A DNA stretch of 64,000 nucleotides from Crossaster papposus (Eukaryota > Echinodermata > Asteroidea > Velatida > Solasteridae). The notes under the pieces were generated by a model. The model was not told the origin of the DNA. It searched no databases and worked only from the letters and a program-made list of their open reading frames with translations. The position numbers and the translations under genes were made by a program. Location: NCBI GenBank assembly GCA_037893245.1, contig JBAIAA010000444.1, positions 439,501-503,500 on the forward strand. Direction: 5' to 3'. Below, piece after piece: positions 1 to 64,000 of the stretch; position 1 is the first letter of the stretch; the number at the start of each line of letters is the position of its first letter.

Positions 1-500
1 ACGGGAGCAATGCAGTGACCCCGAGCTGGACAGGGCCATGCAGTGGCTGGAGGATAGAATCCCAAGACCCAGCTGACCAGACGTCTCAACGCTGGATGAA
101 GTCACGAGGTTCTGGTAGGCTAAGTGGGAGAAACTGCGGCTCCCCCGAGGTGTCTTGCAGGTAAGAAGGGAGCAGCCCAACGGGGAACCACCGACGTAGA
201 AAGTCGTGGCCACACGGGTGAAGGTACGTCCTAAGGACGTCCTGAGACTCGCCCACGATCATAGGACATCAGGGGCCGTTTTCACAAAAGACTAAGACCA
301 ATCTTAGGAAGAGTAACTCATCTTAGCTTGCATTGGATCTGTTGCAAGTTAGGAGGAGTTACTCTTCCTAAGATTGGTCTTAGTCTTTTGTGAAATCGGC
401 CCCTGGTCACTTGGGGATCCACTGTACGGTCGCATGGTAAAGGAAGGGTCCCGGGTACTGAAGGGGGATGAAACACCAAGCAAAGAAGTGGTACCGAAGG
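1..500 (+). mobile_element. Degenerate Ty3/Gypsy-type pol fragment (RNase H-integrase linker)
   Basis: Reading from base 2 gives a segment with a DPELDRAMQWLED motif, then, after a stop near base 77, a segment ending KLRLPRGVLQV. This matches the linker before the integrase zinc finger of Ty3/Gypsy polyproteins, which usually has a DP-L--W pattern and then LWAQ...L-L-DGVLYR. Further on, LAHDH and SLGDPLYGRM resemble the HD...GHLG zinc-finger part, interrupted by the palindromic element at 272-403. The frame has stops, so this is a dead fragment. The assignment rests on pattern recall only; the left part lies outside the window. Confidence 0.5.
272..403. mobile_element. Palindromic fold-back MITE, copy 1
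   Basis: The element starts GGGGCCGTTTTCACAAAAG and ends with the near-complement CTTTTGTGAAATCGGCCCC. The arms of about 45-50 nt contain the complementary blocks CTTAGGAAGAGTAACTC and GAGTTACTCTTCCTAAG. It has no coding capacity. A related copy lies at 36599-36739. It interrupts the Gypsy-like reading frame, so it inserted after that element. Confidence 0.75.
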
Positions 501-739
501 TTACCATTTAAAACGCGTGTTTGGATATTTACTTTTACCTCGCCAATAAATGCGTTTTTTTGAAACATAGTTTTGCCGACTGGTTAGTGTCAAGTAGGTT
601 ATTGTAGCATTGGTACATTCTACACACAGTAATGTGTAATAAGTTACTTTCATTTAGTCTGGTCTTCACTTTGTTCTTTGAACATTATTACTATACGGAT
701 CATTTTCTAATACTCAGCCAATGTTTTGCCGATATTGTC

Positions 740-1060
740 ATTGTTTCCAATATATATGTTGTGCCAATGAGCAAAACTTACGTTGGACCAATATTGGTTA
801 AGATTGGCTTTCAAGGTTGGCCTAATATTCTTGCCACGTTTGGCCCAATATCAACCCAATGTGTTTGTGCTGGCTAACGCAATAAACTCGGATGGTGCAA
901 TGTGTCAATAGATTGGGACAATAGTGATCTAATGTTAAGCCAACTGTAACGTTGGGCCAACGTTAGGCCAACGTTAACGTTAGGCCTAAAATATGCCGAT
1001 AAGCAAAATAACACTGGCCTAGCATTGACAGCCAATGTTGGCCCTGTTGAAATGTTAAAC
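740..1060. repeat. Diverged short repeats of TTGGCC/AACGTT type
   Basis: Between about 740 and 1060 the words TTGGCC, AATATTGG and AACGTTAGGCC recur many times, often as inverted pairs (for example around 945-990). No coherent reading frame or gene family is visible. The pattern resembles the subterminal repeats of a nonautonomous DNA element, but I could not locate termini. Confidence 0.4.
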
Positions 1061-1259
1061 TGAACTGAACTGAAATTTATGTATAGGAATACATCCAGGA
1101 ACGACACCACCGCTACTGTCAAGTACTTGTGGGGTTCGCGAACACCGATGCTGACACACTGGATGTTTACGCTTATGGAGAGGAGCTGGACGTTTTATTG
1201 TATTTTATTTAAATTTTATATAATTATATACATATAATTTTTATATAAGGAAATGAGCT

Positions 1260-1474
1260 TACTGTATCTGTATGACAGTTGGGTCCTGTATCATCATCAC
1301 ATACTCCTCCATTGTAGCACAGATCACACAACCTGGCAGGCTGACGGATGGACAGACAGTGATCACGCAATGAGCTTACCTGTGAGGCAGTTTGGTTCTA
1401 TAAATCCCGGTGGACAGATGCAATCTCCTGTCTCGTCATCACACACTCCTCCATTGTAGCACAGATCACACACC
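1260..1474 (-). pseudogene. Two decayed partial copies of the EGF exon
   Basis: On the minus strand, 1380-1474 and about 1260-1334 repeat the 3' two thirds of the EGF exon at 1526-1660 (core CDLCYNGGVCDD), with flanking intron bases such as the complement of GACGGATGGACAGACAGTGATC. The copy at 1380-1474 keeps a good donor (GTAAGC), but its acceptor-side phase would give a TGA codon after the real exon, and it lacks the first cysteine. The copy near 1260-1334 has lost the donor and part of the domain. They are best read as tandem partial duplications of exon plus intron, not used exons. Confidence 0.65.
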
Positions 1475-1525
1475 TAGCCTGACAGGCTGACGGATGGACA
1501 GACAGTGATCAAGCAATGAGCTTAC

Positions 1526-2688
1526 CTGTGAGGCAGTGTGGTCCCATGAATCCTGGTGGGCAGATGCAATCTCCTGTCTCATCATCACACACTCCTCCAT
1601 TGTAGCACAGATCACACACCCCGACACAACCAGGAGGAGCCCACTTGCCTACAGCACACCCTGTGACCGAAATAACAGAAATATTCCTTGGTGACGGTGG
1701 CCCACCACACAAAAAGAGGAATAAAAAGAGGAAGGGACACAGTACTTCTTTTCTTGAAATTTCCCATTTACCGAAATTGGATAGAGGCGGGAATCAGTCG
1801 CTTCACCAATATCAATAAACCGTTTGCACGGTCGCGTGAGGGCGCAAAACAAATTACTTGCACGAAGCCCATGAACATCAAATTAACAATCTTGAAATGG
1901 CTTACAATGATTTTAATTTGTCTTCTTACCTCTGACTATCACTCTAATCATACTAAAGTGATTATCCGCAAGTGACCTCTGCCTTTGTATAGCGGCAATC
2001 AAATCCCCATCACTGATCATGGAGGAAGAAAACGTGACGTTAAACATGCCATGGTAGCCATAATCATCAAAACGTGTAACAATTCCGCCTCTGATTCTAC
2101 GCCATAGAGGATGACTCTCAGAATTAACTGCGACAATCCTGAAGGTAATATTCTCCCCAGCATTGACAGTCATTGTCACTAGATCATCCCGAGGATGAAA
2201 CCTTCCTGCAATTTGGAGAGCAATGTAATTAAGGGAAATAACAAAAATTAAATAACGCTAGTTCAGAGGGCTTTGTATTTCAAGTTTAGATTGGTAAATA
2301 TTACAAAAAAATGATTAATTCATCATTTCTTGACTCATTTTAGAACTGTGATGTCCAATTTACTTACCGTACACACTGTGGATGATGCTGTATACCCTAG
2401 TTGTTAACCCTCTATTGGAACCTTCGCAATAGAACAACCCCGCGGCATTATTACTGGTGGTCAGATTCTGTGTGACTATTTGTCCGTTCACTGTTTCCAT
2501 ACTGCCAGTAGGGAGGATAGCAGAGTTCTGTATTGTAGATCCTGACAGACCTATCTGGAATGGTCTGCCAAAACTCAATGTGATGTCATTATCAAGACTG
2601 CTACGGAAACAGCTGATACTAGCTGGGGGCTGTGGGGACCCCGCTCCATAAGGTGTGGGCGTGACCACCGTCAGGTGCACTGTGTCAC
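1526..2688 (-). CDS. Ig/EGF ectodomain fragment, Tie-receptor-like (partial)
   Basis: Three minus-strand exons join in frame, all phase 1: 2688-2368 (321 nt), 2205-1930 (276 nt) and 1660-1526 (135 nt). Acceptors are CTCAACAG, AATTGCAG and GGTCACAG; donors are GTAAGT, GTAAGA and GTAAGC. The first exon looks like an Ig-type domain (ISCF ... GLFYCEGSN, two Cys). The second holds GRFHPRDDLVTMTVNAGENI, a segment that precedes the EGF module. The third is one EGF domain with CAVGKWAPPGC...CYNGGVCDD...CICPPGFMGPHC. This order, and the GKWGPPGC / GGVCHD / CVCPPGFMG style, is what I know from Tie receptor ectodomains and their invertebrate relatives. Signal peptide, remaining ectodomain, membrane segment and any kinase are not visible. 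A secreted Ig-EGF protein would look the same here. Confidence 0.55.
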
Positions 2689-2699
2689 CTGTTGAGAGC

Positions 2700-3350
2700 A
2701 AATAATACTCGGGAATGTTTTAATTTGTTTATACTTCATCTGTTAAAGTTGGTATTTATTTTTTAATATTTTCCAAGCGAATATAGAAAAAAAAAATATA
2801 TAACGCATACATTTGCTTGTTTGCTTGGTTTTCTACAGGTAAACAAAAATGTTTTTGTCATTGCTCAAATAAATTGCGCGCCTCCAGTTCAATAGGTTTT
2901 GAGTGAAGGGTTATACATATTCATATGCTCATTTGGTTATTGACAGGTATGTATGTAGTCTTGGTTCCAAGACCTTCGTGTTGTTTATTCCGCGATCACT
3001 GACACAAACCACCGATGTTGTAGAGGGCGCTATCTCCAGACGAACCGCCATCACCCGCGAACTGAACTCACTCGAAGGTCTTGGATGAGTTGGTCTATTG
3101 GGGGCGCAGTCAGACTATTGTAATATTTGCAGTATTCATATCTCGTGATAATGATTGACGGTTAATAAGGGTTATTGTGTTACGCAAAACATGTCCAGAC
3201 ACCCCGCGATCGACCCGTATCGTGTACACATGATGTACATGTACAATGCACATCGACACAGCAAATCATGGCTACCCCGGCGTTTATTTGTGACTGCGGG
3301 TGTAGAGGTATTTCGTTTTGATGTTTAAATTTGTGATGAGTGAAACCACC
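2700..3350. other. Gene-free stretch, no recognisable feature
   Basis: AT-rich sequence upstream of the Tie-like exons. Short open frames exist but lack domain resemblance and splice context. A 5' exon of the Tie-like gene could lie here or further right; I could not identify one. Confidence 0.4.
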
Positions 3351-3364
3351 TTGCTCTGTCGTGA

Positions 3365-3648
3365 GTGAGTGAGTGAGTTTTTAGGGTTTAACGCCGTACC
3401 AGCATCAATGGCCATATTCACGGCGGGAACAAATTTCATTCAACAATTTTGTATTTCATTCAACAATTAATGTGAAGAAGTTACAATTTTAGAGGTGGGA
3501 GGAAAACCCCAGAGGAATATCCTGGGGAAAACCCACGGAGTCAGGCAGGGACTGAAAACCCAATCCACATATTGGCCCAGGCCGGATTCGAACCTGGGTC
3601 ATAGTGGTGGAAGGCGATGAAAGAACCGCTACACCAACCCGACTCCCC
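3365..3648 (-). mobile_element. tRNA-derived SINE with 12-bp target-site duplication
   Basis: On the minus strand the element begins with a tRNA-like head (GTGTAGCGGT near 3630, box B-like GGTTCGAATCC near 3590), continues with a body containing GACTCCGTGGGTTTTCCCC, and ends in a (TCAC)n tail, seen here as GTGAGTGAGTGAGTG. It is flanked by GCTCTGTCGTGA at 3353-3364 and 3649-3660, a clean 12-bp duplication, which indicates recent retroposition. A second copy in plus orientation is at 34557-34800. Confidence 0.8.
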
Positions 3649-4300
3649 GCTCTGTCGTGAAAACCTCCTAAGCGAATGGCAATTTCTCCTTTGATTTCAA
3701 GGGAAACGTAGTTTTTGCAGGTATAAATTAACTGTTTGTCAAAATGACGCACGAACTCACTAGATTTGATGCTAATACTGACGTACGTTCGTTGAACTGG
3801 AATAAACCAAACGTACCCGCGCCGCAGCACCACATTACTAACTTCTAACGTGCACGAAGTCACCATCACATACACTTGTGTAAACATGTAGTCATGTCCT
3901 TTGTATTTGTGTATCCATAATGATAATTAATGATGAGGCTCAAACTCGGTCGCTGATTGGATCCCTCAGAAAAGCGAGAGAGAAATTGTCGAAAACTAAG
4001 GTTAAAGTTAATAATTGCTTGCCAACTAATGCAAGACCCTTGTGAGAATCCAAAATCATGTACGTTTGTCAAATTCCGGCTCCAATGTGAACGTGGATTC
4101 AGCTGCATTTTGTAAACTACGCGTGCGTGGCGTGCGTGAGACCACAACGCACACGAAGCCAAGATTTGAAAAAGAGACACGCGTTAACGAAGCCGGGATT
4201 TGAAAAAGAGACACGACGTTAGCGAAACGGCGCGCGCGGGGGCGCCGAAATAACACAAGGGTACGTATGTCGCGCCGCGAATATGCACACACGCACGCAC

Positions 4301-4496
4301 GTTTGTTTATGGTGTAAATCGAAGAGTTTCCTTTGTTCCTCTCGAAAATTTCCTTTGTTTGTACTCTAACTTTTTCCGACGGCTCTCATTGGTTTTGTAC
4401 ACGAATCTCAATCGAGGTCGTCCTCGATTCTAACCCTAACCCCAATTTTCCTTCGTGTCGCCAGGTATGTGTCCTCTATTTACACCATAAACAAAC
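4301..4496. mobile_element. 196-bp MITE with GTTTGTTTATGGTGTAAAT termini, copy 1
   Basis: The left end GTTTGTTTATGGTGTAAAT is complemented by ATTTACACCATAAACAAAC at the right end. The interior carries CGACGGCTCTCATTGGTTTTG and a self-complementary GAGGACGTCCTC-like block. A close copy sits at 50783-50975, and diverged copies follow directly at 4505-4860. Confidence 0.75.
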
Positions 4497-4504
4497 GCAC
4501 CCAC

Positions 4505-4860
4505 TTGTTTATTGTGTAAATTGAGGATTTCTTTTGTTCCTCTCGACAAATTGTATTTGTTTGTACTATTCCCGACGGCTCTCATTGGTTTTGTACACGA
4601 ATCTCAATCGAGGACGTCCTCGATTACATACCTAAACCCGATTCACCGACGTGGCGTCAAGAATGTGTTCTTCTTTTATACCGAAAACAAACTCATCAAC
4701 ACATACAAAATGCACACACATTACGTCCACCCGTCTACACACAGCTTTGTGGACCCTCATTTGTTCCTTTTGTTTGTATCATAACCTTTTGGGAAGACGT
4801 ATGTTTTATACATAAATCTCAACAGCGGACGTCAATAGTGGACCACATTTAACGTCCACT
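4505..4860. mobile_element. Diverged tandem copies of the same MITE
   Basis: From 4505 the start TTGTTTATTGTGTAAATTGA and the interior GACGGCTCTCATTGGTTTTG repeat the neighbouring element, ending near 4692. A third, poorer copy (TTGTTCCTTTTGTTTGTAT ... CGGACGTC) runs to about 4860. Three copies lie head to tail. Confidence 0.55.
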
Positions 4861-6420
4861 GTTGCGGCAAGCTCCTAATTGAAAAGTTAAAATTATTTAC
4901 TAAATTATTCACTGTTGGCCGATTTATTCGATGTCTCATTTGAAAGCTAGTACAGTACTAAAAAATTATCAATTTTATTTGAATTCCTTTTAGGGTTGTA
5001 CAACAGGCACACCAACACCAACTTTAATGCATTTTTCTGTCATTTATATAAACTTTATGTTTTCATTTCCACCAATTTTACCAAAAAGGATATCAAAATG
5101 ATAACACTTTGAACTTGCCTGATACGTTAGAACAGCCAGTCAATACGAGCAGAAACACGACAGTAACATCCCCAATGGCAAAACCTCCATGAAATTTGAA
5201 GTTTACGGCCAAACTTTGAAAAATATCTCTATCAAGCGCCATGTTATTACGTGTTACTAAATCTTCCAGCTTAATTTCTCGTCACTATTGCACCGAAACA
5301 GCTTGCCAGACTTTCGCAAAAAAACACACTATTGATTTAAAGCAATGTTAAAATGGTTCCAACAGCACTGCAACTCGAAAGGTCAAACTCAATGGCCAGT
5401 GGTGGCTATTCCATACCCAGCCCATTCATTCACTTAATTGTTGGTCACTGATGCGCGATTGCCGCTATTGTCACAAGCAAGGGTAAGGGGGTAAGCCTTG
5501 CCATTGAGTTCACAGCTTGTATCACCCTCAACAATCCGTGAATATGGCAGTGAACGTGGCAGTGAGCCATACGTCGGATTTGAAGTGACGAGTTATAGGG
5601 TCAATAGGCCTTTGTACTGATGATGTAGCACCTTGTTTATCCCTGGTGCTTTCTTTGAGAGTCTGGTAGGACGACGGTTTCGTAGCATCATAGAAAAGCG
5701 CACATGTGCACAAAGTGTTACGTCACCAGTACATGGGCCTATTTAGGTAGTTTTAGCTTATTGTTTTTGGATTAACCTTTTTCGATCAAACACAAAGCGT
5801 ATATTTCACCAGTGACAATATATGCGTTTCTTGCCTTCCTCTTCAATAATATATTACAAAATTATACTTCTAAAAGATGCTAGGTTGCAGATTTCGGATA
5901 TCTTGATCCCATCAAGCCACGGTTATTAGTAAAACATGTAGAAAGTTCGTTCACAGACTGCCGATAAACTTGTTCAATGTTAAACACGCTATAGAAAAGA
6001 TTGCACGGGATAGATATTTTCGCACAATATTCTTCGCACGTAGAGCATAATGGCACCCTTTGAAAAAAATAATAGAATGACGAAATCTTGTTTATACAAA
6101 ACAAAAATAGTTTCAGGGGATTCAAACCTCTGAAAAAAAGGAGAAGTAAAAAGAAACGAGGTGCAAAATCATATTGCTGTCAATTCAATGCGTATTTAAC
6201 AACATAGACGTCTGCATGTATGTCAATGGGGTGGGAACATCCATGGCTCTTCTGAAATAATTACCATGTATAAAATAATGCAATCATACAAGAGATAAAA
6301 GTTCTTGTTGCTGTTGAGACGCCGACAAGAAATGGACGCCCAACCAATCATCACCGAAAGAAAAAAGGAAATAAATAAATAGTACTTTCTTTGTAATTGG
6401 TCTGGACAAATGTAAACTGC
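4861..6420. other. Gene-free AT-rich stretch
   Basis: I see no gene, RNA or clear element. There is one short inverted pair near 5385-5520 (CTCAATGGC and CCATTGAG), too weak to call. Confidence 0.4.
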
Positions 6421-6422
6421 GT

Positions 6423-6804
6423 TAAAAGGTAGGATACGCCATTTTTACCACCGAATTATTAAGAAATATTTTACTTATTTGAAAGAAATTATTGATTGTA
6501 GGCATCCAGCACATTTTTTGCGCTAGATATCCTGTAATTGTCCCGAAAAATTGAATTTTATTAAATAAAATTACGATCGCGGGACGGCGATCGCGGAAAA
6601 AACAAGAACAACGTAAGAACAACTACCTGACGCCGGATGAAAACGAACGCCGTTTTTCTGGCTTTTTCTCGCGTTTTTCTCAACATCCATGATTGTCAAA
6701 GGTCGGACAGGTCAGTTAAACAATATTTACTATAAAAATATAACCCCCAAATTCACCCATTCCTGATAATTCAAGCATTTACCAATGGTGTATCCTATCT
6801 TTAA
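6423..6804. mobile_element. MITE family A, copy 1 (TTTAAAGGTAGTATACACCATT type)
   Basis: The left end AAAGGTAGGATACGCCATT pairs with the right end AATGGTGTATCCTATCTTT. The shared interior contains ACCACCGAATTATTAAGAAA, GCATCCAGCA and a GC-rich palindrome CGATCGCGGGACGGCGATCG. Related copies are at 20053-20437 and 25195-25495. Confidence 0.75.
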
Positions 6805-7249
6805 ACGGCATAAAATTTAAAACGAAAGAATGGAAACATCTCAATTGTATCGACATCCTGATCAATAACAACATTTCAACAACAACATACACATACTCTC
6901 AGTTGACTTTTCAGTATTTGACATGTATTTCACGCAGTTATACTCTTATCTTTTTCATGGCTCTTCTGAACGTGCGTCTATGTTTGCCTCAAAGTACTGA
7001 TTGAAGTACCTAACGCTCTGTCGGAGTTCCCTAGATTTTTGGGGCAGGCTGGTTGTCACATACTCATAGAAAGCTTCATGACCCCTGATTATCCCATGAA
7101 GAGGAAGCCTGCCGAACTCGTGGCACGGGAATGCTGTCTTCACGTTGTGATGCCAGTGCTTTCTGGGGGTGGAGCAGTGGAGAAGGTGCTAGGTATTGGA
7201 AGGGCTGCAAGGGCGTCTCGTGCTGAAAGGGGTGTAAAGGTAGTGACAC

Positions 7250-8079
7250 AAATGAGGGCCTACACGGGGTACTGGCTGGGAAGGGTCTGCACGGGGTACT
7301 GGCTGGTGGGGGCCTACACGGGATGATGGCTGGTGAGGGTTTACACGGGGTGATGGCTGGTACTGTACGGTGTGCTGGCTGGTCATTGTTTACACGGGGT
7401 GCCGGCTGGTGAGGGTCTGCACGGGGTGCTGGCTAGTGAGGGTCTGCACGGGGTACTGGCTAGTGAGGGTCTGCACGGGGTACTGGCTGGTGAGGGTCTG
7501 CACGGGGTGCTGTCTGGTTAGGGTCTACACGGGGTAATGGCTGGTGAGGGTCTGCATGGGGTGCTGGCTGGTGAGGGTCTGCACGGGGTGCTGACTGGTG
7601 AGGGTCTGCACGGGGTGCTGTCTGGTTAGGGTCTACACGGGGTACTGGCTGGTGAGGGTCTGCATGGGGTACTGGCTGGTGAGGGTCTGCACGGGGTGCT
7701 GGCTAGTAAGGGTCTGCACGGGGTACTGGCTGGTGAGGGTCTGCACGGGGTGCTGACTGGTGAGGGTCTGCACGGGGTGCTGTCTGGTTAGGGTCTACAC
7801 GGGGTACTGGCTGGTGAGGGTCTGCATGGGGTACTGGCTGGTGAGGGTCTGCACGGGGTGCTGGCTAGTAAGGGTCTGCACGGGGTACTGGCTAGTGAGG
7901 GTCTGCACGGGGTACTGGCTGGTGAGGGTCTGCACGGGGTGCTGGCTAGTAAGGGTCTGCACGGGGTACTGGCTAGTGATGGTCTGCACGGGGTACTGGC
8001 TGGTGAGGGTCTGCACGGGGTACTGGCTGGTGAGGGTCTGCACGGGGTGCTGGCTAGTAAGGGTCTGCACGGGGTACTG
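7250..8079. repeat. 27-bp minisatellite (GGGTACTGGCTGGTGAGGGTCTGCAC type), left part
   Basis: About 30 copies of a 27-bp unit of GGTCTGCACGGGG plus T(A/G)CTGGCT(G/A)GT(G/T)AG occur. Because 27 is a multiple of three, frames on both strands stay open for about 100 codons; these are not genes. Higher-order blocks of several units (for example 7500-7690 and 7780-7870) recur, suggesting multi-unit duplication. The array is split by the insertion at 8080-9496. Confidence 0.9.
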
Positions 8080-9496
8080 CACTCTAAAAACAGATTGGTT
8101 AAAAGACCAACCAATCTAATTGGTTGACCCCATATTGGTTGTTTTTAACCAATGTGTTGGTTAAAGCGTAACCAATGCGTTGGTTGTCCGTCAACCAGTC
8201 ATATTGGTTGACGGTATCAACCAATCTATTGGTCATTTATAACCAATATATTGGTTGTCCTTCAACCAGTCATATTGGTTGAGCTTGTAACCAAGGTATT
8301 AACCAATATATTGGTTATTCATAACCAATATGTTGGTTGTCCTTCAACCAGTCATATTGGTTGAGCTTGTAACCAAGGTATTAACCAATCTATTGGTTAT
8401 TCATAACCAATATGTTGGTTGTCCTTCAACCAGTCATATTGGTTGAGCTTGTAACCAATTGTATTAACCAATCTATTGGTTATTCATAACCAATATATTG
8501 GTTGTCCTTCAACCAGTTATATTGGTTGAGCTTGCAACTAAGGTATCAACCAATCTATTGGTCATTAATAACCAATATGTTGGTTGTCCTTCAACCAGTC
8601 ATATTGGTTGAGCTTGAAACCAAGGTATTAACCAATCTATTGGTTATTCATAACCAATATATTGGTTGGCCTTCAACCAGTCATATTGGTTGAGCTTGTA
8701 TACAGCAACTGACCAATCAGAAGTGAGAACATTTGTTTTGACAATAGTCGATGTTAAATTGTAGTATTTAGTCCAAAATGCACTTTTTTGGCCTTAATAT
8801 GTAATTATTCAAACGATTCCATGATTGAATTTAGATTTTTGTACAAACATAGTGAAAAATTCACATTACATTTCCTTTGTATTCAAATTTTGACATTATT
8901 CATAAAAAACTAGCTGTGACTTCGTCGTGGACAAAAAAAGCGAACTATAAAACTAACAACGGCAGTAGCTAAGTTTGTAGTAAGTGTTCAGTAGGTAATA
9001 GGTTATTATTGTATTTATGTGTATTTGCAGTGTGTAATAAGTTAATTCCATTGGTATTATTTAATTACGTAATTTGTCCACGTAGGAACCAATACATAAA
9101 AACAACCAATAGTATTGGTTGTAGCCTAACCGTTATAAATTGGTTGAATTAACCAATAATGTATTTTTGCATTTGTTATAACCAATGCAATTGATTGCGT
9201 GTTAACCAATATGAATTGGTTGCAGCCCTACCATTATGTATGGTTAGTGCTATAACCAATATGGATTGGTTACGTGGTAACCAATACAAATTGGTTGGAG
9301 TCCTACCATTGTGGATTGGTTAAATTAACCAACATTGCATTGGTTGGTTTTATAACCAATATGGATTGGTTAAATAGGTAACCAATGTCATATTGGTTAT
9401 TTTAACCAATATTTTGGTTATCCACATATCTACCAACTGGATTGGTTGAAATCGACCAATATATTGGTTATTTTCAACCAATCTGTTTTTAGAGTG
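8080..9496. mobile_element. 1.4-kb CACTCT-ended element packed with AACCAAT/ATTGGTT repeats
   Basis: The termini are perfect inverted repeats: CACTCTAAAAACAGATTGGT on the left and ACCAATCTGTTTTTAGAGTG on the right. Removing it rejoins the minisatellite as GGGTACTGGCTAGTGAGG, with TG present on both sides, consistent with a 2-bp TG duplication. Subterminal blocks (8090-8700 and 9100-9480) hold dozens of ATTGGTT/AACCAAT words. The left block is mainly an approximately 90-bp tandem unit containing TCCTTCAACCAGTCATATTG. The centre (8700-9100) is AT-rich and non-repetitive. There is no transposase frame, so it is nonautonomous. Confidence 0.85.
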
Positions 9497-9745
9497 TGGC
9501 TAGTGAGGGTCTGCATGGGGTACTGGCTGGTTGGTTAGGGTCTACACGGGGTGCTGGCTGGTTAGGGTCTACACGGGGTGCTGGCTGGTTAGGGTATACA
9601 CAGGGTTGTGGCTGGTGAGGGTCTGCACGGGGTGCTGACTGGTAAGGGTCTGCACGGGGTGCTAGCTGGTGAGGGTCTTGGTTCTGGCCGGTGAGGGTTT
9701 ACACGGAATGGTGGCTGGTGAGGGTCTATAAACGGGGTGATGGCT
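9497..9745. repeat. 27-bp minisatellite, right part
   Basis: This continues the array of 7250-8079 after the insertion, with more diverged units (GGTTGTGGCTGG, AATGGTGGCTGG) towards the right edge, as expected at the decaying end of an array. Confidence 0.85.
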
Positions 9746-9910
9746 GGTACGATACACACTGGAAAACTCCAACTACTGGTAGACTATCGAATAATATTAT
9801 CGTTGAGCATGTGGATCACCTGTTTTTAAATCTCCGCCTGGATGTGAGGGGTAGTTCTATATGGGCGTGACCGGATAGGAGGATGATCGCCAGTATGTTA
9901 ATACTAAATA

Positions 9911-10538
9911 TGTGACCTGTCACCACAAAATGAGAGTAAAGTCGCACAATGTGATTCAGAGATATGTCCATTTCAAGTCAAAATATGAAGAGGTGGTCAA
10001 TTTTAAGATTTTGCGTAATTTGGAAAGCCCTAGTCCGCCTTTACATATTCCCATTTTTTGGGTGAGATCAGATGATCGAAAACATCTTAAATTACGCGAT
10101 TTTGCGTAGTTAGTGTTTGGATTAAAGTCTATTAGTGGTATAATTAACACGGTAATTAAATATGCAAATCAGGTCCTCGTAAGTGTCCCACGTTTATGAA
10201 ATTTTAATATTTTGTTGTTTATACAATATTTTGTATGTGTTGAAAATTTCAAGAAGAAATAAGGATTAGAACATAGCCGTTGCTGTGATAAACCGAACCT
10301 TACTTGTCCTGTTTTGTAATCTTTTGTGTGTTTCTGTATAAGATGCTTAAAGTAAGTTTTCTCACAAACACGTTTTGTGAAACCCATGAGTTTCTAGAGC
10401 GCTGTAAAAAGTATTTATCGCAAAACCCCCAAGTGTTATATACCATTGGAAAGCTCTCTTTCTCAAGAATTTGAAAATACCAATATCTCAATTTTCAAAA
10501 TTTCCGACTTTACTCTCATTTTGTGGTGACAGGTCACA
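9911..10538. mobile_element. 628-bp element with 34-bp perfect terminal inverted repeats
   Basis: Bases 9911-9944 begin TGTGACCTGTCACCACAAAA, and 10505-10538 are their exact complement, ending TTTTGTGGTGACAGGTCACA. The words ACTAAATA and TA occur on both sides, so a TA-type target is possible. The interior has no transposase-like frame. It is a nonautonomous DNA transposon. Confidence 0.8.
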
Positions 10539-10953
10539 TATAGTATTATATATGTACTAAATATGTTAATTCTTTTACAAATGACTAGAATTTAAATTAA
10601 TTTGAGACAACAATTGTTGTTTTCTCTCGCAAGTAGATCTTGATTCATTTGCTATTTCTTTTGGTTCACCAGTTTGAAAACCGTTTACTTGTGTAGTACT
10701 GGTTTGTTCGTTACTTGCATCAAACCGACGCACAGGGTGTGGATTTATCAATGAGAAAGTACCTAGTTTAGTCCGTGGATACAACACAATAGGTTCATAT
10801 GTTACATTCATAACTAGTAAGTTTAAAACAACTAAGACTAGTTACTACAGACACAGTGTTTGCAACCAATACGCCTTAAGCTGAAATATGTCTCCCATCA
10901 TCATGACAAAGGTTTATTCCCACAGCTTTCCCCTGACTTATGATTCTACGCTC

Positions 10954-11453
10954 AAGCGGTGGTCACATCTTACGGTCATGAACGTAGTTCATTTGACCGT
11001 AGTATACTGTAGTTGGCCGTACTTCAACCGTAGTGCCGTGGTTACTACGGTCAACTACGGTAAACTACGGTCCACATTACTTTCAAGTAGGGTCAACTAC
11101 GGTCCACACTACGGTCAAGTAGGGTCAACTAGGGTTAACTACGTATTATGCAAGGCTTACAGTACGGTATAGACATTCAAGGTGACCGTAGAAATATTTT
11201 CAACATGTTAAAAACGTTTGGGCTAACTACGGTCAAATCATGGCTTTCCTCAAGGTCTAAGTACGTTCAGAACTACGGTCTACTGCGTTTAACTACGTTT
11301 AACAACGTTTAACTACGTTTAACTACGTTTGACTACGTTTAACTACGTTTAACTACGTTTAACTACGACTACTAGTACTATGGTCTATTAGTACTACGGT
11401 CAACTACGGTCACACCATACTACGTTCATAACCGTAGGATGTGACCACCGCTT
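10954..11453. mobile_element. MITE family D, copy 1, rich in ACTACGGTCA repeats
   Basis: The ends AAGCGGTGGTCACATCTTAC and GTAGGATGTGACCACCGCTT are inverted repeats. The interior is a mosaic of ACTACGGTCA and AACTACGTTT words in both orientations. No coding frame is visible. A second copy is at 11711-12049. Confidence 0.8.
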
Positions 11454-11526
11454 CAATCTATCTCGCTCGTATATCTAAATCCTGTAGATACCGGAGTCAG
11501 ACAGAAACAAAGACGGTGGTGCAAAT

Positions 11527-12200
11527 AGGTTACCATTGTAACAGAGTCAATTGTAGTCTACAATCGATGATATCACTGCAAGTAACTACAATAATGCTTG
11601 TGGATTTTTTTATCGTATAATATAGGTATTCTCCGGTTATTTTAAAACATTTTTTATTCAAATTCATCATTGCATTCAATTTCGTCCGAGAAAAAAATTC
11701 ACACGCTTTAAAGCAGTGGTCACATCTTATGGTCATGAACGTAGTTGAACGTAGTATGGTGTGACCGTAGTTGAGCGTAGTAGACCCTAGTGGACGTAGT
11801 TAGCCCAAAAGTTTTCAGCATGTTGAAAATATTTTTACGCTCACCTTGGATGCCTGTATCGTACTGTGAGCCTAGTATAAAGGTATAGTTAACCCTCGTT
11901 GACCCTAGTTGACCCTACTTGACCGTATTTGACCGTAGTTGACCGTATTAACCACGGCACTACGGTTGAAGTACGGTCAACTACAGTCTACTACGGTCAA
12001 ATTAACTACGTTCAACTACGTTCATGACCGTAAGATGTGACCACCGCTTCACCAAACAAATTTAGTCATTTATAATTCAATTTGTAAATTTGGTTCACTC
12101 TGTTTAAATATTGGCTGCGGACTATTTGTCATACAGACTAAATTCGTCTATAAGCTGTTGCTGAAAGGCGGCATTTTTAGAGTTCGAATTCGTTCATGTC
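11527..12200. repeat. Family B repeat copy, interrupted by MITE D
   Basis: Bases 11527-11710 and 12050-12200 together match 13725-14035 closely (shared words ACCATTGTAACAGAGTCA, AATAATGCTTGTGGA, AAGCTGTTGC, AAAGGCGGCATTT). The match resumes exactly on the far side of the element at 11711-12049. The segment therefore carries a younger nested insertion. Confidence 0.7.
11711..12049. mobile_element. MITE family D, copy 2 (nested)
   Basis: The left end AAGCAGTGGTCACATCTTAT and right end GTAAGATGTGACCACCGCTT match copy 1, and the interior again consists of GACCGTAGTTGACC words in both orientations. It sits inside the family B copy; B-type sequence continues on each side. Confidence 0.8.
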
Positions 12201-13720
12201 AATCACAATACGAAATGTACAAAATCTGTGCGTTCGCCAGACCAGGAGTTCGTTTTGCCATTGTATAATATACAAATATCGAATGTTTGTGTGTGATGGT
12301 AAGAATGTTTTTACGAGGGGACCGTATGACATGTTTTGTTGTACGAGGCGGCGCTCGGCCCTTCGTGTTACATCGATGGACAGGGAAAGAAGTGTGGTGG
12401 GCCTGAAACCCTATAGCACAGAAGAGTCCTATTATTTCCAAAAAAAAAATTCTTATCATTAATACAGGCATTAAATTTGTTCGTTATTCTCTTATTGGTA
12501 TCATTGGAAAGATTTTGTTTATAAAAAAAGTAGGCCTATACTAAAAATGAAAGTTTTTTTCAATTTTTTATTAATATTGATAACAGTTTTTCTAACCAAT
12601 TTCATCAGGACTATATTTTCACTATTCTTCAGTTGAATTTACACTACCTATCTATAATTGATGAAATCAAATTAATCCTCATCAAAGCCCACATGAATTT
12701 GTTGCTAGTTTTTGTTTTCTTTTTCGTTTATGGGCAATTAATTTCAACTTCTGTGCGTTCAAATTAAACATAAGTTGTGGCTTGTTTATTCGAGGAACCT
12801 AGCAAAAGCTCTTTTACTGGCACTTGAGTTTTCTTGTTAAATGAGTTTTGTCTTAATTACAATAATTGTTTATTTTGCTTTGTTTCCCCATGACTAAAAT
12901 TGAAGTCTGTACCCTGTATGTAGAAGACTATTAATTTAAGTTTGAAAAGTTATGATGATAAGTTTAAAATAAAAACCAAGTATTTCGCTATATTCTTGTG
13001 ATCACTTGCATTGGTCTTTGTATTTTCTTCTTTATTTCTGCTAATGTTCGGACCATGTATATTTAAAAACTAACAAATGTTTTTAGGAAACAAAAGCTTA
13101 CAATTATTAGGGGGGGAGGTCGTTATAAAATGCACCAAAACAAAATGTTGTTCTCTTTCTGTATGTTGTTTTTCCACAGGTCATTTTGTTTTTCTGTTGG
13201 ATGTTTCTTCTAATCTTTTCTTTATATCTGAAATTATTTGATTTAGCCTTCATTGTTCTGACTTGCTAGGCATCTTGCCATGTACGTTTGGCTGTGGTTG
13301 TACCATCTCACACACTTTCCGTTGGTTATTTGACCGACATTCAGCTGAGCCAGTTCTTGCAGTAGATCACACCTCCACTTTTACAGATTAATTCCTGCTC
13401 CATGCGCATGCTTCCCTGTCCCTTAAATACGAATTAGAAAGTACATACCACAGAAACAAATTTGATTGTTATCATTTGAAAAATGTTCGCCAAATGGTTG
13501 ACCAGCCTCTTACTGCTCGCTTTAACGAAATTGAATGATCTTTGCGACCTCGTGAATTTGAATGATCTTATTTGGCCAGTGAATGCTAACTGCTGAAATG
13601 GAATTACTCATTTTGACTGTTGAATGCTGATGCAACGGAGCATTCATTTTTGAACGAAATTGAATGAGCCGGGTATTAAATTAAATGAATTTTTGTTTCA
13701 ATTGGCCGGAAAACCTCTAT
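12200..13720. other. Gene-free AT-rich stretch
   Basis: I see no gene. The open frames near 12196-12470 on both strands have no domain resemblance and lie in repeat-like sequence. Confidence 0.4.
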
Positions 13721-13810
13721 TATAACCATTGTAACAGAGTCATTCGCAGTCTACAATCGGTGTTATCATGTAACAACAATAATGCTTGTGGACATTTTTG
13801 TATCATACAC

Positions 13811-14538
13811 TATAGGTTCCCCGGCTATTTTTTAAAAAAAATATTCAAATCCAGAAAAAAATTCACTCGCTTTTAATACCAAAACTAATTTATTCATTTA
13901 TAATTCAATTTGTAAGTTTGGTTTACTCTGTTTAAACATTGGTTACGGACTATTTGCCATACAGACTAAATTAGTCTATAAGCTGTTGCCGAAAGGCGGC
14001 ATTTATATAGATCGAATTCGTTTAATGTCAATCAATTTAAAACTTATATTAAACAAATTAGTCCGTGTTGAATTCATCAGTTTAATGGTTGAAATTCCAA
14101 CTTTTAAGTAGTCACTGACCGCACACTTATAAAGTTGATTTAACACTTTATTTTTAAGCGTTTAGGCATATTCTTATGAAAACAAATTGTGTTCATATTT
14201 CCACATGTTTTTATTTCTTGTCCTGCAATACACCGCACCAAATACGTCTGTGCATTATTGTACCAGCGTGCGATGCATTTGAGTGAACAATTCTCGAAAT
14301 CGATTACACAGACGAATTCAATCATTGCATTATGTAGGTGAAAATCAAGTTAGACAAATCCGATTGACATCTGACGACATTGAACGGAAACATTTTGAAA
14401 TTGGTTGACCATTGATCACTTAGAATGACCAATGACTAAATTGAATGTAGCATTTGCGCGTTCCAGTCACTCGGGACGAACTGGACCGTTTGTGAATTTG
14501 AATGACAACAATATTAAAAAGTGCATGAAAACCTATAG
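13811..14538. mobile_element. Family B TIR element, copy (TATAGGTTTTCCCGC type)
   Basis: It starts TATAGGTTCCCCGGCTATTT and ends near GTGCATGAAAACCTATAG, an imperfect inverted pair. The right half carries words found in the other copies: TTGGTTGACCATTGATCACT, AATGACCAATGACTAAAT and CATTTGCGCGTTCCAGTC. It is noncoding. Other copies are at 14922-15735, 16057-16480, 17340-17700 and 18277-19189. Confidence 0.6.
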
Positions 14539-14921
14539 TAAAGTTCATCCTGCGTTGACATGTAATATGAATATGTTTACTTATATATATATTAGAATTA
14601 GCCATAGTGCTTTACACCAGCTTCCTGATATGTTTTAAACTTTTAAGTTTTTTCCTCGTAACTTATATCTAGACTGATAAAATGACGTTTCCAAAAAAAT
14701 CAAGTTTTTAAGAATTATGGAAGTGAATCCAGCAATAATAAACCCTTTCATGTGATAAGTAGGGATCAAAATCTTTTCGGTTTACAATAAGGATTTTGTT
14801 CCTTATACAATTATGATTCAGGTTTATTTTCATAGCAATTTAACATAAAGGGTTTTTATTTCGTTATTCCTTACTGTTGCACGGGTGATCTATATTTGTT
14901 TACATATATTTGGGCATATAT

Positions 14922-15735
14922 TATAGGTTTTCCCGCACATTTTAAACTGTTTTTATTCATTTTTTGTTAGGGCCTATACTTCAATTTTGTCAAAACAATG
15001 CATGACCTTGCATTTGTTCAATTTCGCTCATGTTCGTACTTGTTTTAATAATGTCATACATTTGACATAGCCTACGTTTTAGTGAAAGACAATTCAATTT
15101 CGTCGTCCAAAGTTGCCGAACGTAGCCGATAGATGAAGCAATTTTGTCGTTTTGTTATAAATGTCATAGACATTATATTTCGATTCGTCACATAATTGTA
15201 TGCTGTCTTTGATATTTTAACTTTTTCTCCTTTTCGTTTCTACTTTAAACACATTTACAAATATTTTTCCTGTATAATCGTATACAGGTCTACATTTAGG
15301 TCGTATTTAGGTCTACACCCCTAAATCAGGTATATTAATTTGCAAAATTATATCTTGTCCAAATTATGTATCCATTTCTTCGACAATTTTATGCGTCACT
15401 GGAAGGAACATTATCTCTACACATGCTAATAAAAATGTATATACTTTCGATTTCATGTAAGAAATAAGTAGGCCTACTCTTATAAAAATGAAATTATATT
15501 CATATTTCCACGTTTCAATTTCTTGTTTTGCCAAAAAACGTACCAAATACGTCTGTGCGTGGTTGTACCAGTGTACGATGATTTTAAGTGATTTTTTTTG
15601 GAAATCGATTACAATATCGATTACTATATATTGTAACATTTGCGCATTCCAGTCTTCTTGGGTCAAAATTGAAGTTAACCTTTTATGAATTCGAATAAAC
15701 AAAAAAGTGTTAAAATGTGCGGGAAAACCAATAGT
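14922..15735. mobile_element. Family B TIR element, about 810 bp
   Basis: This is the cleanest copy: TATAGGTTTTCCCGCACATT on the left and AATGTGCGGGAAAACCAATA on the right. The interior has GTTGCCGAACGTAGCCGATA and CCAAATACGTCTGTGCGTGG, shared with the copy at 18277. No transposase is visible. Confidence 0.7.
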
Positions 15736-15775
15736 ATAGGCCATATTCCAGAAAATGTTACATGAAGAAGAATTG

Positions 15776-16056
15776 TTTAAAACCCTCGGAGACACCGACC
15801 CAAACCAAAACCCCACCGTGGCACTTAGGTGCTCACGCGGAAGGCATTATGTGTAATGTATAGAACTGAGTTTACAGGGCTGGATTGAAGGGTGAACGAA
15901 CTCTGTTTCTAACATGCTTTTACAGCCTATACGGGTTGAGTACAAGGATAGTTACAAAAACAATTCAGCGGAATTGGCCCATATTTTTTTAGTTATACAC
16001 AACAGTATCAAAACATGCCTCACGGGTGAGCCCCTTGGTGTCTCCGATGGTTTTAA
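15776..16056. mobile_element. 281-bp MITE with TTTAAAACCCTCGGAGACACC ends
   Basis: The left AAAACCCTCGGAGACACC pairs with the right GGTGTCTCCGATGGTTTT with one mismatch. It separates two family B blocks, suggesting a later insertion. It is noncoding. Confidence 0.65.
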
Positions 16057-16480
16057 GTACAACTTTATAATAATGTTGATTCAACACTTTATTTCCAAGT
16101 GTGTAGGCATATTGTTATGAAAATATATTTTATTTATATTTCCACATGTTTCAATTTCTTGTCCTGCAATACACCGTACCAAATACGTCTGTGCATGCTG
16201 TACCAATGTGCGATGAATTTGAGTGAACAATTATCGAAATCGATTACACAGACGAATTCAATCATTGCATTATGTAGGTGATCATCAGGTGAGACGGATT
16301 CGATTGACATCTGACGACATTGAACGGAAAAGTTTGAAATTGGTTGACCATTGGTCACTTGGAATGACCAATGACTTCATCTAGAATTTGCGCGTTCCAG
16401 TCTTATTAGGACGAAAAGTAACCGTTTATGAGTAATTGTAATGAAAAAAAGTGTTAAAATGCGTGAGAAAACATATTTAC
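16057..16480. mobile_element. Family B element, right-half copy
   Basis: Bases 16057-16480 match 14120-14540 (CAACACTTTATTTCCAAGTG, CGATTACACAGACGAATTCA, GACATCTGACGACATTGAAC). The left terminus is missing, and the right end, GCGTGAGAAAACATATTT, is degraded. Confidence 0.6.
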
Positions 16481-16939
16481 GGAGCATAGCTGTGAGAAAA
16501 CTCATATAATAGCCAAAATAGCGCCAATTTATAGAATTATGTTGGGGATATATCACGGAGACTATAGTGGATGTTTTGTTTTGTTTTGTTTAAGGGTAAA
16601 ATACACCATTGGTAATTGCACTTAATTGCGCATGCTCTATATGGACGTCATAAACCAACCACTAATTAACCGGTGGTTGTTCGTCGAACTTGACCTTGGT
16701 ACGCATAATCCTCTTATTGCTATCACCTCCTTGTTCAAATTTAAGAGAAAAAAAGAAACACTTAGTATTGGCACTTTATCCGTAAAATATTTTGCCACCA
16801 CAAGGAATCAAATGGAAAAATCACATGGTTACGAAACTTACACAAATTTTTCTTTCCAGGGGTGTTAGTTTCATATTGTAATGGCAAGAATTAGCGTCTG
16901 TAATTGGGGGCCACGAACCAGGCGGTCACGCGAGGGCGT

Positions 16940-16947
16940 TATAAAAG
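16940..16947 (+). promoter_or_regulatory. TATA box of the amidohydrolase gene
   Basis: TATAAAAG lies 161 bp upstream of the first coding ATG at 17101. The following 155 bp are less AT-rich than the surroundings and could be a 5' untranslated leader beginning about 30 bp downstream of the box. There is no transcript evidence, so the start site is inferred. Confidence 0.6.
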
Positions 16948-17100
16948 GCAGCTACCTGCCTACAGCTTGCATAGTTCGCTTGCAACTGTGGTTTTCCACC
17001 TGATACTTGGTCGCGAGTCGTTCACGTCAAACCCTTCACACAGCCACCGTCCGTTTACATCGTTTGTCGGCTAACTTTTGCCAGCCTAAACGCTTTCACC

Positions 17101-20100
17101 ATGCAGAGAATGCAGACACACGGGAGATCCAGGATGTCAAAAGGTAGGGACATTTTGACGTGACGCTAATCCTGCTGGGATTCAGCTTTGAATCAAGACT
17201 ATTTATACACTCATATTTATATGTAACCAATCAAAATGAGCAACTTAGTCTATGTACACTAAGCATATGAAACATCCATGCTCTGAGAAAACCAAATAAT
17301 TATGTTTTTCCACATTGACACGGTTAGTTTTTAATATACTTTTTACGTTTTCCCGGCTATTTAAAAAAAATCATTCAAATTCATTAACTCTCAAATTCAC
17401 ACGCTTGACGCAAGCACACATCAGACTAATTTATTGAACATAAGTTTGAAATAGATTGATATAAGACGAATTCGATTTCCAAAGGCTAGTACATTTCGGC
17501 AACAGCTTAGCAAATTTGATATGTAATGACAAATATTCTCGACCCGGTGTTTAAAAAGGGTGAACAAACATTGAAATTGAATGATAAAATAACTAAATAG
17601 GTTTGGTGAAAGTGTGTGATTTTTGTTCTTAGACGAAATTAAATATGAGCGTTGGCAAATTTGAATAAAAAATGTTTGAAAATAGCCGGGAAGACTTATA
17701 GCTTGTCCCTTGAATTATGTAGGAAGGAATCCTTACTCCATGCTTGAACAATCATTACTTTGCCTGTTTTCAAATGTGTTAATACGAATTGATCTGTCGT
17801 CCATTATAATTTTGTTTATGCATTTCGTTTGTTTCACGGTAATAACACTGACCCTAAAATCCACAGAAGAATGTTCCGAACTTAACCTGTTGAAGTTTTA
17901 GCTCAGCTATTTCACTTATCGGGACACATGAAAAAAAAATCCACAAATTTGTGTCTTATTCCAACAACAAATGTAGGCTCGACCATGACCATGGCCGACA
18001 CCATCATGTACGGGGGTGATATCATCACCATGGAGGGGTGCGAAGCCGAGTCCCTACCCAAGAAGACCGAGGCCGTAGCTATCAGGGGAGACTCCATCCT
18101 AGCCGTGGGGTCCATGGACGCGGTCTTTCGTCACGCTGGACCCAACACGCAGGTCATCTTCCTGAACCAACAGACTCTGATGCCGGGCTTCATCGAGCCT
18201 CATCAGCATGCTATAATGTGCGCGGTCATGAGGTGCCAGTACATCAACATCAGCGCCCTCAATTACAGGTAAAAATTATAGGTTTTCCCGCAACAGAAAA
18301 TCATTCAATTTCATAAACGGTTAACTTCAATTTCATGTCCAAAATTCATGACCTTGCATTTCCCATGTTCAATTTCGCTAATATCATGTTCGTATACTTG
18401 TCCAAATAATTGTGTACATTTGTCATACGTTTTAGTGAAATACGATTCAATTTCGTCCGCAGTTGCCGAACGTACATAGATGAAGCAATTTCGTCATTTT
18501 GCAATCAATGTCAAAATGTATTTAAATTCATCACATTATTGTATGCTATCTTTGGTATGCTTACGTTTTCATCTTATCATTTCTACTTTAAACACATTGG
18601 GTTTTCTTGTACATGTATAACGTAGGTCTACACCATCAATTTGCAAAATTATTTCTTTTCTAAATACGTGTGTATCCATTTCTTTGACAATTTTATGTCA
18701 ACAACGGGAAGAAACAACAACTCTACACATGCAAATAAAAATGTATAGATTTAAGAAATAAGTAGCCTTATAATATGTATTTATATTTCCACATGTTTCA
18801 ATTTCGTTTTAAAATACACCGTACCAAATAGTTCTGTGCATGGTTGTACCAAATACGTCTGTGCATGGTTGTACCAAATACGTCTGTGCATGGTTGTACC
18901 AAATACGTCTGTGTATGATTTTACTATCGTGAATTTGAGTAAAAGATTCTTGAAATCGATTGAACAAAGACAATTTCAATCATTGCATTATGTAGGTGAT
19001 CATCCGGTGAGACGAATTCGATTGACATCTGATGATATTGAATGAAAAGGGTTGGAATTGGTTGACCATTGATCACTTGGGATGACCAATGACTAAATAT
19101 TAATTGTTACATTTGCGCGTTCCAGTCTTCTTGGGACGAAATTGAACTTGAATGAAAAAAAAGTGTTAAAATGTGCAGGAAAACCAGTTATATGATCTAA
19201 TTCGGGGGCGCTAAAAATGATACATACTGAGCCAAATTCCTAGTTTAAATGGGGTATTTCTTTAACATTATTTTATTAACTGGATACAAGTCTTCTAAAA
19301 CTATATTGATCTAATTTTGAGGTGCTAAAACACCTAAATAAATAATAGGTCTACGATTTTTGTTTTGTTTTTACTGTTCTGTTCTATTTTTATTGTGGTG
19401 GTATATTTGTAATCTTTAATAGCACTGTCAGATTTCCTTTTGTAATATGACTCTGTGTTGCACAAACAGATTTTGTAAATGGCATGCAGTAGCCAAAAAA
19501 TTAATGTTACCAAATTCGAGATAGGTGAATAAGAAAATAATAATGAACAAGCTGTTTTGTGTAAACAAACAATCAATATGCCATTTCTCAGATTGTTTGT
19601 GCTTATAATTTTGGCAAAAGTGTCACATTTCGAACCAGAAGGGCGTCAATGTTGAACCTGATTGCGGTTAAAATCTCAGAGATCTGCAGAGTTCAGTCAA
19701 AGGTTACAGTTGTTTTCGTATAATATTTAACCCGGTGTGTTTTCCAACTCACAGGTGTTATGAAGACATTCGCACTGTCATGGTGGACAAGATCAGCGAG
19801 CTGGAAGCAGATCCCAATAACAAGGACTGGGGTATCTTCTTCGGCTGGGATCCCGAGCTCATTTCCGACCTGCCCGCTCTCAGCGCCGCCTTCCTCGACG
19901 ACAACTTTTCCTCCATTACTCCGATCGTCGTGAATGGACAGAGCGGTCACGTGGCATGGGTCAACAGCCCTGCTCTAGCGGCACCCCAACCACCTGTAAT
20001 TTGCTTACCTTTTGCCCTATTGCTTTTACCATAGCAATCTTAAACCCGCTCTTTAAAGGTAGTATACACCATTTGCAGATATCGAAAATATTTACTACCG

Positions 20101-23100
20101 AATTAAGAAATATCCTACTCATCTGAAAGTAAATGTTAATTCTGGGCATCCAGCAAAATGATTGCGCCAGATATTCTGTAATTATTCCAAAAAATATAAT
20201 TTTATAATGAAAAATTCGCGATCGCCGGACGGCGATCGCGAAAAAACAAAGATAACATAAGAATAACTGCTCGACGCCGGTTGAAAAAAACCGCTGTTTT
20301 TCGTGCTTTTCTCGGCATCCATGATTCTAAAACTTCGGACAGCTCAGTTAAACGATATTTACTATAAAATACAACCCCCCAAATCTACTCATTCATGATA
20401 ATTCAAGCAATGACCAATGGTGTATACTACCTTTAAACTGGCGTTAGAGAGCAGGCGCGGTTCTAGAGCCAATATTTTACGGGGGCTAGACCCCGTATTT
20501 TCGCAGATCAGGTATACGTATTTTCCAGAATGTCCTTTTTATTGCATTTTTTTTTTTGGGGGGGGGGGCTAGACAAAAGTTTGGGAGAGAGCTAGAGATA
20601 GAAGGCCGTGCCAAATCAGGCTATATTTCCGATATATAACACTAAGGCCATGTCCAAAACGTAGCTTCCAGAGCTACGGCTACGTTTGTTCTCAGCCTGT
20701 TCAGGCGTACTCGTAATGGACGAACACCTTGATAATAGCAACAGACAAGATATTCGGACGTGGCCTGATTTCAAAACAATTAGCAGTGAACACGGTCTTG
20801 TAATCCCCACCATAATCTCAAAGACCTTGCAATTCCTCCAGCCCTTAGTCAAGTTGCAATTTATTCAAATGAAATTAAATGAGACACATGCAACCCCCCT
20901 TGTTTCTCGATACTTCAGCATTAACCGGCTACCGGTATTGTAAGTCGTCAAAAGAGTGGCAGTCGCTCAAAACATATCCATAGTCTTGCAAATAGAAAAT
21001 GAAACATTTCGCGTGTCTGAAACCCCTACCTTAATAGGGTCGACCTGACTAGCTCCTAAATACTTTGTAGATTAGCGCTGCTCGAGAACGCTGGTCTGGA
21101 CGCGAACCAGATGCTGTAGGTTAGTGGTAATTACAAACAATTCCAGTAATACACAATACCCTCAGTGCTAATAATGCTAATTAGATCACGACATTTAGTC
21201 AGGTGCCTAAGAGTCCAACCTAACCACACACACTGTTATAAAGTACACAAACTAAAGGAGGACGAACTTATGGCCCAAATCCAGAATGATCTATTGAAAG
21301 CAAAGAAAGACGTACGGCATGGTGTTTACAATACATGGCTAAACCTTTTGCCTACTTTACGTATAAGGTTTATACCTGTTTCCCCCAGATTGGCCAGAAC
21401 TACGAAAGTCCATCCGGAGGTATCGTGGACCTAGATGCTGAAGGCTGGCCTACCGGAAAACTCTTTGAGGAGCCGGCCATCATGTTGGTCATGAATCAAG
21501 CCCCACCACCCAGTGAGGAAATCATGGCCAAAGGCTTCCAGGATCAATGGAGGGTCTACGCCTCGGCTGGGCTGACTACCGTGACTGATCTTGCCTACAT
21601 GCCCTCCCCTGACATGGACGAGATGCTCAAGATTAGTGCTGATGATCCCGACTTTCCCATCCGTCTGGGTGAGTATAAACAAGCTATAATAACCTAAAAC
21701 AGTTTATTAAGATATCTATTCCAACACAGAGGCCACACATTCCAAGGTGCCAAGACAACGGTTCATTAACCCAAGGGTAATCCTTAATGATTACGTTATG
21801 GACAGAATTAATTTATTTGTTTCTCAATTACTTGTGGCACGTTAAATCAAGAACACTCTTTGTAAACCATGAAGTTCTCGTAATGTTTTTGATAATTACA
21901 GATGATAACATTCCAGTTTTGACTTATTGGAATGCCAGTGGCGGATCTACGGGGGGGGGGGGGGGGGGGGGGGGGGTTAAACCTCCCTCTCCCCCCTTGG
22001 GCTGCCCAGTGAAAATAATCCGGGGAGGGGGGCATGCTTTACGGGTTTAATGCCCCTAGCAAGGCGTGCTTTCAACACGCTCAGGTCCCCCCCCCCCCCC
22101 GCCTCCTTAGTTAAAACCTAGATTCGCCCCTGAATGCTTCTTAAAAATTTGGCAGGTCTCTACGAGATTATTCATGCGGTGACAGACGAAGACTTTCAGA
22201 GCAACTTGGGCTCCACTCCGCCGAAGGTAAGCTGCTTCCCCCAGATTGGGCGTCGGCCCGCGCCCAAGAAAGGCAGATGCAACGCGAAAAGCTACGTTGG
22301 GGGAGTTGGCAACCACAGCTCCCGTCTGTGGGAAGTTGGCCTGAAGTTGATTGCTGATGGCTCGCCTCACTGCGGCACGGCTGCTGTCCAGGAGCCATAT
22401 ATGAACACCCCACTGACTGCTACCTTGGGGTTTCCAAAGGCTCCCTCCTACGGCATGTTAAACATGGAGGATGATGCTCTCTTTGATACCGTCAAGAGAC
22501 ATAACCAGGAAGGGAAGCAATTGGCGATCCACTGCCACGGGGAGAGAAGCTCTGAACAGGTGTTGAAGGTGTACGAACAGGTGGGTGATGCATTGTCCTT
22601 CACAAGATATTCCCGATATAATTCCCAATGTTTTATGGAGAAACTAGCTAAAATACTGCTTTTCTGAATTACAGTCAATCTCAAGTCAATCCTAATTAGG
22701 TAACCATAACCTATTATAAATAATCGCAAGTCATTTACAAGACTCCATTCGCAGGTGACAAGCTGTTCAGCGAAGGCATTCCTTTGTCATTGCCAACTTT
22801 GATCCCTTTAACTTCACTCTAAAAAATCTCCAGGTCAACCTTGAACCTAAATCTATATTTGCTCTATATTTTTTCGGGTTACAATACACCTCTACGGGTC
22901 AACGTGACCTAGAAAATGTCACATTTGACTTGCGAAAGTATCATCTTTGACTTGGAAAGTGATAGAGTATTATGTGGATTCAAATTAAGGGTCAATCTGA
23001 CCCAGAAGGTTTTAGAATATGGCGACACATCTCGTGGTGTGACTATAGCGATTTCATTGCGACTTTGACCCACAATTGACTTGACTACAACGTTTCCTAG

Positions 23101-24170
23101 TCATAGTTGTGAAACTCTATTGGTTCGTCACTAGTCACTGACTTTGGTAGTATCTCTCTTTAAACAAATATTGATTAAAAGGACAGGATCAAGAAACCGA
23201 TCTGTTATAATTTAAGCATTCTTTATCCAGTGATCATTTTCTCATCAGATTCTGGCCCAGCTCCCGAATCTGAACCGTCATCGCATGGAGCATCTTGGCC
23301 TAATGACCGTGGACCAGATTGCCCGCGCCGGCAAGCTCAACCTGGGACTCTCCTTCTTCGTGGACCATCTCCGCTTCTACGCCAAGGTCTACAAGACTGA
23401 CATCTTTGGTGCTGAGCGAGTCAACCGTTGGACTCCGCTGTCTGAGGCCACCAAGAATAACGTTACTTGGACCATCCATCAGGTAAATGGAGGCTCTCCC
23501 TCCCTCCCAAAACACAGACCCCGCTATTGTTGATATGAGCGCTACACCTTTGTGTTTTCGTTATACGAGACTTGTGAGTGTTAGGAATGGTATATTCAAG
23601 GAAGTTTAACAACAATATAATTAAAACGATGGATCCAAAAAGTATCTTGATTAATAACACGATGATCTATGATTGATTGCAGAAATCCAAATTGGTAATT
23701 GCATTGTTTGACATTATACTCTCGGTTAGCTAGACTGACCCTGATTATTCATTCTTTCTTATTTGAAACACTGATCTGACATTTTTATTTCTTTATCTTG
23801 GCAGGATCATCCGACCTACCCTGGAGATGCCAGCCCCTTCGCCAACATGAAGACGGCCATCACCCGTTGCACCAGAGATGACCCTACCACTCCCTACGGC
23901 CCGGAGTACCGCGTGTCCATCCACGAGGCCCTCAAGTCCTACACCGTCAACGCAGCCTGGCAGCTCCACATCGAAGACAAGGTAGGAAGTATCAAGGCGG
24001 GTAAGAAGGCCGACTTCGTGGTGCTGTCTGCAAACCCTTACAACGTGGACCCGTTCGACTTGGAGCAGATACGTGTCGTTGAGACCTTCGTGGACGGGCA
24101 CCGCAACAACCTGGCCAACATCAAGACCATACCTGCGCTCAACGTCAAGGTTCTAGACCGGTCGGATTAA
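17101..24170 (+). CDS. Amidohydrolase, YtcJ / amidohydrolase-3 type, 7 exons, about 626 aa
   Basis: Coding exons are 17101-17143, 17977-18268, 19755-19995, 21389-21668, 22156-22580, 23249-23482 and 23805-24170 (TAA). Their lengths sum to 1881 nt, with consistent phases and GT-AG borders. The protein belongs to the metal-dependent amidohydrolase superfamily, which hydrolyses C-N bonds; the substrate cannot be told from sequence. Visible hallmarks in order are: the N-terminal beta-sandwich start DTIMYGGDIITME, the metal-site motif LMPGFIEPHQHA, GHVAWVNSPAL, GGIVDLDAEGWPTGKL, LIADGS, the histidine motif LAIHCHGE, RHRMEHLG, and the C-terminal TVNAAWQLHIEDKVGSIKAG with KADFVVL. The first exon encodes only 14 residues; the start could instead be an ATG at 17985 or 17991 within exon 2. 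No signal peptide or membrane segment is seen, so it is probably cytosolic. Introns 2 and 3 contain mobile elements. See 21071-21115 for an unresolved exon. Confidence 0.88.
17340..17700. mobile_element. Short family B-like TIR element in amidohydrolase intron 1
   Basis: Left ACGTTTTCCCGGCTATTTAA and right TGAAAATAGCCGGGAAGACT are an inverted pair about 360 bp apart, related to family B ends. It is noncoding. Confidence 0.55.
18277..19189. mobile_element. Family B element starting 8 bp after an exon
   Basis: TATAGGTTTTCCCGCAACAG begins only 8 bases after the end of amidohydrolase exon 2 (donor GTAAAA at 18269). The other end is AATGTGCAGGAAAACCAGTT. A 28-bp unit GCATGGTTGTACCAAATACG TCTGT is tandemly repeated about three times near 18838-18915. 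Confidence 0.65.
19190..19754. other. Amidohydrolase intron 2, remaining part
   Basis: AT-rich intronic sequence; nothing else is recognised before the acceptor at 19753-19754. Confidence 0.5.
20053..20437. mobile_element. MITE family A, copy 2, in amidohydrolase intron 3
   Basis: TTTAAAGGTAGTATACACCA and TGGTGTATACTACCTTTAAA are perfect 20-bp inverted termini. The interior has the palindrome CGCGATCGCCGGACGGCGATCGCG (shown by its halves around 20217-20240). This is the best-preserved copy in the window. Confidence 0.85.
21071..21115 (+). pseudogene. Exon-like block ALLENAGLDANQM, possibly a relic or miscoded amidohydrolase exon
   Basis: The 45-nt block is preceded by TTTGTAG and followed by GTAGGT. 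One frame gives ALLENAGLDANQM, which fits the family segment just after GHVAWVNS (usual pattern NSKALELAGID). In that frame it needs a phase-2 or phase-1 junction that exon 3 (phase 0) does not supply, and its end also mismatches the next exon. The neighbouring exons 19755-19995 and 21389-21668 join in frame without it. It may be a dead ancestral exon, an alternative exon with uncommon splice sites, or the site of an assembly error. Confidence 0.45.
21940..22130. repeat. Fragment of a GTGGCGGATCTACGGGGG repeat with poly-G and poly-C tracts
   Basis: It begins CCAGTGGCGGATCTACGGGG with a G-run of about 25, and ends in a C-run of about 16 followed by AGATTCGCCCCTGAATG. The G-run and C-run are inverted relative to each other. 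This looks like a degenerate inverted-repeat element in an amidohydrolase intron. Confidence 0.45.
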
Positions 24171-24232
24171 CAAACCTAGACACACTGCAACATCCTGGGA
24201 TGTTTTGCTGATAAAGCTGTTCGATAGTACGG

Positions 24233-24238
24233 AATAAA
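24233..24238 (+). terminator. Poly(A) signal AATAAA of the amidohydrolase gene
   Basis: A canonical AATAAA lies 63 nt after the TAA stop; cleavage about 15-25 nt further is expected. Confidence 0.65.
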
Positions 24239-24482
24239 CCATTAAAATAATTCATCGCAGTCAGAATGCCAATTAGTGAAGTTAGGTACGTCTACCAGAC
24301 AAAATCACTCAAATTTTAGACCGAACATATCTGAAAAAAGAACCAATCCAGTGAAAATTTAAAAGAATTAAAACTCGACCTTTTTTATTGAATCACCGAG
24401 TAGGACAATGAGAATATTGGAGTCTCGATGCAAACTAACTATGGTCTGCTTGATCACAACATAGTGCAAATTTAACTGTTTA

Positions 24483-25108
24483 GACGGAAAGAAGATTATT
24501 TTCGTCCCGTGCTAGACATAATAGTTTAATCACGCTACACCTAAAAAGGATTATGTCTATGGTTGAAAGAAATATTTGCATTTTGTTTTGTTGCATGCAT
24601 AAATTTGATTTGTTTTTCATTATTTTTAGTATAGTTTAAAAGTTATAAGTTGTTAGCTGTTCCTTTCTCTATGGCCTAAGCTAAGTTAATCATGTTTGGA
24701 CAGAAAGAAGATCATTTTCGTCCCGTGCTAGACATATAGTTAAATCACGCTACACCCGAAAAGGATTATGTCTATGGTTGAAAGAAATACTTGCATTTTG
24801 TTTTGTTGCATGCAAAAATTTGATTTGTTTTTCATTATTTTTAGTATAGTTTAAAAGTTATAAGTTGTTAGCTGTTCCTTTCTCTATGGCCTAAGCTAAG
24901 TTAATCATGTTTGGACAGAAAGAAGATCATTTTCGTCCCGTGCTAGACATATAGTTAAATCACGCTACACCCGAAAAGGATTATGTCTATGGTTGAAAGA
25001 AATACTTGCATTTTGTTTTGTTGCATGCAAAAATTTGATTTGTTTTTCAGTATTTTTAGTATAGTTTAAAAGTTACAAGTTGTTAGTAGTAGGCCTAAGC
25101 TAAGTTAA
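24483..25108. repeat. Three tandem copies of a 215-216-bp unit
   Basis: Copies start at 24483, 24699 and 24914 with GAC(G/A)GAAAGAAGAT(T/C)ATTTTCG. Copies 2 and 3 differ at very few bases, while copy 1 is more diverged. The third copy is truncated near 25108. The array lies just beyond the amidohydrolase poly(A) signal. Confidence 0.85.
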
Positions 25109-25194
25109 CCTATTGGCATGACAATTGAAACGCGGAAAATATTGGGAATGCTTTGGTTGGGTAACGTAATGAAAAAGTGTAAAACACATTTGAC

Positions 25195-25495
25195 TTAAAG
25201 GTGTATGATACACCATTTGCCAATATCAAAAAATGTTACCACCGAATTATTAAGAAATATCTTACTTTCTAAAACGTAAAAAATTATTCTAGGCATCCAG
25301 CAAAATGATTGCGCTGGATATCATGTATTTGTTCTGAAAAATTGAAATAAACGAAATAAACAAGAACTACAAGAACAACTGCGCATCCATGATTGTAAAA
25401 CTTCGGACAGGTCAGTTAAACGATATTTACTATAAAATACAACCCCCCAAAGCCATTACTGATAATTCAAGCAATTACCAATGGTGTATATTTAA
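25195..25495. mobile_element. MITE family A, copy 3
   Basis: TTAAAGGTGTATGATACACCATT-like left end and ACCAATGGTGTATATTTAA right end, with the interior ACCACCGAATTATTAAGAAA and AGGCATCCAGCAAAATGATT. The GC-rich central palindrome seen in copies 1 and 2 is deleted. Confidence 0.7.
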
Positions 25496-25984
25496 CATGA
25501 AGATAATTTGAAATAATAAAAGTACTGTTGGATTTTGTTATTCTGCATGTTTTTACTTGACAAAAAGAACATGCTGGCAATAGGTATGTAGGCCCTATAG
25601 CACATTTTCCAGCAACGCTAAAAATGATCTCAATTTCCACGTTAACTGTTTGAGAAACAAACTGTGAGTTATATTGTGGAGGATAATCACTGATCTGTAT
25701 TTTAAACCCACAGATACACACCAGTACATCTAGCTGTCACCCTACGCATTGTAAGACTGGTGTAGCATTTAGTCAGGCCCTCAGACTCAAAAGGATTTGT
25801 TCTAACAACTCTGATTTTGTCCGCCTTTCCCAGGTTCTGAATAATAATTTGGTTGCCAGGGCTCACATCTCCCGCTAAGTTCATCGTGCCATTACCAGAG
25901 TCAAAGCTGCACCCAGATATTTGGCTCTCAAGGTGGATGCCAACCCCCCCCCCCCCCTCCCCCCCCCCCCAAAAAAAAAAAACC

Positions 25985-26194
25985 AAACAAACAAACCCAC
26001 GTTTTTATACGCTCACCAAGAAACTGGACACCCCCGTCAATCACCACTTCAACCAGCCTAACCATTGCATTTCTGATATGATTCTACAGGGCATAGAATC
26101 ACTTGGCCATCGGAAAGAATCAGTTGACTCAGCTGAAAGAATCGTCTTCGGACTATTCAACCACAAGGGCTCAACATCCATAGGAAATGATTAA
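25985..26194 (+). pseudogene. C-terminal fragment of a retroelement protein, Penelope/GIY-YIG-like
   Basis: The plus-strand frame ending at the TGA... (stop at 26192-26194) includes TPVNHHFNQPNHCISDM and then an acidic/basic stretch ending near GLFNHKGSTSIGND. The pattern TPVGEHFNLPGHS-SDM followed by an E-RF-I-KL-TL--GLN tail is one I associate with GIY-YIG-type C-termini of Penelope-like elements and related invertebrate retroelement proteins. Here the final KLxT...GLN part is altered. No start or upstream reverse transcriptase is present. The identification is tentative. Confidence 0.4.
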
Positions 26195-26199
26195 CTTCT

Positions 26200-27640
26200 A
26201 TTTTGTTTTCATATTGTCATCTGTTTCAGATTTATCCCCTGCCATGATTTTGTTTGTTTTTGTTTGTTCTCACTCCTCTGGTTTCTCCCGTCCATTCTCC
26301 TTTTACACCCCCTTTTTGTAATACGATTGCCTACTCCTTTTCCTCGCAACACCCCCCCCCCCCCCCCCCTCCCAATTACTTCCAGTCATACTTTGTTAAT
26401 TCTTCCCTTTGATCTTTACCCATGTACCCCCTTCCTTGTGGTTTTACCCCTTCCGTTTTTGTTCACCTCCCAAATTCAGACCCGTTTACCCCTTTGGTCT
26501 GTCTTTGATCCTACCATAGAGAAAAGAACTGTTCCTTTCTCTATGATCCTGACAACTCCTACCACACCTCATTTTTATTCTTTTAGCCTAATTCTTCTTT
26601 TGTTGATTGTTCCACTCGACTCTGTTATTTCTCTTTTGTGTTTTTTCTCCCAACCATGTTATGCATCATACTAGTACGTCCCCCTTTATAATTATGTTTG
26701 TTTCATCATGAAGGAAGGTTTCATGTACAAGGCCATTAATGTCTCTAAAGAAGATCTTGTTAAGATCGAAATATTAGGCCCTCTTAACTTATTTAAGTTA
26801 TAATGTGGTGTTGTTTGTCATTTATCAAAGTTAGACTTTTTCTGTCGTTCTAATTATACGTCAAATTTAATTGTAATCGTAATTGAAACAAAAGGTGGTT
26901 TTGAATAAAGAATTTGCGAATAAAGTTTCGAGTTTGAACTTTATGAAATCTCTTTTCTTGCTATATTATTATAAACTTGAAATACTTAACTAACTTACTG
27001 CTATAAGGTGTGATGTAGTGACCCTTCCCTTGGCTGTTAATTTATTTACATTTAAAAGACCCTGTTATAAAGCCGAAACACCTGTTAATTCCTATTACGT
27101 AATATTGAATCACATACTTAACTCAATGGATTATTGTAGATTACTGTTATGTAATATTGAATAACATGTTATTTACCCAACTGTATAAAGCCTAGTGGTC
27201 ACACGCGCTCGGTGTCTTCGTTCCAAGCGTCTGTGCCCGTCATGGCCGTTACTTCGTTCACTGGACCACTGTTCGACCGGTAAACCTTGGTCCTTATTTA
27301 CAAACTGTATTACATGGGGTTTCGGCAGTTTCTGTAATTGTTCAGTAGTAATAAATTATAGAGCACGGAAGTTGCTGTGTTTGACTCCTATCATTCCGAT
27401 GCTCTTGTCAGTACAAGATCCCGATGGATAGGTAATCCATCACAAAGGTATACAATAATTAAAATAATACAAAAGTACACACGTGTGAAGCTTTTGTATA
27501 GACGTTCTAACACTAAACACTATTTTATTCGAAAAAGTAAACCATTGTCTGTGTAAACATAGGCACAACCGTTTATCAATTTATCATCTGTTTTAAAAAT
27601 GCGTACCAAGGTGTGTAGAATTTGCCAGAATTTAATGTAT
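26200..27640. other. Pyrimidine-rich then AT-rich gene-free stretch
   Basis: Bases 26240-26660 are C/T-rich on the plus strand, including a C-run at 26351-26369, and are probably the 3' region of the retroelement fragment just upstream. The open frame there is low-complexity. Bases 26700-27640 show no feature. Confidence 0.4.
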
Positions 27641-27675
27641 GAAACAAAATAATACAACATGAACAAAGTTGTTAT

Positions 27676-27692
27676 TGCCGAAACCCGGGATT

Positions 27693-27742
<50 letters not shown>

Positions 27743-27748
27743 TTCGGC
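27676..27748 (-). tRNA. tRNA-Phe (anticodon GAA)
   Basis: Read on the minus strand, it is 73 nt with a perfect 7-bp acceptor stem (GCCGAAA / TTTCGGC), D arm TAGCTCAGTTGGGAGAGC (box A), anticodon stem TCAGA/TCTGA with loop CTGAAGA giving anticodon GAA, T arm GGTTCAATCC (box B), and discriminator A. No intron. This is a standard cytosolic eukaryotic tRNA-Phe gene. Confidence 0.95.
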
Positions 27749-27845
27749 TCGTGTATTGCTTGATAAACGACGATACCAAGATGTGTAGAATTCGCTAGAA
27801 TCTATTGTCCGAAACACAATACTACAACATGAACAAAGCTGTTAT

Positions 27846-27898
27846 TGCCGAAACCTTCAGATCTTCAGTTCTACGCTCTCCCAACTGAGCTATTTCGG
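27846..27898 (-). pseudogene. tRNA-Phe pseudogene lacking the T arm
   Basis: This is a tandem copy of the tRNA-Phe gene and its flanks (shared GAACAAAG(C/T)TGTTATTGCCG). The T-arm segment is deleted between the acceptor 3' strand and the anticodon arm, and the acceptor base pairs are altered (CGGAT for CGGCT). Without box B and a T loop it cannot make a normal tRNA. Confidence 0.85.
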
Positions 27899-27916
27899 AT
27901 CGTGTATTGCTTTATA

Positions 27917-29615
27917 CAGGGTGTATAAAAAAAAGGAAACCCAACTTAAAATAGTCACTGTGGCAAAACTATACATTTTACAGCAGAAACCATGATATCA
28001 ACTAAAAGTAGACAACAAATGCTTTCCGCTGATACCTCACACATAAATTTACGATTACGCATCACTGAGCACCAGCGTTTTGAAATTTAGGTCAATTTTT
28101 GGAGGTGGCTCACTTTCCAAGTCAATGAAATCAACGTGGCTCCTTTCATAATTCATTCGGGTGTAACTGGAAATGTCTTTGTTGATTATGCAACCACTTG
28201 TGGATAAGCCTAAGAGCTCTGACAGGCCTTCAGACAGTGTGTGTACCTGAGATCACATTGGTTCAGCTTACACCAGGACAGAAAATCTTTGTGGTGAAGA
28301 TTTACCACGAAACCAGAGTTTTCAGGCCACTCAGAATGCGTTCGCAGAAACTTTCCCTGATCGAGAACCACCCACAAAGAAAACCATCTGGTCAAACGTA
28401 AAAAAGTATCAAGACCACGGAACGAGCCTTAACCGTAACAGGGAGCACTTAGGGAGGCGGAGGACCGCAAGAACTGAAGAAAAAATTGCAGCCGTACGAC
28501 AGCAATTGGCCGAACATCTCGCGCAAACAAGTGCCAGACGGAATGGAGTTGGACTGGCCCCTGCGACCTTTAATCGAATTACCCGCCTCGACCTTCATCA
28601 TCATCCCTACCACATCCACATTCGTCATGAGCTTCTACCAGCGGACCTTGAGCGAAGACGAGCTTTTTGCGAATGGTTTCTTGAACGGTGTGCCAGGAAC
28701 CCCAGATTTCTTCGCTACTTCGTGATAGGAGATGAAGCAGGATTTGCGATGAATGGTGAATGCCCCTGCAAGACAGCCACCTGCTTTCAACTTTGAAACA
28801 AGGATGAGCAGAGAAAAACGGACGGTCTGACTCGGACTGTGTGGAAATGGCAGGATCATTGGTCCATTTTTCTTTCAGCGGAACGTCAATGGCCAGGCCT
28901 ACCTCCGAATGATTGACGAAGAGGTTGTACCCCAGATAAAACTCCACTTTGACAGACAAAATGAAAATGGAATGTTCCGTTACGTGTGGTGGGCTCAAGA
29001 TGGTGCCCCAGCTCATCGCCTCATTGCAGTTCGCGAACGCCTCAGAGAGCTCTTCAATGAGCGCGTTATTGCACTCTATCACCCAGTGGAATGGCGCCCC
29101 AGGTCTCCCGACCTGACGCCTTGTGACTTTTTTCTGTGGGGGTATTTGAAGGATAAAGTGTTTGTAACTCCTCCACGCAACCTGCAGGACTTGCAACAGA
29201 GAATTGAGCACGAGGTTGAAGTTTTGCGCCAGAACCCAGTACCATCCGACGAGCCGTGAACGACATGAGACGTCGATGCCAACTGTGTCTTGAGAGGGGA
29301 GGGGGCATGTGGAGGGCATTGGACAGTGAAAAAAAAGTGAAATGTGTTTGGAAATTTCTTGAATAAAATTTCAGAGAAAAAAAACACGAGTCAGTGTTAA
29401 TTTTGTTGCATATCAGAGTGAGCCACCTCAAAATATTTACCCAAATTCCAACACACTGCTGCTCAGCGATGCGTAACCGAAAATTCATGAATGAAGTATC
29501 GTCGGAAAGCATTTGTCGTCTACTTTTAAATGATACCATGGTTTCTGCTGTAAAATGTATAGTTTTGCCACAGTGACTATTTTAAGTTGGGTTTCCTTTT
29601 TTTTGATACACCCTG
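27917..29615 (+). mobile_element. Tc/mariner-type transposon with about 200-bp terminal inverted repeats
   Basis: The element begins CAGGGTGTATAAAAAAAAGG and ends CCTTTTTTTTGATACACCCTG, flanked by TA on both sides. Complementarity continues inward about 200 bp with mismatches (TTTTACAGCAGAAACCATG versus CATGGTTTCTGCTGTAAAA, then GGAGGTGGCTCAC versus GTGAGCCACCTC). It carries a broken transposase gene (28225-29259). The TA target and the DDE catalytic blocks place it in the IS630-Tc1-mariner superfamily. Confidence 0.88.
28225..29259 (+). pseudogene. Tc/mariner transposase, frameshifted
   Basis: The gene is spread over three frames. The first part has a helix-turn-helix region with LTPGQKIFVVKIY, KKYQDHGTSLNRN and a GRRRT-like linker. 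A second frame from 28506 to 28796 holds RRAFCEWFLE and the first catalytic Asp in VIGDEAGF. A third frame to TGA at 29257-29259 holds the second Asp in WAQDGAPAH and the third in RSPDLTPCDFFLWGYLKD; I count 36 residues between these two. At least two frameshifts separate the parts, so the copy cannot encode an active enzyme as read here. Confidence 0.85.
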
Positions 29616-29619
29616 TATA

Positions 29620-31388
29620 TCGTGCCTCGCATGATGCATAGGTAACAGGCATAGGGAAAGGGTGCCTCGCACGGTACATAGGTAACAGGCCTAGGGGGAG
29701 GGTGCCTCGCACGGTACATATGTAACAGGCCTAGGTGAAGGGTACCTCGCATGATGCATATGTAACAGGCCTAGGGGGAGGGTGCCTCGCACGGTAAATA
29801 GGTAACAGGCATAGGGAAAGGGTGCCTTGCATGATGCATAGGTAACAGGCCTAGGGGAAGGGTGCCTCGCACGGTACATAGGTAACAGGCCTAGGGGAAG
29901 GGTGCCTCGCACGGTACATAGGTAACAGGCATAGGGGAAGGGTGCCTCGCACGGTACATAGGTAACAGGCATAGGGAAAGGGTGCCTCGCACGGTACATA
30001 GGTAACAGGCCTAGGGGGAGGGTGCCTCGCACGGTACATATGTAACAGGCCTAGGTGAAGGGTACCTCGCATGATGCATATGTAACAGGCCTAGGGGAGG
30101 GTGCCTCGCACGGTAAATAGGTAACAGGCATAGGGAAAGGGTGCCTTGCATGATGCATAGGTAACAGGCCTAGGGGAAGGGTGCCTCGCACGGTACATAG
30201 GTAACAGGCCTAGGGGAAGGGTGCCTCGCACGGTACATAGGTAACAGGCATAGGGGAAGGGTGCCTCGCACGGTACATAGGTAACAGGCCTAGGGGAAGG
30301 GTACCTCGCATGATGTATAGGTAACAGGCATAGAGGAAGGGTGCTTCGCACGGTACATAGGTAACAGGCCTAGGAGAAGGGTACCTCGCATGATGCATAG
30401 GTAACAGGCCTAGGGGAAGAGTGCCTCGCATGATGCATAGGTAACAGGCCTAGGGGAAGGGTGCTTCGCACGGTACATAGGTAACAGGCCTAGGGGAAGG
30501 GTGCCTCGCACGGTACATAGATAACAGGCCTAGGGGAAGGGTACGGTACCTCGCATGATGGATAGGTAACATGCCTAGGGGAAGAGTGCCTCGCACGGTA
30601 CATAGGTAACAGGCCTAGGGGAAGGGTGCCTCGCACGGTACATAGGTAACAGGCCTAGGGGAAGGGTACCTCGCATGATGTGTAGGTAACAGGCATAGGG
30701 GAAGGGTGCTTCGCACGGTACATAGGTAACAGGCCTAGGGGAAGGGTGCCTCGCACGGTACATAGGCCTAGGTAACAGGCCTAGGGGAAGGGTGCCTCGC
30801 ACGGTACATAGATAACAGGCCTAGGGGAAGGGTACCTCGCATGATGTATAGGGGAAGGGTGCTTCGCACGGTACATAGGTAACAGGCCTAGGGGAAGGGT
30901 GCCTCGTACGGTACATAGGTAACAGGCCTAGGGGAAGGGTGCCTCGCACGGTACATAGATAACAGGCCTAGGGGAAGGGTGCCTCGCACGGTACATAGGT
31001 AACAGGCCTAGGGGAAGGGTGCCTCACACGGTACATAGGTAACAGGCTTAGGGGAAGGGTGCCTCGCATGATGGATAGGTAACAGGCCTAGGGGAAGAGT
31101 GCCTCGCACGGTACATAGGTAACAGGCCTAGGGGAAGGGTGCCTCGTACGGTACATAGGTAACAGGCGTAGGGGAAGGGTGCCTCGCACGAGGTAACAGG
31201 CATAGGGGAAGGGTGCCTCGCACGGTACATAGGTAACAGGCATAGGGAAAAGTGCCTCGCACGGTACATAGGTAACAGGCCTAGGGGAAGGGTGCCTCGT
31301 ATGGTACATAGGTAACAGGCATAGGGAAAAGTGCCTCGCACGGTACATAGGTAACAGGCATAGGAAGGGTGCCTCGCACGGTACATAG
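29620..31388. repeat. 40-bp minisatellite, about 44 copies
   Basis: The unit is GGGTGCCTCGCACGGTACAT followed by AGGTAACAGGCCTAGGGGAA, with variants (ATGATGCATA for ACGGTACATA, CATAGG for CCTAGG). Variant units recur in register, for example 29720-29900 and 30040-30220 are nearly the same run, which shows block duplication of several units. It begins 4 bp after the transposon right end. The minus-strand frames are repeat artefacts. Confidence 0.92.
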
Positions 31389-31389
31389 G

Positions 31390-32400
31390 ACATACTTTAA
31401 ATAAATGTAAAGCGCTTTTACAGTAAGATTTATTAATTATATATCGTCAAAACATTGAAGAGGATCACATAAACATTATATTCAGGTTATGAGCAATATG
31501 TGTTTAGACTTATACAATAATTTATACATAATTAATAATAAAAATTAAATGCGCTATATTTGAAGCAGGTTTTCATATTAATTGAACAGTAAACATCAGG
31601 AAGTTAAAGACAATTGACACTAAACTTACATAATTATATTCACTGATAATTTTATTGTTGATATGCATTGCTGTATCCCTTAAGTCATTCCGTATACAGG
31701 TATCCCGTGCCCTTTCAAGCATGTCTGTTTAGTATATGTTTAGCTTTTTTCTGTTGCATTTCACCTCTTGCCAATAACTTTCTCATAATTGATAATTTTA
31801 TTCCAAGTTTGTCAGCCCCACACCCCCCGACGGGTTTGTATAATTATCAATAGATTAAGTTACATGTATTTAATTTGGCCCAGTATAATAATTTTTCTGT
31901 CGTATTCCTCTATTTCTATCTTTGTATTTTTTGCCTACCACTACCCAATTTTTTGTCTGTTATTCCCCTGCCCAACCCACCACGTACATCCTCCTACCCC
32001 CTGACCCCAAACCCCTCCCCACCTTCAACCTATCAACCCCCAAACCATCCTCATCCCCTGTTTTGTCCTACTCTTTGTGTTGTTTTACAAAGTAATTTAA
32101 TACAGTTTGTATATTTTATATCTATATACTTGTTTTATATATAAAGATATATTGTTTGTATGTTTATCCCATTCCTGTAATTGGCGGGTCCTCCGCTGTT
32201 GGAAGTGGTTAATAAATAAATAAATAAATAAATAAATGATGTCACTATTTTCACTGATTTTATTCCCTTTTATTGATTTACTCGTTCATTAATTTATGCA
32301 ATTTTGTTTCCAATGTATTCGACTTTCCCCCTTCATTGATGAAAATTCCGCCCGCATTTTACATCGATGTATAATTCACATACTTTGTGAGCATCCTAAG
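31390..32400. other. Gene-free AT-rich stretch with a probable retroelement 3' tail
   Basis: Bases 32175-32237 contain TTGGCGGGTCCTCCGCTGTT and a (TAAA)n run, resembling the 3' end of a non-LTR element. Upstream, 31700-32100 is T/C-rich. No gene is seen. Confidence 0.35.
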
Positions 32401-32401
32401 C

Positions 32402-32437
32402 TTTTACGCGCTTTCTACGAGTAGAAAGCGCGTAAAA
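32402..32437. promoter_or_regulatory. Perfect 16-bp inverted repeat upstream of seipin
   Basis: TTTTACGCGCTTTCTA and TAGAAAGCGCGTAAAA flank a 4-base loop (CGAG). It lies 304 bp upstream of the seipin ATG, at the edge of a more GC/CpG-rich region (32430-32640) likely to contain the promoter. Its function is unknown; it could be a dimeric factor site or a small element relic. Confidence 0.5.
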
Positions 32438-32740
32438 TTTAAAGCGCTGCGTGGCTCAGACGGATGCATGAGATCGAGAGGAGACGAAGGCACGTTTACC
32501 TACGTGCCGTAAGCGGCGCCCTTCCCCATTGCCCAATTTGATGACGTCATCGTGTTCCACAGCCACAGTACAGCAGTCTAGTTATCGTCTTCCCCGCCAT
32601 CCAGCACGTACTGAACCGGTTTGACTGAGAAAAGCAGGTTGTTTTGCGTAATTAATTGCAATGAATACACTCACTCTTTCACAGTCACTGTTATTAATTC
32701 TTGATGAAACGTTAAGACGAGGTTAAGAAGCAAGAGCAGC

Positions 32741-35700
32741 ATGACTTCGGTGTTGCGGAGGAAGGCAAGCCAACTTGTCCAGACCGTGCAGGGAGGAACC
32801 GACCGATGGGTGTCTTGGCTCAAAAGCACGGCATTCCAAGTGATTGCGATCCTGGTGCTCGCAACACTGCAGTTATGGCTCTCGGTCTTTCTGTACGGCA
32901 GTTTCTACTACGCCTACATGCCTACAGTCTCGCATATCAGCCCTGTCTATTTGCAATTCAGGTTTGCTGAACTTTTTGTTATTTTCCTGTTTAAATTAAA
33001 TAAAAAATCCGATTAAAAATAGACTAGACCCACTAAATAACTCCTTTTCCCGAATTTTTGATTTAGCTTGCCGTACTACACTAGGGCCCCACACCAAAAC
33101 AATAAACAAAATGCAAAGTCTCTTGCATGCAGCTTAAGAAAAGGTCGCCAAAACCACGACAATACTTGACAAAATACCTCAAAATTGTCTAAATAGCCTT
33201 TGATATTTGTCCAGGATCAACTTCCAGGGCTTTGGGGGTACTCACGATCAATAATTAAAGGGGTTGCATTGACGTCACGCGCGCTACGCGTACGCACCAA
33301 TCGCACTAGCAACTGGGCCGAGCGGCCATTATTACGGTACATTACCGTTATTACGCAATGACCTCATTGGGGGCGCTGTCGTGAAGTTGTAACGGGACTC
33401 TCGGTGCATATTCCATAGCCGTACATGTATGTGCCCATACATGTATATGTTTATTGTTTACATGTATTTGCACCAACTACACTGCCTAAAGTCAAAGGCC
33501 ACAATCGATGACGTCATCGTCGTGATTATGATGGGATGTTAGATCAGAGACAAGATGGCTGCCTAATGAATGTATATTGTGATTCTCCCGTAATTGTGTC
33601 AATAAATCAAGTGTTACCATATAAATGTAAAGCCAAAGTTATCCAGTGCGGCATCATTTGAACCTTAAAGTGTAATGAACCGTTACAAAGTGCGACGTAC
33701 GTGTGACGTCATATTTTATGCATGTACTTTATTCTTGACCTGTCCAGGAAATTCCACGACAGTATTCGAGCGAGTACTGCACTTTTGTTGATCGCCATGT
33801 TGATTTGCATTAAACTGGATGGTGCATGCCAACCTACGGAGGAGGGGGTGCTCTGCGATGTCACAGGTCATAGTGTATTGCGCGCGCGAATGGTCAAAAA
33901 CAAACAAGCGGCTCGGTTGCAGGGTTAGCTACGGCTGTTTTATAAGATGGCACAAGCTGCACTGTGGCTGTGGCTGCGTGTGCTGTATAATTTTAGTTTA
34001 ATAAAATATTTGTTTTTAACAATGATATTTCAGAAATAAATCGTCATCAGTTTAGCTGTTCAACTCATTACAGGCACATTGCATTGATGGACTCTGGCCA
34101 GTGTACACATGTCTCATGCATTTATTTTAATTTTGTGTTGAAACGAAACTTGAATTTGAAAGTTAAATTCAGAAACTTGTGTATTTTGGGGTAGTGGTTT
34201 CGGGTAGTTTTCTTGTTTGTTTTTTATTTGTGGTTTTTTTGTTTGCGCGATACGTTTTGTGATACGTGTATCGTGATAAAGTGATAAAGTGGTATCGTTA
34301 CACCCCTAGCCATATCCCCCAAGTGGGAAAAAAAGTGGGGGGGGGCGGGGGGGGGGGGGGGGGGGGGCGCTGCCAGAATTCCTACAATCCCACTTTCCAC
34401 TATAACACTTGTGTGTGCAAACAGTGTGTACATTAACATGTACATGGGGATGTTGGATGGATATTTATCAATGCGAGAACAAAATATTCATTACTTGGAA
34501 CAGTTTCCCCAATGTTTGCAGAACTATACAAGATGGAAATGCTCACTGCGTTAACATGGCAAGTTGGCGTAGCGGTTTTTTCCTCGCCTTCCACCACTAC
34601 GACCCGGGTGCGAGTCCCTGCCTGACTCCGTGGGTTTTTCCCAGAATATTCTTCTGGGGTTTTCCTCCCACCTCTAAAACTGTACGTTCTTCTCATTGTC
34701 TTTTCTCTACAGGTTTCTTCAGGCTTGTGAGCTAAAGTGCCTCGGGCGCTATTGAGGAATCCTTGGTTTCATTACAAGAAGAAATAATAATAAATACAAA
34801 TAATATTGTTTAATGCCCTCAACTTTGTTTCCTCACAGCGAAATACAGACAAGTCCCACATGAAAATATCCTTCACAATTGAATTGAATGGTGCTACCAT
34901 TGCTACAGGCATTTGTGACTATCTGTAATACATTTTAGTTGCTGGTACTCTCAGTTCATGGCAGTTCAAAACAAATTCCAACATTCAGAATTACGCTTTA
35001 TATGTGCATGTGGGTAGGCACTCACCGCGTTAGGGGGACAGGCTCTTTTGTTTGGAAAAGACAGACCGACCAGTGGGGACATTTTCGAGTCCCCATAGCG
35101 CGTTGGGTGTTCAGTAAAGGTAGAACAAGGTAAAATCGGGTTAGGGTATAATGAAAGAAAATGAAAAAGAGGACAAATTAGGGTGATCCTGAAAATGTTA
35201 GAATTTTAGAGTGTTCTGAGTATGAGATTAGAGAGATTTCAGTTTACACACAAACCCTATGGGTTGTCCCCATAACGCTATGTACCAAAAGAATACATGA
35301 ACTTGTACGTGTATGTAAAGCTCTCTGACTGACATCCATTGTGGAGAAAAAAGAATAATGAAATGAGCTTTGACCTTTAATTACAAAAAAAAATTCTCAT
35401 ACACATTGAAATCTCGAAAAGTCATTTCTCAAAGGAATGAATACCAATTTTGAGATATCATAATCAGAGTTTTATGTAAAGTTTTCGAGATCACATACAA
35501 ATACCTACAGTAGTACAAATAGTACAAAGTAAATTGTATGAATGGCTTTGAGTACGGTGATGTTTCACAGTAACTCGCTATGCAAAACACATTATTTGGC
35601 TTAAATATACTTGAGTACAGAAAAAGCAACCGGCTAGTATTAGCATCTGTAGTGTTTTCGGAGCAATTATTGTTTGGTTTATTTCAGAAATAAAATCTTC

Positions 35701-38700
35701 ACAGCGTTAAGGAGGCCGAATTGAGTTTTATTTTTACAATATTAGAAAAAAAACTAAAAACTTAAAACATAAAGATAGATAAAAGCTAATGAATTTATAT
35801 ATATATATTTTTTTTTTTATTTTTTTTTTACCAATAACAACAATGACAATAACTCAGACATGCACAACAATGATGACAGCAACTCGGACATGGACAAAAA
35901 GGACAGCAACTCGGACATGGACAAAAATGACAACAACTCAGACATGAACAGAAATGACAGCAACTGACATGGACAACCATAACAAAAACTCAGACACAGC
36001 TGCTCAGCCACATACAACAATGACAACAAAAAACAACAATGTTAAACAGGCAATAGATGCATGTGTTACCATTCGCAGTTTAAAAAGAAAAACTGGATAA
36101 AACACTATAACAAATTAATTAATTATTTGAATCAATCTGAATCACTCAGGAAGGCCAAAGACGAAAAGCGGTCGTAATGGTTGCTTCAATCCTTTGAATG
36201 AAGAAGCGCTCCCATTAACTGCGTAAAAAGATCGCAAAACCTTTTTCATGAGTCTTTATTACCACCCCCACTTCATCTCTTCGTGTGAAGGACGGGTCAT
36301 AGTTCACGTGAACATAGCGAATACGATACAAATTTGACGTCACAAAGCATTTGCTGTGAACATTCGCCGTTCGGAAGGAAAATTTGCAGCACAATAACTT
36401 GCTGTCTGGCTGTGACTTCACAAATTCACATTCGGGTTCACTTGAGGATGCAGCGTACAGGATGCTATTGTAATATGCCCTCTACCGATCAAATCGGACT
36501 GGTCATTAGAAAAACCCGGCTGAGCGTGCTGTTCACTAATTCGATTGCTACATACACCGGGATCGCTACAGACTAATATTAATCCTAACAACAGTCCTGC
36601 GGCCGATTTCACCAATGTTAGGATCAATCTTAGGAAGAGTAACACCTCCTAACTTGCAATAGATCCAATGCAAGTTAGGATGAGTTACTCGTCCTAACTC
36701 GAGATAGGATTAATCCTAGCGTTTCGTGAAATCGGCCGCTGAATCCTCCAATTTCAATATGATTTTCCACACACCCTAGGGAGTTAGGGTTAACGTTACA
36801 TTAGTATCGACAAATGACAAAAAATAGAGATTTGCTATACAAAGTTAAACATGTACCGGTATGTTAAAGTCACAGGTTATTAAGTATTACAAAATATATT
36901 ACTTCTACATGCCTTCATGGGTTTTAATCCTTGGGTCGGAAGACACAATTCTTCCCCAGACTGTACGAGGAGTCATTTGATGAGGTCGTCGTTTAAACAT
37001 GCACAAGGTTCGACTTTTTTAAGAACACAAAACATACATACGTACAGATAGCTAGAAAAGGCGACACTTGCGATGGATAACTGTTGTTTTATTCATATTG
37101 CCCATTGTTTTTAATTCCGTCTAACAGTCAGAAAGAGTTTTATAAACAAGTGTGCCGTAATAAAATATCTAGTTAACCAGTTCGCGCCGGGATTATTTTA
37201 ACATCGCCGAGCCGACGGGCGGAATTATTTTTAACGAAACTCGATCCGAAGCGTGTTCAGGCCTATAGTGCTGGGTAGCACACCCACGCATTTCCGGCCT
37301 TGCGCGCTGCTGACATATATTTCCGAACTTGAACTTGGCGTATATATTCGTCATCCGTTTTGAATTTGGGGAAATTTTTGCGTTTATATTCGTCATCCGG
37401 CGCGAACTGGTTAAAAGTCTCCGCTTTCTTTTGTCTCATTTCTCCACAGTTCCTGCAGGGAGTTTGGTGCACAAACGAATTGTCCCTTCCCCAGTGTGAA
37501 TTCAACTTTAAGGGACCCTGATATGGCAAGCGTAAGTCAAAATGTCTAATTGTCGTCTTGTTAGAGCTCACTGGAATACCGTGTCTGCATCTTTTGTCAG
37601 CAATGATACATTTGACAGAAGGAAAACTCCACCCTCCCCTATAGTTATGATAGTGTTGGTCAATGTGATCCTGGAATCTCAGGAATTTAAGTTTTTAGGT
37701 ACATACAGGGGGAGGGGTGTTATGGCTGAGTGGTTAAGAGTACGCGGACTCAAGCTCTGGTGTTTCTGATCAGCAGAGTTTGGGTTTGAGTCTTGTTCTT
37801 GACACATGTTTCCTTAACCCTAACCCTCCCGGCTCGTTTGGCTAAGACATAACCTCAATCCTCCTATATCCTTCTGTAGTAAAGAGTTAAAAGCTCAAGG
37901 AACCTGGATCCTTCTAAATCCTTCTCAATTCTGCTAGTATGGCTATTGCCCTGAATCCTTCTAGATCCTCCTGCCTGCTGGGGGATGTTTTGGGGGGTCT
38001 GTGTAAACTGATTACTTATCCAACAAATTACCCTCAAACAAATGGAAGTGCCCAGTACAATGCATGACCTTTTCATACCAGGACAAGGGCCACAGAAATT
38101 CCATTGTATGCACATGTGTTTCCTATTGATGATACATAAACATACATTGTCCAGGGACCCTTTCAGCACTGACCCACTGACCTTGCAGTATATACACTTA
38201 CCTTCCAGTACACACATTTGCCATGCACACAAATGCAAGCCCTAAAAATAACCAAGTCAGAAGCATGCATTCCCCATGCCATTACAATGTACACAAATGC
38301 AAGCCCCCTCCCCCATAACCTAGATCCTTCTGGATCCTATTTTGGGCAAAGCTGCATACAACCTCAATCCTTCTCTTTCCTCTTGTGTCAAAAACAGCCC
38401 GATAACCTCAATCCTTCTCAAACCCTCCCATAGCAAAACCCCATCTGCCCTCAATCCTTCTGGATCCTCCTCCACTGCAATGTCCTAATAACCTCAATCC
38501 TTCTAAATCCTTAATTTTGTACAAGAGGAATTAGAAGGATTTGGGAGGGTTAGGGTTAAGCAAGGCACTTAACCACTATTGCTTCGTCCTTTGGATAGGA
38601 CGTAAAGTCGTAGGTCCCGTGTGTAATGCACGTAAAAGAACCCAGTAAAATAAAATAATGTTTGCCCCGGTGTTCCTGTCAGTGGCTGCAAAGTGCGCTG

Positions 38701-41700
38701 CAACACCTTGTAAAAACACTTACAAAGCTGCTACATAATAGGTCTCATATTCTCATCAACTTGGTATATACTTGCGCGATATAAGAACTGTCTGGTTACC
38801 CAACGGTACCCGTCGGGTAACTGCTAAGTATCCGCCGTGTGACCGCCAGGTGACCGCCGGGTGACCGCCGGGTGACCGCCGGGTGACCGACGGGTGACCG
38901 ACGGGTGACTGCCGGGTGACTGCCGGGTGACCGCCGGGTAACCGCCGGGTAACCGCCGGGTAACTGCCGGGTAACCGCCAGGTAACCGCGCCAATACTGG
39001 ATTACGAAAATACTGGATTTTCAGTGTAGCTTAGGCATTCTGGCCAAATAAGACAGAACTTGATGAGCAGAGGTTAAAATGAGGATTAGGAAAGAGAATA
39101 AAATTCTCAATACAATACTGTAAAGTTTGCATACATAACGTGTCCCCCCAAAAAAACAAAATACAAACTAAAAACAGCTTTATAGTTTGCTTTTTTTGTT
39201 TAGGCGTTTTTTTTTACACATTCACTATGTACATGATGTGTTTTCTTTTATTACAAAACACTTATACAAAATTTAAAAAAAAATAAAAAATAAAAAGACA
39301 ATTTCGGGTGGAAGATAACTGCTTACTTGACTAATTTAATTTTTGTAATCATTTTAATTGAGGAAAGTTGTTTTCTTTGGCATAGCTTCTGATGCGAGGC
39401 CAGAAATATTGGATTCTCTTAGAACTAGAAATGCCACAGTCTCCAATCAATGAAAATCAAGGTAAGTGAAATCATACAGTACATAGCCGCGTTCGCATTG
39501 GACTTTTTTTGGTAAAACCTACGGAGACTGTTGTCAACTTTAACCAAATTAAATCCAATGCGGACAGAGGTTAACATTGTCAAATCGTCCATTTTACCCT
39601 CCACAACAGTAAGATCTACAGGCCCAAGCTTCTAGCGGAGGATTTAACACCGTTAACTTTGACAATCACGTACGGTAACTTTTGACAATATTAAGTCCAA
39701 TGCGAACGCGGCTCATTTTGCCTCAATTGTAAGGAATTTGGCAATTTGTTTATGTTCATCTTTGTTTGTGATGTTGGAAAAAGAATAAGGTCAAATGTTG
39801 TGTGAAAATTGTGCTGCTTTTGGATATTGAATACCATAATAAAAAATAAGAAGAAAAATGAAATATAGACTTGTCCAATGTAAGTTGGTTACGTCAAAAT
39901 GACACATTTTTTTATCACATTTTTGGTAATATATAATTTACATGATTCAAAACCTTTAAAGTCTGATGTTACATGAAATAACTGAATCAACTGTAATAGT
40001 ACTTATGAATATTAATGTCACATGGTGGAATGACCCATGTACAAGTACTTTATGGAATTTGATTTTGCAAGAGTGAAATACATGTATATTCCCAGTAAAT
40101 TACTGAAGGAGGGTTAGGGATGCAAGTAATGATATCATTGACATTTCTTTTCATCTTTCTAAAGACCAGTCACAATTTTTGAGAATTTGAAAAAGTTATG
40201 CATTTTATATTTAAAATTCAGATGCCATGCCTTATAAGTGCTACTTGAAGGTTTAAAAATGCAATATATTTATATACAGGTGTATTTATGGTGAAAATGG
40301 ATCTTTATGCCGCTGGTGGTGAAATAACAGCATCGTCATCACGTCCAGTGAGTAAAGTATCGTTTCTCTCAAGGAATTTTGTATAGTATACTAGGATGGC
40401 CCATACAAAAACCGAACAGGCATACTTTTATTACTCTGGGGCGCTGTGTTCCAGTGGTTACGGTGTTTGACTCCTGTACGATGGTACCGTTCGTGGGTTC
40501 GAACCCTGGCAGGGAACATGGTGCTTGTGTTCTTGGGCAAGACACTTTGCTACAATTGCCTCTCTCCACCCAGGAGCATCAATGGGTACATGTGAAGGTA
40601 GAGAGCACATGCGCTGATCTTGAGAAATGGTTTCGTTCCTTGTGAACGGGGATAATAATTGTAAAGCGCTTTGATAGACCCACATTGTGGGAGTCTAAAG
40701 CGCTATAGAACTAACATTTTTATTGTTATACCCTGATGCAAAAACTACCTATACCAAAAGATGGTAACTCAGAAAACCTCATTGAATATACCGGTATCAT
40801 CGGGTTTCATTGCTGTTTTCCTGAGATCTTCAATGCTGTAGTTGTTCGTTCTGTTAGCAGTGAGAACCAGTGTATGATGGCATGCATGCAGTAAATAAAA
40901 CTTCCTTCAGGAAAACATGTTAGGAATGTCTGCACTCGTACAACTTGTTTTCAATAAGTTGCTCATTTCCACTTCAATTGTTGTGTTTGACAATAATCAT
41001 CACAAGTTCAGATAGTTGGGTAGTGGAGTGTCGTGGTCGGGCGGTTAAGAACTCGGTTTTCTGTCCTGCAGAGCGTGAGTTCGAGTCCCGGTGTCGACAC
41101 GTGTGTCCTTAAGCAAGGCAATTAAACCACTATTGCTTCGTCCTTCGGATGGGACGTTAAGCTGTAGGTCCCGTGCGTTGTGTAATGCACGTAAAAAAAA
41201 CCAGTAACACTCTTCGCTAAGAGAAGGGGTTCGCCCCAGTGTTCCTGGCAGCGCCTCGGAATAGGCAACTAGATAGATGGCGCTTTTTAGTGCTGTGTTT
41301 GTCATCCTGGTGTTGGTTTGTGTTCCTGTTTAATTGATATTAATTGATAATATTTTGTGTCTGTATACTGTATTTTGTATACATTTCTTATAATGGCAGT
41401 GTACAATGTACATGACAAATTTCTCCATATTTTTATTAGGAGACTAATATCAGTATCACTATCAAACTTGCTTATTATGTCGGAAACCAAAGTCGCCTGT
41501 GGATTTGGTGGAAAAATTTGTCTGAAAAATACACGTTATTGGAAAAAAAATCAAGCTTGCACAAAAATATATCAAATAAACAAATATCATGGCGCTGTAA
41601 AAATCAACGTGGACAGTAATGAAAACCTAAATATTAATTCAAACTGTCCTTATTAATTACTCTGAGTTAAGTTTATTAGTGGTTTTGGGGGGAGAGAGTA

Positions 41701-44700
41701 GTAGTGGAGAAAATTTGAGTGGCTTGAAAAGTTGGGCTTTTTGGCCCAAGTAGGCAATTTTCTTCTGCGTATAACTTGATATTATTATTTTCCTTGTCTC
41801 TCAGGCTATGCTGCACTACCAGTCCAACCTCTTGAAAACTATCCAAACGTTATTCTTTATTCCCTTGTTGTTGACGGGGTACAGTGAAGAGAAACAGACC
41901 ATCACGGTCAGCTTGATGGAAAATTACCTTGACAACCCGGTAAGTGACATCACAAATCAAATATATAGGGTGGTAAACAAAAACCGGGACGGCCTATTTT
42001 AGCTACCCTCTGACCAGAAACACTAGTTTGGATGAATGGGAAATCTTTCTAATTTTAGACTAAAAAAAAGGATACCAAGCTTTTAAGGGTGTGCGTTTAC
42101 GGGTAGTACGGGACCCGGGTACCCTATTCCCGTCACGGTCGGGTATCCGGGTACCCGTGACTATTATTATAATCATAACAAAAACCCGGAAGTACACACC
42201 GCGTCGGCACATGCATGTACATCCCCGCTCACTCCACTAGCATGCTGCAGCGCGACTGCCGCGCTGGCATGGCGTGCTTACTTCCCCTGCATTCCGCAAC
42301 TAAACAAATGCACGGGCCTACTTTGCAACTCAGGGTTCGACGCAAACAAATTCTAGTCACTCAAAACAGCGGCGGTCTAGTCAAAACCCTTTTCTAAGTA
42401 GTCTGGCGGTCCAGTGAAAAAAACTAAACAAGATAAGTTAAGTGCGCGGTTTTCAGAGCCAGATTGTCAACAGCGATCCCGTATTGCATGGAGTTTACTC
42501 TCAGCTTGTAATAAATGTTTGTAAATAAATTGACTTGCCGCTCCCCATAATTGCACGTCTACAGTGGCACGTCTTTTTCCAAAATAAATAAGGTTCAATG
42601 AACTAAATCCTTTGAGTGAGCCGACACGAAATGTAGCAAAAAAGCCGACCGCAGATCTGCCCGGCTGGCCGCAGAGTTGATACAATAGAACCAAATACCT
42701 CTCCTGCAGTATCAGGTTTCAAAACCACATTCCAGGTACGGGTCCGTGGGATCGTGAATTAATTCAGCACATTTTCCAAAAAGTAAACCTCGGAAAAACT
42801 TTCTCAAAGGACAACTGTAACAAAACACTGATACAATGTCAGCCGCAAGTTATAGCAGCTGTCAGAATTGTCGGTAAATAGACTTCAAAGGCATTTTTTT
42901 ATCACAATGACTACAAAGAAAGCACAATCATCCGTTAGGCTGCTATCTAGACATCGGGAAATTGTCGGTAAAGACATTTTACTCAGATGTTTTCTAACAA
43001 TTTATCGGCACGCAATGAACATAAAAGACGCTTGCCTTTCTGAAATAATGTGTCAACATGTACAAAGGCAGTTTCGGGTAATAAAATTGATAAATTGGAG
43101 CCGGGTACCCGCAATCAGCGGTCGGGTTACGGGTACCCGGGTACCCGGCACGGCCTTACAAGCTTACCTGATTTGGTCCAGTAGTTTTCATTGATGATCT
43201 TTTTATTCAAACTAAGTCAGTGGTCAATTTGACAGGCCTTGACACCGACTTGACACCAATAGACCAGGGATACGTTAAATCCATCGTTTATAATGTACCA
43301 TTTGGAAGAGATCTTCCAAAACGCAAGTAGAGGAGGCCCTTTGGTATATGATTGTCCTAGACAAATGATTGTTCGAGCAATGACACGTACTGGAGAGCCT
43401 GATGAAACCTGACAGATTTAGACAAACAAATTTGATTAAAAAAAAACACTTTAAAAAAAAAAAACAGTTGTGAGTAATTTATTTGATACCATATGTTATT
43501 TTATTTCCTATTCGATTGATTTATTATGCAGCATCCCCTCCTTCCAAGAATAAGGTCAAAAAGCCTACATGTATTCATTTTGAGTAATTTGGACAATTAA
43601 GCGGACACTGTCTCCACAGGGCTGCAATATTAGAATATGTGTTAGATTGTGACAAACTTCTTTTTTTCACTTGAGATATGAAAATGGCAAAAATAAACTC
43701 TGCCAGAACTGTAATTTTGTAAACTACATGTAGCCACATGAGTATTTCTGTTTCTATTACGAATTGTCTTTTTGTACGTCATTGTTTACATGGACAGTAC
43801 AAACCAATGATTGGAGCATGCGTTGAACTTCAAGCAAGACAACTAGAGATTTATTCCTCAATCCTCAAGATCCAAGCTTACTTCACAGGACTCAGGTAAG
43901 TAATTAAACAAAATTTGAAACCTCAATTATAAGTGCTGGGCAAGTAGTGGATTTTGCTACTATAGTACTCGCAAGGAATTTACTCAGAAGTAGTTGAGTA
44001 CTTGTGGGTAATAAACCAAATTCCCATAAGGGCAGGAAGAATGACATTAATATGATGATATTATTCCTTCAGGTATCTGATGTACCAGTGGCCATTTAGC
44101 ACGGCTCTGATCAGCAGTAATTGGTGTTATTCCTTCAGGTATCTGATGTACCAGTGGCCATTCAGCAGGGCTCTGATCAGCAGTAATTGTTGTTTGTCCT
44201 TCAGGTATCTGATGTACCAGTGGCCATTTAGCACGGCTATGATCAGCAGTAATTGGTGTTATTCCTTCAGGTATCTGATGTACCAGTGGCCATTTAGCAC
44301 GGCTCTGATCAGCAGTAATTGTTGTTTGTCCTTCAGGTATCTGATGTACCAGTGGCCATTCAGCACGGCTCTGATCAGCAGTAATTGTTGTTATTCCTTT
44401 AATAGGTATCTGATGTACCAGTGGCCATTCAGCACGGCTCTGATCAGCAGTAATTGTTGTTATTCCTTCAGGTATCTGATGTACCAGTGGCCATTCAGCA
44501 GGGCTCTGATCAGCAGTAATTGTTGTTATTCCTTCAGGTATCTGATGTACCAGTGGCCATTCAGCAGGGCTCTGATCAGCAGTAATTGTTGTTATTCCTT
44601 CAGGTATCTGATGTACCAGTGGCCATTCAGCAGGGCTCTGATCAGCAGTAATTGTTGTTATTCCTTCAGGTATCTGATGTACCAGTGGCCATTCAGCAGG

Positions 44701-47700
44701 GCTCTGATCAGCAGTAATTGTTGTTATTCCTTCAGGTATCTGATGTACCAGTGGCCATTCAGCAGGGCTCTGATCAGCAGTAATTGTTGTTTGTCCTTCA
44801 GGTATCTGATGTACCAGTGGCCATTCAGCACGGCTCTGATCAGCAGTAATTGTTGTTATTCCTTTAATAGGTATCTGATGTACCAGTGGCCATTCAGCAC
44901 GGCTCTGATCAGCAGTAATTGTTGTTATTCCTTCATGTATCTGATGTACAAGTACCAGTAGCCATTCAGCAGGGCTCACTCTGATCAGCAGTAATTGTTG
45001 TTATTCCTTCAGGTATCTGATGTACCAGTGGCCATTCAGCAGGGCTCTGGTCAGCAGTAATTGTTGTTATTCCTTCAGGTATCCGATGTACCAGTGGCCA
45101 TTCAGCAGGGCTCTGGTCAGCAGTAATTGTTGTTATTCCTTCAGGTATCTGATGTACCAGTGGCCATTCAGCAGGGCTCTGGTCAGCAGTAATTGTTGTT
45201 ATTCCTTCAGGTATCCGATGTACCAGTGGCCATTCAGCAGGGCTCTGATCAGCAGTAATTGTTGTTATTCCTTCAGGTATCTGATGTACCAGTGGCCATT
45301 CAGCAGGGCTCTGGTCAGCAGTAATTGTTGTTATTCCTTCAGGTATCCGATGTACCAGTGGCCATTCAGCAGGGCTCTGGTCAGCAGTAATTGTTGTTAT
45401 TCCTTCAGGTATCTGATGTACCAGTGGCCATTCAGCAGGGCTCTGATCAGCAGTAATTGTTGTTATTCCTTCAGGTATCTGATGTACCAGTGGCCATTCA
45501 GCAGGGCTCTGGTCAGCAGTAATTGTTGTTATTCCTTCAGGTATCCGATGTACCAGTGGCCATTCAGCACGGCTCTGATCAGCAGTAATTGTTGTTATTC
45601 CTTCAGGTATCTGATGTACCGGTGGCCATTCAGCACGGCTCTGGTCTTCATATCCACCTTCTTCCTCTTTCTGTCTCTGGTCACCGTGGTGTCGTGGCAA
45701 CAGTGCACTGGGGCATTCTCCAGCCAAGATGAGGAGACCGTGGTCAGACTCGAGGAAGTGAATTCGCTGTCTTACGAGGACCGCCGGAAGATGATCAGAA
45801 AGAGCATGGCCTCCGAACGAGCAGGTAGATACATGTATATATACAGATAGGTGGACGGGGCAGGGTTTGGACATGGGCGTAGTTTTTTGCCAATGAGGGA
45901 TCCTGGAAGATCATTAAAAAGAGCAGGCATTAACAAACAGGTAGTTGAGGGTGGGGCACGGGTGTAGTCACAGTGCACTTTGTGGGCATTGATGAACACG
46001 GGAAGATAATTGAAAAAAAGCATGGTCTCGGACACTCAGGTAGATGTACATACAGTGTGTCTCCAAAATAAATGCAAACAAAATATAACAGAATGCCACT
46101 CGTAGAATGTGTAACCAACTTAGATAATATAGGTATGGTTAGAAAGATACACTGTTCCACTTTAAAATGAGACATCAAATGTCAAAATCTGATATTTTTG
46201 GACAGTTGTGAGTGATTTCCAAGCAGAGGTCAAATTGACATTGAGACCAATTTTTTCAATTTTATTTGGATACGCAAATGTGGTTGTTGCTAATTTGCAG
46301 TTAAACGCACGTGTCCGGCCAATTCCTAAACATCAATATTCAATGCCTAAACACTATCCATCCTAAGCATGTAAACATGTTTAACATGGATGTTGTTTAC
46401 TGCTCCTGCAGTGAAGGCCAGGCAATTATCCACAGAGGCAAATAGGCTACCTTTGTACAAATGCCTAAAATTGAAAACTTGATCCCATGGTCAAATTTGA
46501 ACTGTCTTGGGAAATTACTCATAACTCTGTGAAAAGTTACCAGATTTGGACGTTTCATATTTAATTGTAAAGTGGAAAGATGTATCTTCCAAACCATACC
46601 TACATGTACCCTTGCACATTCTATGTTTAGCATTCTACTCTATTTTGTTTCATTATATTTTTTTAGACATTGTATTTTGGGTAGGTATGGCAGGCGTGTG
46701 GTTGGGGTCCGAGTGTGGTTCATGGTCATTGAGAAATACACAAAGAAAACTGCAGGCAATGCAGTCAATAGGTATTTTCTTAGTTATTACAGGGCTTGAA
46801 TTGAACGACGGCCACGACGGCCATTGTCGTCAGGGCCTTTTTACTGGCCGAGGTGCCCCACTAAAAACAATGGGCAAGTTTTTCCATTTTTGCAGAAAAA
46901 ACATCCACGGGACAAATATTACTGTCTACAATTCTTTATTTCATTTGTATTTTGTTTTTCTCGCTGCACGTATCATTAACGTTAAATGCTGGCATGCGTA
47001 CAGCGATGTATGCACAACAGAATGTAGCTTCGCGATTCCACAGCAACCTAAAAGCAATGTCATGCAAAATGACCTCGTAGTCAAAATGATTGCATTGCAC
47101 TTGTAGCGACAGAGCGCTCGATGAATGGGAACGAGGTGGTACTCAGTATACACATTAGTCTGGTTCCACCTGTTTGATATTGTGTTACAGTATATGTACA
47201 GTGTAGGTAAATAAGTCCAGTCTCCAAGCAATGTTTTGTTACAGCACATTTTTACGTCAAAATTGTGTTCATGTTTTGAGTGTAAAATTGGGTCTTATAC
47301 CATTACCTTGTGTTTTAAATAACGAAAAACTCAACTGCATGTCTGGGTACAATGAGTTCAAAAACACTGGAAGTCAAGTATTCAAACTTCTTCTTATCAC
47401 TTACCGGTCCATAAACGGATCAGCACCCCAATACATGCAACAACTGATATCAACATACAAGCCTGTGCACCAAATCCGCTCCAGTGACGCGCATTTGCTT
47501 GTGGTTCCATCTTCTAGGTTGAAAGCTTATGGGGACAGAAGTTTTTCTGTTGCAGCCCCTCGTCTGTGGAATAGTCTACCAATAGTCCTGAGATCACAAC
47601 CAGATGTTGACTCTTTCAAAACCCATCTCAAAACTCACCTTTTCAGTCATGTATATCAGTAGTTTTTCTCAGACCCCAGCGCAGTGAATAGATTTTCTAG

Positions 47701-47780
47701 ATACCAGCGCTATACAAGTTTTTATTATTATTATTATTATTATTAAGTAGATTTATCGAGTCGGTGAACACCAGGGGAGA

Positions 47781-47818
<38 letters not shown>

Positions 47819-48924
47819 TGAACTTCTAATTAAACTAGTTCTTGCCTTGTTGGACAAATCCACCTTTTATTGCAATGGTCCATAAGTGCGACACCTTATA
47901 GGTTTGACGCCTCATAGGTTCGACGCCTCATTGGACTTATGAGGCATCTGACTTATGAGGCGACAGACTTACAAGGCATTGGACTTACGAGGCGTCGGAC
48001 TTACGATACCGCCCCACCCTCGCAACCCCCACCCCCGACCTTTAATTTTCAAAGTTTGAGAACACGGGAATCTGATAAGGCAGAGTATGATAAGTCTAAT
48101 TAATGCATTGCACATGCGTACAAATATTTAAATTTTAGCCTCTGTGCCCTTACTCCAGATATAATTTATCCTTGGTGCCCTACGTACTGGCCTTGGTGCC
48201 CTCCATAATTTTGCTTCATTCAAGGTCAAAGTGGACTTGCACCCACCCCCCCCCCCCCCCCCCCCCACCCCACCCCCTAAAAGAAAAGGCCTGTAATTAC
48301 TGACACTTTATCACTTGAACAAAAAGGACAACATACAAAAAGTGTAGTTTTTGTCAAAGCTGTGCTTAAAAATCTTTGACAATGCAAGCTGGAGAGAGGA
48401 CATCAAACTGTTAGGTACCACTATTACAAATGTACCTGTAAAACCCTGATTTCTGGGTTTTGTCTTTAGCTCTGCTTCGAGGCCGTCCAAATAATGTCAC
48501 CGTCATCAGCCAGAGGGGCTTCCAGGATGATCGTGATTCTCAGAGTTCAGGTGTCAGCAGCGTTGATGGGCTGTCCACTGGCGACCGAAGCTCCTCCATT
48601 ACGGACACAGTCAGGGCGACCAATGGCGAGGGGTCGTCGGACACGGGTTGGGAGGTTGCGACCCCTCAATCTGATCAGGTTGACTCTAACAGCCCCGGGG
48701 AGCCACAAGATGAGGCCTCGTTGACGCAAGGAGAGGCAGGAATGGTAGAAAATGAGGTTGAAGATAATGCTGGGGAGGAGGAAGAGCCTGCAGTCAGAGA
48801 TCCTGAAGGCGTTGAGAGTGGAGAAGTATCTGAAATGCTGGCGGAGGGAGCTAGCCGACCATTAGTGCCAGAGGGAGAAGAGTTGAGACAACGTAAGAAG
48901 GACCCTGATAACAACGGTTTATAG
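32741..48924 (+). CDS. BSCL2: Seipin (BSCL2 homologue), 8 exons, 450 aa
   Basis: Exons are 32741-32961, 37450-37531, 39386-39461, 40280-40347, 41805-41939, 43798-43895, 45607-45824 and 48470-48924. They total 1353 nt, all phases agree, and an in-frame TGA lies upstream at 32705. Seipin is an ER membrane protein that organises lipid-droplet assembly. Matches I recognise to vertebrate seipin are: [20 protein letters not shown] after the first membrane helix, [71 protein letters not shown] leading into the second helix, then VSWQQ. The C-terminal exon is acidic and poorly conserved, as in other seipins. Both termini are predicted cytosolic, with the lumenal domain between the helices. Exon 1 has an unusual donor (GTTTGC). 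Introns are full of mobile elements, and intron 6 holds the 66-bp array. Confidence 0.93.
33000..34240. other. Seipin intron 1, left part
   Basis: Intronic. A CpG-rich patch at 33265-33400 (ACGTCACGCGCGCTACGCGT) stands out from the AT-rich surroundings and could be regulatory. The short open frames at 33720-34000 have no recognisable content. Confidence 0.35.
34240..34370. repeat. hAT-like terminal remnant next to a poly-G tract
   Basis: GATACGTGTATCGTGATAAA followed by GGTATCGTTACACCCCTAG resembles the end of hAT-type elements (TAGGGGTGTAACGATAC in reverse). It is followed by a G-run at about 34337-34367. No partner terminus was found. Confidence 0.45.
34557..34800 (+). mobile_element. SINE, same family as 3365-3648
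   Basis: GTTGGCGTAGCGGTTTTTTC, CCTTCCACCACTACGACCCG and GACTCCGTGGGTTTTTCCCA match the complement of the 3365-3648 copy. Box B is degraded (GGTGCGAGTCC). The tail AATAATAATAAATAC differs from the GTGA tail. It lies in seipin intron 1. Confidence 0.7.
35825..36010. repeat. Short-period repeat CAACTCGGACATGGACAAAAA
   Basis: About six diverged copies of a unit near 30 bp containing ACAGCAACTCGGACATGGAC lie in seipin intron 1. Confidence 0.7.
36599..36739. mobile_element. Palindromic fold-back MITE, copy 2
   Basis: GCGGCCGATTTCAC opens and GTGAAATCGGCCGC closes it. The arms share AATCTTAGGAAGAGTAAC with the copy at 272-403. Most of its length can fold on itself. It lies in seipin intron 1. Confidence 0.78.
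37173..37414. mobile_element. 242-bp MITE with TTAACCAGTTCGCGCCGG ends
   Basis: The 18-bp perfect inverted termini are TTAACCAGTTCGCGCCGG and CCGGCGCGAACTGGTTAA. It ends 35 bp before seipin exon 2, so the branch point and pyrimidine tract of intron 1 lie in or beside it. Related internal sequence (GTAGCACACCCACGCATTTC) occurs at 49005-49190 and 56335-56470. Confidence 0.82.
37722..38790 (+). mobile_element. tRNA-derived SINE split by a later insertion
   Basis: The head 37722-37817 has GTTATGGCTGAGTGGTTAAG (tRNA-Leu-like box A) and GGGTTTGAGTC (box B). The body resumes at 38556 with TTAAGCAAGGCACTTAACCA and CATTGCTTCG-like sequence (ACTATTGCTTCGTCCTTTGG). The copy at 41022-41335 shows the intact order TGTCCTTAAGCAAGGCAATT, proving the split. 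It lies in seipin intron 2. Confidence 0.75.
37818..38555. mobile_element. 738-bp element flanked by TTAA, with CCCTAACCCTCCC ends
   Basis: The termini CCCTAACCCTCCC and GGGAGGGTTAGGG are inverted, with TTAA at 37814-37817 and 38556-38559. Removing the element and one TTAA restores the SINE. TTAA target duplication and ends starting CCCTA are features of piggyBac-type elements. The interior carries many CCTCAATCCTTCTAGATCCT words and no transposase. Confidence 0.8.
38800..38990. repeat. 11-bp minisatellite GGGTGACCGCC
   Basis: About 16 copies of GGGT(G/A)AC(C/T)G(C/A)C in seipin intron 2. The array changes from GGGTGACCGCC to GGGTAACCGCC units at about 38935. Confidence 0.9.
39485..39713. 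mobile_element. 229-bp MITE with AGCCGCGTTCGCATTGGACTT ends
   Basis: Left AGCCGCGTTCGCATTGGACT and right AGTCCAATGCGAACGCGGCT are perfect complements. CAT occurs on both sides, a possible 3-bp duplication. It sits 23 bp after seipin exon 3. Confidence 0.82.
40437..40735 (+). mobile_element. tRNA-derived SINE with GGGTTCGAACCC box B
   Basis: GGCGCTGTGTTCCAGTGGTT (box A-like), GTGGGTTCGAACCCTGGCAG (box B), a central body, then GTAAAGCGCTTTGATAGACC and a LINE-like tail AAAGCGCTATAGAACTAACA. It lies in seipin intron 4 and is noncoding. Confidence 0.8.
41022..41335 (+). mobile_element. tRNA-derived SINE, intact relative of the split copy
   Basis: GTGTCGTGGTCGGGCGGTTA (box A-like), GAGTTCGAGTCCCGGTG (box B), then TTCGTCCTTCGGATGGGACG and GTCCCGTGCGTTGTGTAATG. 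The body matches 38556-38700. Confidence 0.78.
42084..43158. mobile_element. Nonautonomous hAT-like element, 1.08 kb
   Basis: The ends TAAGGGTGTGCG and the complement of CACGGCCTTA are similar, with many CGGGTACCCG words near both ends in inverted order. The flanks CAAGCTTT (42076-42083) and CAAGCTTA (43159-43166) match at 7 of 8 bases, fitting the 8-bp duplication made by hAT elements. No transposase frame is visible. It lies in seipin intron 5. Confidence 0.65.
44073..45606 (+). repeat. 23-copy array of a 66-bp unit carrying the seipin exon 7 splice acceptor
   Basis: Each unit is 37 nt matching the start of exon 7 (GTATCTGATGTACCAGTGGC and onward to GGCTCTG) plus 29 nt ending in the acceptor GTTATTCCTTCAG. 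The length, 1534 nt, equals 23 x 66 plus 16 nt of small insertions (two of 3 nt, one irregular unit of +10 nt at 44937-45012). The unit equals 22 codons (core [16 protein letters not shown]), and the AG|G boundary makes an Arg codon, so every copied acceptor reads in frame through its unit. One stop (TAG 44959-44961) interrupts the frame. The last nine units are open into the real exon. Confidence 0.93.
45876..46047 (+). pseudogene. Two decayed copies of the 3' part of seipin exon 7
   Basis: Bases 45963-46047 resemble exon 7 from its GTCGTGGCAACAGTGCACTG region (here GTAGTCACAGTGCACTTTG) through GGAAGATAATTGAAAAAAAG and CATGGTCTCGGACACTCAG, with a donor GTAGAT as in the real exon. A shorter, more diverged copy covers about 45876-45943 (GGAAGATCATTAAAAAGAGC, then CAGGTAG). 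Both have lost the frame. They look like tandem duplicates of exon end plus donor. Confidence 0.6.
46052..46680. mobile_element. Element with about 130-bp imperfect terminal inverted repeats
   Basis: The left side (CAGTGTGTCTCCAAAATAAA, TAACAGAATGCCACTCGTAG, TAGGTATGGTTAGAAAGATA) is complementary to the right side (TATCTTCCAAACCATACCTA, CATTCTATGTTTAGCATTCT, TTTTTAGACATTGTAT) over about 130 bp with mismatches. The short interior is noncoding. The ends resemble Tc1-like termini. It lies in seipin intron 7. Confidence 0.65.
47300..47745 (+). pseudogene. 3' end of a CR1-like LINE (reverse transcriptase C-terminus and tail)
   Basis: The plus frame ending at TAG 47660-47662 contains [20 protein letters not shown], then [20 protein letters not shown] and LWNSLP, a widely recurring C-terminal segment of LINE reverse transcriptases. 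The tail AGCGCTATACAAGTTTTTAT followed by a (TAT)n run is typical of CR1/L2-like 3' ends. It is 5'-truncated, in seipin intron 7. Confidence 0.85.
47780..48270. repeat. G-run, ACGAGGCGTCGGACTTA repeats and C-run
   Basis: A G-run (about 47785-47816) is followed by alternating GACGCCTCATAGG and CTTATGAGGCGTCGGACTTA words between 47885 and 48010 in both orientations, and by a C-run at about 48246-48266. This forms a potential large hairpin region in seipin intron 7; no gene. Confidence 0.6.
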
Positions 48925-49004
48925 TTGTTGCATGGCCTCCATGTTGGGGGTGTTCATCAGTTACCCAGGAACCTTAGCACAGACATTTGCTGTAAGCAAA
49001 TATC

Positions 49005-49190
49005 AGATAAGCAGACCAAGCTGGCGGTCTGTGGGCAGCACACCCACACATGCCAGCTGCGAGCTGGTCGCTGACAGATATTTCCGGCCTCGCTTCGAGT
49101 TGCTCGTGGCGTGTTTATCAGTCATCTGTTTAGATTTTCAGAAAGATTTTGCATGTATACCTGTCCTCTGGCGTGAACTGGTTAAGCATG
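49005..49190. repeat. Relative of the 37173-37414 MITE, downstream of seipin
   Basis: GCAGCACACCCACACATGCC, TTTCCGGCCTCGCTTCGAG and CTGGCGTGAACTGGTTAA match words of the MITE at 37173-37414. The left terminus is degraded. It lies about 80 bp after the seipin stop and may be part of its 3' untranslated region. Confidence 0.6.
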
Positions 49191-49199
49191 ATACAGTGA

Positions 49200-50780
49200 A
49201 ACGCCGCTATACCGAACACGATCCTTGGCTCTTGATTTTTGCAGGGTTGTAGTCGAGTCCCTGCAAGTCCGTTCACATGTCCCTTCATGAAGCCAGTCAC
49301 AAGTCCATTCATAAAGGCAGTCACAAGTAACTGGATGAACAATGACAAAGTAATGTTTTTGTCAAAGCCGATTTTATAAATAGCTTGTGATTTGAATTGG
49401 AACTGAAGGACTTGTGATGGACTTGCAGGGACTTGTGGTGGACTCGACTACATCCCTGGATTTTTGTGTCCGTACAAACCAAACATTGTTGTTTAAAATA
49501 TGTCAACCACTGGGTACATGTCTATCAAATGCTATTTAGGCCTTTTTTTAATTGCCAAATGTCAAACGGCTGGTGCTCTATGTTAAAGAGTGATAGGTGG
49601 CTACTATTTTCCCAAACAATTTTCTATCAAATCTAAAACAAATTTTGTTTTACCAAGGGTTTTCTGTGTTTGAAATAGGCAAAGAATTTGCTGCAGAAAT
49701 AATTACAAATGTTAGATAGTTTTTATTCTCTCATACCTTTTTCTTCCTAATCTTGCCTTGAACTTTTTTATCTTTATGCCAAAAAAGGTGAACTTCCCAG
49801 TTCAAACAAATCCTTTTTATTTACTCTTGCTGTTTTTATACTGATTAACGAAAGTACATACATGTACATGGAAAGTACTCGCTAAAGGTTTGGCTAAGAA
49901 TATTTTCCTGCATCATGCTGATATTGTAGTTTTTTCATTTGTCTTTTCTATTGGTGTGGGGATTTCCTAGTAAAGTCGGTGAAAAAAATCGAGAGTGAAA
50001 CCAAAGAATCAGGTGTCAGATGTGCTGTAAAGCTTTAAAGAACTAAGTATTAAATACAAATATTTCTATGTAACAAATTTATTTCATTTTAGTACATGTA
50101 TAGATTTGTGATGTCCTTTTATTGGTTAAAACCCTGTCAGCTGTAGTTTGGAATAATGTTAGTTATGTTGATAACAAGAACTTTTCTGTTATCCCATATA
50201 GGGTTCAGTTCTAATAACAGGGTTCTGAATTAAATTCTTATGTAACAAAGTGAGCTAATCAATTGTCTTCTTTAACGACAGTATTGTATGTCTTAGACAT
50301 TGAGTTTATTTATGTATTTGGATTTGTTTTTGATTTGTACAATTTTAAACAGTTTTAAATTGATTAAAACTGCTGTTGACTGGCGGAAGGGCCTGATATT
50401 TGATCTTAACAAGATCTTCAAAGGCAAAATTGGCTGGTTAAAAAAAACCACAAAAAACAGGGTTGGGAGGAGAAACCGGAAGGAGGTATTAAGAGAGTGG
50501 AGTAGAAAAACCAACAAAGATTTTATTTGTTGGCGGCTTTCATTTGTTGTCGGTTTAATGTAAACACACGTATACACAATTAAATGTACCTTAGTTATAT
50601 GTACTGTGGAAATTCCTAAATTTTCTCATTTCCAGAAACAAAATTCTAACCCCAAATTTAGAAGCTCTTTTTTTTTTAGAAAGGGGGAAACGAATTGTGG
50701 ACGTGTGCAAGCAAGTCCACAATCTGTTTCCTCTCGTTTCCAGGCCACAGTACGTATACAATGTTGGTACATGTACATGT
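49200..50780. other. Gene-free AT-rich stretch after seipin
   Basis: No gene. Short words GTCCATTCATAAAGGCAGTC and AAGGACTTGTGATGGACTTG near 49255-49460 form an imperfect inverted pair. No clear AATAAA for seipin was identified. Confidence 0.4.
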
Positions 50781-50782
50781 AC

Positions 50783-50975
50783 GTTTGTTTATGGTGTAAA
50801 TCGAGTTTCTTTTGTTCCTCTCGATAATTTCCTTTGTTTGTACTCTAACTTTTTCCGACGGCTCTCATTGGTTTTGTACACGAATCTCAGTCGAGGACGT
50901 CCTCGATTCTAACCCTAACCCCAATTCACCTTTGTGTCGCCAGGCATGTGTCCTCCATTTACACCATAAACAAAC
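50783..50975. mobile_element. MITE with GTTTGTTTATGGTGTAAAT termini, copy in the right half
   Basis: It is highly similar to 4301-4496 along its whole length (GACGGCTCTCATTGGTTTTG, GAGGACGTCCTCGATTCTAA) and ends ATTTACACCATAAACAAAC. Confidence 0.8.
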
Positions 50976-51319
50976 GCACACAAGCTTTCCTTTTCTTTTT
51001 CAGTGTTTGAGTTTAGACGTTCCGAGCAGTGCTTGTTTTTATTTCAAACTGATAGCCAAGTTAAGAGAGTGGTATGGTGCGGGATCAACTCATCAAACCC
51101 GGATCTATACTCACGTGGAAGGCATGTCTTCCTCCTCTTATCTGGGGAGGAAAAAAACACATCATGTAGCACGTCATGTACATTGTAGTTTTGTACAGCA
51201 TTGGTTTTTTGTATACATGAACTTGAAACTGTGCGTGTCTCAATTTGCCATAAGAAGATAATGTCGCTTAACCAATTAAAGAGATTTTCCCTGGCCACTT
51301 TTTAAAACTCTAGTTTATA

Positions 51320-51748
51320 CAGGGTTTCCCCCCCCCCCCCCCCCCCCACCACCCCCTATCAAATAAAAAATAATAATAATAAAAAGTAGAACAGTCTGTT
51401 TCCAGTACCCTCTGAATATTAAAACTAGTTTGGATGAACGGGGAATCTTTCTAGATGAGAAATGATGCCAAGATCGCCCGATTCGGTCACGGACCATTTA
51501 GTGACCCTTTTTCTGGAACCAAGTTTGTGGTTAATTGGAAAGGCCTTTTCTGTCGAGCTTGTGTTAATCAACTGTCGAACTGACCCCCCCCCCCCCCCCC
51601 CCCCCCCTAACTTGGTTCCAGAAAAAGTCTACTGGAATGAAAACTACTGGACTGAATCAAGTGATCTTGGTGTCATTTTGTATCGAGAAGATTTCCCGTC
51701 TATTCAAACTATTTTTTTCGGGTCGGAGGGTACTGAAAATGGGTCATA
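51320..51748. repeat. Fold-back repeat with internal poly-C tracts
   Basis: CTCTGAATATTAAAACTAGT, GGATGAACGGGGAATCTTTC and CTTTTTCTGGAACCAAGTTT in the left arm are complementary to AACTTGGTTCCAGAAAAAGT, GAAGATTTCCCGTCTATTCA and GGTCGGAGGGTACTGA in the right arm (51610-51748). C-runs lie at about 51329-51347 and 51585-51606. A fragment of the same repeat is at 41995-42060. Confidence 0.6.
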
Positions 51749-52657
51749 ATTTTTGTTTTTTAGTTTTTTTATATTTACATGTACAATAATTTCACTTTTT
51801 TTTTGTATTATAATTTCACTTATTTAAAACTTAAATTACTGAAATTTGTGTGGCTGAATTGCGGTTCCAAAGATTGTTGAGTACAGAAAGTTACCAAATA
51901 TACTCGACCAAACAAGAAAATCTCCAATACTTCTTACCTTTCCAAGGAAAATCAGTTTTCGATTTTTTGAGCACTTTTGCTGCTCACAGTGACAAATTGG
52001 TCTATTCTACTTTATATTTATCTTGCACACAATTTCTTAAGCAGTGTTCACTTTGTGTCTCAAACATTTTATCCTCGCTGTAAATAGCGATAATGTATAA
52101 TAAAAAAGGGTGTCCAGTACTTTTCTTGCACACCAAATGCATTGTAGATTCATATCAGCACTTTAATGTTTTAGTATGAATTATGCCATAGCCCATCAAC
52201 TCTTTTACTAGCCACGATTTGAGGTAATGTTGTTTTTTCCTTCTTTTTGTAGCCTTGCCAAATCATTATCTGTCTGCATTATCCTGTCAATCGGGAAAAA
52301 CATTTATTAATGTTTCCTCCTTTAAACAGTCGTAAAAATGACAATGCCAGCTGGCCAGGCCAACAAGGAAATTGGGGGCTGTATGTTTTATGTTTTATGT
52401 TTTCATGTCAATGAGGCCAACTTTCACTCTGGGATTGCAAAACATTGTAAAGTCAACTTTGGCATTGACCTTCCTCATACCAAACATTGTCACGTGCTAG
52501 TCGTGACACCGAGGGTGGAATGCTTATAAGAGCTTGACTGCAAAGTACTTCCTCATTTTCCATCTTGTAAGGAGCAACGCTGGTGCATGTTTTCGACGAT
52601 ACTTTACCCTTTGGAGTGAGTGAGATGGTGTTTTGTAACAAAATAAAAAAAAACACC

Positions 52658-55600
52658 ATGTTCAGACGAAGGGCTGATAGATCGTTTATTGCGACTTTTG
52701 CAATATTTGCATTTCTTGCCTTCGGATGCAAGTTCCAAGCGGTTGCCTTAGGTAAGCAAAATTTCATTAACAATCATACAAATAATGGTCAGAGCCTCCT
52801 TTCCTTCACTATTTGGTACTTTTCGGTTATTCCCCTGCCAATTTTTTTTGGGGGGGGTTGTACTTAAATTACTTAAAAACTAGTGTTAGGATGTGGGTTA
52901 GGGTTAGTGTCTGGGTTAGGGTATAATGGGTATATTATACCCTTACCCAAACACTAACCCTAACCACACCTTTGCCGAGTGGATGTGGCGACAGCGCCGC
53001 CGAAACTTGAATTTGTTCGACAGGATTTTGGCGGACATTGCGGTGTACTGGCCACCAAACTGAGCAGTTTATTCAATATTAATCAAAGCCAAGTTTAGTT
53101 TGAGTTGATGTAGAAGACGTATTTAAACTTGTATTTCACTTGTTTTCTCTTTCTGTTTGAATTTATAGTAGTTTGAGTTGATAATTTGTTGGCGGGGGAA
53201 TAACACTAACAGAAAAGTACCCACAATTTTTGTTTTATTCTATACAGTATTCCAAACAGTATATAAAAAACAGCTTTGTTGTCATTACTCATAAGTTGAC
53301 AATGGTGGTTGCAGGAGTTTGCAAAGGCGACAGCTGTATGAAGTCTAAGATTTGTCAAAGGATTGGGGTGGATAAGGCTATTTGCACTCAATTCATAAAG
53401 GACTTGGGGATTTGCAATTATAACATCATTCAGAGAAATTATGGAAATGTGGGTTTTTTGTTTTCATTATGATGAACATTTGCCAGTAGAAGAAAGGATT
53501 TGAAACGTGAACTCGTGCAGACCTTCCAAAAAGTAGAAATATCATGTATGTAAAAACCTGTAATTGATATCCGTTTACCAATTTCAGTGCAAATACGCCT
53601 TATTGGTGGTGGTTCCGAAGGACAATTGGAATTGTTCTACGAGGGTCGCTGGGGTCATGTGTGTCACAACGGTTGGGGTATAGAAGAGGCCAACGTAGTC
53701 TGTCGACAGCTTGGGTTCTTGCCTCCTGTATTGAATTCTCACCTTCACTATACGTCATCTACGCCGGTGTCGCTAAATAGCATTCTATGTACTGGAACGG
53801 AAGCAAGTATTGATGAGTGTCGGCTTGATGGATTTGAGAATGCTCGACCCTGTTCTCGTAATATTGCGATAGGTGTGAGCTGTAATCCTATGCGTGGTGA
53901 GTTGATTAATTATTTAATTGTAACTATTAATTAAAAAACACAGATGTGGACAAGATACTTTACTAGGTGTTTCATCATTCGGCTAGAAACAAAACCTTTC
54001 ACAAAAATTTGAACTTGTGTCTGAAATAGCTGATTTCTTTTTTATTTAAAAAAAAAAGATGTTGAGCCTCCTACCATCACCTGCCCAGCTGATCAGATAA
54101 TCCCGGCAGATCCCAACCAGAACTTTGCGACGTTTACCCTCCCTGATCCAGCCTCTGCATCTGACAACAGCGGCTATCTCATAATTGTCATCGATATCGC
54201 CGGCTCTACTCACCGTATTAATGACACTGTCAGTTTGAATATTGCAAACTCTCCACATTTATTGAAATACACTGCGAGTGACATAAGCAACAACACTGCA
54301 TTGTGCACCACGCAAGTCATCGTTCATGGTAGGCGATTATTTTTTTTTTAAATATATTCCAAAATGCAACACAAATTAGATCAATTTATCTGAGCCGTAC
54401 CCGAACTTGTCAAAGTGCCATAATTATAAATTAAACGTACATGACTCCTACTGGCTAAATGTCTGACCAACCAATCGACCAATCAACTGTCTGACTAATG
54501 ACTGACTGTCCGATTCATTTACTAACTGACCAAATAACTCACTGCACTGACCGACTCAACTGGGCAACCCATTTTTCACCAATCGACTGACCCACAACCT
54601 ACCGACAACAATCAACTGACAACTACCACTGACCCACCAACTGACTATAAATGGACCAGTTTGACCAATGCCGACCCACCCACCAACCCACCAACACAAT
54701 TTTTGACCCACGAAAAAGAAATGAATGACATCCGACCCTCAAAGTGTTGGTTAAGCTTGGGTCTGGGCCTAGAAGCTATTGTACATGTAGAGTACAGTAA
54801 AGCCAACAACCTGCTAATTATACATTTGTATGAAGATTAATTATCATTTCTTTTCAGATAATCAGCCGCCAGTTATCACTTGCCCACCTGATCAGGCCCT
54901 CGAGACGGATCCAAACCAGAACTTCACTACAGTCACCCTCCCTGACCCAACCTCTGTGTCTGACAACAGCGGAGGAGTTGAAATCGCCATTTACGTGGAC
55001 AAATGGTATAGTGTCAACAACTCGGTCAATTTAAGCACTACGATTCCTCAACACCTTGCGCAGTACGTTGCGAGAGATGCTGGCAACAATGTCGCAACAT
55101 GTCTCATGCATATCACTATTCTAGGTAAGTAAGAACTAACAAAAGCACAAGCAAAACATGTAATACCCCTGATATATTATCTTAGAAACAATGCGACTAC
55201 GACTCAATTCTAAAGCCTTATTTCTGTATCAACATATGATAAAGAAACGCAAAGTGAAATGCAAACAGGACCCAAACTGCGACAACGCATACTGCCTGGA
55301 AGACGATCGCCAAAGTTGAACCAGGTTCAACTTTGCCTACGGTTCCGTGTACTGTCTGCGCAATATACATAGTCTGCGTCAGCTTAACATCGATATGCAA
55401 ACCAGGCTTTAAGTGCATGTATAAACTTTGTTTCGTTTGACCGATTTCAGTAAACAAATTACATATTCTTTCCAAAATAAATTAGCATCCTTCGCTTAAC
55501 ATTTTAATTGTTAAATTGTAATAAAATACTTCTGTTTCATGTTGAAGGGCTTTGTGCTCAAGGCATTATCTTTGTAACAAGCGAATATGTGGCGATTAAC

Positions 55601-58600
55601 CCTAAACCAACCAGACGTAGCACAGTGCATCAGGAACAAAAGTATGGTGCACTTTGATGCATTCAGCTGTCAACACCAGTGCATGAACAACCACAGTCTA
55701 AGACTATTGAGAGCTAGTCCCCATTAAACAATGCCAGAGATGGATTCTGCTGCGTTGGGTGACCAGTGACACTGAGGCAGTTTGACCGTGAGATTGTTTT
55801 ATCTGATGGATCTTGCTGTTCTGGGCAAGGTTGTCACTTTGACAAATGATGCATGTTGCTGCATCTGGCAGGGTTTCTAGCCAAAATACGGAACTGAAGG
55901 GTTAGGGTTCCCCTGCTAATAATTTGCCTGGATAATATTAATCATGCTTTCTTTTCGTTTTAGATACGGAGCCACCCCAGATTACCTGCCCGCCCAATCA
56001 GACGATTGAGACCGATCAAGGCAACAATTTTGCAACGGTCAGCCTACCCGACGCGGCTGCTGCATCCGATGACAGAGGACGATTTGAAATTACCATTGAA
56101 ATCGAGGGGTCTCATTATGGGTACCGTGTCAATCACACAGTCGGGTTTTATACTGATCAGTCCGTATACACACTGCTGTACACAGCCCAAGATGCAGGCT
56201 ACAATACTGCAACCTGCACCATGCAAATTGTTCTCATAGGTAAGCAGTGACTTACAATGGTTACATCCCAAGACTTTAACATACACGCTTAAAGCGTGAT
56301 CGAATTAACAGTGTGCGGTTTATAGTGACTACTCTTCATGGTAGCGAGCGAGGCTGGAAATATCAGGGTGTGCTACCCACAGATGCCGGCCGAACCCATA
56401 TTCGATCGAGGTTTATGAAATACAATCCCACGCTTGGGCGTGGTCAGTGTCAAAATAATCCTGGCATGAAACTTAACACGCTTGTGTAATATGTAACCTT
56501 TCTCTTCTTGTTAAACTCTTTGCGTCACTAGATTTGACCCCACCAGCGTTTACCACCGGTTGCCCAGGTGACATTGATCGTCTAGTTGACCTCGACGAAG
56601 AATCAGCCGCCGTGGTGTGGCCCAACGTGACAGCATCCGACCCGAACTCGCCGTTGCTATGGAACGCCAGCCATCATCCTGGTGACGCCTTCCCCGTTGG
56701 TAGTGTCACCACAGTAACATACACAGTCGGAGACCAAGACGGAAACACAGCGTCTTGTAACTTCACCGTTGCAGTGACAGGTCTGTGCCTACCTGCAAGA
56801 CAAAAAGACTTATGTTGTGTTTCCCAAATTGTGCTTGTTTTTTATGCCATTTATCAGATACTTGATAGGTAAAGGTCGGTTCATACTTATAACGCCAAAG
56901 TGAATGCAATGCTAATGCTAATTCGCTGGGAAATTGACCGTTAAAATTTTTGCACAAAATGCAGCACAAAAATTTTCCCTGGCGTCACACAGTCACATTT
57001 GCATTTGGTTTGCGACGAGTATATGACCCGGCCTTTATGCAAATAACTTGTGTCATCGTTTTCACTGTGCAGGGGTTAAAATTCACTGTGCGGCCAACAT
57101 CACAGCTGCCACCGATCCTGGAAGTAACGTCGCTTTGGTTTCGTGGGCTCAACCCCAAGTAATCTTCAGTTCACTTCAGAGAGAAGGTGGCAAAATTGAT
57201 AGGTATAATCTTGAACAGGTTTCATCAGGAGATGATGATGATGACGTCGACGATGACAGTGGAAGTGGTATTTTTTACTTCCAAGATGATGGCCAGACAC
57301 AAGTTCAGTTGCTCTCCAACAACAGTCCTGGGGATTCCTTTGAAATTGGATCAACTTCTGTCGTCTACCGGGTTGAGGGCACCGAGATCGAGTGCAATTT
57401 CCTTGTCACTGTCGAAGGTACTAAGCAAAATAAAAGTGCTTTTTCAGGTGCCAGGATGTTTGTAACTGTCACTTCTGCCACGGTGCCACCAATGATTATG
57501 TGTACCCACAATCTGGCCTAAACCTCAAACGATTTCAGAAAGAGAACGTTAATTGTTTGTGGTGTTTAGATAATAATAATAATAATAATGAGGGTTAATC
57601 GTTCTTACTGGCAGCTTAAGCTGAATTACGAAGAATTGCGGCTACAACGTGGTAGACCTTATACATGCACAGCCAGAGATCGATTGCTTACAATTATTAT
57701 CCCTATTCATCAGGATATAGAGACCATGTCTGCAACAACTGGAGATCAGTGCAATGTGGTCACTACCTTAACAGGTACCCATTTATACTCCAGGGTGAAG
57801 AGAGGCAATCGTAGTAACTTTGGCCAAGAACCCAAGCACCATGTTCTCGTCAGGATTCGAACCCTTGTACCATCACACATCAAACACATCAACCATTAGA
57901 CTACAGCGCCCCACTATGAAACTCTTCTTTTACATCATTCCAGATAACGAGTCTCCAAAGCTTGAAGGCTGTCCATCTGACTTCACTATCCCGGTTAGCT
58001 CTTCATCCAATCAGGCACATCACAGGTGGTCTCCTCCAATGGCCTCTGACAACTCTGGTAGTTACGTCAACGTGTCGTTCAGTTGCCGCTTACCAGCCTC
58101 AGCTAGTGGCTGCGACCAAGCGGGCAACGGAACCTTTTCAGTCGGCGTTTCCACGATGACGTACAGAGCCGAAGATGCGTTTGGGAATGAGAATGTTTGC
58201 ACGTTCACCGTGACGGTTACAGGTTCAATTTCCAATTCAAAGTCTTTCTTATGAATTGATTTGCTGTACAGATCGCGGGTCTTTTGTTCATCCCACTTCT
58301 GATACCATAAAGGATGTTGCTGTAAACTAAGTGCTCGTCGAAGCTTTATTTCAGATCAGACCGAATGAAAAAAACAAAATCAATAAAACAGCCATCGATC
58401 TGTCTATGTGTTTATAGTTTGTCATATAGTATTAAAATAAGAACAAAACTTGTACCTCTATTGTACAAGATGGATGCCTCTGCTGGTACTTAGTCACGAC
58501 TCTTTGGTCTTTTTTTCTCAGTTGTGAATCTCATCTGCCCAGTCAATGTCTTTGCATTAGCAAGTCCTGGCTCGACCAGTAACCGTGTCAGCTGGTCAGG

Positions 58601-61600
58601 ACCAGATCTAACTGAATGGGACGGGCCTACAAACTTCACTTCGAACAACAATTCTGGTGTTGAATTGTTGATAGGATCTCATCGAGTAGAGTATCTGCAA
58701 TGGTTTGGTGCATATGACCTGCAATTGAAGTGTTCGTTTCTTGTACTGGTGGAAGGTAAGATAGTCTGAGCATGAGGATTTGACCAAGAAAGTAAACATA
58801 TTGATGACACTAAACTGAGACGCATATATTCGGACATTTTGGCAAATGGTGTTGGAATGGTACGCCCAAGCATTTGAACGATTCGCGGCGTGTGCGTGGG
58901 TGATATTATTAGTCTGTTCATTACGTGACCTAAGCGTAGCTGCAACCAGCTGAATAAGAACGCGTCTAAACGCAGATTGTGGCCGCAAAATCGAACTGTG
59001 ACTCGCCAAAGTTTAAATCGAAATCAATATCTTGGAATATTGTGTTCTCAAAAACTTTATCAGGTTAGTTGTCAAGCCCCTTTCTAGAGCACTTTTGCTG
59101 CTTCAAACAATATAAAAATGCAAAACTGACAAATGGTCTATTGTCCCTTTTAACTCAGAGATTTCCAAACTTTGTTTTGTCGTGCTTTCACAACAGGTCA
59201 GTGTCCAACCAACACAACCGATGATGGTCTGAGATGGCCTACTGCTGTAGCTGGCTCTACTGCCAAATCCATCAAACGCTGTTCACTCACCACCGCAAAT
59301 GGTTTGACTTGACCGTCTCATGGTCTTTAAAACTTTCTCCGTACTCCAAAATGTTCTTTGATCTGCCTGATATCATCTCAAAACTCTCCCCTTCAACTGG
59401 GCATTTTATCTTTTGCATGGACCAGCACCCTTGAATGGCACCATTGGCCAGATACTGGCGCTATATAAGTTTTGTTTATTATTATTATTGGTATTAATAT
59501 TTCTTGTAACGCTAGTTTTTGAGATTGTCTTTCCGCCGCTTCTGTGTTCCACCTGGTTTTTTTTTTCTTCTCCTTTTTCTTGGCTGCAATTCTCATTCGT
59601 TCATTTTCAAATGTATAATTCACTTCCTTTTGTTCATCTGATTTACTGCTTTTTGATCACCCTTAATGAAGCTGGTCATCCCGTGGCCGTTCGGAACTGT
59701 TCCAAGTTAGAGCCACCTCTCTACTTCCGATGGGAAGAGCATGACATGCGTGGCTGCGGTGACGCCAAGGAGGAAATCTCTCTCCAAGAGGTCGTCAAGG
59801 TAAATTTCATATTGGGACATTATTATTATTAATAATTTTACGCAAATCGCCTATCACAAGGCCAAAGGCCACTCAAGGTGTGGGCAAGGACATGATCTCT
59901 ACCAAATTTACATGAAGATGACCTTAAGAATGAGACCACGAAGCATTTTGTTGTTGTTGACAGGTTGAGGTCAGCAAAGGCAATGCAGTTGAAGTGGCCG
60001 AGTTTCTGGCCAATCGGACGTCAGAATCATCCAAGGAGGCAGAGGATGTCAAGGTGGTTGCCGACATCTTGAAGAACATCGCCGAGGCAGAGTCCGGAGA
60101 CACAGAGGTATGTCGAATTACCGTTGCTATATAGTATTATATTATTACCACGTCCACCATAGCCTTGTGTGTATTTATCTGCCGCGTTTATCTTGAGATA
60201 AACATTGTCATTGCTGTGATGCGCATGCGCAGTTGGAATACTGAATTGGCTTATTCAGTGGCAATGCACATACCAAGTTTGTAGTCATGTAAATCACAGA
60301 GGAGCATAAACTGCCCACACCAAACTGGCTTATTCTGTCTGATTTGGCCTCGGAGTTTTCGTCTTGATTTTTCTGGAAGGTGACTGAACTAGTGCTGGAG
60401 ACTGTAAGCAATGTCATCACGAGCATTGCACCCGACACTCCCGACTCCCAGCCCACCGAGATCAATGCCGGCATCACGTCAGCCATCGTTAAGTCCGTAG
60501 AGACACAAATCTCCTTGACTCTCCAGCAGGAAGGGAAAGTCAGTATTCGGCAGGACTCCATCCACGTGGAGGCGGTCAGTCGAGACCCACAGCAGGTTAG
60601 AGAAGGACTCAGCTTCGTGTCTGTGAAACGACCCACGGCTGAGCATCCTAAACAAGGGTCGGCACATGAGGGCAGCCTTGCCGGTACCGAGGTCGAGACT
60701 TTAAACTCGACTGTGATACCGACGGATATCAACGTCTTAGCATCGGCTCGGTTGCCTAGCAACATCATCGAGTTGCTGCAGTCTTCTGATGGTAAGTACA
60801 TCGTGTTCAATCAAAAACTTTGTCAGAATTCATTTTTAAAAGAAAAAATGGCCAAAGTGTACCGCGTGATGGTTTAAACTTGGCTGTCGATTGTTTGTGT
60901 GGGTTTTTCTTTTTTCGAAACAATTTGATGAGGATCCATCATTGCACACTTGGGTATAATGAATGACAAAGATACAGTCAATCCCTGAGCCAAACCTTCA
61001 GCGTTTCAACGTTTCATGTAGTCATTACAACACTGCATGTTGATCAGATATTTCTTCAAAATGTAGATAACAGCTCTGCGAAGCTGCAAGCCAGCTTCCT
61101 GATCTACGCCGATGACACGTTGTTCCAGTCTGCCTCAATCAGAGAGTATCGAGGGGAGGACAACTCGACTCGTAAGGTGGCTGGATCTGTCATCTCGCTA
61201 ACTGTAGAGAATGTTGATCTCGTCAACCTAACAGAGCCGGTCTTGATTGAATTTAAGGTGAGCACAAGATCCAAAAGCAAACAAAATCAAAGTCCGTCAC
61301 GAGCCAATGTAGCTCATCAGGCTGGTGTTTAACCCCGGTGTCAGTGGCATAAATTGACTGGGAATATTTCTATTCCCCCTGGATGGGATGCCAGTCCATC
61401 GCAAGTTACTACCCACCTAATGCCAGTCCTGAGTGGAGAGAGGCAAGTGAGGTGAAGTGGCTTCAACAGATGGAAACAACAGATAGCCAACAGCTGATTC
61501 GAGCCCCTGACCCTCTGATTCACGAACCCTAACCACTTGGCCACACTCCCCCAATCACTAGATGATTAATATTTAAGTATAACAAATGAAGATTATAAAA

Positions 61601-64000
61601 TGCCTATCCTTCCAATTTTCGATTGTACTCGCAATTTTGTGTGACTTTTTATCAATCTTCCGATTTTGAAAAATTAGGAGGAATCAAGCGATGTTCACTG
61701 CGTGTCTTGGGACTTTGGGCTGGAAGAGGGAGTTGGTGATTGGACGACAGACGGATGCAAGCTTGCTGAAGTGACCAATCAGACCGTTGTGTGTACTTGC
61801 TCTCATGCCACCAACTTTGCAATCCTTCTGGTATGTAGAACATCGAGTCTTTAGCCGTGCTCCCATTGGACCTTTTGTGATAAGTCTACCGTGACTTATC
61901 TTTAAATCTTGTCTGAATTAGTGAACTGATTCTCTCTTTCTATTAGGATGTGAAGGGTCAAGCACCCCATGATAACGGTGACACCTCTGCTAAACGAGCG
62001 CTTGATATCATCAGCCAGGTTGGCTGTGCGTTGTCAATCATAGCTCTGGCTATCACGCTGATTATATACCTAGGTATCAGGTAAGCTAATTGTAATGACA
62101 TGATAAACAAATTTCAACCCAACACTGTTTCTCTGTGTGCGTTACTAACCACTGCATTGCTGTGTTTTCTTGTTGCTGTATAAAGCATGTTAACATTAAC
62201 AAATCAACTACACCTTTTATCTTTGTTTAGGAAACTGCGAAGTGGCAAATCTCGCCAGATCTTCATCCATTTCTGCTTTTCCTTGTTCATGTTGTACATT
62301 GTGTTCCTCGCTGGTGTTGACAATGCTAAGGTGAGAGAGTTTTACAACAAGTTTCACCACACATCTTTTAAAATGAGTTTAAGGGGTACTAAAGCTTGTG
62401 TCCATAAGTCCAATTTCTCGAAGCTGCTCAGCACAAACAAATTGTTTAGCATGAAAATTCTTCCTTGGCAAAAACAAGGTTACAAACCAATTTTCAGTCG
62501 ATGTATATTGTTCGTGACTGATTTTTTTACTTAGCATGAAAAGCTTGTGCAGTTTTGGCTGGTAAGCTGTTTTTATTGAGCTACAATTTGTTGTGCTCAG
62601 CAAACTTTTGTGCGTTGCAGCTCTACAAAGTTGTTGCAATTTCTGGAAAAGATTCGTTTTAACACTATTAAATTACATTTTCATTTGATATTTTAACATA
62701 CTTGCAGTATAATTCTCAAGATATTTCTGCTTCAATTTGAAAGGCTACCACAGGTGGTTGTGCGTTTGTGGCTGCTTTACTCCACTACTTGACTCTGTCC
62801 ACTATGATGTGGATGGCTGTTGAAGCCAGGAACATGTACGTCAGTACGGTGAAGGTGTTCCCAGAAGATACGCCTCGATACATGGTCAAAGCTTGCCTCA
62901 TCGCTTGGGGTAAGTCTAGACTTAAACATTATTTTAAATAACTTTTCATTATTAAATCACTTCCTTAAACTAGATAAAGGGCACTCGCTGGAGCGCACAC
63001 CTCCGCAACAAATATCCCAATGTGAAAAACAAATAAAAGTGATCCAAAATCCTGATCTAGATCCTGACCAATCTGAGAATGTAATGGAATTGTCCTTGAC
63101 CCATAAGCTATCTACCCACCAAGTTTCATTAAAATCCCTTAAGTAGTGTTTCCAACCTGCTAACAGTCAAACAAACAAACAAACAGACATACAGCCCGAC
63201 AGACAGACAGACATAAGCTCTGCCATCTGAGATAGGTGGAGGTATCACATGGTAATGGCTAGGTTATTTCTATTTGAATGAGGGTGCTGTAATAACATTT
63301 TTGCAATCTTTAAATTAGATTTTTTAATAAACGTCTTTTCCTCTAGTGTTCGTACCCAGAAATGGTGTCATTAGAGAACTCGCCCAAGGAATGGTCCACT
63401 TGTTTCCCTAATTCCTCTAAGATTTGTATCTCTATTTGTAGGTTCCCCAGTGATTGTGTTAATAATCACCTTGGCTGCGGCATCACATCACTATGCCAAC
63501 AAGCATTAGTAAGTAATTGATTCTTTTTTTCCTTTTTTTTTTGCTGTGGACGCTGTTCAGTTTTAGCTAGTTACCAAACTGCCCTCTCTCTAGGTAATAA
63601 TTGTGTATATTTAAAGGGGTTCTCAAAAAACGTTCTAAACTTTGGCTTAAAAAATCCCCAAAGACTATGCGAAGGCGACCGTGATATTCAAAAAGAGATG
63701 ATTGTTTTGTCCACATTTCCGAGCCTGGTCGATCTCGTGCTGTACCTCCTTGCTCCAATTAGTCTCATCCTCATCCACAACATCATCACCTTCGTCTTTG
63801 TCATGCGCAGTCTCTTGATTATTTTGGCTTTTATCCTTCCAGTTGCTTCCCCGAGCCCGGTCTCGTGCTGTACCTCGGCCTCCTTGCTCCCATTGGTCTC
63901 ATCCTCATCCACAACATCATCACCTTCATCTTGGTCATGCGCAGTCTCCTGAATGTCAAGGAGGCGTCTCGCTCCCAGCAGATCTCTAAACGCCTTCAGA
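52658..64000 (+). CDS. Adhesion GPCR with SRCR, seven HYR, HormR, GAIN/GPS and 7TM (3' incomplete)
   Basis: Exons: 52658-52751, 53315-53452, 53588-53896, 54059-54328, 54858-55124, 55964-56239, 56532-56780, 57073-57417, 57944-58222, 58522-58755, 59197-59301, 59672-59799, 59964-60107, 60380-60791, 61067-61257, 61678-61830, 61947-62080, 62231-62330, 62744-62909, 63442-63508 and 63843 to the window end. Phases match throughout. The product would be a cell-surface receptor with a large multidomain ectodomain, autoproteolysed at the GPS and coupled to a seven-helix bundle; ligand and G protein are unknown. The start is set at 52658, giving MFRRRADRS followed by a hydrophobic signal peptide; an in-frame ATG at 52625 is an alternative. 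The second exon (donor GTTTTT) and exons with donors GTCTGT and GTTTGA are less certain. The order SRCR-HYR(7)-HormR-GPS-7TM is unlike any named human adhesion GPCR I know. Confidence 0.85.
52895..52975. repeat. TTAGGG-rich palindrome in GPCR intron 1
   Basis: GGGTTAGGGTTAGTGTCTGG and GGTTAGGGTATAATGGG are followed by the complement (TATACCCTTACCC, AAACACTAACCCTAACC). About 35-nt arms meet at GGGTATATTATACCC. Telomere-like words are present but not a telomeric array. Confidence 0.75.
53588..53896 (+). CDS. SRCR domain exon of the adhesion GPCR
   Basis: A single phase 1-1 exon encodes one scavenger receptor cysteine-rich domain: IRLIGGGSEGQLELFYEGRW, GHVCHNGWGIEEANVVCRQL, then SILCTGTEASIDECRL and ARPCSRNIAIGVSC. 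Spacing fits group A SRCR (single exon here, six visible Cys). Such domains bind proteins or microbial surfaces. The preceding small exon 53315-53452 adds a Cys-rich segment starting GVCKGDSCMKSKIC that I do not recognise. Confidence 0.85.
54059..58755 (+). CDS. Seven HYR domains, one per exon
   Basis: Each of the exons 54059-54328, 54858-55124, 55964-56239, 56532-56780, 57073-57417, 57944-58222 and 58522-58755 encodes one HYR (hyalin repeat) module, an Ig-like adhesion fold found in hyalin and sushi-repeat proteins. Hallmarks are an early Cys-Pro (ITCPADQ, ITCPPDQ, ITCPPNQ, TTGCPGD, GCPSDF, LICPVN), TLPDP / WP / WSPP-ASDNSG core motifs and a late Cys (TASCNFTVAVTG, NVCTFTVTVTG). The first three are close to each other (DQ...DPNQNF), suggesting recent duplication. 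The fifth has an acidic insert near DDDDDVDDDSGSG. The seventh is short. Confidence 0.85.
57590..57912 (-). mobile_element. tRNA-derived SINE in the GPCR gene
   Basis: On the minus strand it reads GGGGCGCTGTAGTCTAATGG (box A), GGTTCGAATCCTGACGAGAA (box B), and a body with AACTACTATTGCCTCTC-like words, ending near an (ATT)n tail at 57570-57590. It lies between the fifth and sixth HYR exons. Confidence 0.75.
59197..59799 (+). CDS. HormR domain in two exons
   Basis: Exons 59197-59301 and 59672-59799 join to give a hormone-receptor (HRM) domain: GQCPTNTTDDGLRWPTAVAG, KRCS, then AGHPVAVRNCSKLEPP and RWEEHDMRGCG. The CP..GL.WP..AG / AVRNCS / W...D...C pattern is the HRM signature seen before GAIN domains. 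The intron between them contains a CR1-like 3' tail (CTGGCGCTATATAAGTTTTG, then ATT repeats, 59448-59490). The first exon has a weak donor (GTTTGA). Confidence 0.75.
59964..61830 (+). CDS. GAIN domain and GPS autoproteolysis site
   Basis: Exons 59964-60107, 60380-60791, 61067-61257 and 61678-61830 give about 266 residues. The first parts are helical and polar (LANRTSESSKEAEDV). The later part has SVISLTVENVDLVNLTEPVL followed by the GPS: HCVSWDF, W-TDGC, VVCTCSHATNFAILL. The four Cys and two Trp of the GPS are present. Cleavage would be between His-Ala and Thr in SHATNF; the usual residue after His is Leu or Ile, so Ala is a mild deviation. The intron at 61258-61677 carries a SINE fragment. 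Confidence 0.85.
61350..61552 (-). mobile_element. tRNA-derived SINE fragment in the GPCR gene
   Basis: On the minus strand: GTGTGGCCAAGTGGTTAGGG (box A), CAGGGGCTCGAATCAGCTG (box B), and a body containing GCGATGGACTGGCATCCCAT near 61385. It lies in the intron before the GPS exon. Confidence 0.65.
61947..64000 (+). CDS. Seven-transmembrane region, helices 1-5 visible
   Basis: TM1 is in 61947-62080 (ALSIIALAITLIIYLGI), TM2 in 62231-62330 (IFIHFCFSLFMLYIVFLAGV), TM3 in 62744-62909 (CAFVAALLHYLTLSTMMWMA then VEARNMY), TM4 across 62744-62909 and 63442-63508 (WGSPVIVLIITLAA), and TM5 in the exon from 63843 (YCFPEP, LGLLAPIGLILIHNIITFIL). The HY...WM..E motif in TM3 and the WGxP in TM4 are secretin/adhesion-family hallmarks. 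TM6, TM7 and the tail lie beyond the window; the last exon ends in a basic intracellular segment RSQQISKRL. Confidence 0.87.
63700..63842 (+). pseudogene. Partial tandem copy of the TM5 exon
   Basis: Bases about 63708-63830 repeat the TM5 exon (TCGTGCTGTACCTCCTTGCT, CATCCTCATCCACAACATCA, GTCATGCGCAGTCTC), encoding LLAPISLILIHNIITFVFVM. The copy has no AG acceptor at its left edge (sequence CCACATTTCCGAGCCTGG) and runs without a donor into the acceptor of the real exon. It is a recent duplicate lying in the intron. Confidence 0.8.

Follow-up and report, generated by a model that had tools for sequence, protein, structure and literature searches.

A length-polymorphic array of copied splice acceptors in intron 6 of a sea star seipin gene

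Can a gene carry dozens of near-identical copies of one of its own splice acceptors directly ahead of the exon they are copied from and still make an ordinary protein? We addressed this question in a 64,000-nucleotide window of Crossaster papposus DNA, where the gene concerned encodes seipin. Seipin is required for fat droplet formation, and its two membrane helices, placed here by alignment only, flank a lumenal domain. The predicted protein matches the family profile PF06775 (E 1e-61, residues 44–246), and seipins in the PDB align to residues 18–262 at the widest. It shares 78% identity with seipin from Patiria miniata and 38% with that from Branchiostoma floridae; searching the protein database returned no protein above 78% identity.

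All exon boundaries come from a homology model that is independent of transcripts, and all eight exons lie on the forward strand. Exon 1 (32741..32961) holds the start codon and the first membrane helix. Exon 2 (37450..37531), which fits the Patiria and Acanthaster seipins, is the weakest of the eight calls, with an alternative start at 37459; it is followed by exon 3 (39386..39461), exon 4 (40280..40347) and exon 5 (41805..41939). Exon 6 (43798..43895) has the codons of an FxxGLR motif at its end and the donor CAG/GTAAGT. Intron 6 then extends over 43896..45606, up to the acceptor TTATTCCTTCAG/GTATCT of exon 7 (45607..45824), which encodes the second membrane helix and ends at the donor CAG/GTAGAT. 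Exon 8 (48470..48924) is joined in frame, matches Patiria ERAALLRGRP and contains the stop codon.

Between 44073 and 45606 of the forward strand, 23 tandem units span the modelled intron 6/exon 7 boundary. The 66-bp unit consists of a 40-nt copy of exon 7, 14 nt of filler and 12 nt of the intron 3' end; the 12 nt ahead of unit 1 lie at 44061..44072, with the older, pre-array part of the intron upstream. TRF described the array as having a period of 66, 23.7 copies and 94% matches. A sequence-only reading of the locus had the anatomy right: the host gene, the intron 6/exon 7 position, the copied acceptors, the in-frame unit and the junction at the second membrane helix. Its count of 23 units also stands, but the size it gave them, 66 bp or 22 codons, holds for only 20 of the 23 (units 5 and 12 measure 69 bp and unit 14 measures 76 bp), and the exonic part, which it put at 37 nt, is 40 nt by similarity. 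Scanning the 14 seipin exon boundaries with 40-mers (at least 27 of 40 positions matching, within 6 kb) revealed copies at the exon 7 acceptor alone (23, against none at the other 13), so the array is not chance similarity. These results confirm a 23-unit acceptor array in seipin intron 6. The filler has a convincing match to neither flank; compared with the old intron as a diverged piece of it, similarity was weak (P 0.056 and 0.090).

The AG is kept at 22 of the 23 copied acceptors. The exception is unit 14 (44937..45012), which is preceded by CAT instead of CAG, is rearranged at the site of the CAG (Gln) codon and carries a frame shift and an in-frame stop. Because of this unit, units 1–14 lie one base off the exon 7 frame, so the proposal that every copied acceptor has the phase of the true exon is correct locally but fails across these units, and reading through from any one of them runs into stop codons, 12 in each case. 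Units 15–23 (45013..45606) are open and share the exon 7 frame, in agreement with the stop-free run of nine predicted earlier. Gln (CAG), expected in most copies where the exon has Arg (CGG), is found in all 20 full-length units, whereas the Thr assigned to the repeat core is replaced by Arg (AGG) in most of them (14 of 20). The consensus unit differs from exon 7 of this allele at positions 15, 30 and 38. The two exon 7 alleles themselves differ at position 37 (G/T); this site and the CAG/CGG difference distinguish alleles and copies.

The other haplotype (contig C605) carries 34 units, all of 66 bp and all open to exon 7, with AG before 30 copies and lost before 4. Within it, a block of 6 units is directly duplicated. 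The 23- and 34-unit alleles lie on collinear contigs with matching flanks; the second haplotype thus establishes that the array is real and length-polymorphic, bearing out the earlier suggestion that its copy number can change. Of their 13 and 14 unit types, the two alleles share only 4. On average, units differ at 2.42 and 2.15 positions per 66 bp within haplotypes and at 2.39 between them, with no clear between-haplotype excess.

Coding minisatellites such as MUC-type repeats also combine an in-frame unit with a variable copy number; the seipin array differs in being intronic, in having an acceptor copy per unit and in showing no coding constraint. A closer likeness is found in the amphioxus 'mirages', tandem copies of exon/intron boundaries which, in the accessible portions of the reports, are described as not disturbing splicing, with mRNA undisturbed in Adh3, globins, Adh and troponin C, although one of the papers allows that the copies are possible cryptic sites (PMC3087553, PMC3902484). 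The mirages covered by that text (Adh3, globins BflGb6 and BflGb9, troponin C, PGBD5) likewise have boundary-spanning units, many of them repeating splice signals, and vary in copy number (6 versus 3 between BflGb6 haplotypes; 2 versus 7 and 3 versus 6 between PGBD5 assemblies). For Adh3, many array lengths and also somatic variants are reported. The seipin array shows the same traits: its units span a boundary, splice signals are present in many but not all of them, and the haplotypes differ in length. In BflGb6, the same text has the boundary units staying outside homogenisation; in sea star seipin, Arg occurs in the exon only, the exon copy being excluded, but the unit differences given above show no clear excess between haplotypes. 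On the same partial basis, the host is a sea star instead of a cephalochordate (hardly a defining trait), and there are 23 and 34 copies against 2 to 7 in mirages, Adh3 left out. The seipin array is further set apart by its 66-bp unit in the exon frame, its 34 of 34 open units in one allele and its 14-nt filler. Variable internal tandem repeats of human segmental duplications, as far as the available text of their description goes, are likewise intragenic and variable in number, and some are thought to activate cryptic splice sites; unlike the seipin array, they involve paralogues, form short arrays (on average ~4 units of 30 bp) and lie half in coding sequence (PMC2812944). Our literature search for boundary-spanning tandem copies found no echinoderm case. 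The sequence-only reading knew of no described case in seipin: the gene is new, as is the phylum so far as this search shows, but the kind is known from the accessible amphioxus text.

We consider it probable, at roughly 75%, that the locus is a mirage-type intronic minisatellite of decoy acceptors, in which the last acceptor is normally used and ordinary seipin is made. A stretch spanning the intron 6/exon 7 junction would have been duplicated in tandem, with unequal exchange or slippage then adding further copies. The copies sit within intron 6, and the splicing machinery would most likely choose the last acceptor. This acceptor alone adjoins the whole of exon 7, whose donor follows 218 nt further on, and under exon definition the copies would be silent or rarely used decoys; both the choice of the last acceptor and the rarity of copy use are inferred. 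The array probably leaves the protein unchanged. Decay fits a lack of function: the AG has disappeared ahead of one copy in the 23-unit allele and four in the 34-unit allele, and one allele has a frame-shifting unit. None of 8 aligned seipin relatives (of 65 found) has an insert at the exon 6/7 junction. Among 118 candidates, no protein with the 22-residue repeat was found at E ≤ 0.01; since ordinary seipins failed to score as well and no protein exceeded the identity with Patiria, so that the seipin of this species itself seems to be missing from the database, this negative counts for little.

The true acceptor is not distinguished by its core signals. In the 23-unit allele, the 23-nt acceptor window is identical to that of the true site in 14 of 23 copies; in the 34-unit allele, an A interrupts the pyrimidine run of the true acceptor (TTATTCATTCAG), whose window recurs in only 2 of 34 copies. 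Counting the true site, CTGAT is present at about −29 in 16 of the 24 acceptors of the shorter allele and in 31 of the 35 of the longer. In the shorter allele it precedes the true acceptor (45575..45579, A at −29), where it falls within the portion of unit 23 derived from the exon and is branch-point-like as a motif match only; the nearest copy is without it. The old intron upstream of unit 1 probably holds the original branch point, which means that the true acceptor must use one inside the array. We rejected the idea that RNA structure hides the copies, as local folding does not separate them from the true acceptor (unpaired 0.0004–0.10 at copies and 0.034 at the true site in the 23-unit allele; 0.0003–0.20 and 0.022 in the 34-unit allele).

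Those shared windows and CTGAT motifs would also suit frequent use of the copied acceptors, giving isoforms in which N × 22 extra residues separate the FxxGLR switch motif from the second membrane helix, over an allele-dependent range. As modelled, the 23-unit allele would provide for up to 9 inserts and the other for up to 34. A unit of 22 codons, open to exon 7 in 9 of the 23 copies of one allele and in all 34 of the other, points the same way. We nevertheless regard such isoforms as unlikely. A unit length of 3n with an open frame has a probability of ~0.21 by chance, as judged from 664 AG sites in the introns of seipin, and the consensus unit has one antisense frame that is just as open; a preserved frame argues only weakly for copy use. 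The units also vary without apparent restraint: in the 54 full-length units of the two alleles taken together, 13 substitution types comprise 2 synonymous, 10 amino-acid changing and 1 that would be a stop if alone, against a neutral expectation of 35 synonymous among 198 possible changes (few types, hence low power). These substitutions look neutral, with no sign of coding constraint, and selection for the open frame is unsupported. Furthermore, an insert would split the seipin switch region, and yeast seipin is impaired when this region is shuffled or deleted, according to the accessible part of PMC8930772, and the amphioxus mirages are reported as silent in the text available to us.

Position 15 of the unit, A in 54 of 54 full-length units and G in both exon 7 alleles, indicates that the array evolves apart from the exon. 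Gln is encoded there in 52 of 54 units and Arg in exon 7; as Patiria and Acanthaster seipins have Gln at this site, the Gln of the copies is likely the older state and the exon 7 Arg derived.

A more elaborate proposal has the AG-bearing copies (22 in one allele, of which 9 in frame, and 30 in the other, all in frame) act as 3' splice sites that compete for one donor and place 22-residue hinge inserts in part of the seipin, allele length tuning the lipid-droplet cage and unit-borne CTGAT or CTGGT setting which acceptors are live; we think this improbable. Ratchet, or recursive, splicing, in which exon 6 is joined to a copy and then spliced onward to later copies as far as exon 7, so that wrong choices are corrected, seems to us very unlikely. 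A GT follows the acceptor position in 23 of 23 units (19 GTATCT, 4 GTATCC) and exon 6 ends in CAG, so an exon 6–copy join would restore a donor-like CAG/GTATCT. Yet GTATCT differs from GTAAGT at two positions, and exon 7 starts identically, so that by this reasoning it could itself be skipped. That the array is an assembly artefact or misjoined repeat is scarcely credible: the evidence is from one assembly, but its two collinear contigs have matching flanks and arrays that differ in length and make-up.

In a survey of 30 kinase loci, some of which look like alleles or family copies, none had a TRF array (period at least 25) at the coding stretch that was matched or no more than 60 nt away from it. 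The matches were mostly long exons, which makes this a poor survey; it counts against a high frequency of such arrays.

If the copies are silent, the locus is a natural test of acceptor choice: one intron holds dozens of near-identical acceptors that differ mainly in their distance to the real exon and the donor, and a single assembly supplies a pair of alleles. If some are used, seipin hinge length would depend on the allele. Finally, our findings suggest that minisatellites spanning exon boundaries, which have been described in lancelets, may occur more widely in deuterostomes, where they are a possible source of new introns or exon growth.

Seipin intron 6 carries a tandem array of copies of its own 3′ boundary. 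The window (C444:439501-503500, from an assembly of 1.02 Gb in 1841 contigs) contains a seipin gene of eight exons at 32741-48924 on the forward strand, modelled from homology and splice consensus, exon 2 being the least certain. The joined protein of 450 residues matched PF06775 in a profile search (E = 1e-61), and solved seipin structures can be aligned to it. Its best protein match was seipin from Patiria miniata (Asteroidea, Valvatida; 78%), followed by Acanthaster planci (72%) and Asterias rubens (50%), while Branchiostoma floridae seipin is only 38% identical. Judging from these sequences, the host of the array-bearing gene is a sea star.

In the gene model, intron 6 spans 43896-45606 (forward strand) and the array occupies 44073-45606, its end directly abutting exon 7. 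In a full unit, 40 nt correspond to the beginning of exon 7 and 12 nt to the very end of the intron, with 14 nt of filler separating them. The sequence-only reading had described 23 units of 66 bp; the count holds, while the uniform length does not, as 20 units measure 66 bp, units 5 and 12 measure 69 bp and unit 14 measures 76 bp. Unit 14 is preceded by CAT rather than CAG, shifts the frame and introduces a stop; an open frame into exon 7 is therefore confined to units 15-23, in agreement with the earlier statement that the last nine units lack a stop. Among 14 seipin exon boundaries scanned within 6 kb, the exon 7 acceptor was the only one with copies (23).

An array search placed the array on two contigs only, C444 and C605. 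The latter is collinear with the window from ~0.6 to 50 kb, gaps included, and the 10 kb around its array align mostly at 90-96% identity. An assembly size of 1.02 Gb would fit two sea-star haplotypes, given the genome sizes of the group. The C605 allele has 34 units, each of 66 bp and all open to exon 7 (34/34). AG is lost before 4 of these copies, and the allele contains a direct repeat of a 6-unit block. The alleles share four unit types (of 13 and 14), and the runs of units that they have in common are at most three long. A single synonymous difference separates their copies of exon 7, and intron 6 upstream of the array shows 139 identities, 17 mismatches and 9 gap positions. This comparison confirms and strengthens the original observation: the array is genuine, and in length and unit order it has changed far more than the adjoining exons.

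Arrays of this kind have a precedent. In amphioxus, such tandem repeats of exon/intron boundaries have been given the name mirages. PMC3087553 describes the globin gene BflGb6, whose two haplotypes carry 6 and 3 units; BflGb9 is a further case, and Adh3 and other loci are cited. According to the same paper, its RT-PCR and the Adh3 data suggest that mirages do not interfere with regular splicing, though the copies might act as cryptic sites. PGBD5 is added as a mirage and troponin C cited in PMC3902484. The seipin array is built alike and shows three of the five mirage features considered; it is new in the phylum of its host, in its copy number and in having one allele whose frame is open throughout. 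Among the papers listed from the open-licence literature (10 of 63 in one search), judged mainly from titles and the starts of abstracts, we recognised no echinoderm array of boundary copies.

A second exon-boundary tandem duplication lies near the seipin array. An EGF-like exon on the reverse strand (1526-1660; PF07974 match) has its 3′ end repeated, together with the donor and the intron start, at 1284-1620 (reverse strand) in three copies spaced 146 and 142 bp apart. Neither spacing is a multiple of three, and the donor end of the third copy has diverged. On the other haplotype there are likewise three copies, 146 and 919 bp apart (L028 offsets 3753, 3899 and 4818). Across 30 kinase loci, no array was found at the matched coding stretch, which speaks against a high frequency of such arrays, the survey being poor because the matches are mostly long exons. 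On contig C701 (~218900-438400), 28 kinase-domain matches, nearly all of identical score and mostly ~6.7 kb apart, form a long tandem gene array; further matches lie on C282 and C359.

Other repeats occur in the window. A 27-bp unit recurs in similar form in two separate arrays (7253-8079 and 9497-9748), which flank an 82-bp array. Open frames at 28251-29256 (forward strand) resemble transposase pieces in our own reading, the first matching the DUF4817 helix-turn-helix and the second no Pfam family; downstream lies a 40-bp minisatellite of ~44 copies (29622-31389). An HYR-domain region (56400-57700) is multi-copy, with at least 42 matches, at least 19 of them on C605 and at least 5 on C444 (40 of 1208 candidates scored), and these counts suggest a copy-number-variable cluster on the two contigs.

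We found no sign of coding constraint on the units. The 13 substitution types among 54 full-length units of both alleles comprise 2 synonymous, 10 residue-changing and 1 that would create a stop if alone and occurs only together with its neighbouring change; synonymous changes make up 35 of the 198 possible single changes in a unit. The pattern is as expected without constraint, 13 types giving little power. By chance, 64% of units taken from 664 AG sites in seipin introns would be open, which multiplied by 1/3 for length gives 0.21, and the unit is also open in one of its antisense frames; the long open frames are thus weak evidence. At unit position 15, all 54 units have A (52 encoding Gln and 2 Lys via a neighbouring change), whereas both exon 7 alleles have G (Arg). 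Since Gln is also the residue of Patiria and Acanthaster at this site, the copies seem to preserve an older state of exon 7.

The sequence-only reading had proposed the copies as competing, frame-preserving acceptors, a role that is possible but unsupported. The 23-nt acceptor window is identical to that of the true site in 14 of the 23 copies of the window allele, and the true acceptor of the C605 allele has an A inside its pyrimidine run, so the core acceptor sequence gives no preference for the true site. Local RNA folding likewise showed no preference for it over the copies. From the anatomy, the old upstream intron would stay before unit 1 after such a duplication, and all later acceptors, including the true one, would need a branch point within the array. 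A candidate is CTGAT (a motif match, with its A at about -29), which precedes the true acceptor in both alleles. In the window allele 8 of 24 acceptors lack it, among them that of the nearest copy (unit 23); in the C605 allele 4 of 35 do. CTGAT occurs together with ATC at the place, within the exon-derived stretch of the unit, where exon 7 reads GTC. This pattern would favour the true acceptor over its nearest neighbour in the window allele only. What distinguishes the true acceptor in both alleles is the whole of exon 7 and a donor downstream. In classical work on duplicated splice sites, the choice between duplicated acceptors is set by exon context and proximity.

The exon 6/exon 7 junction directly follows FTGLR. 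In yeast seipin, as described in PMC8930772, the FxxGLR motif lies within the switch region linking the lumenal domain to the second helix, and shuffling or deletion of the switch regions impaired the protein. If a copy were used, the insert after FTGLR would very probably be harmful to seipin, or would at the least change it; this would favour rare use of the copies.
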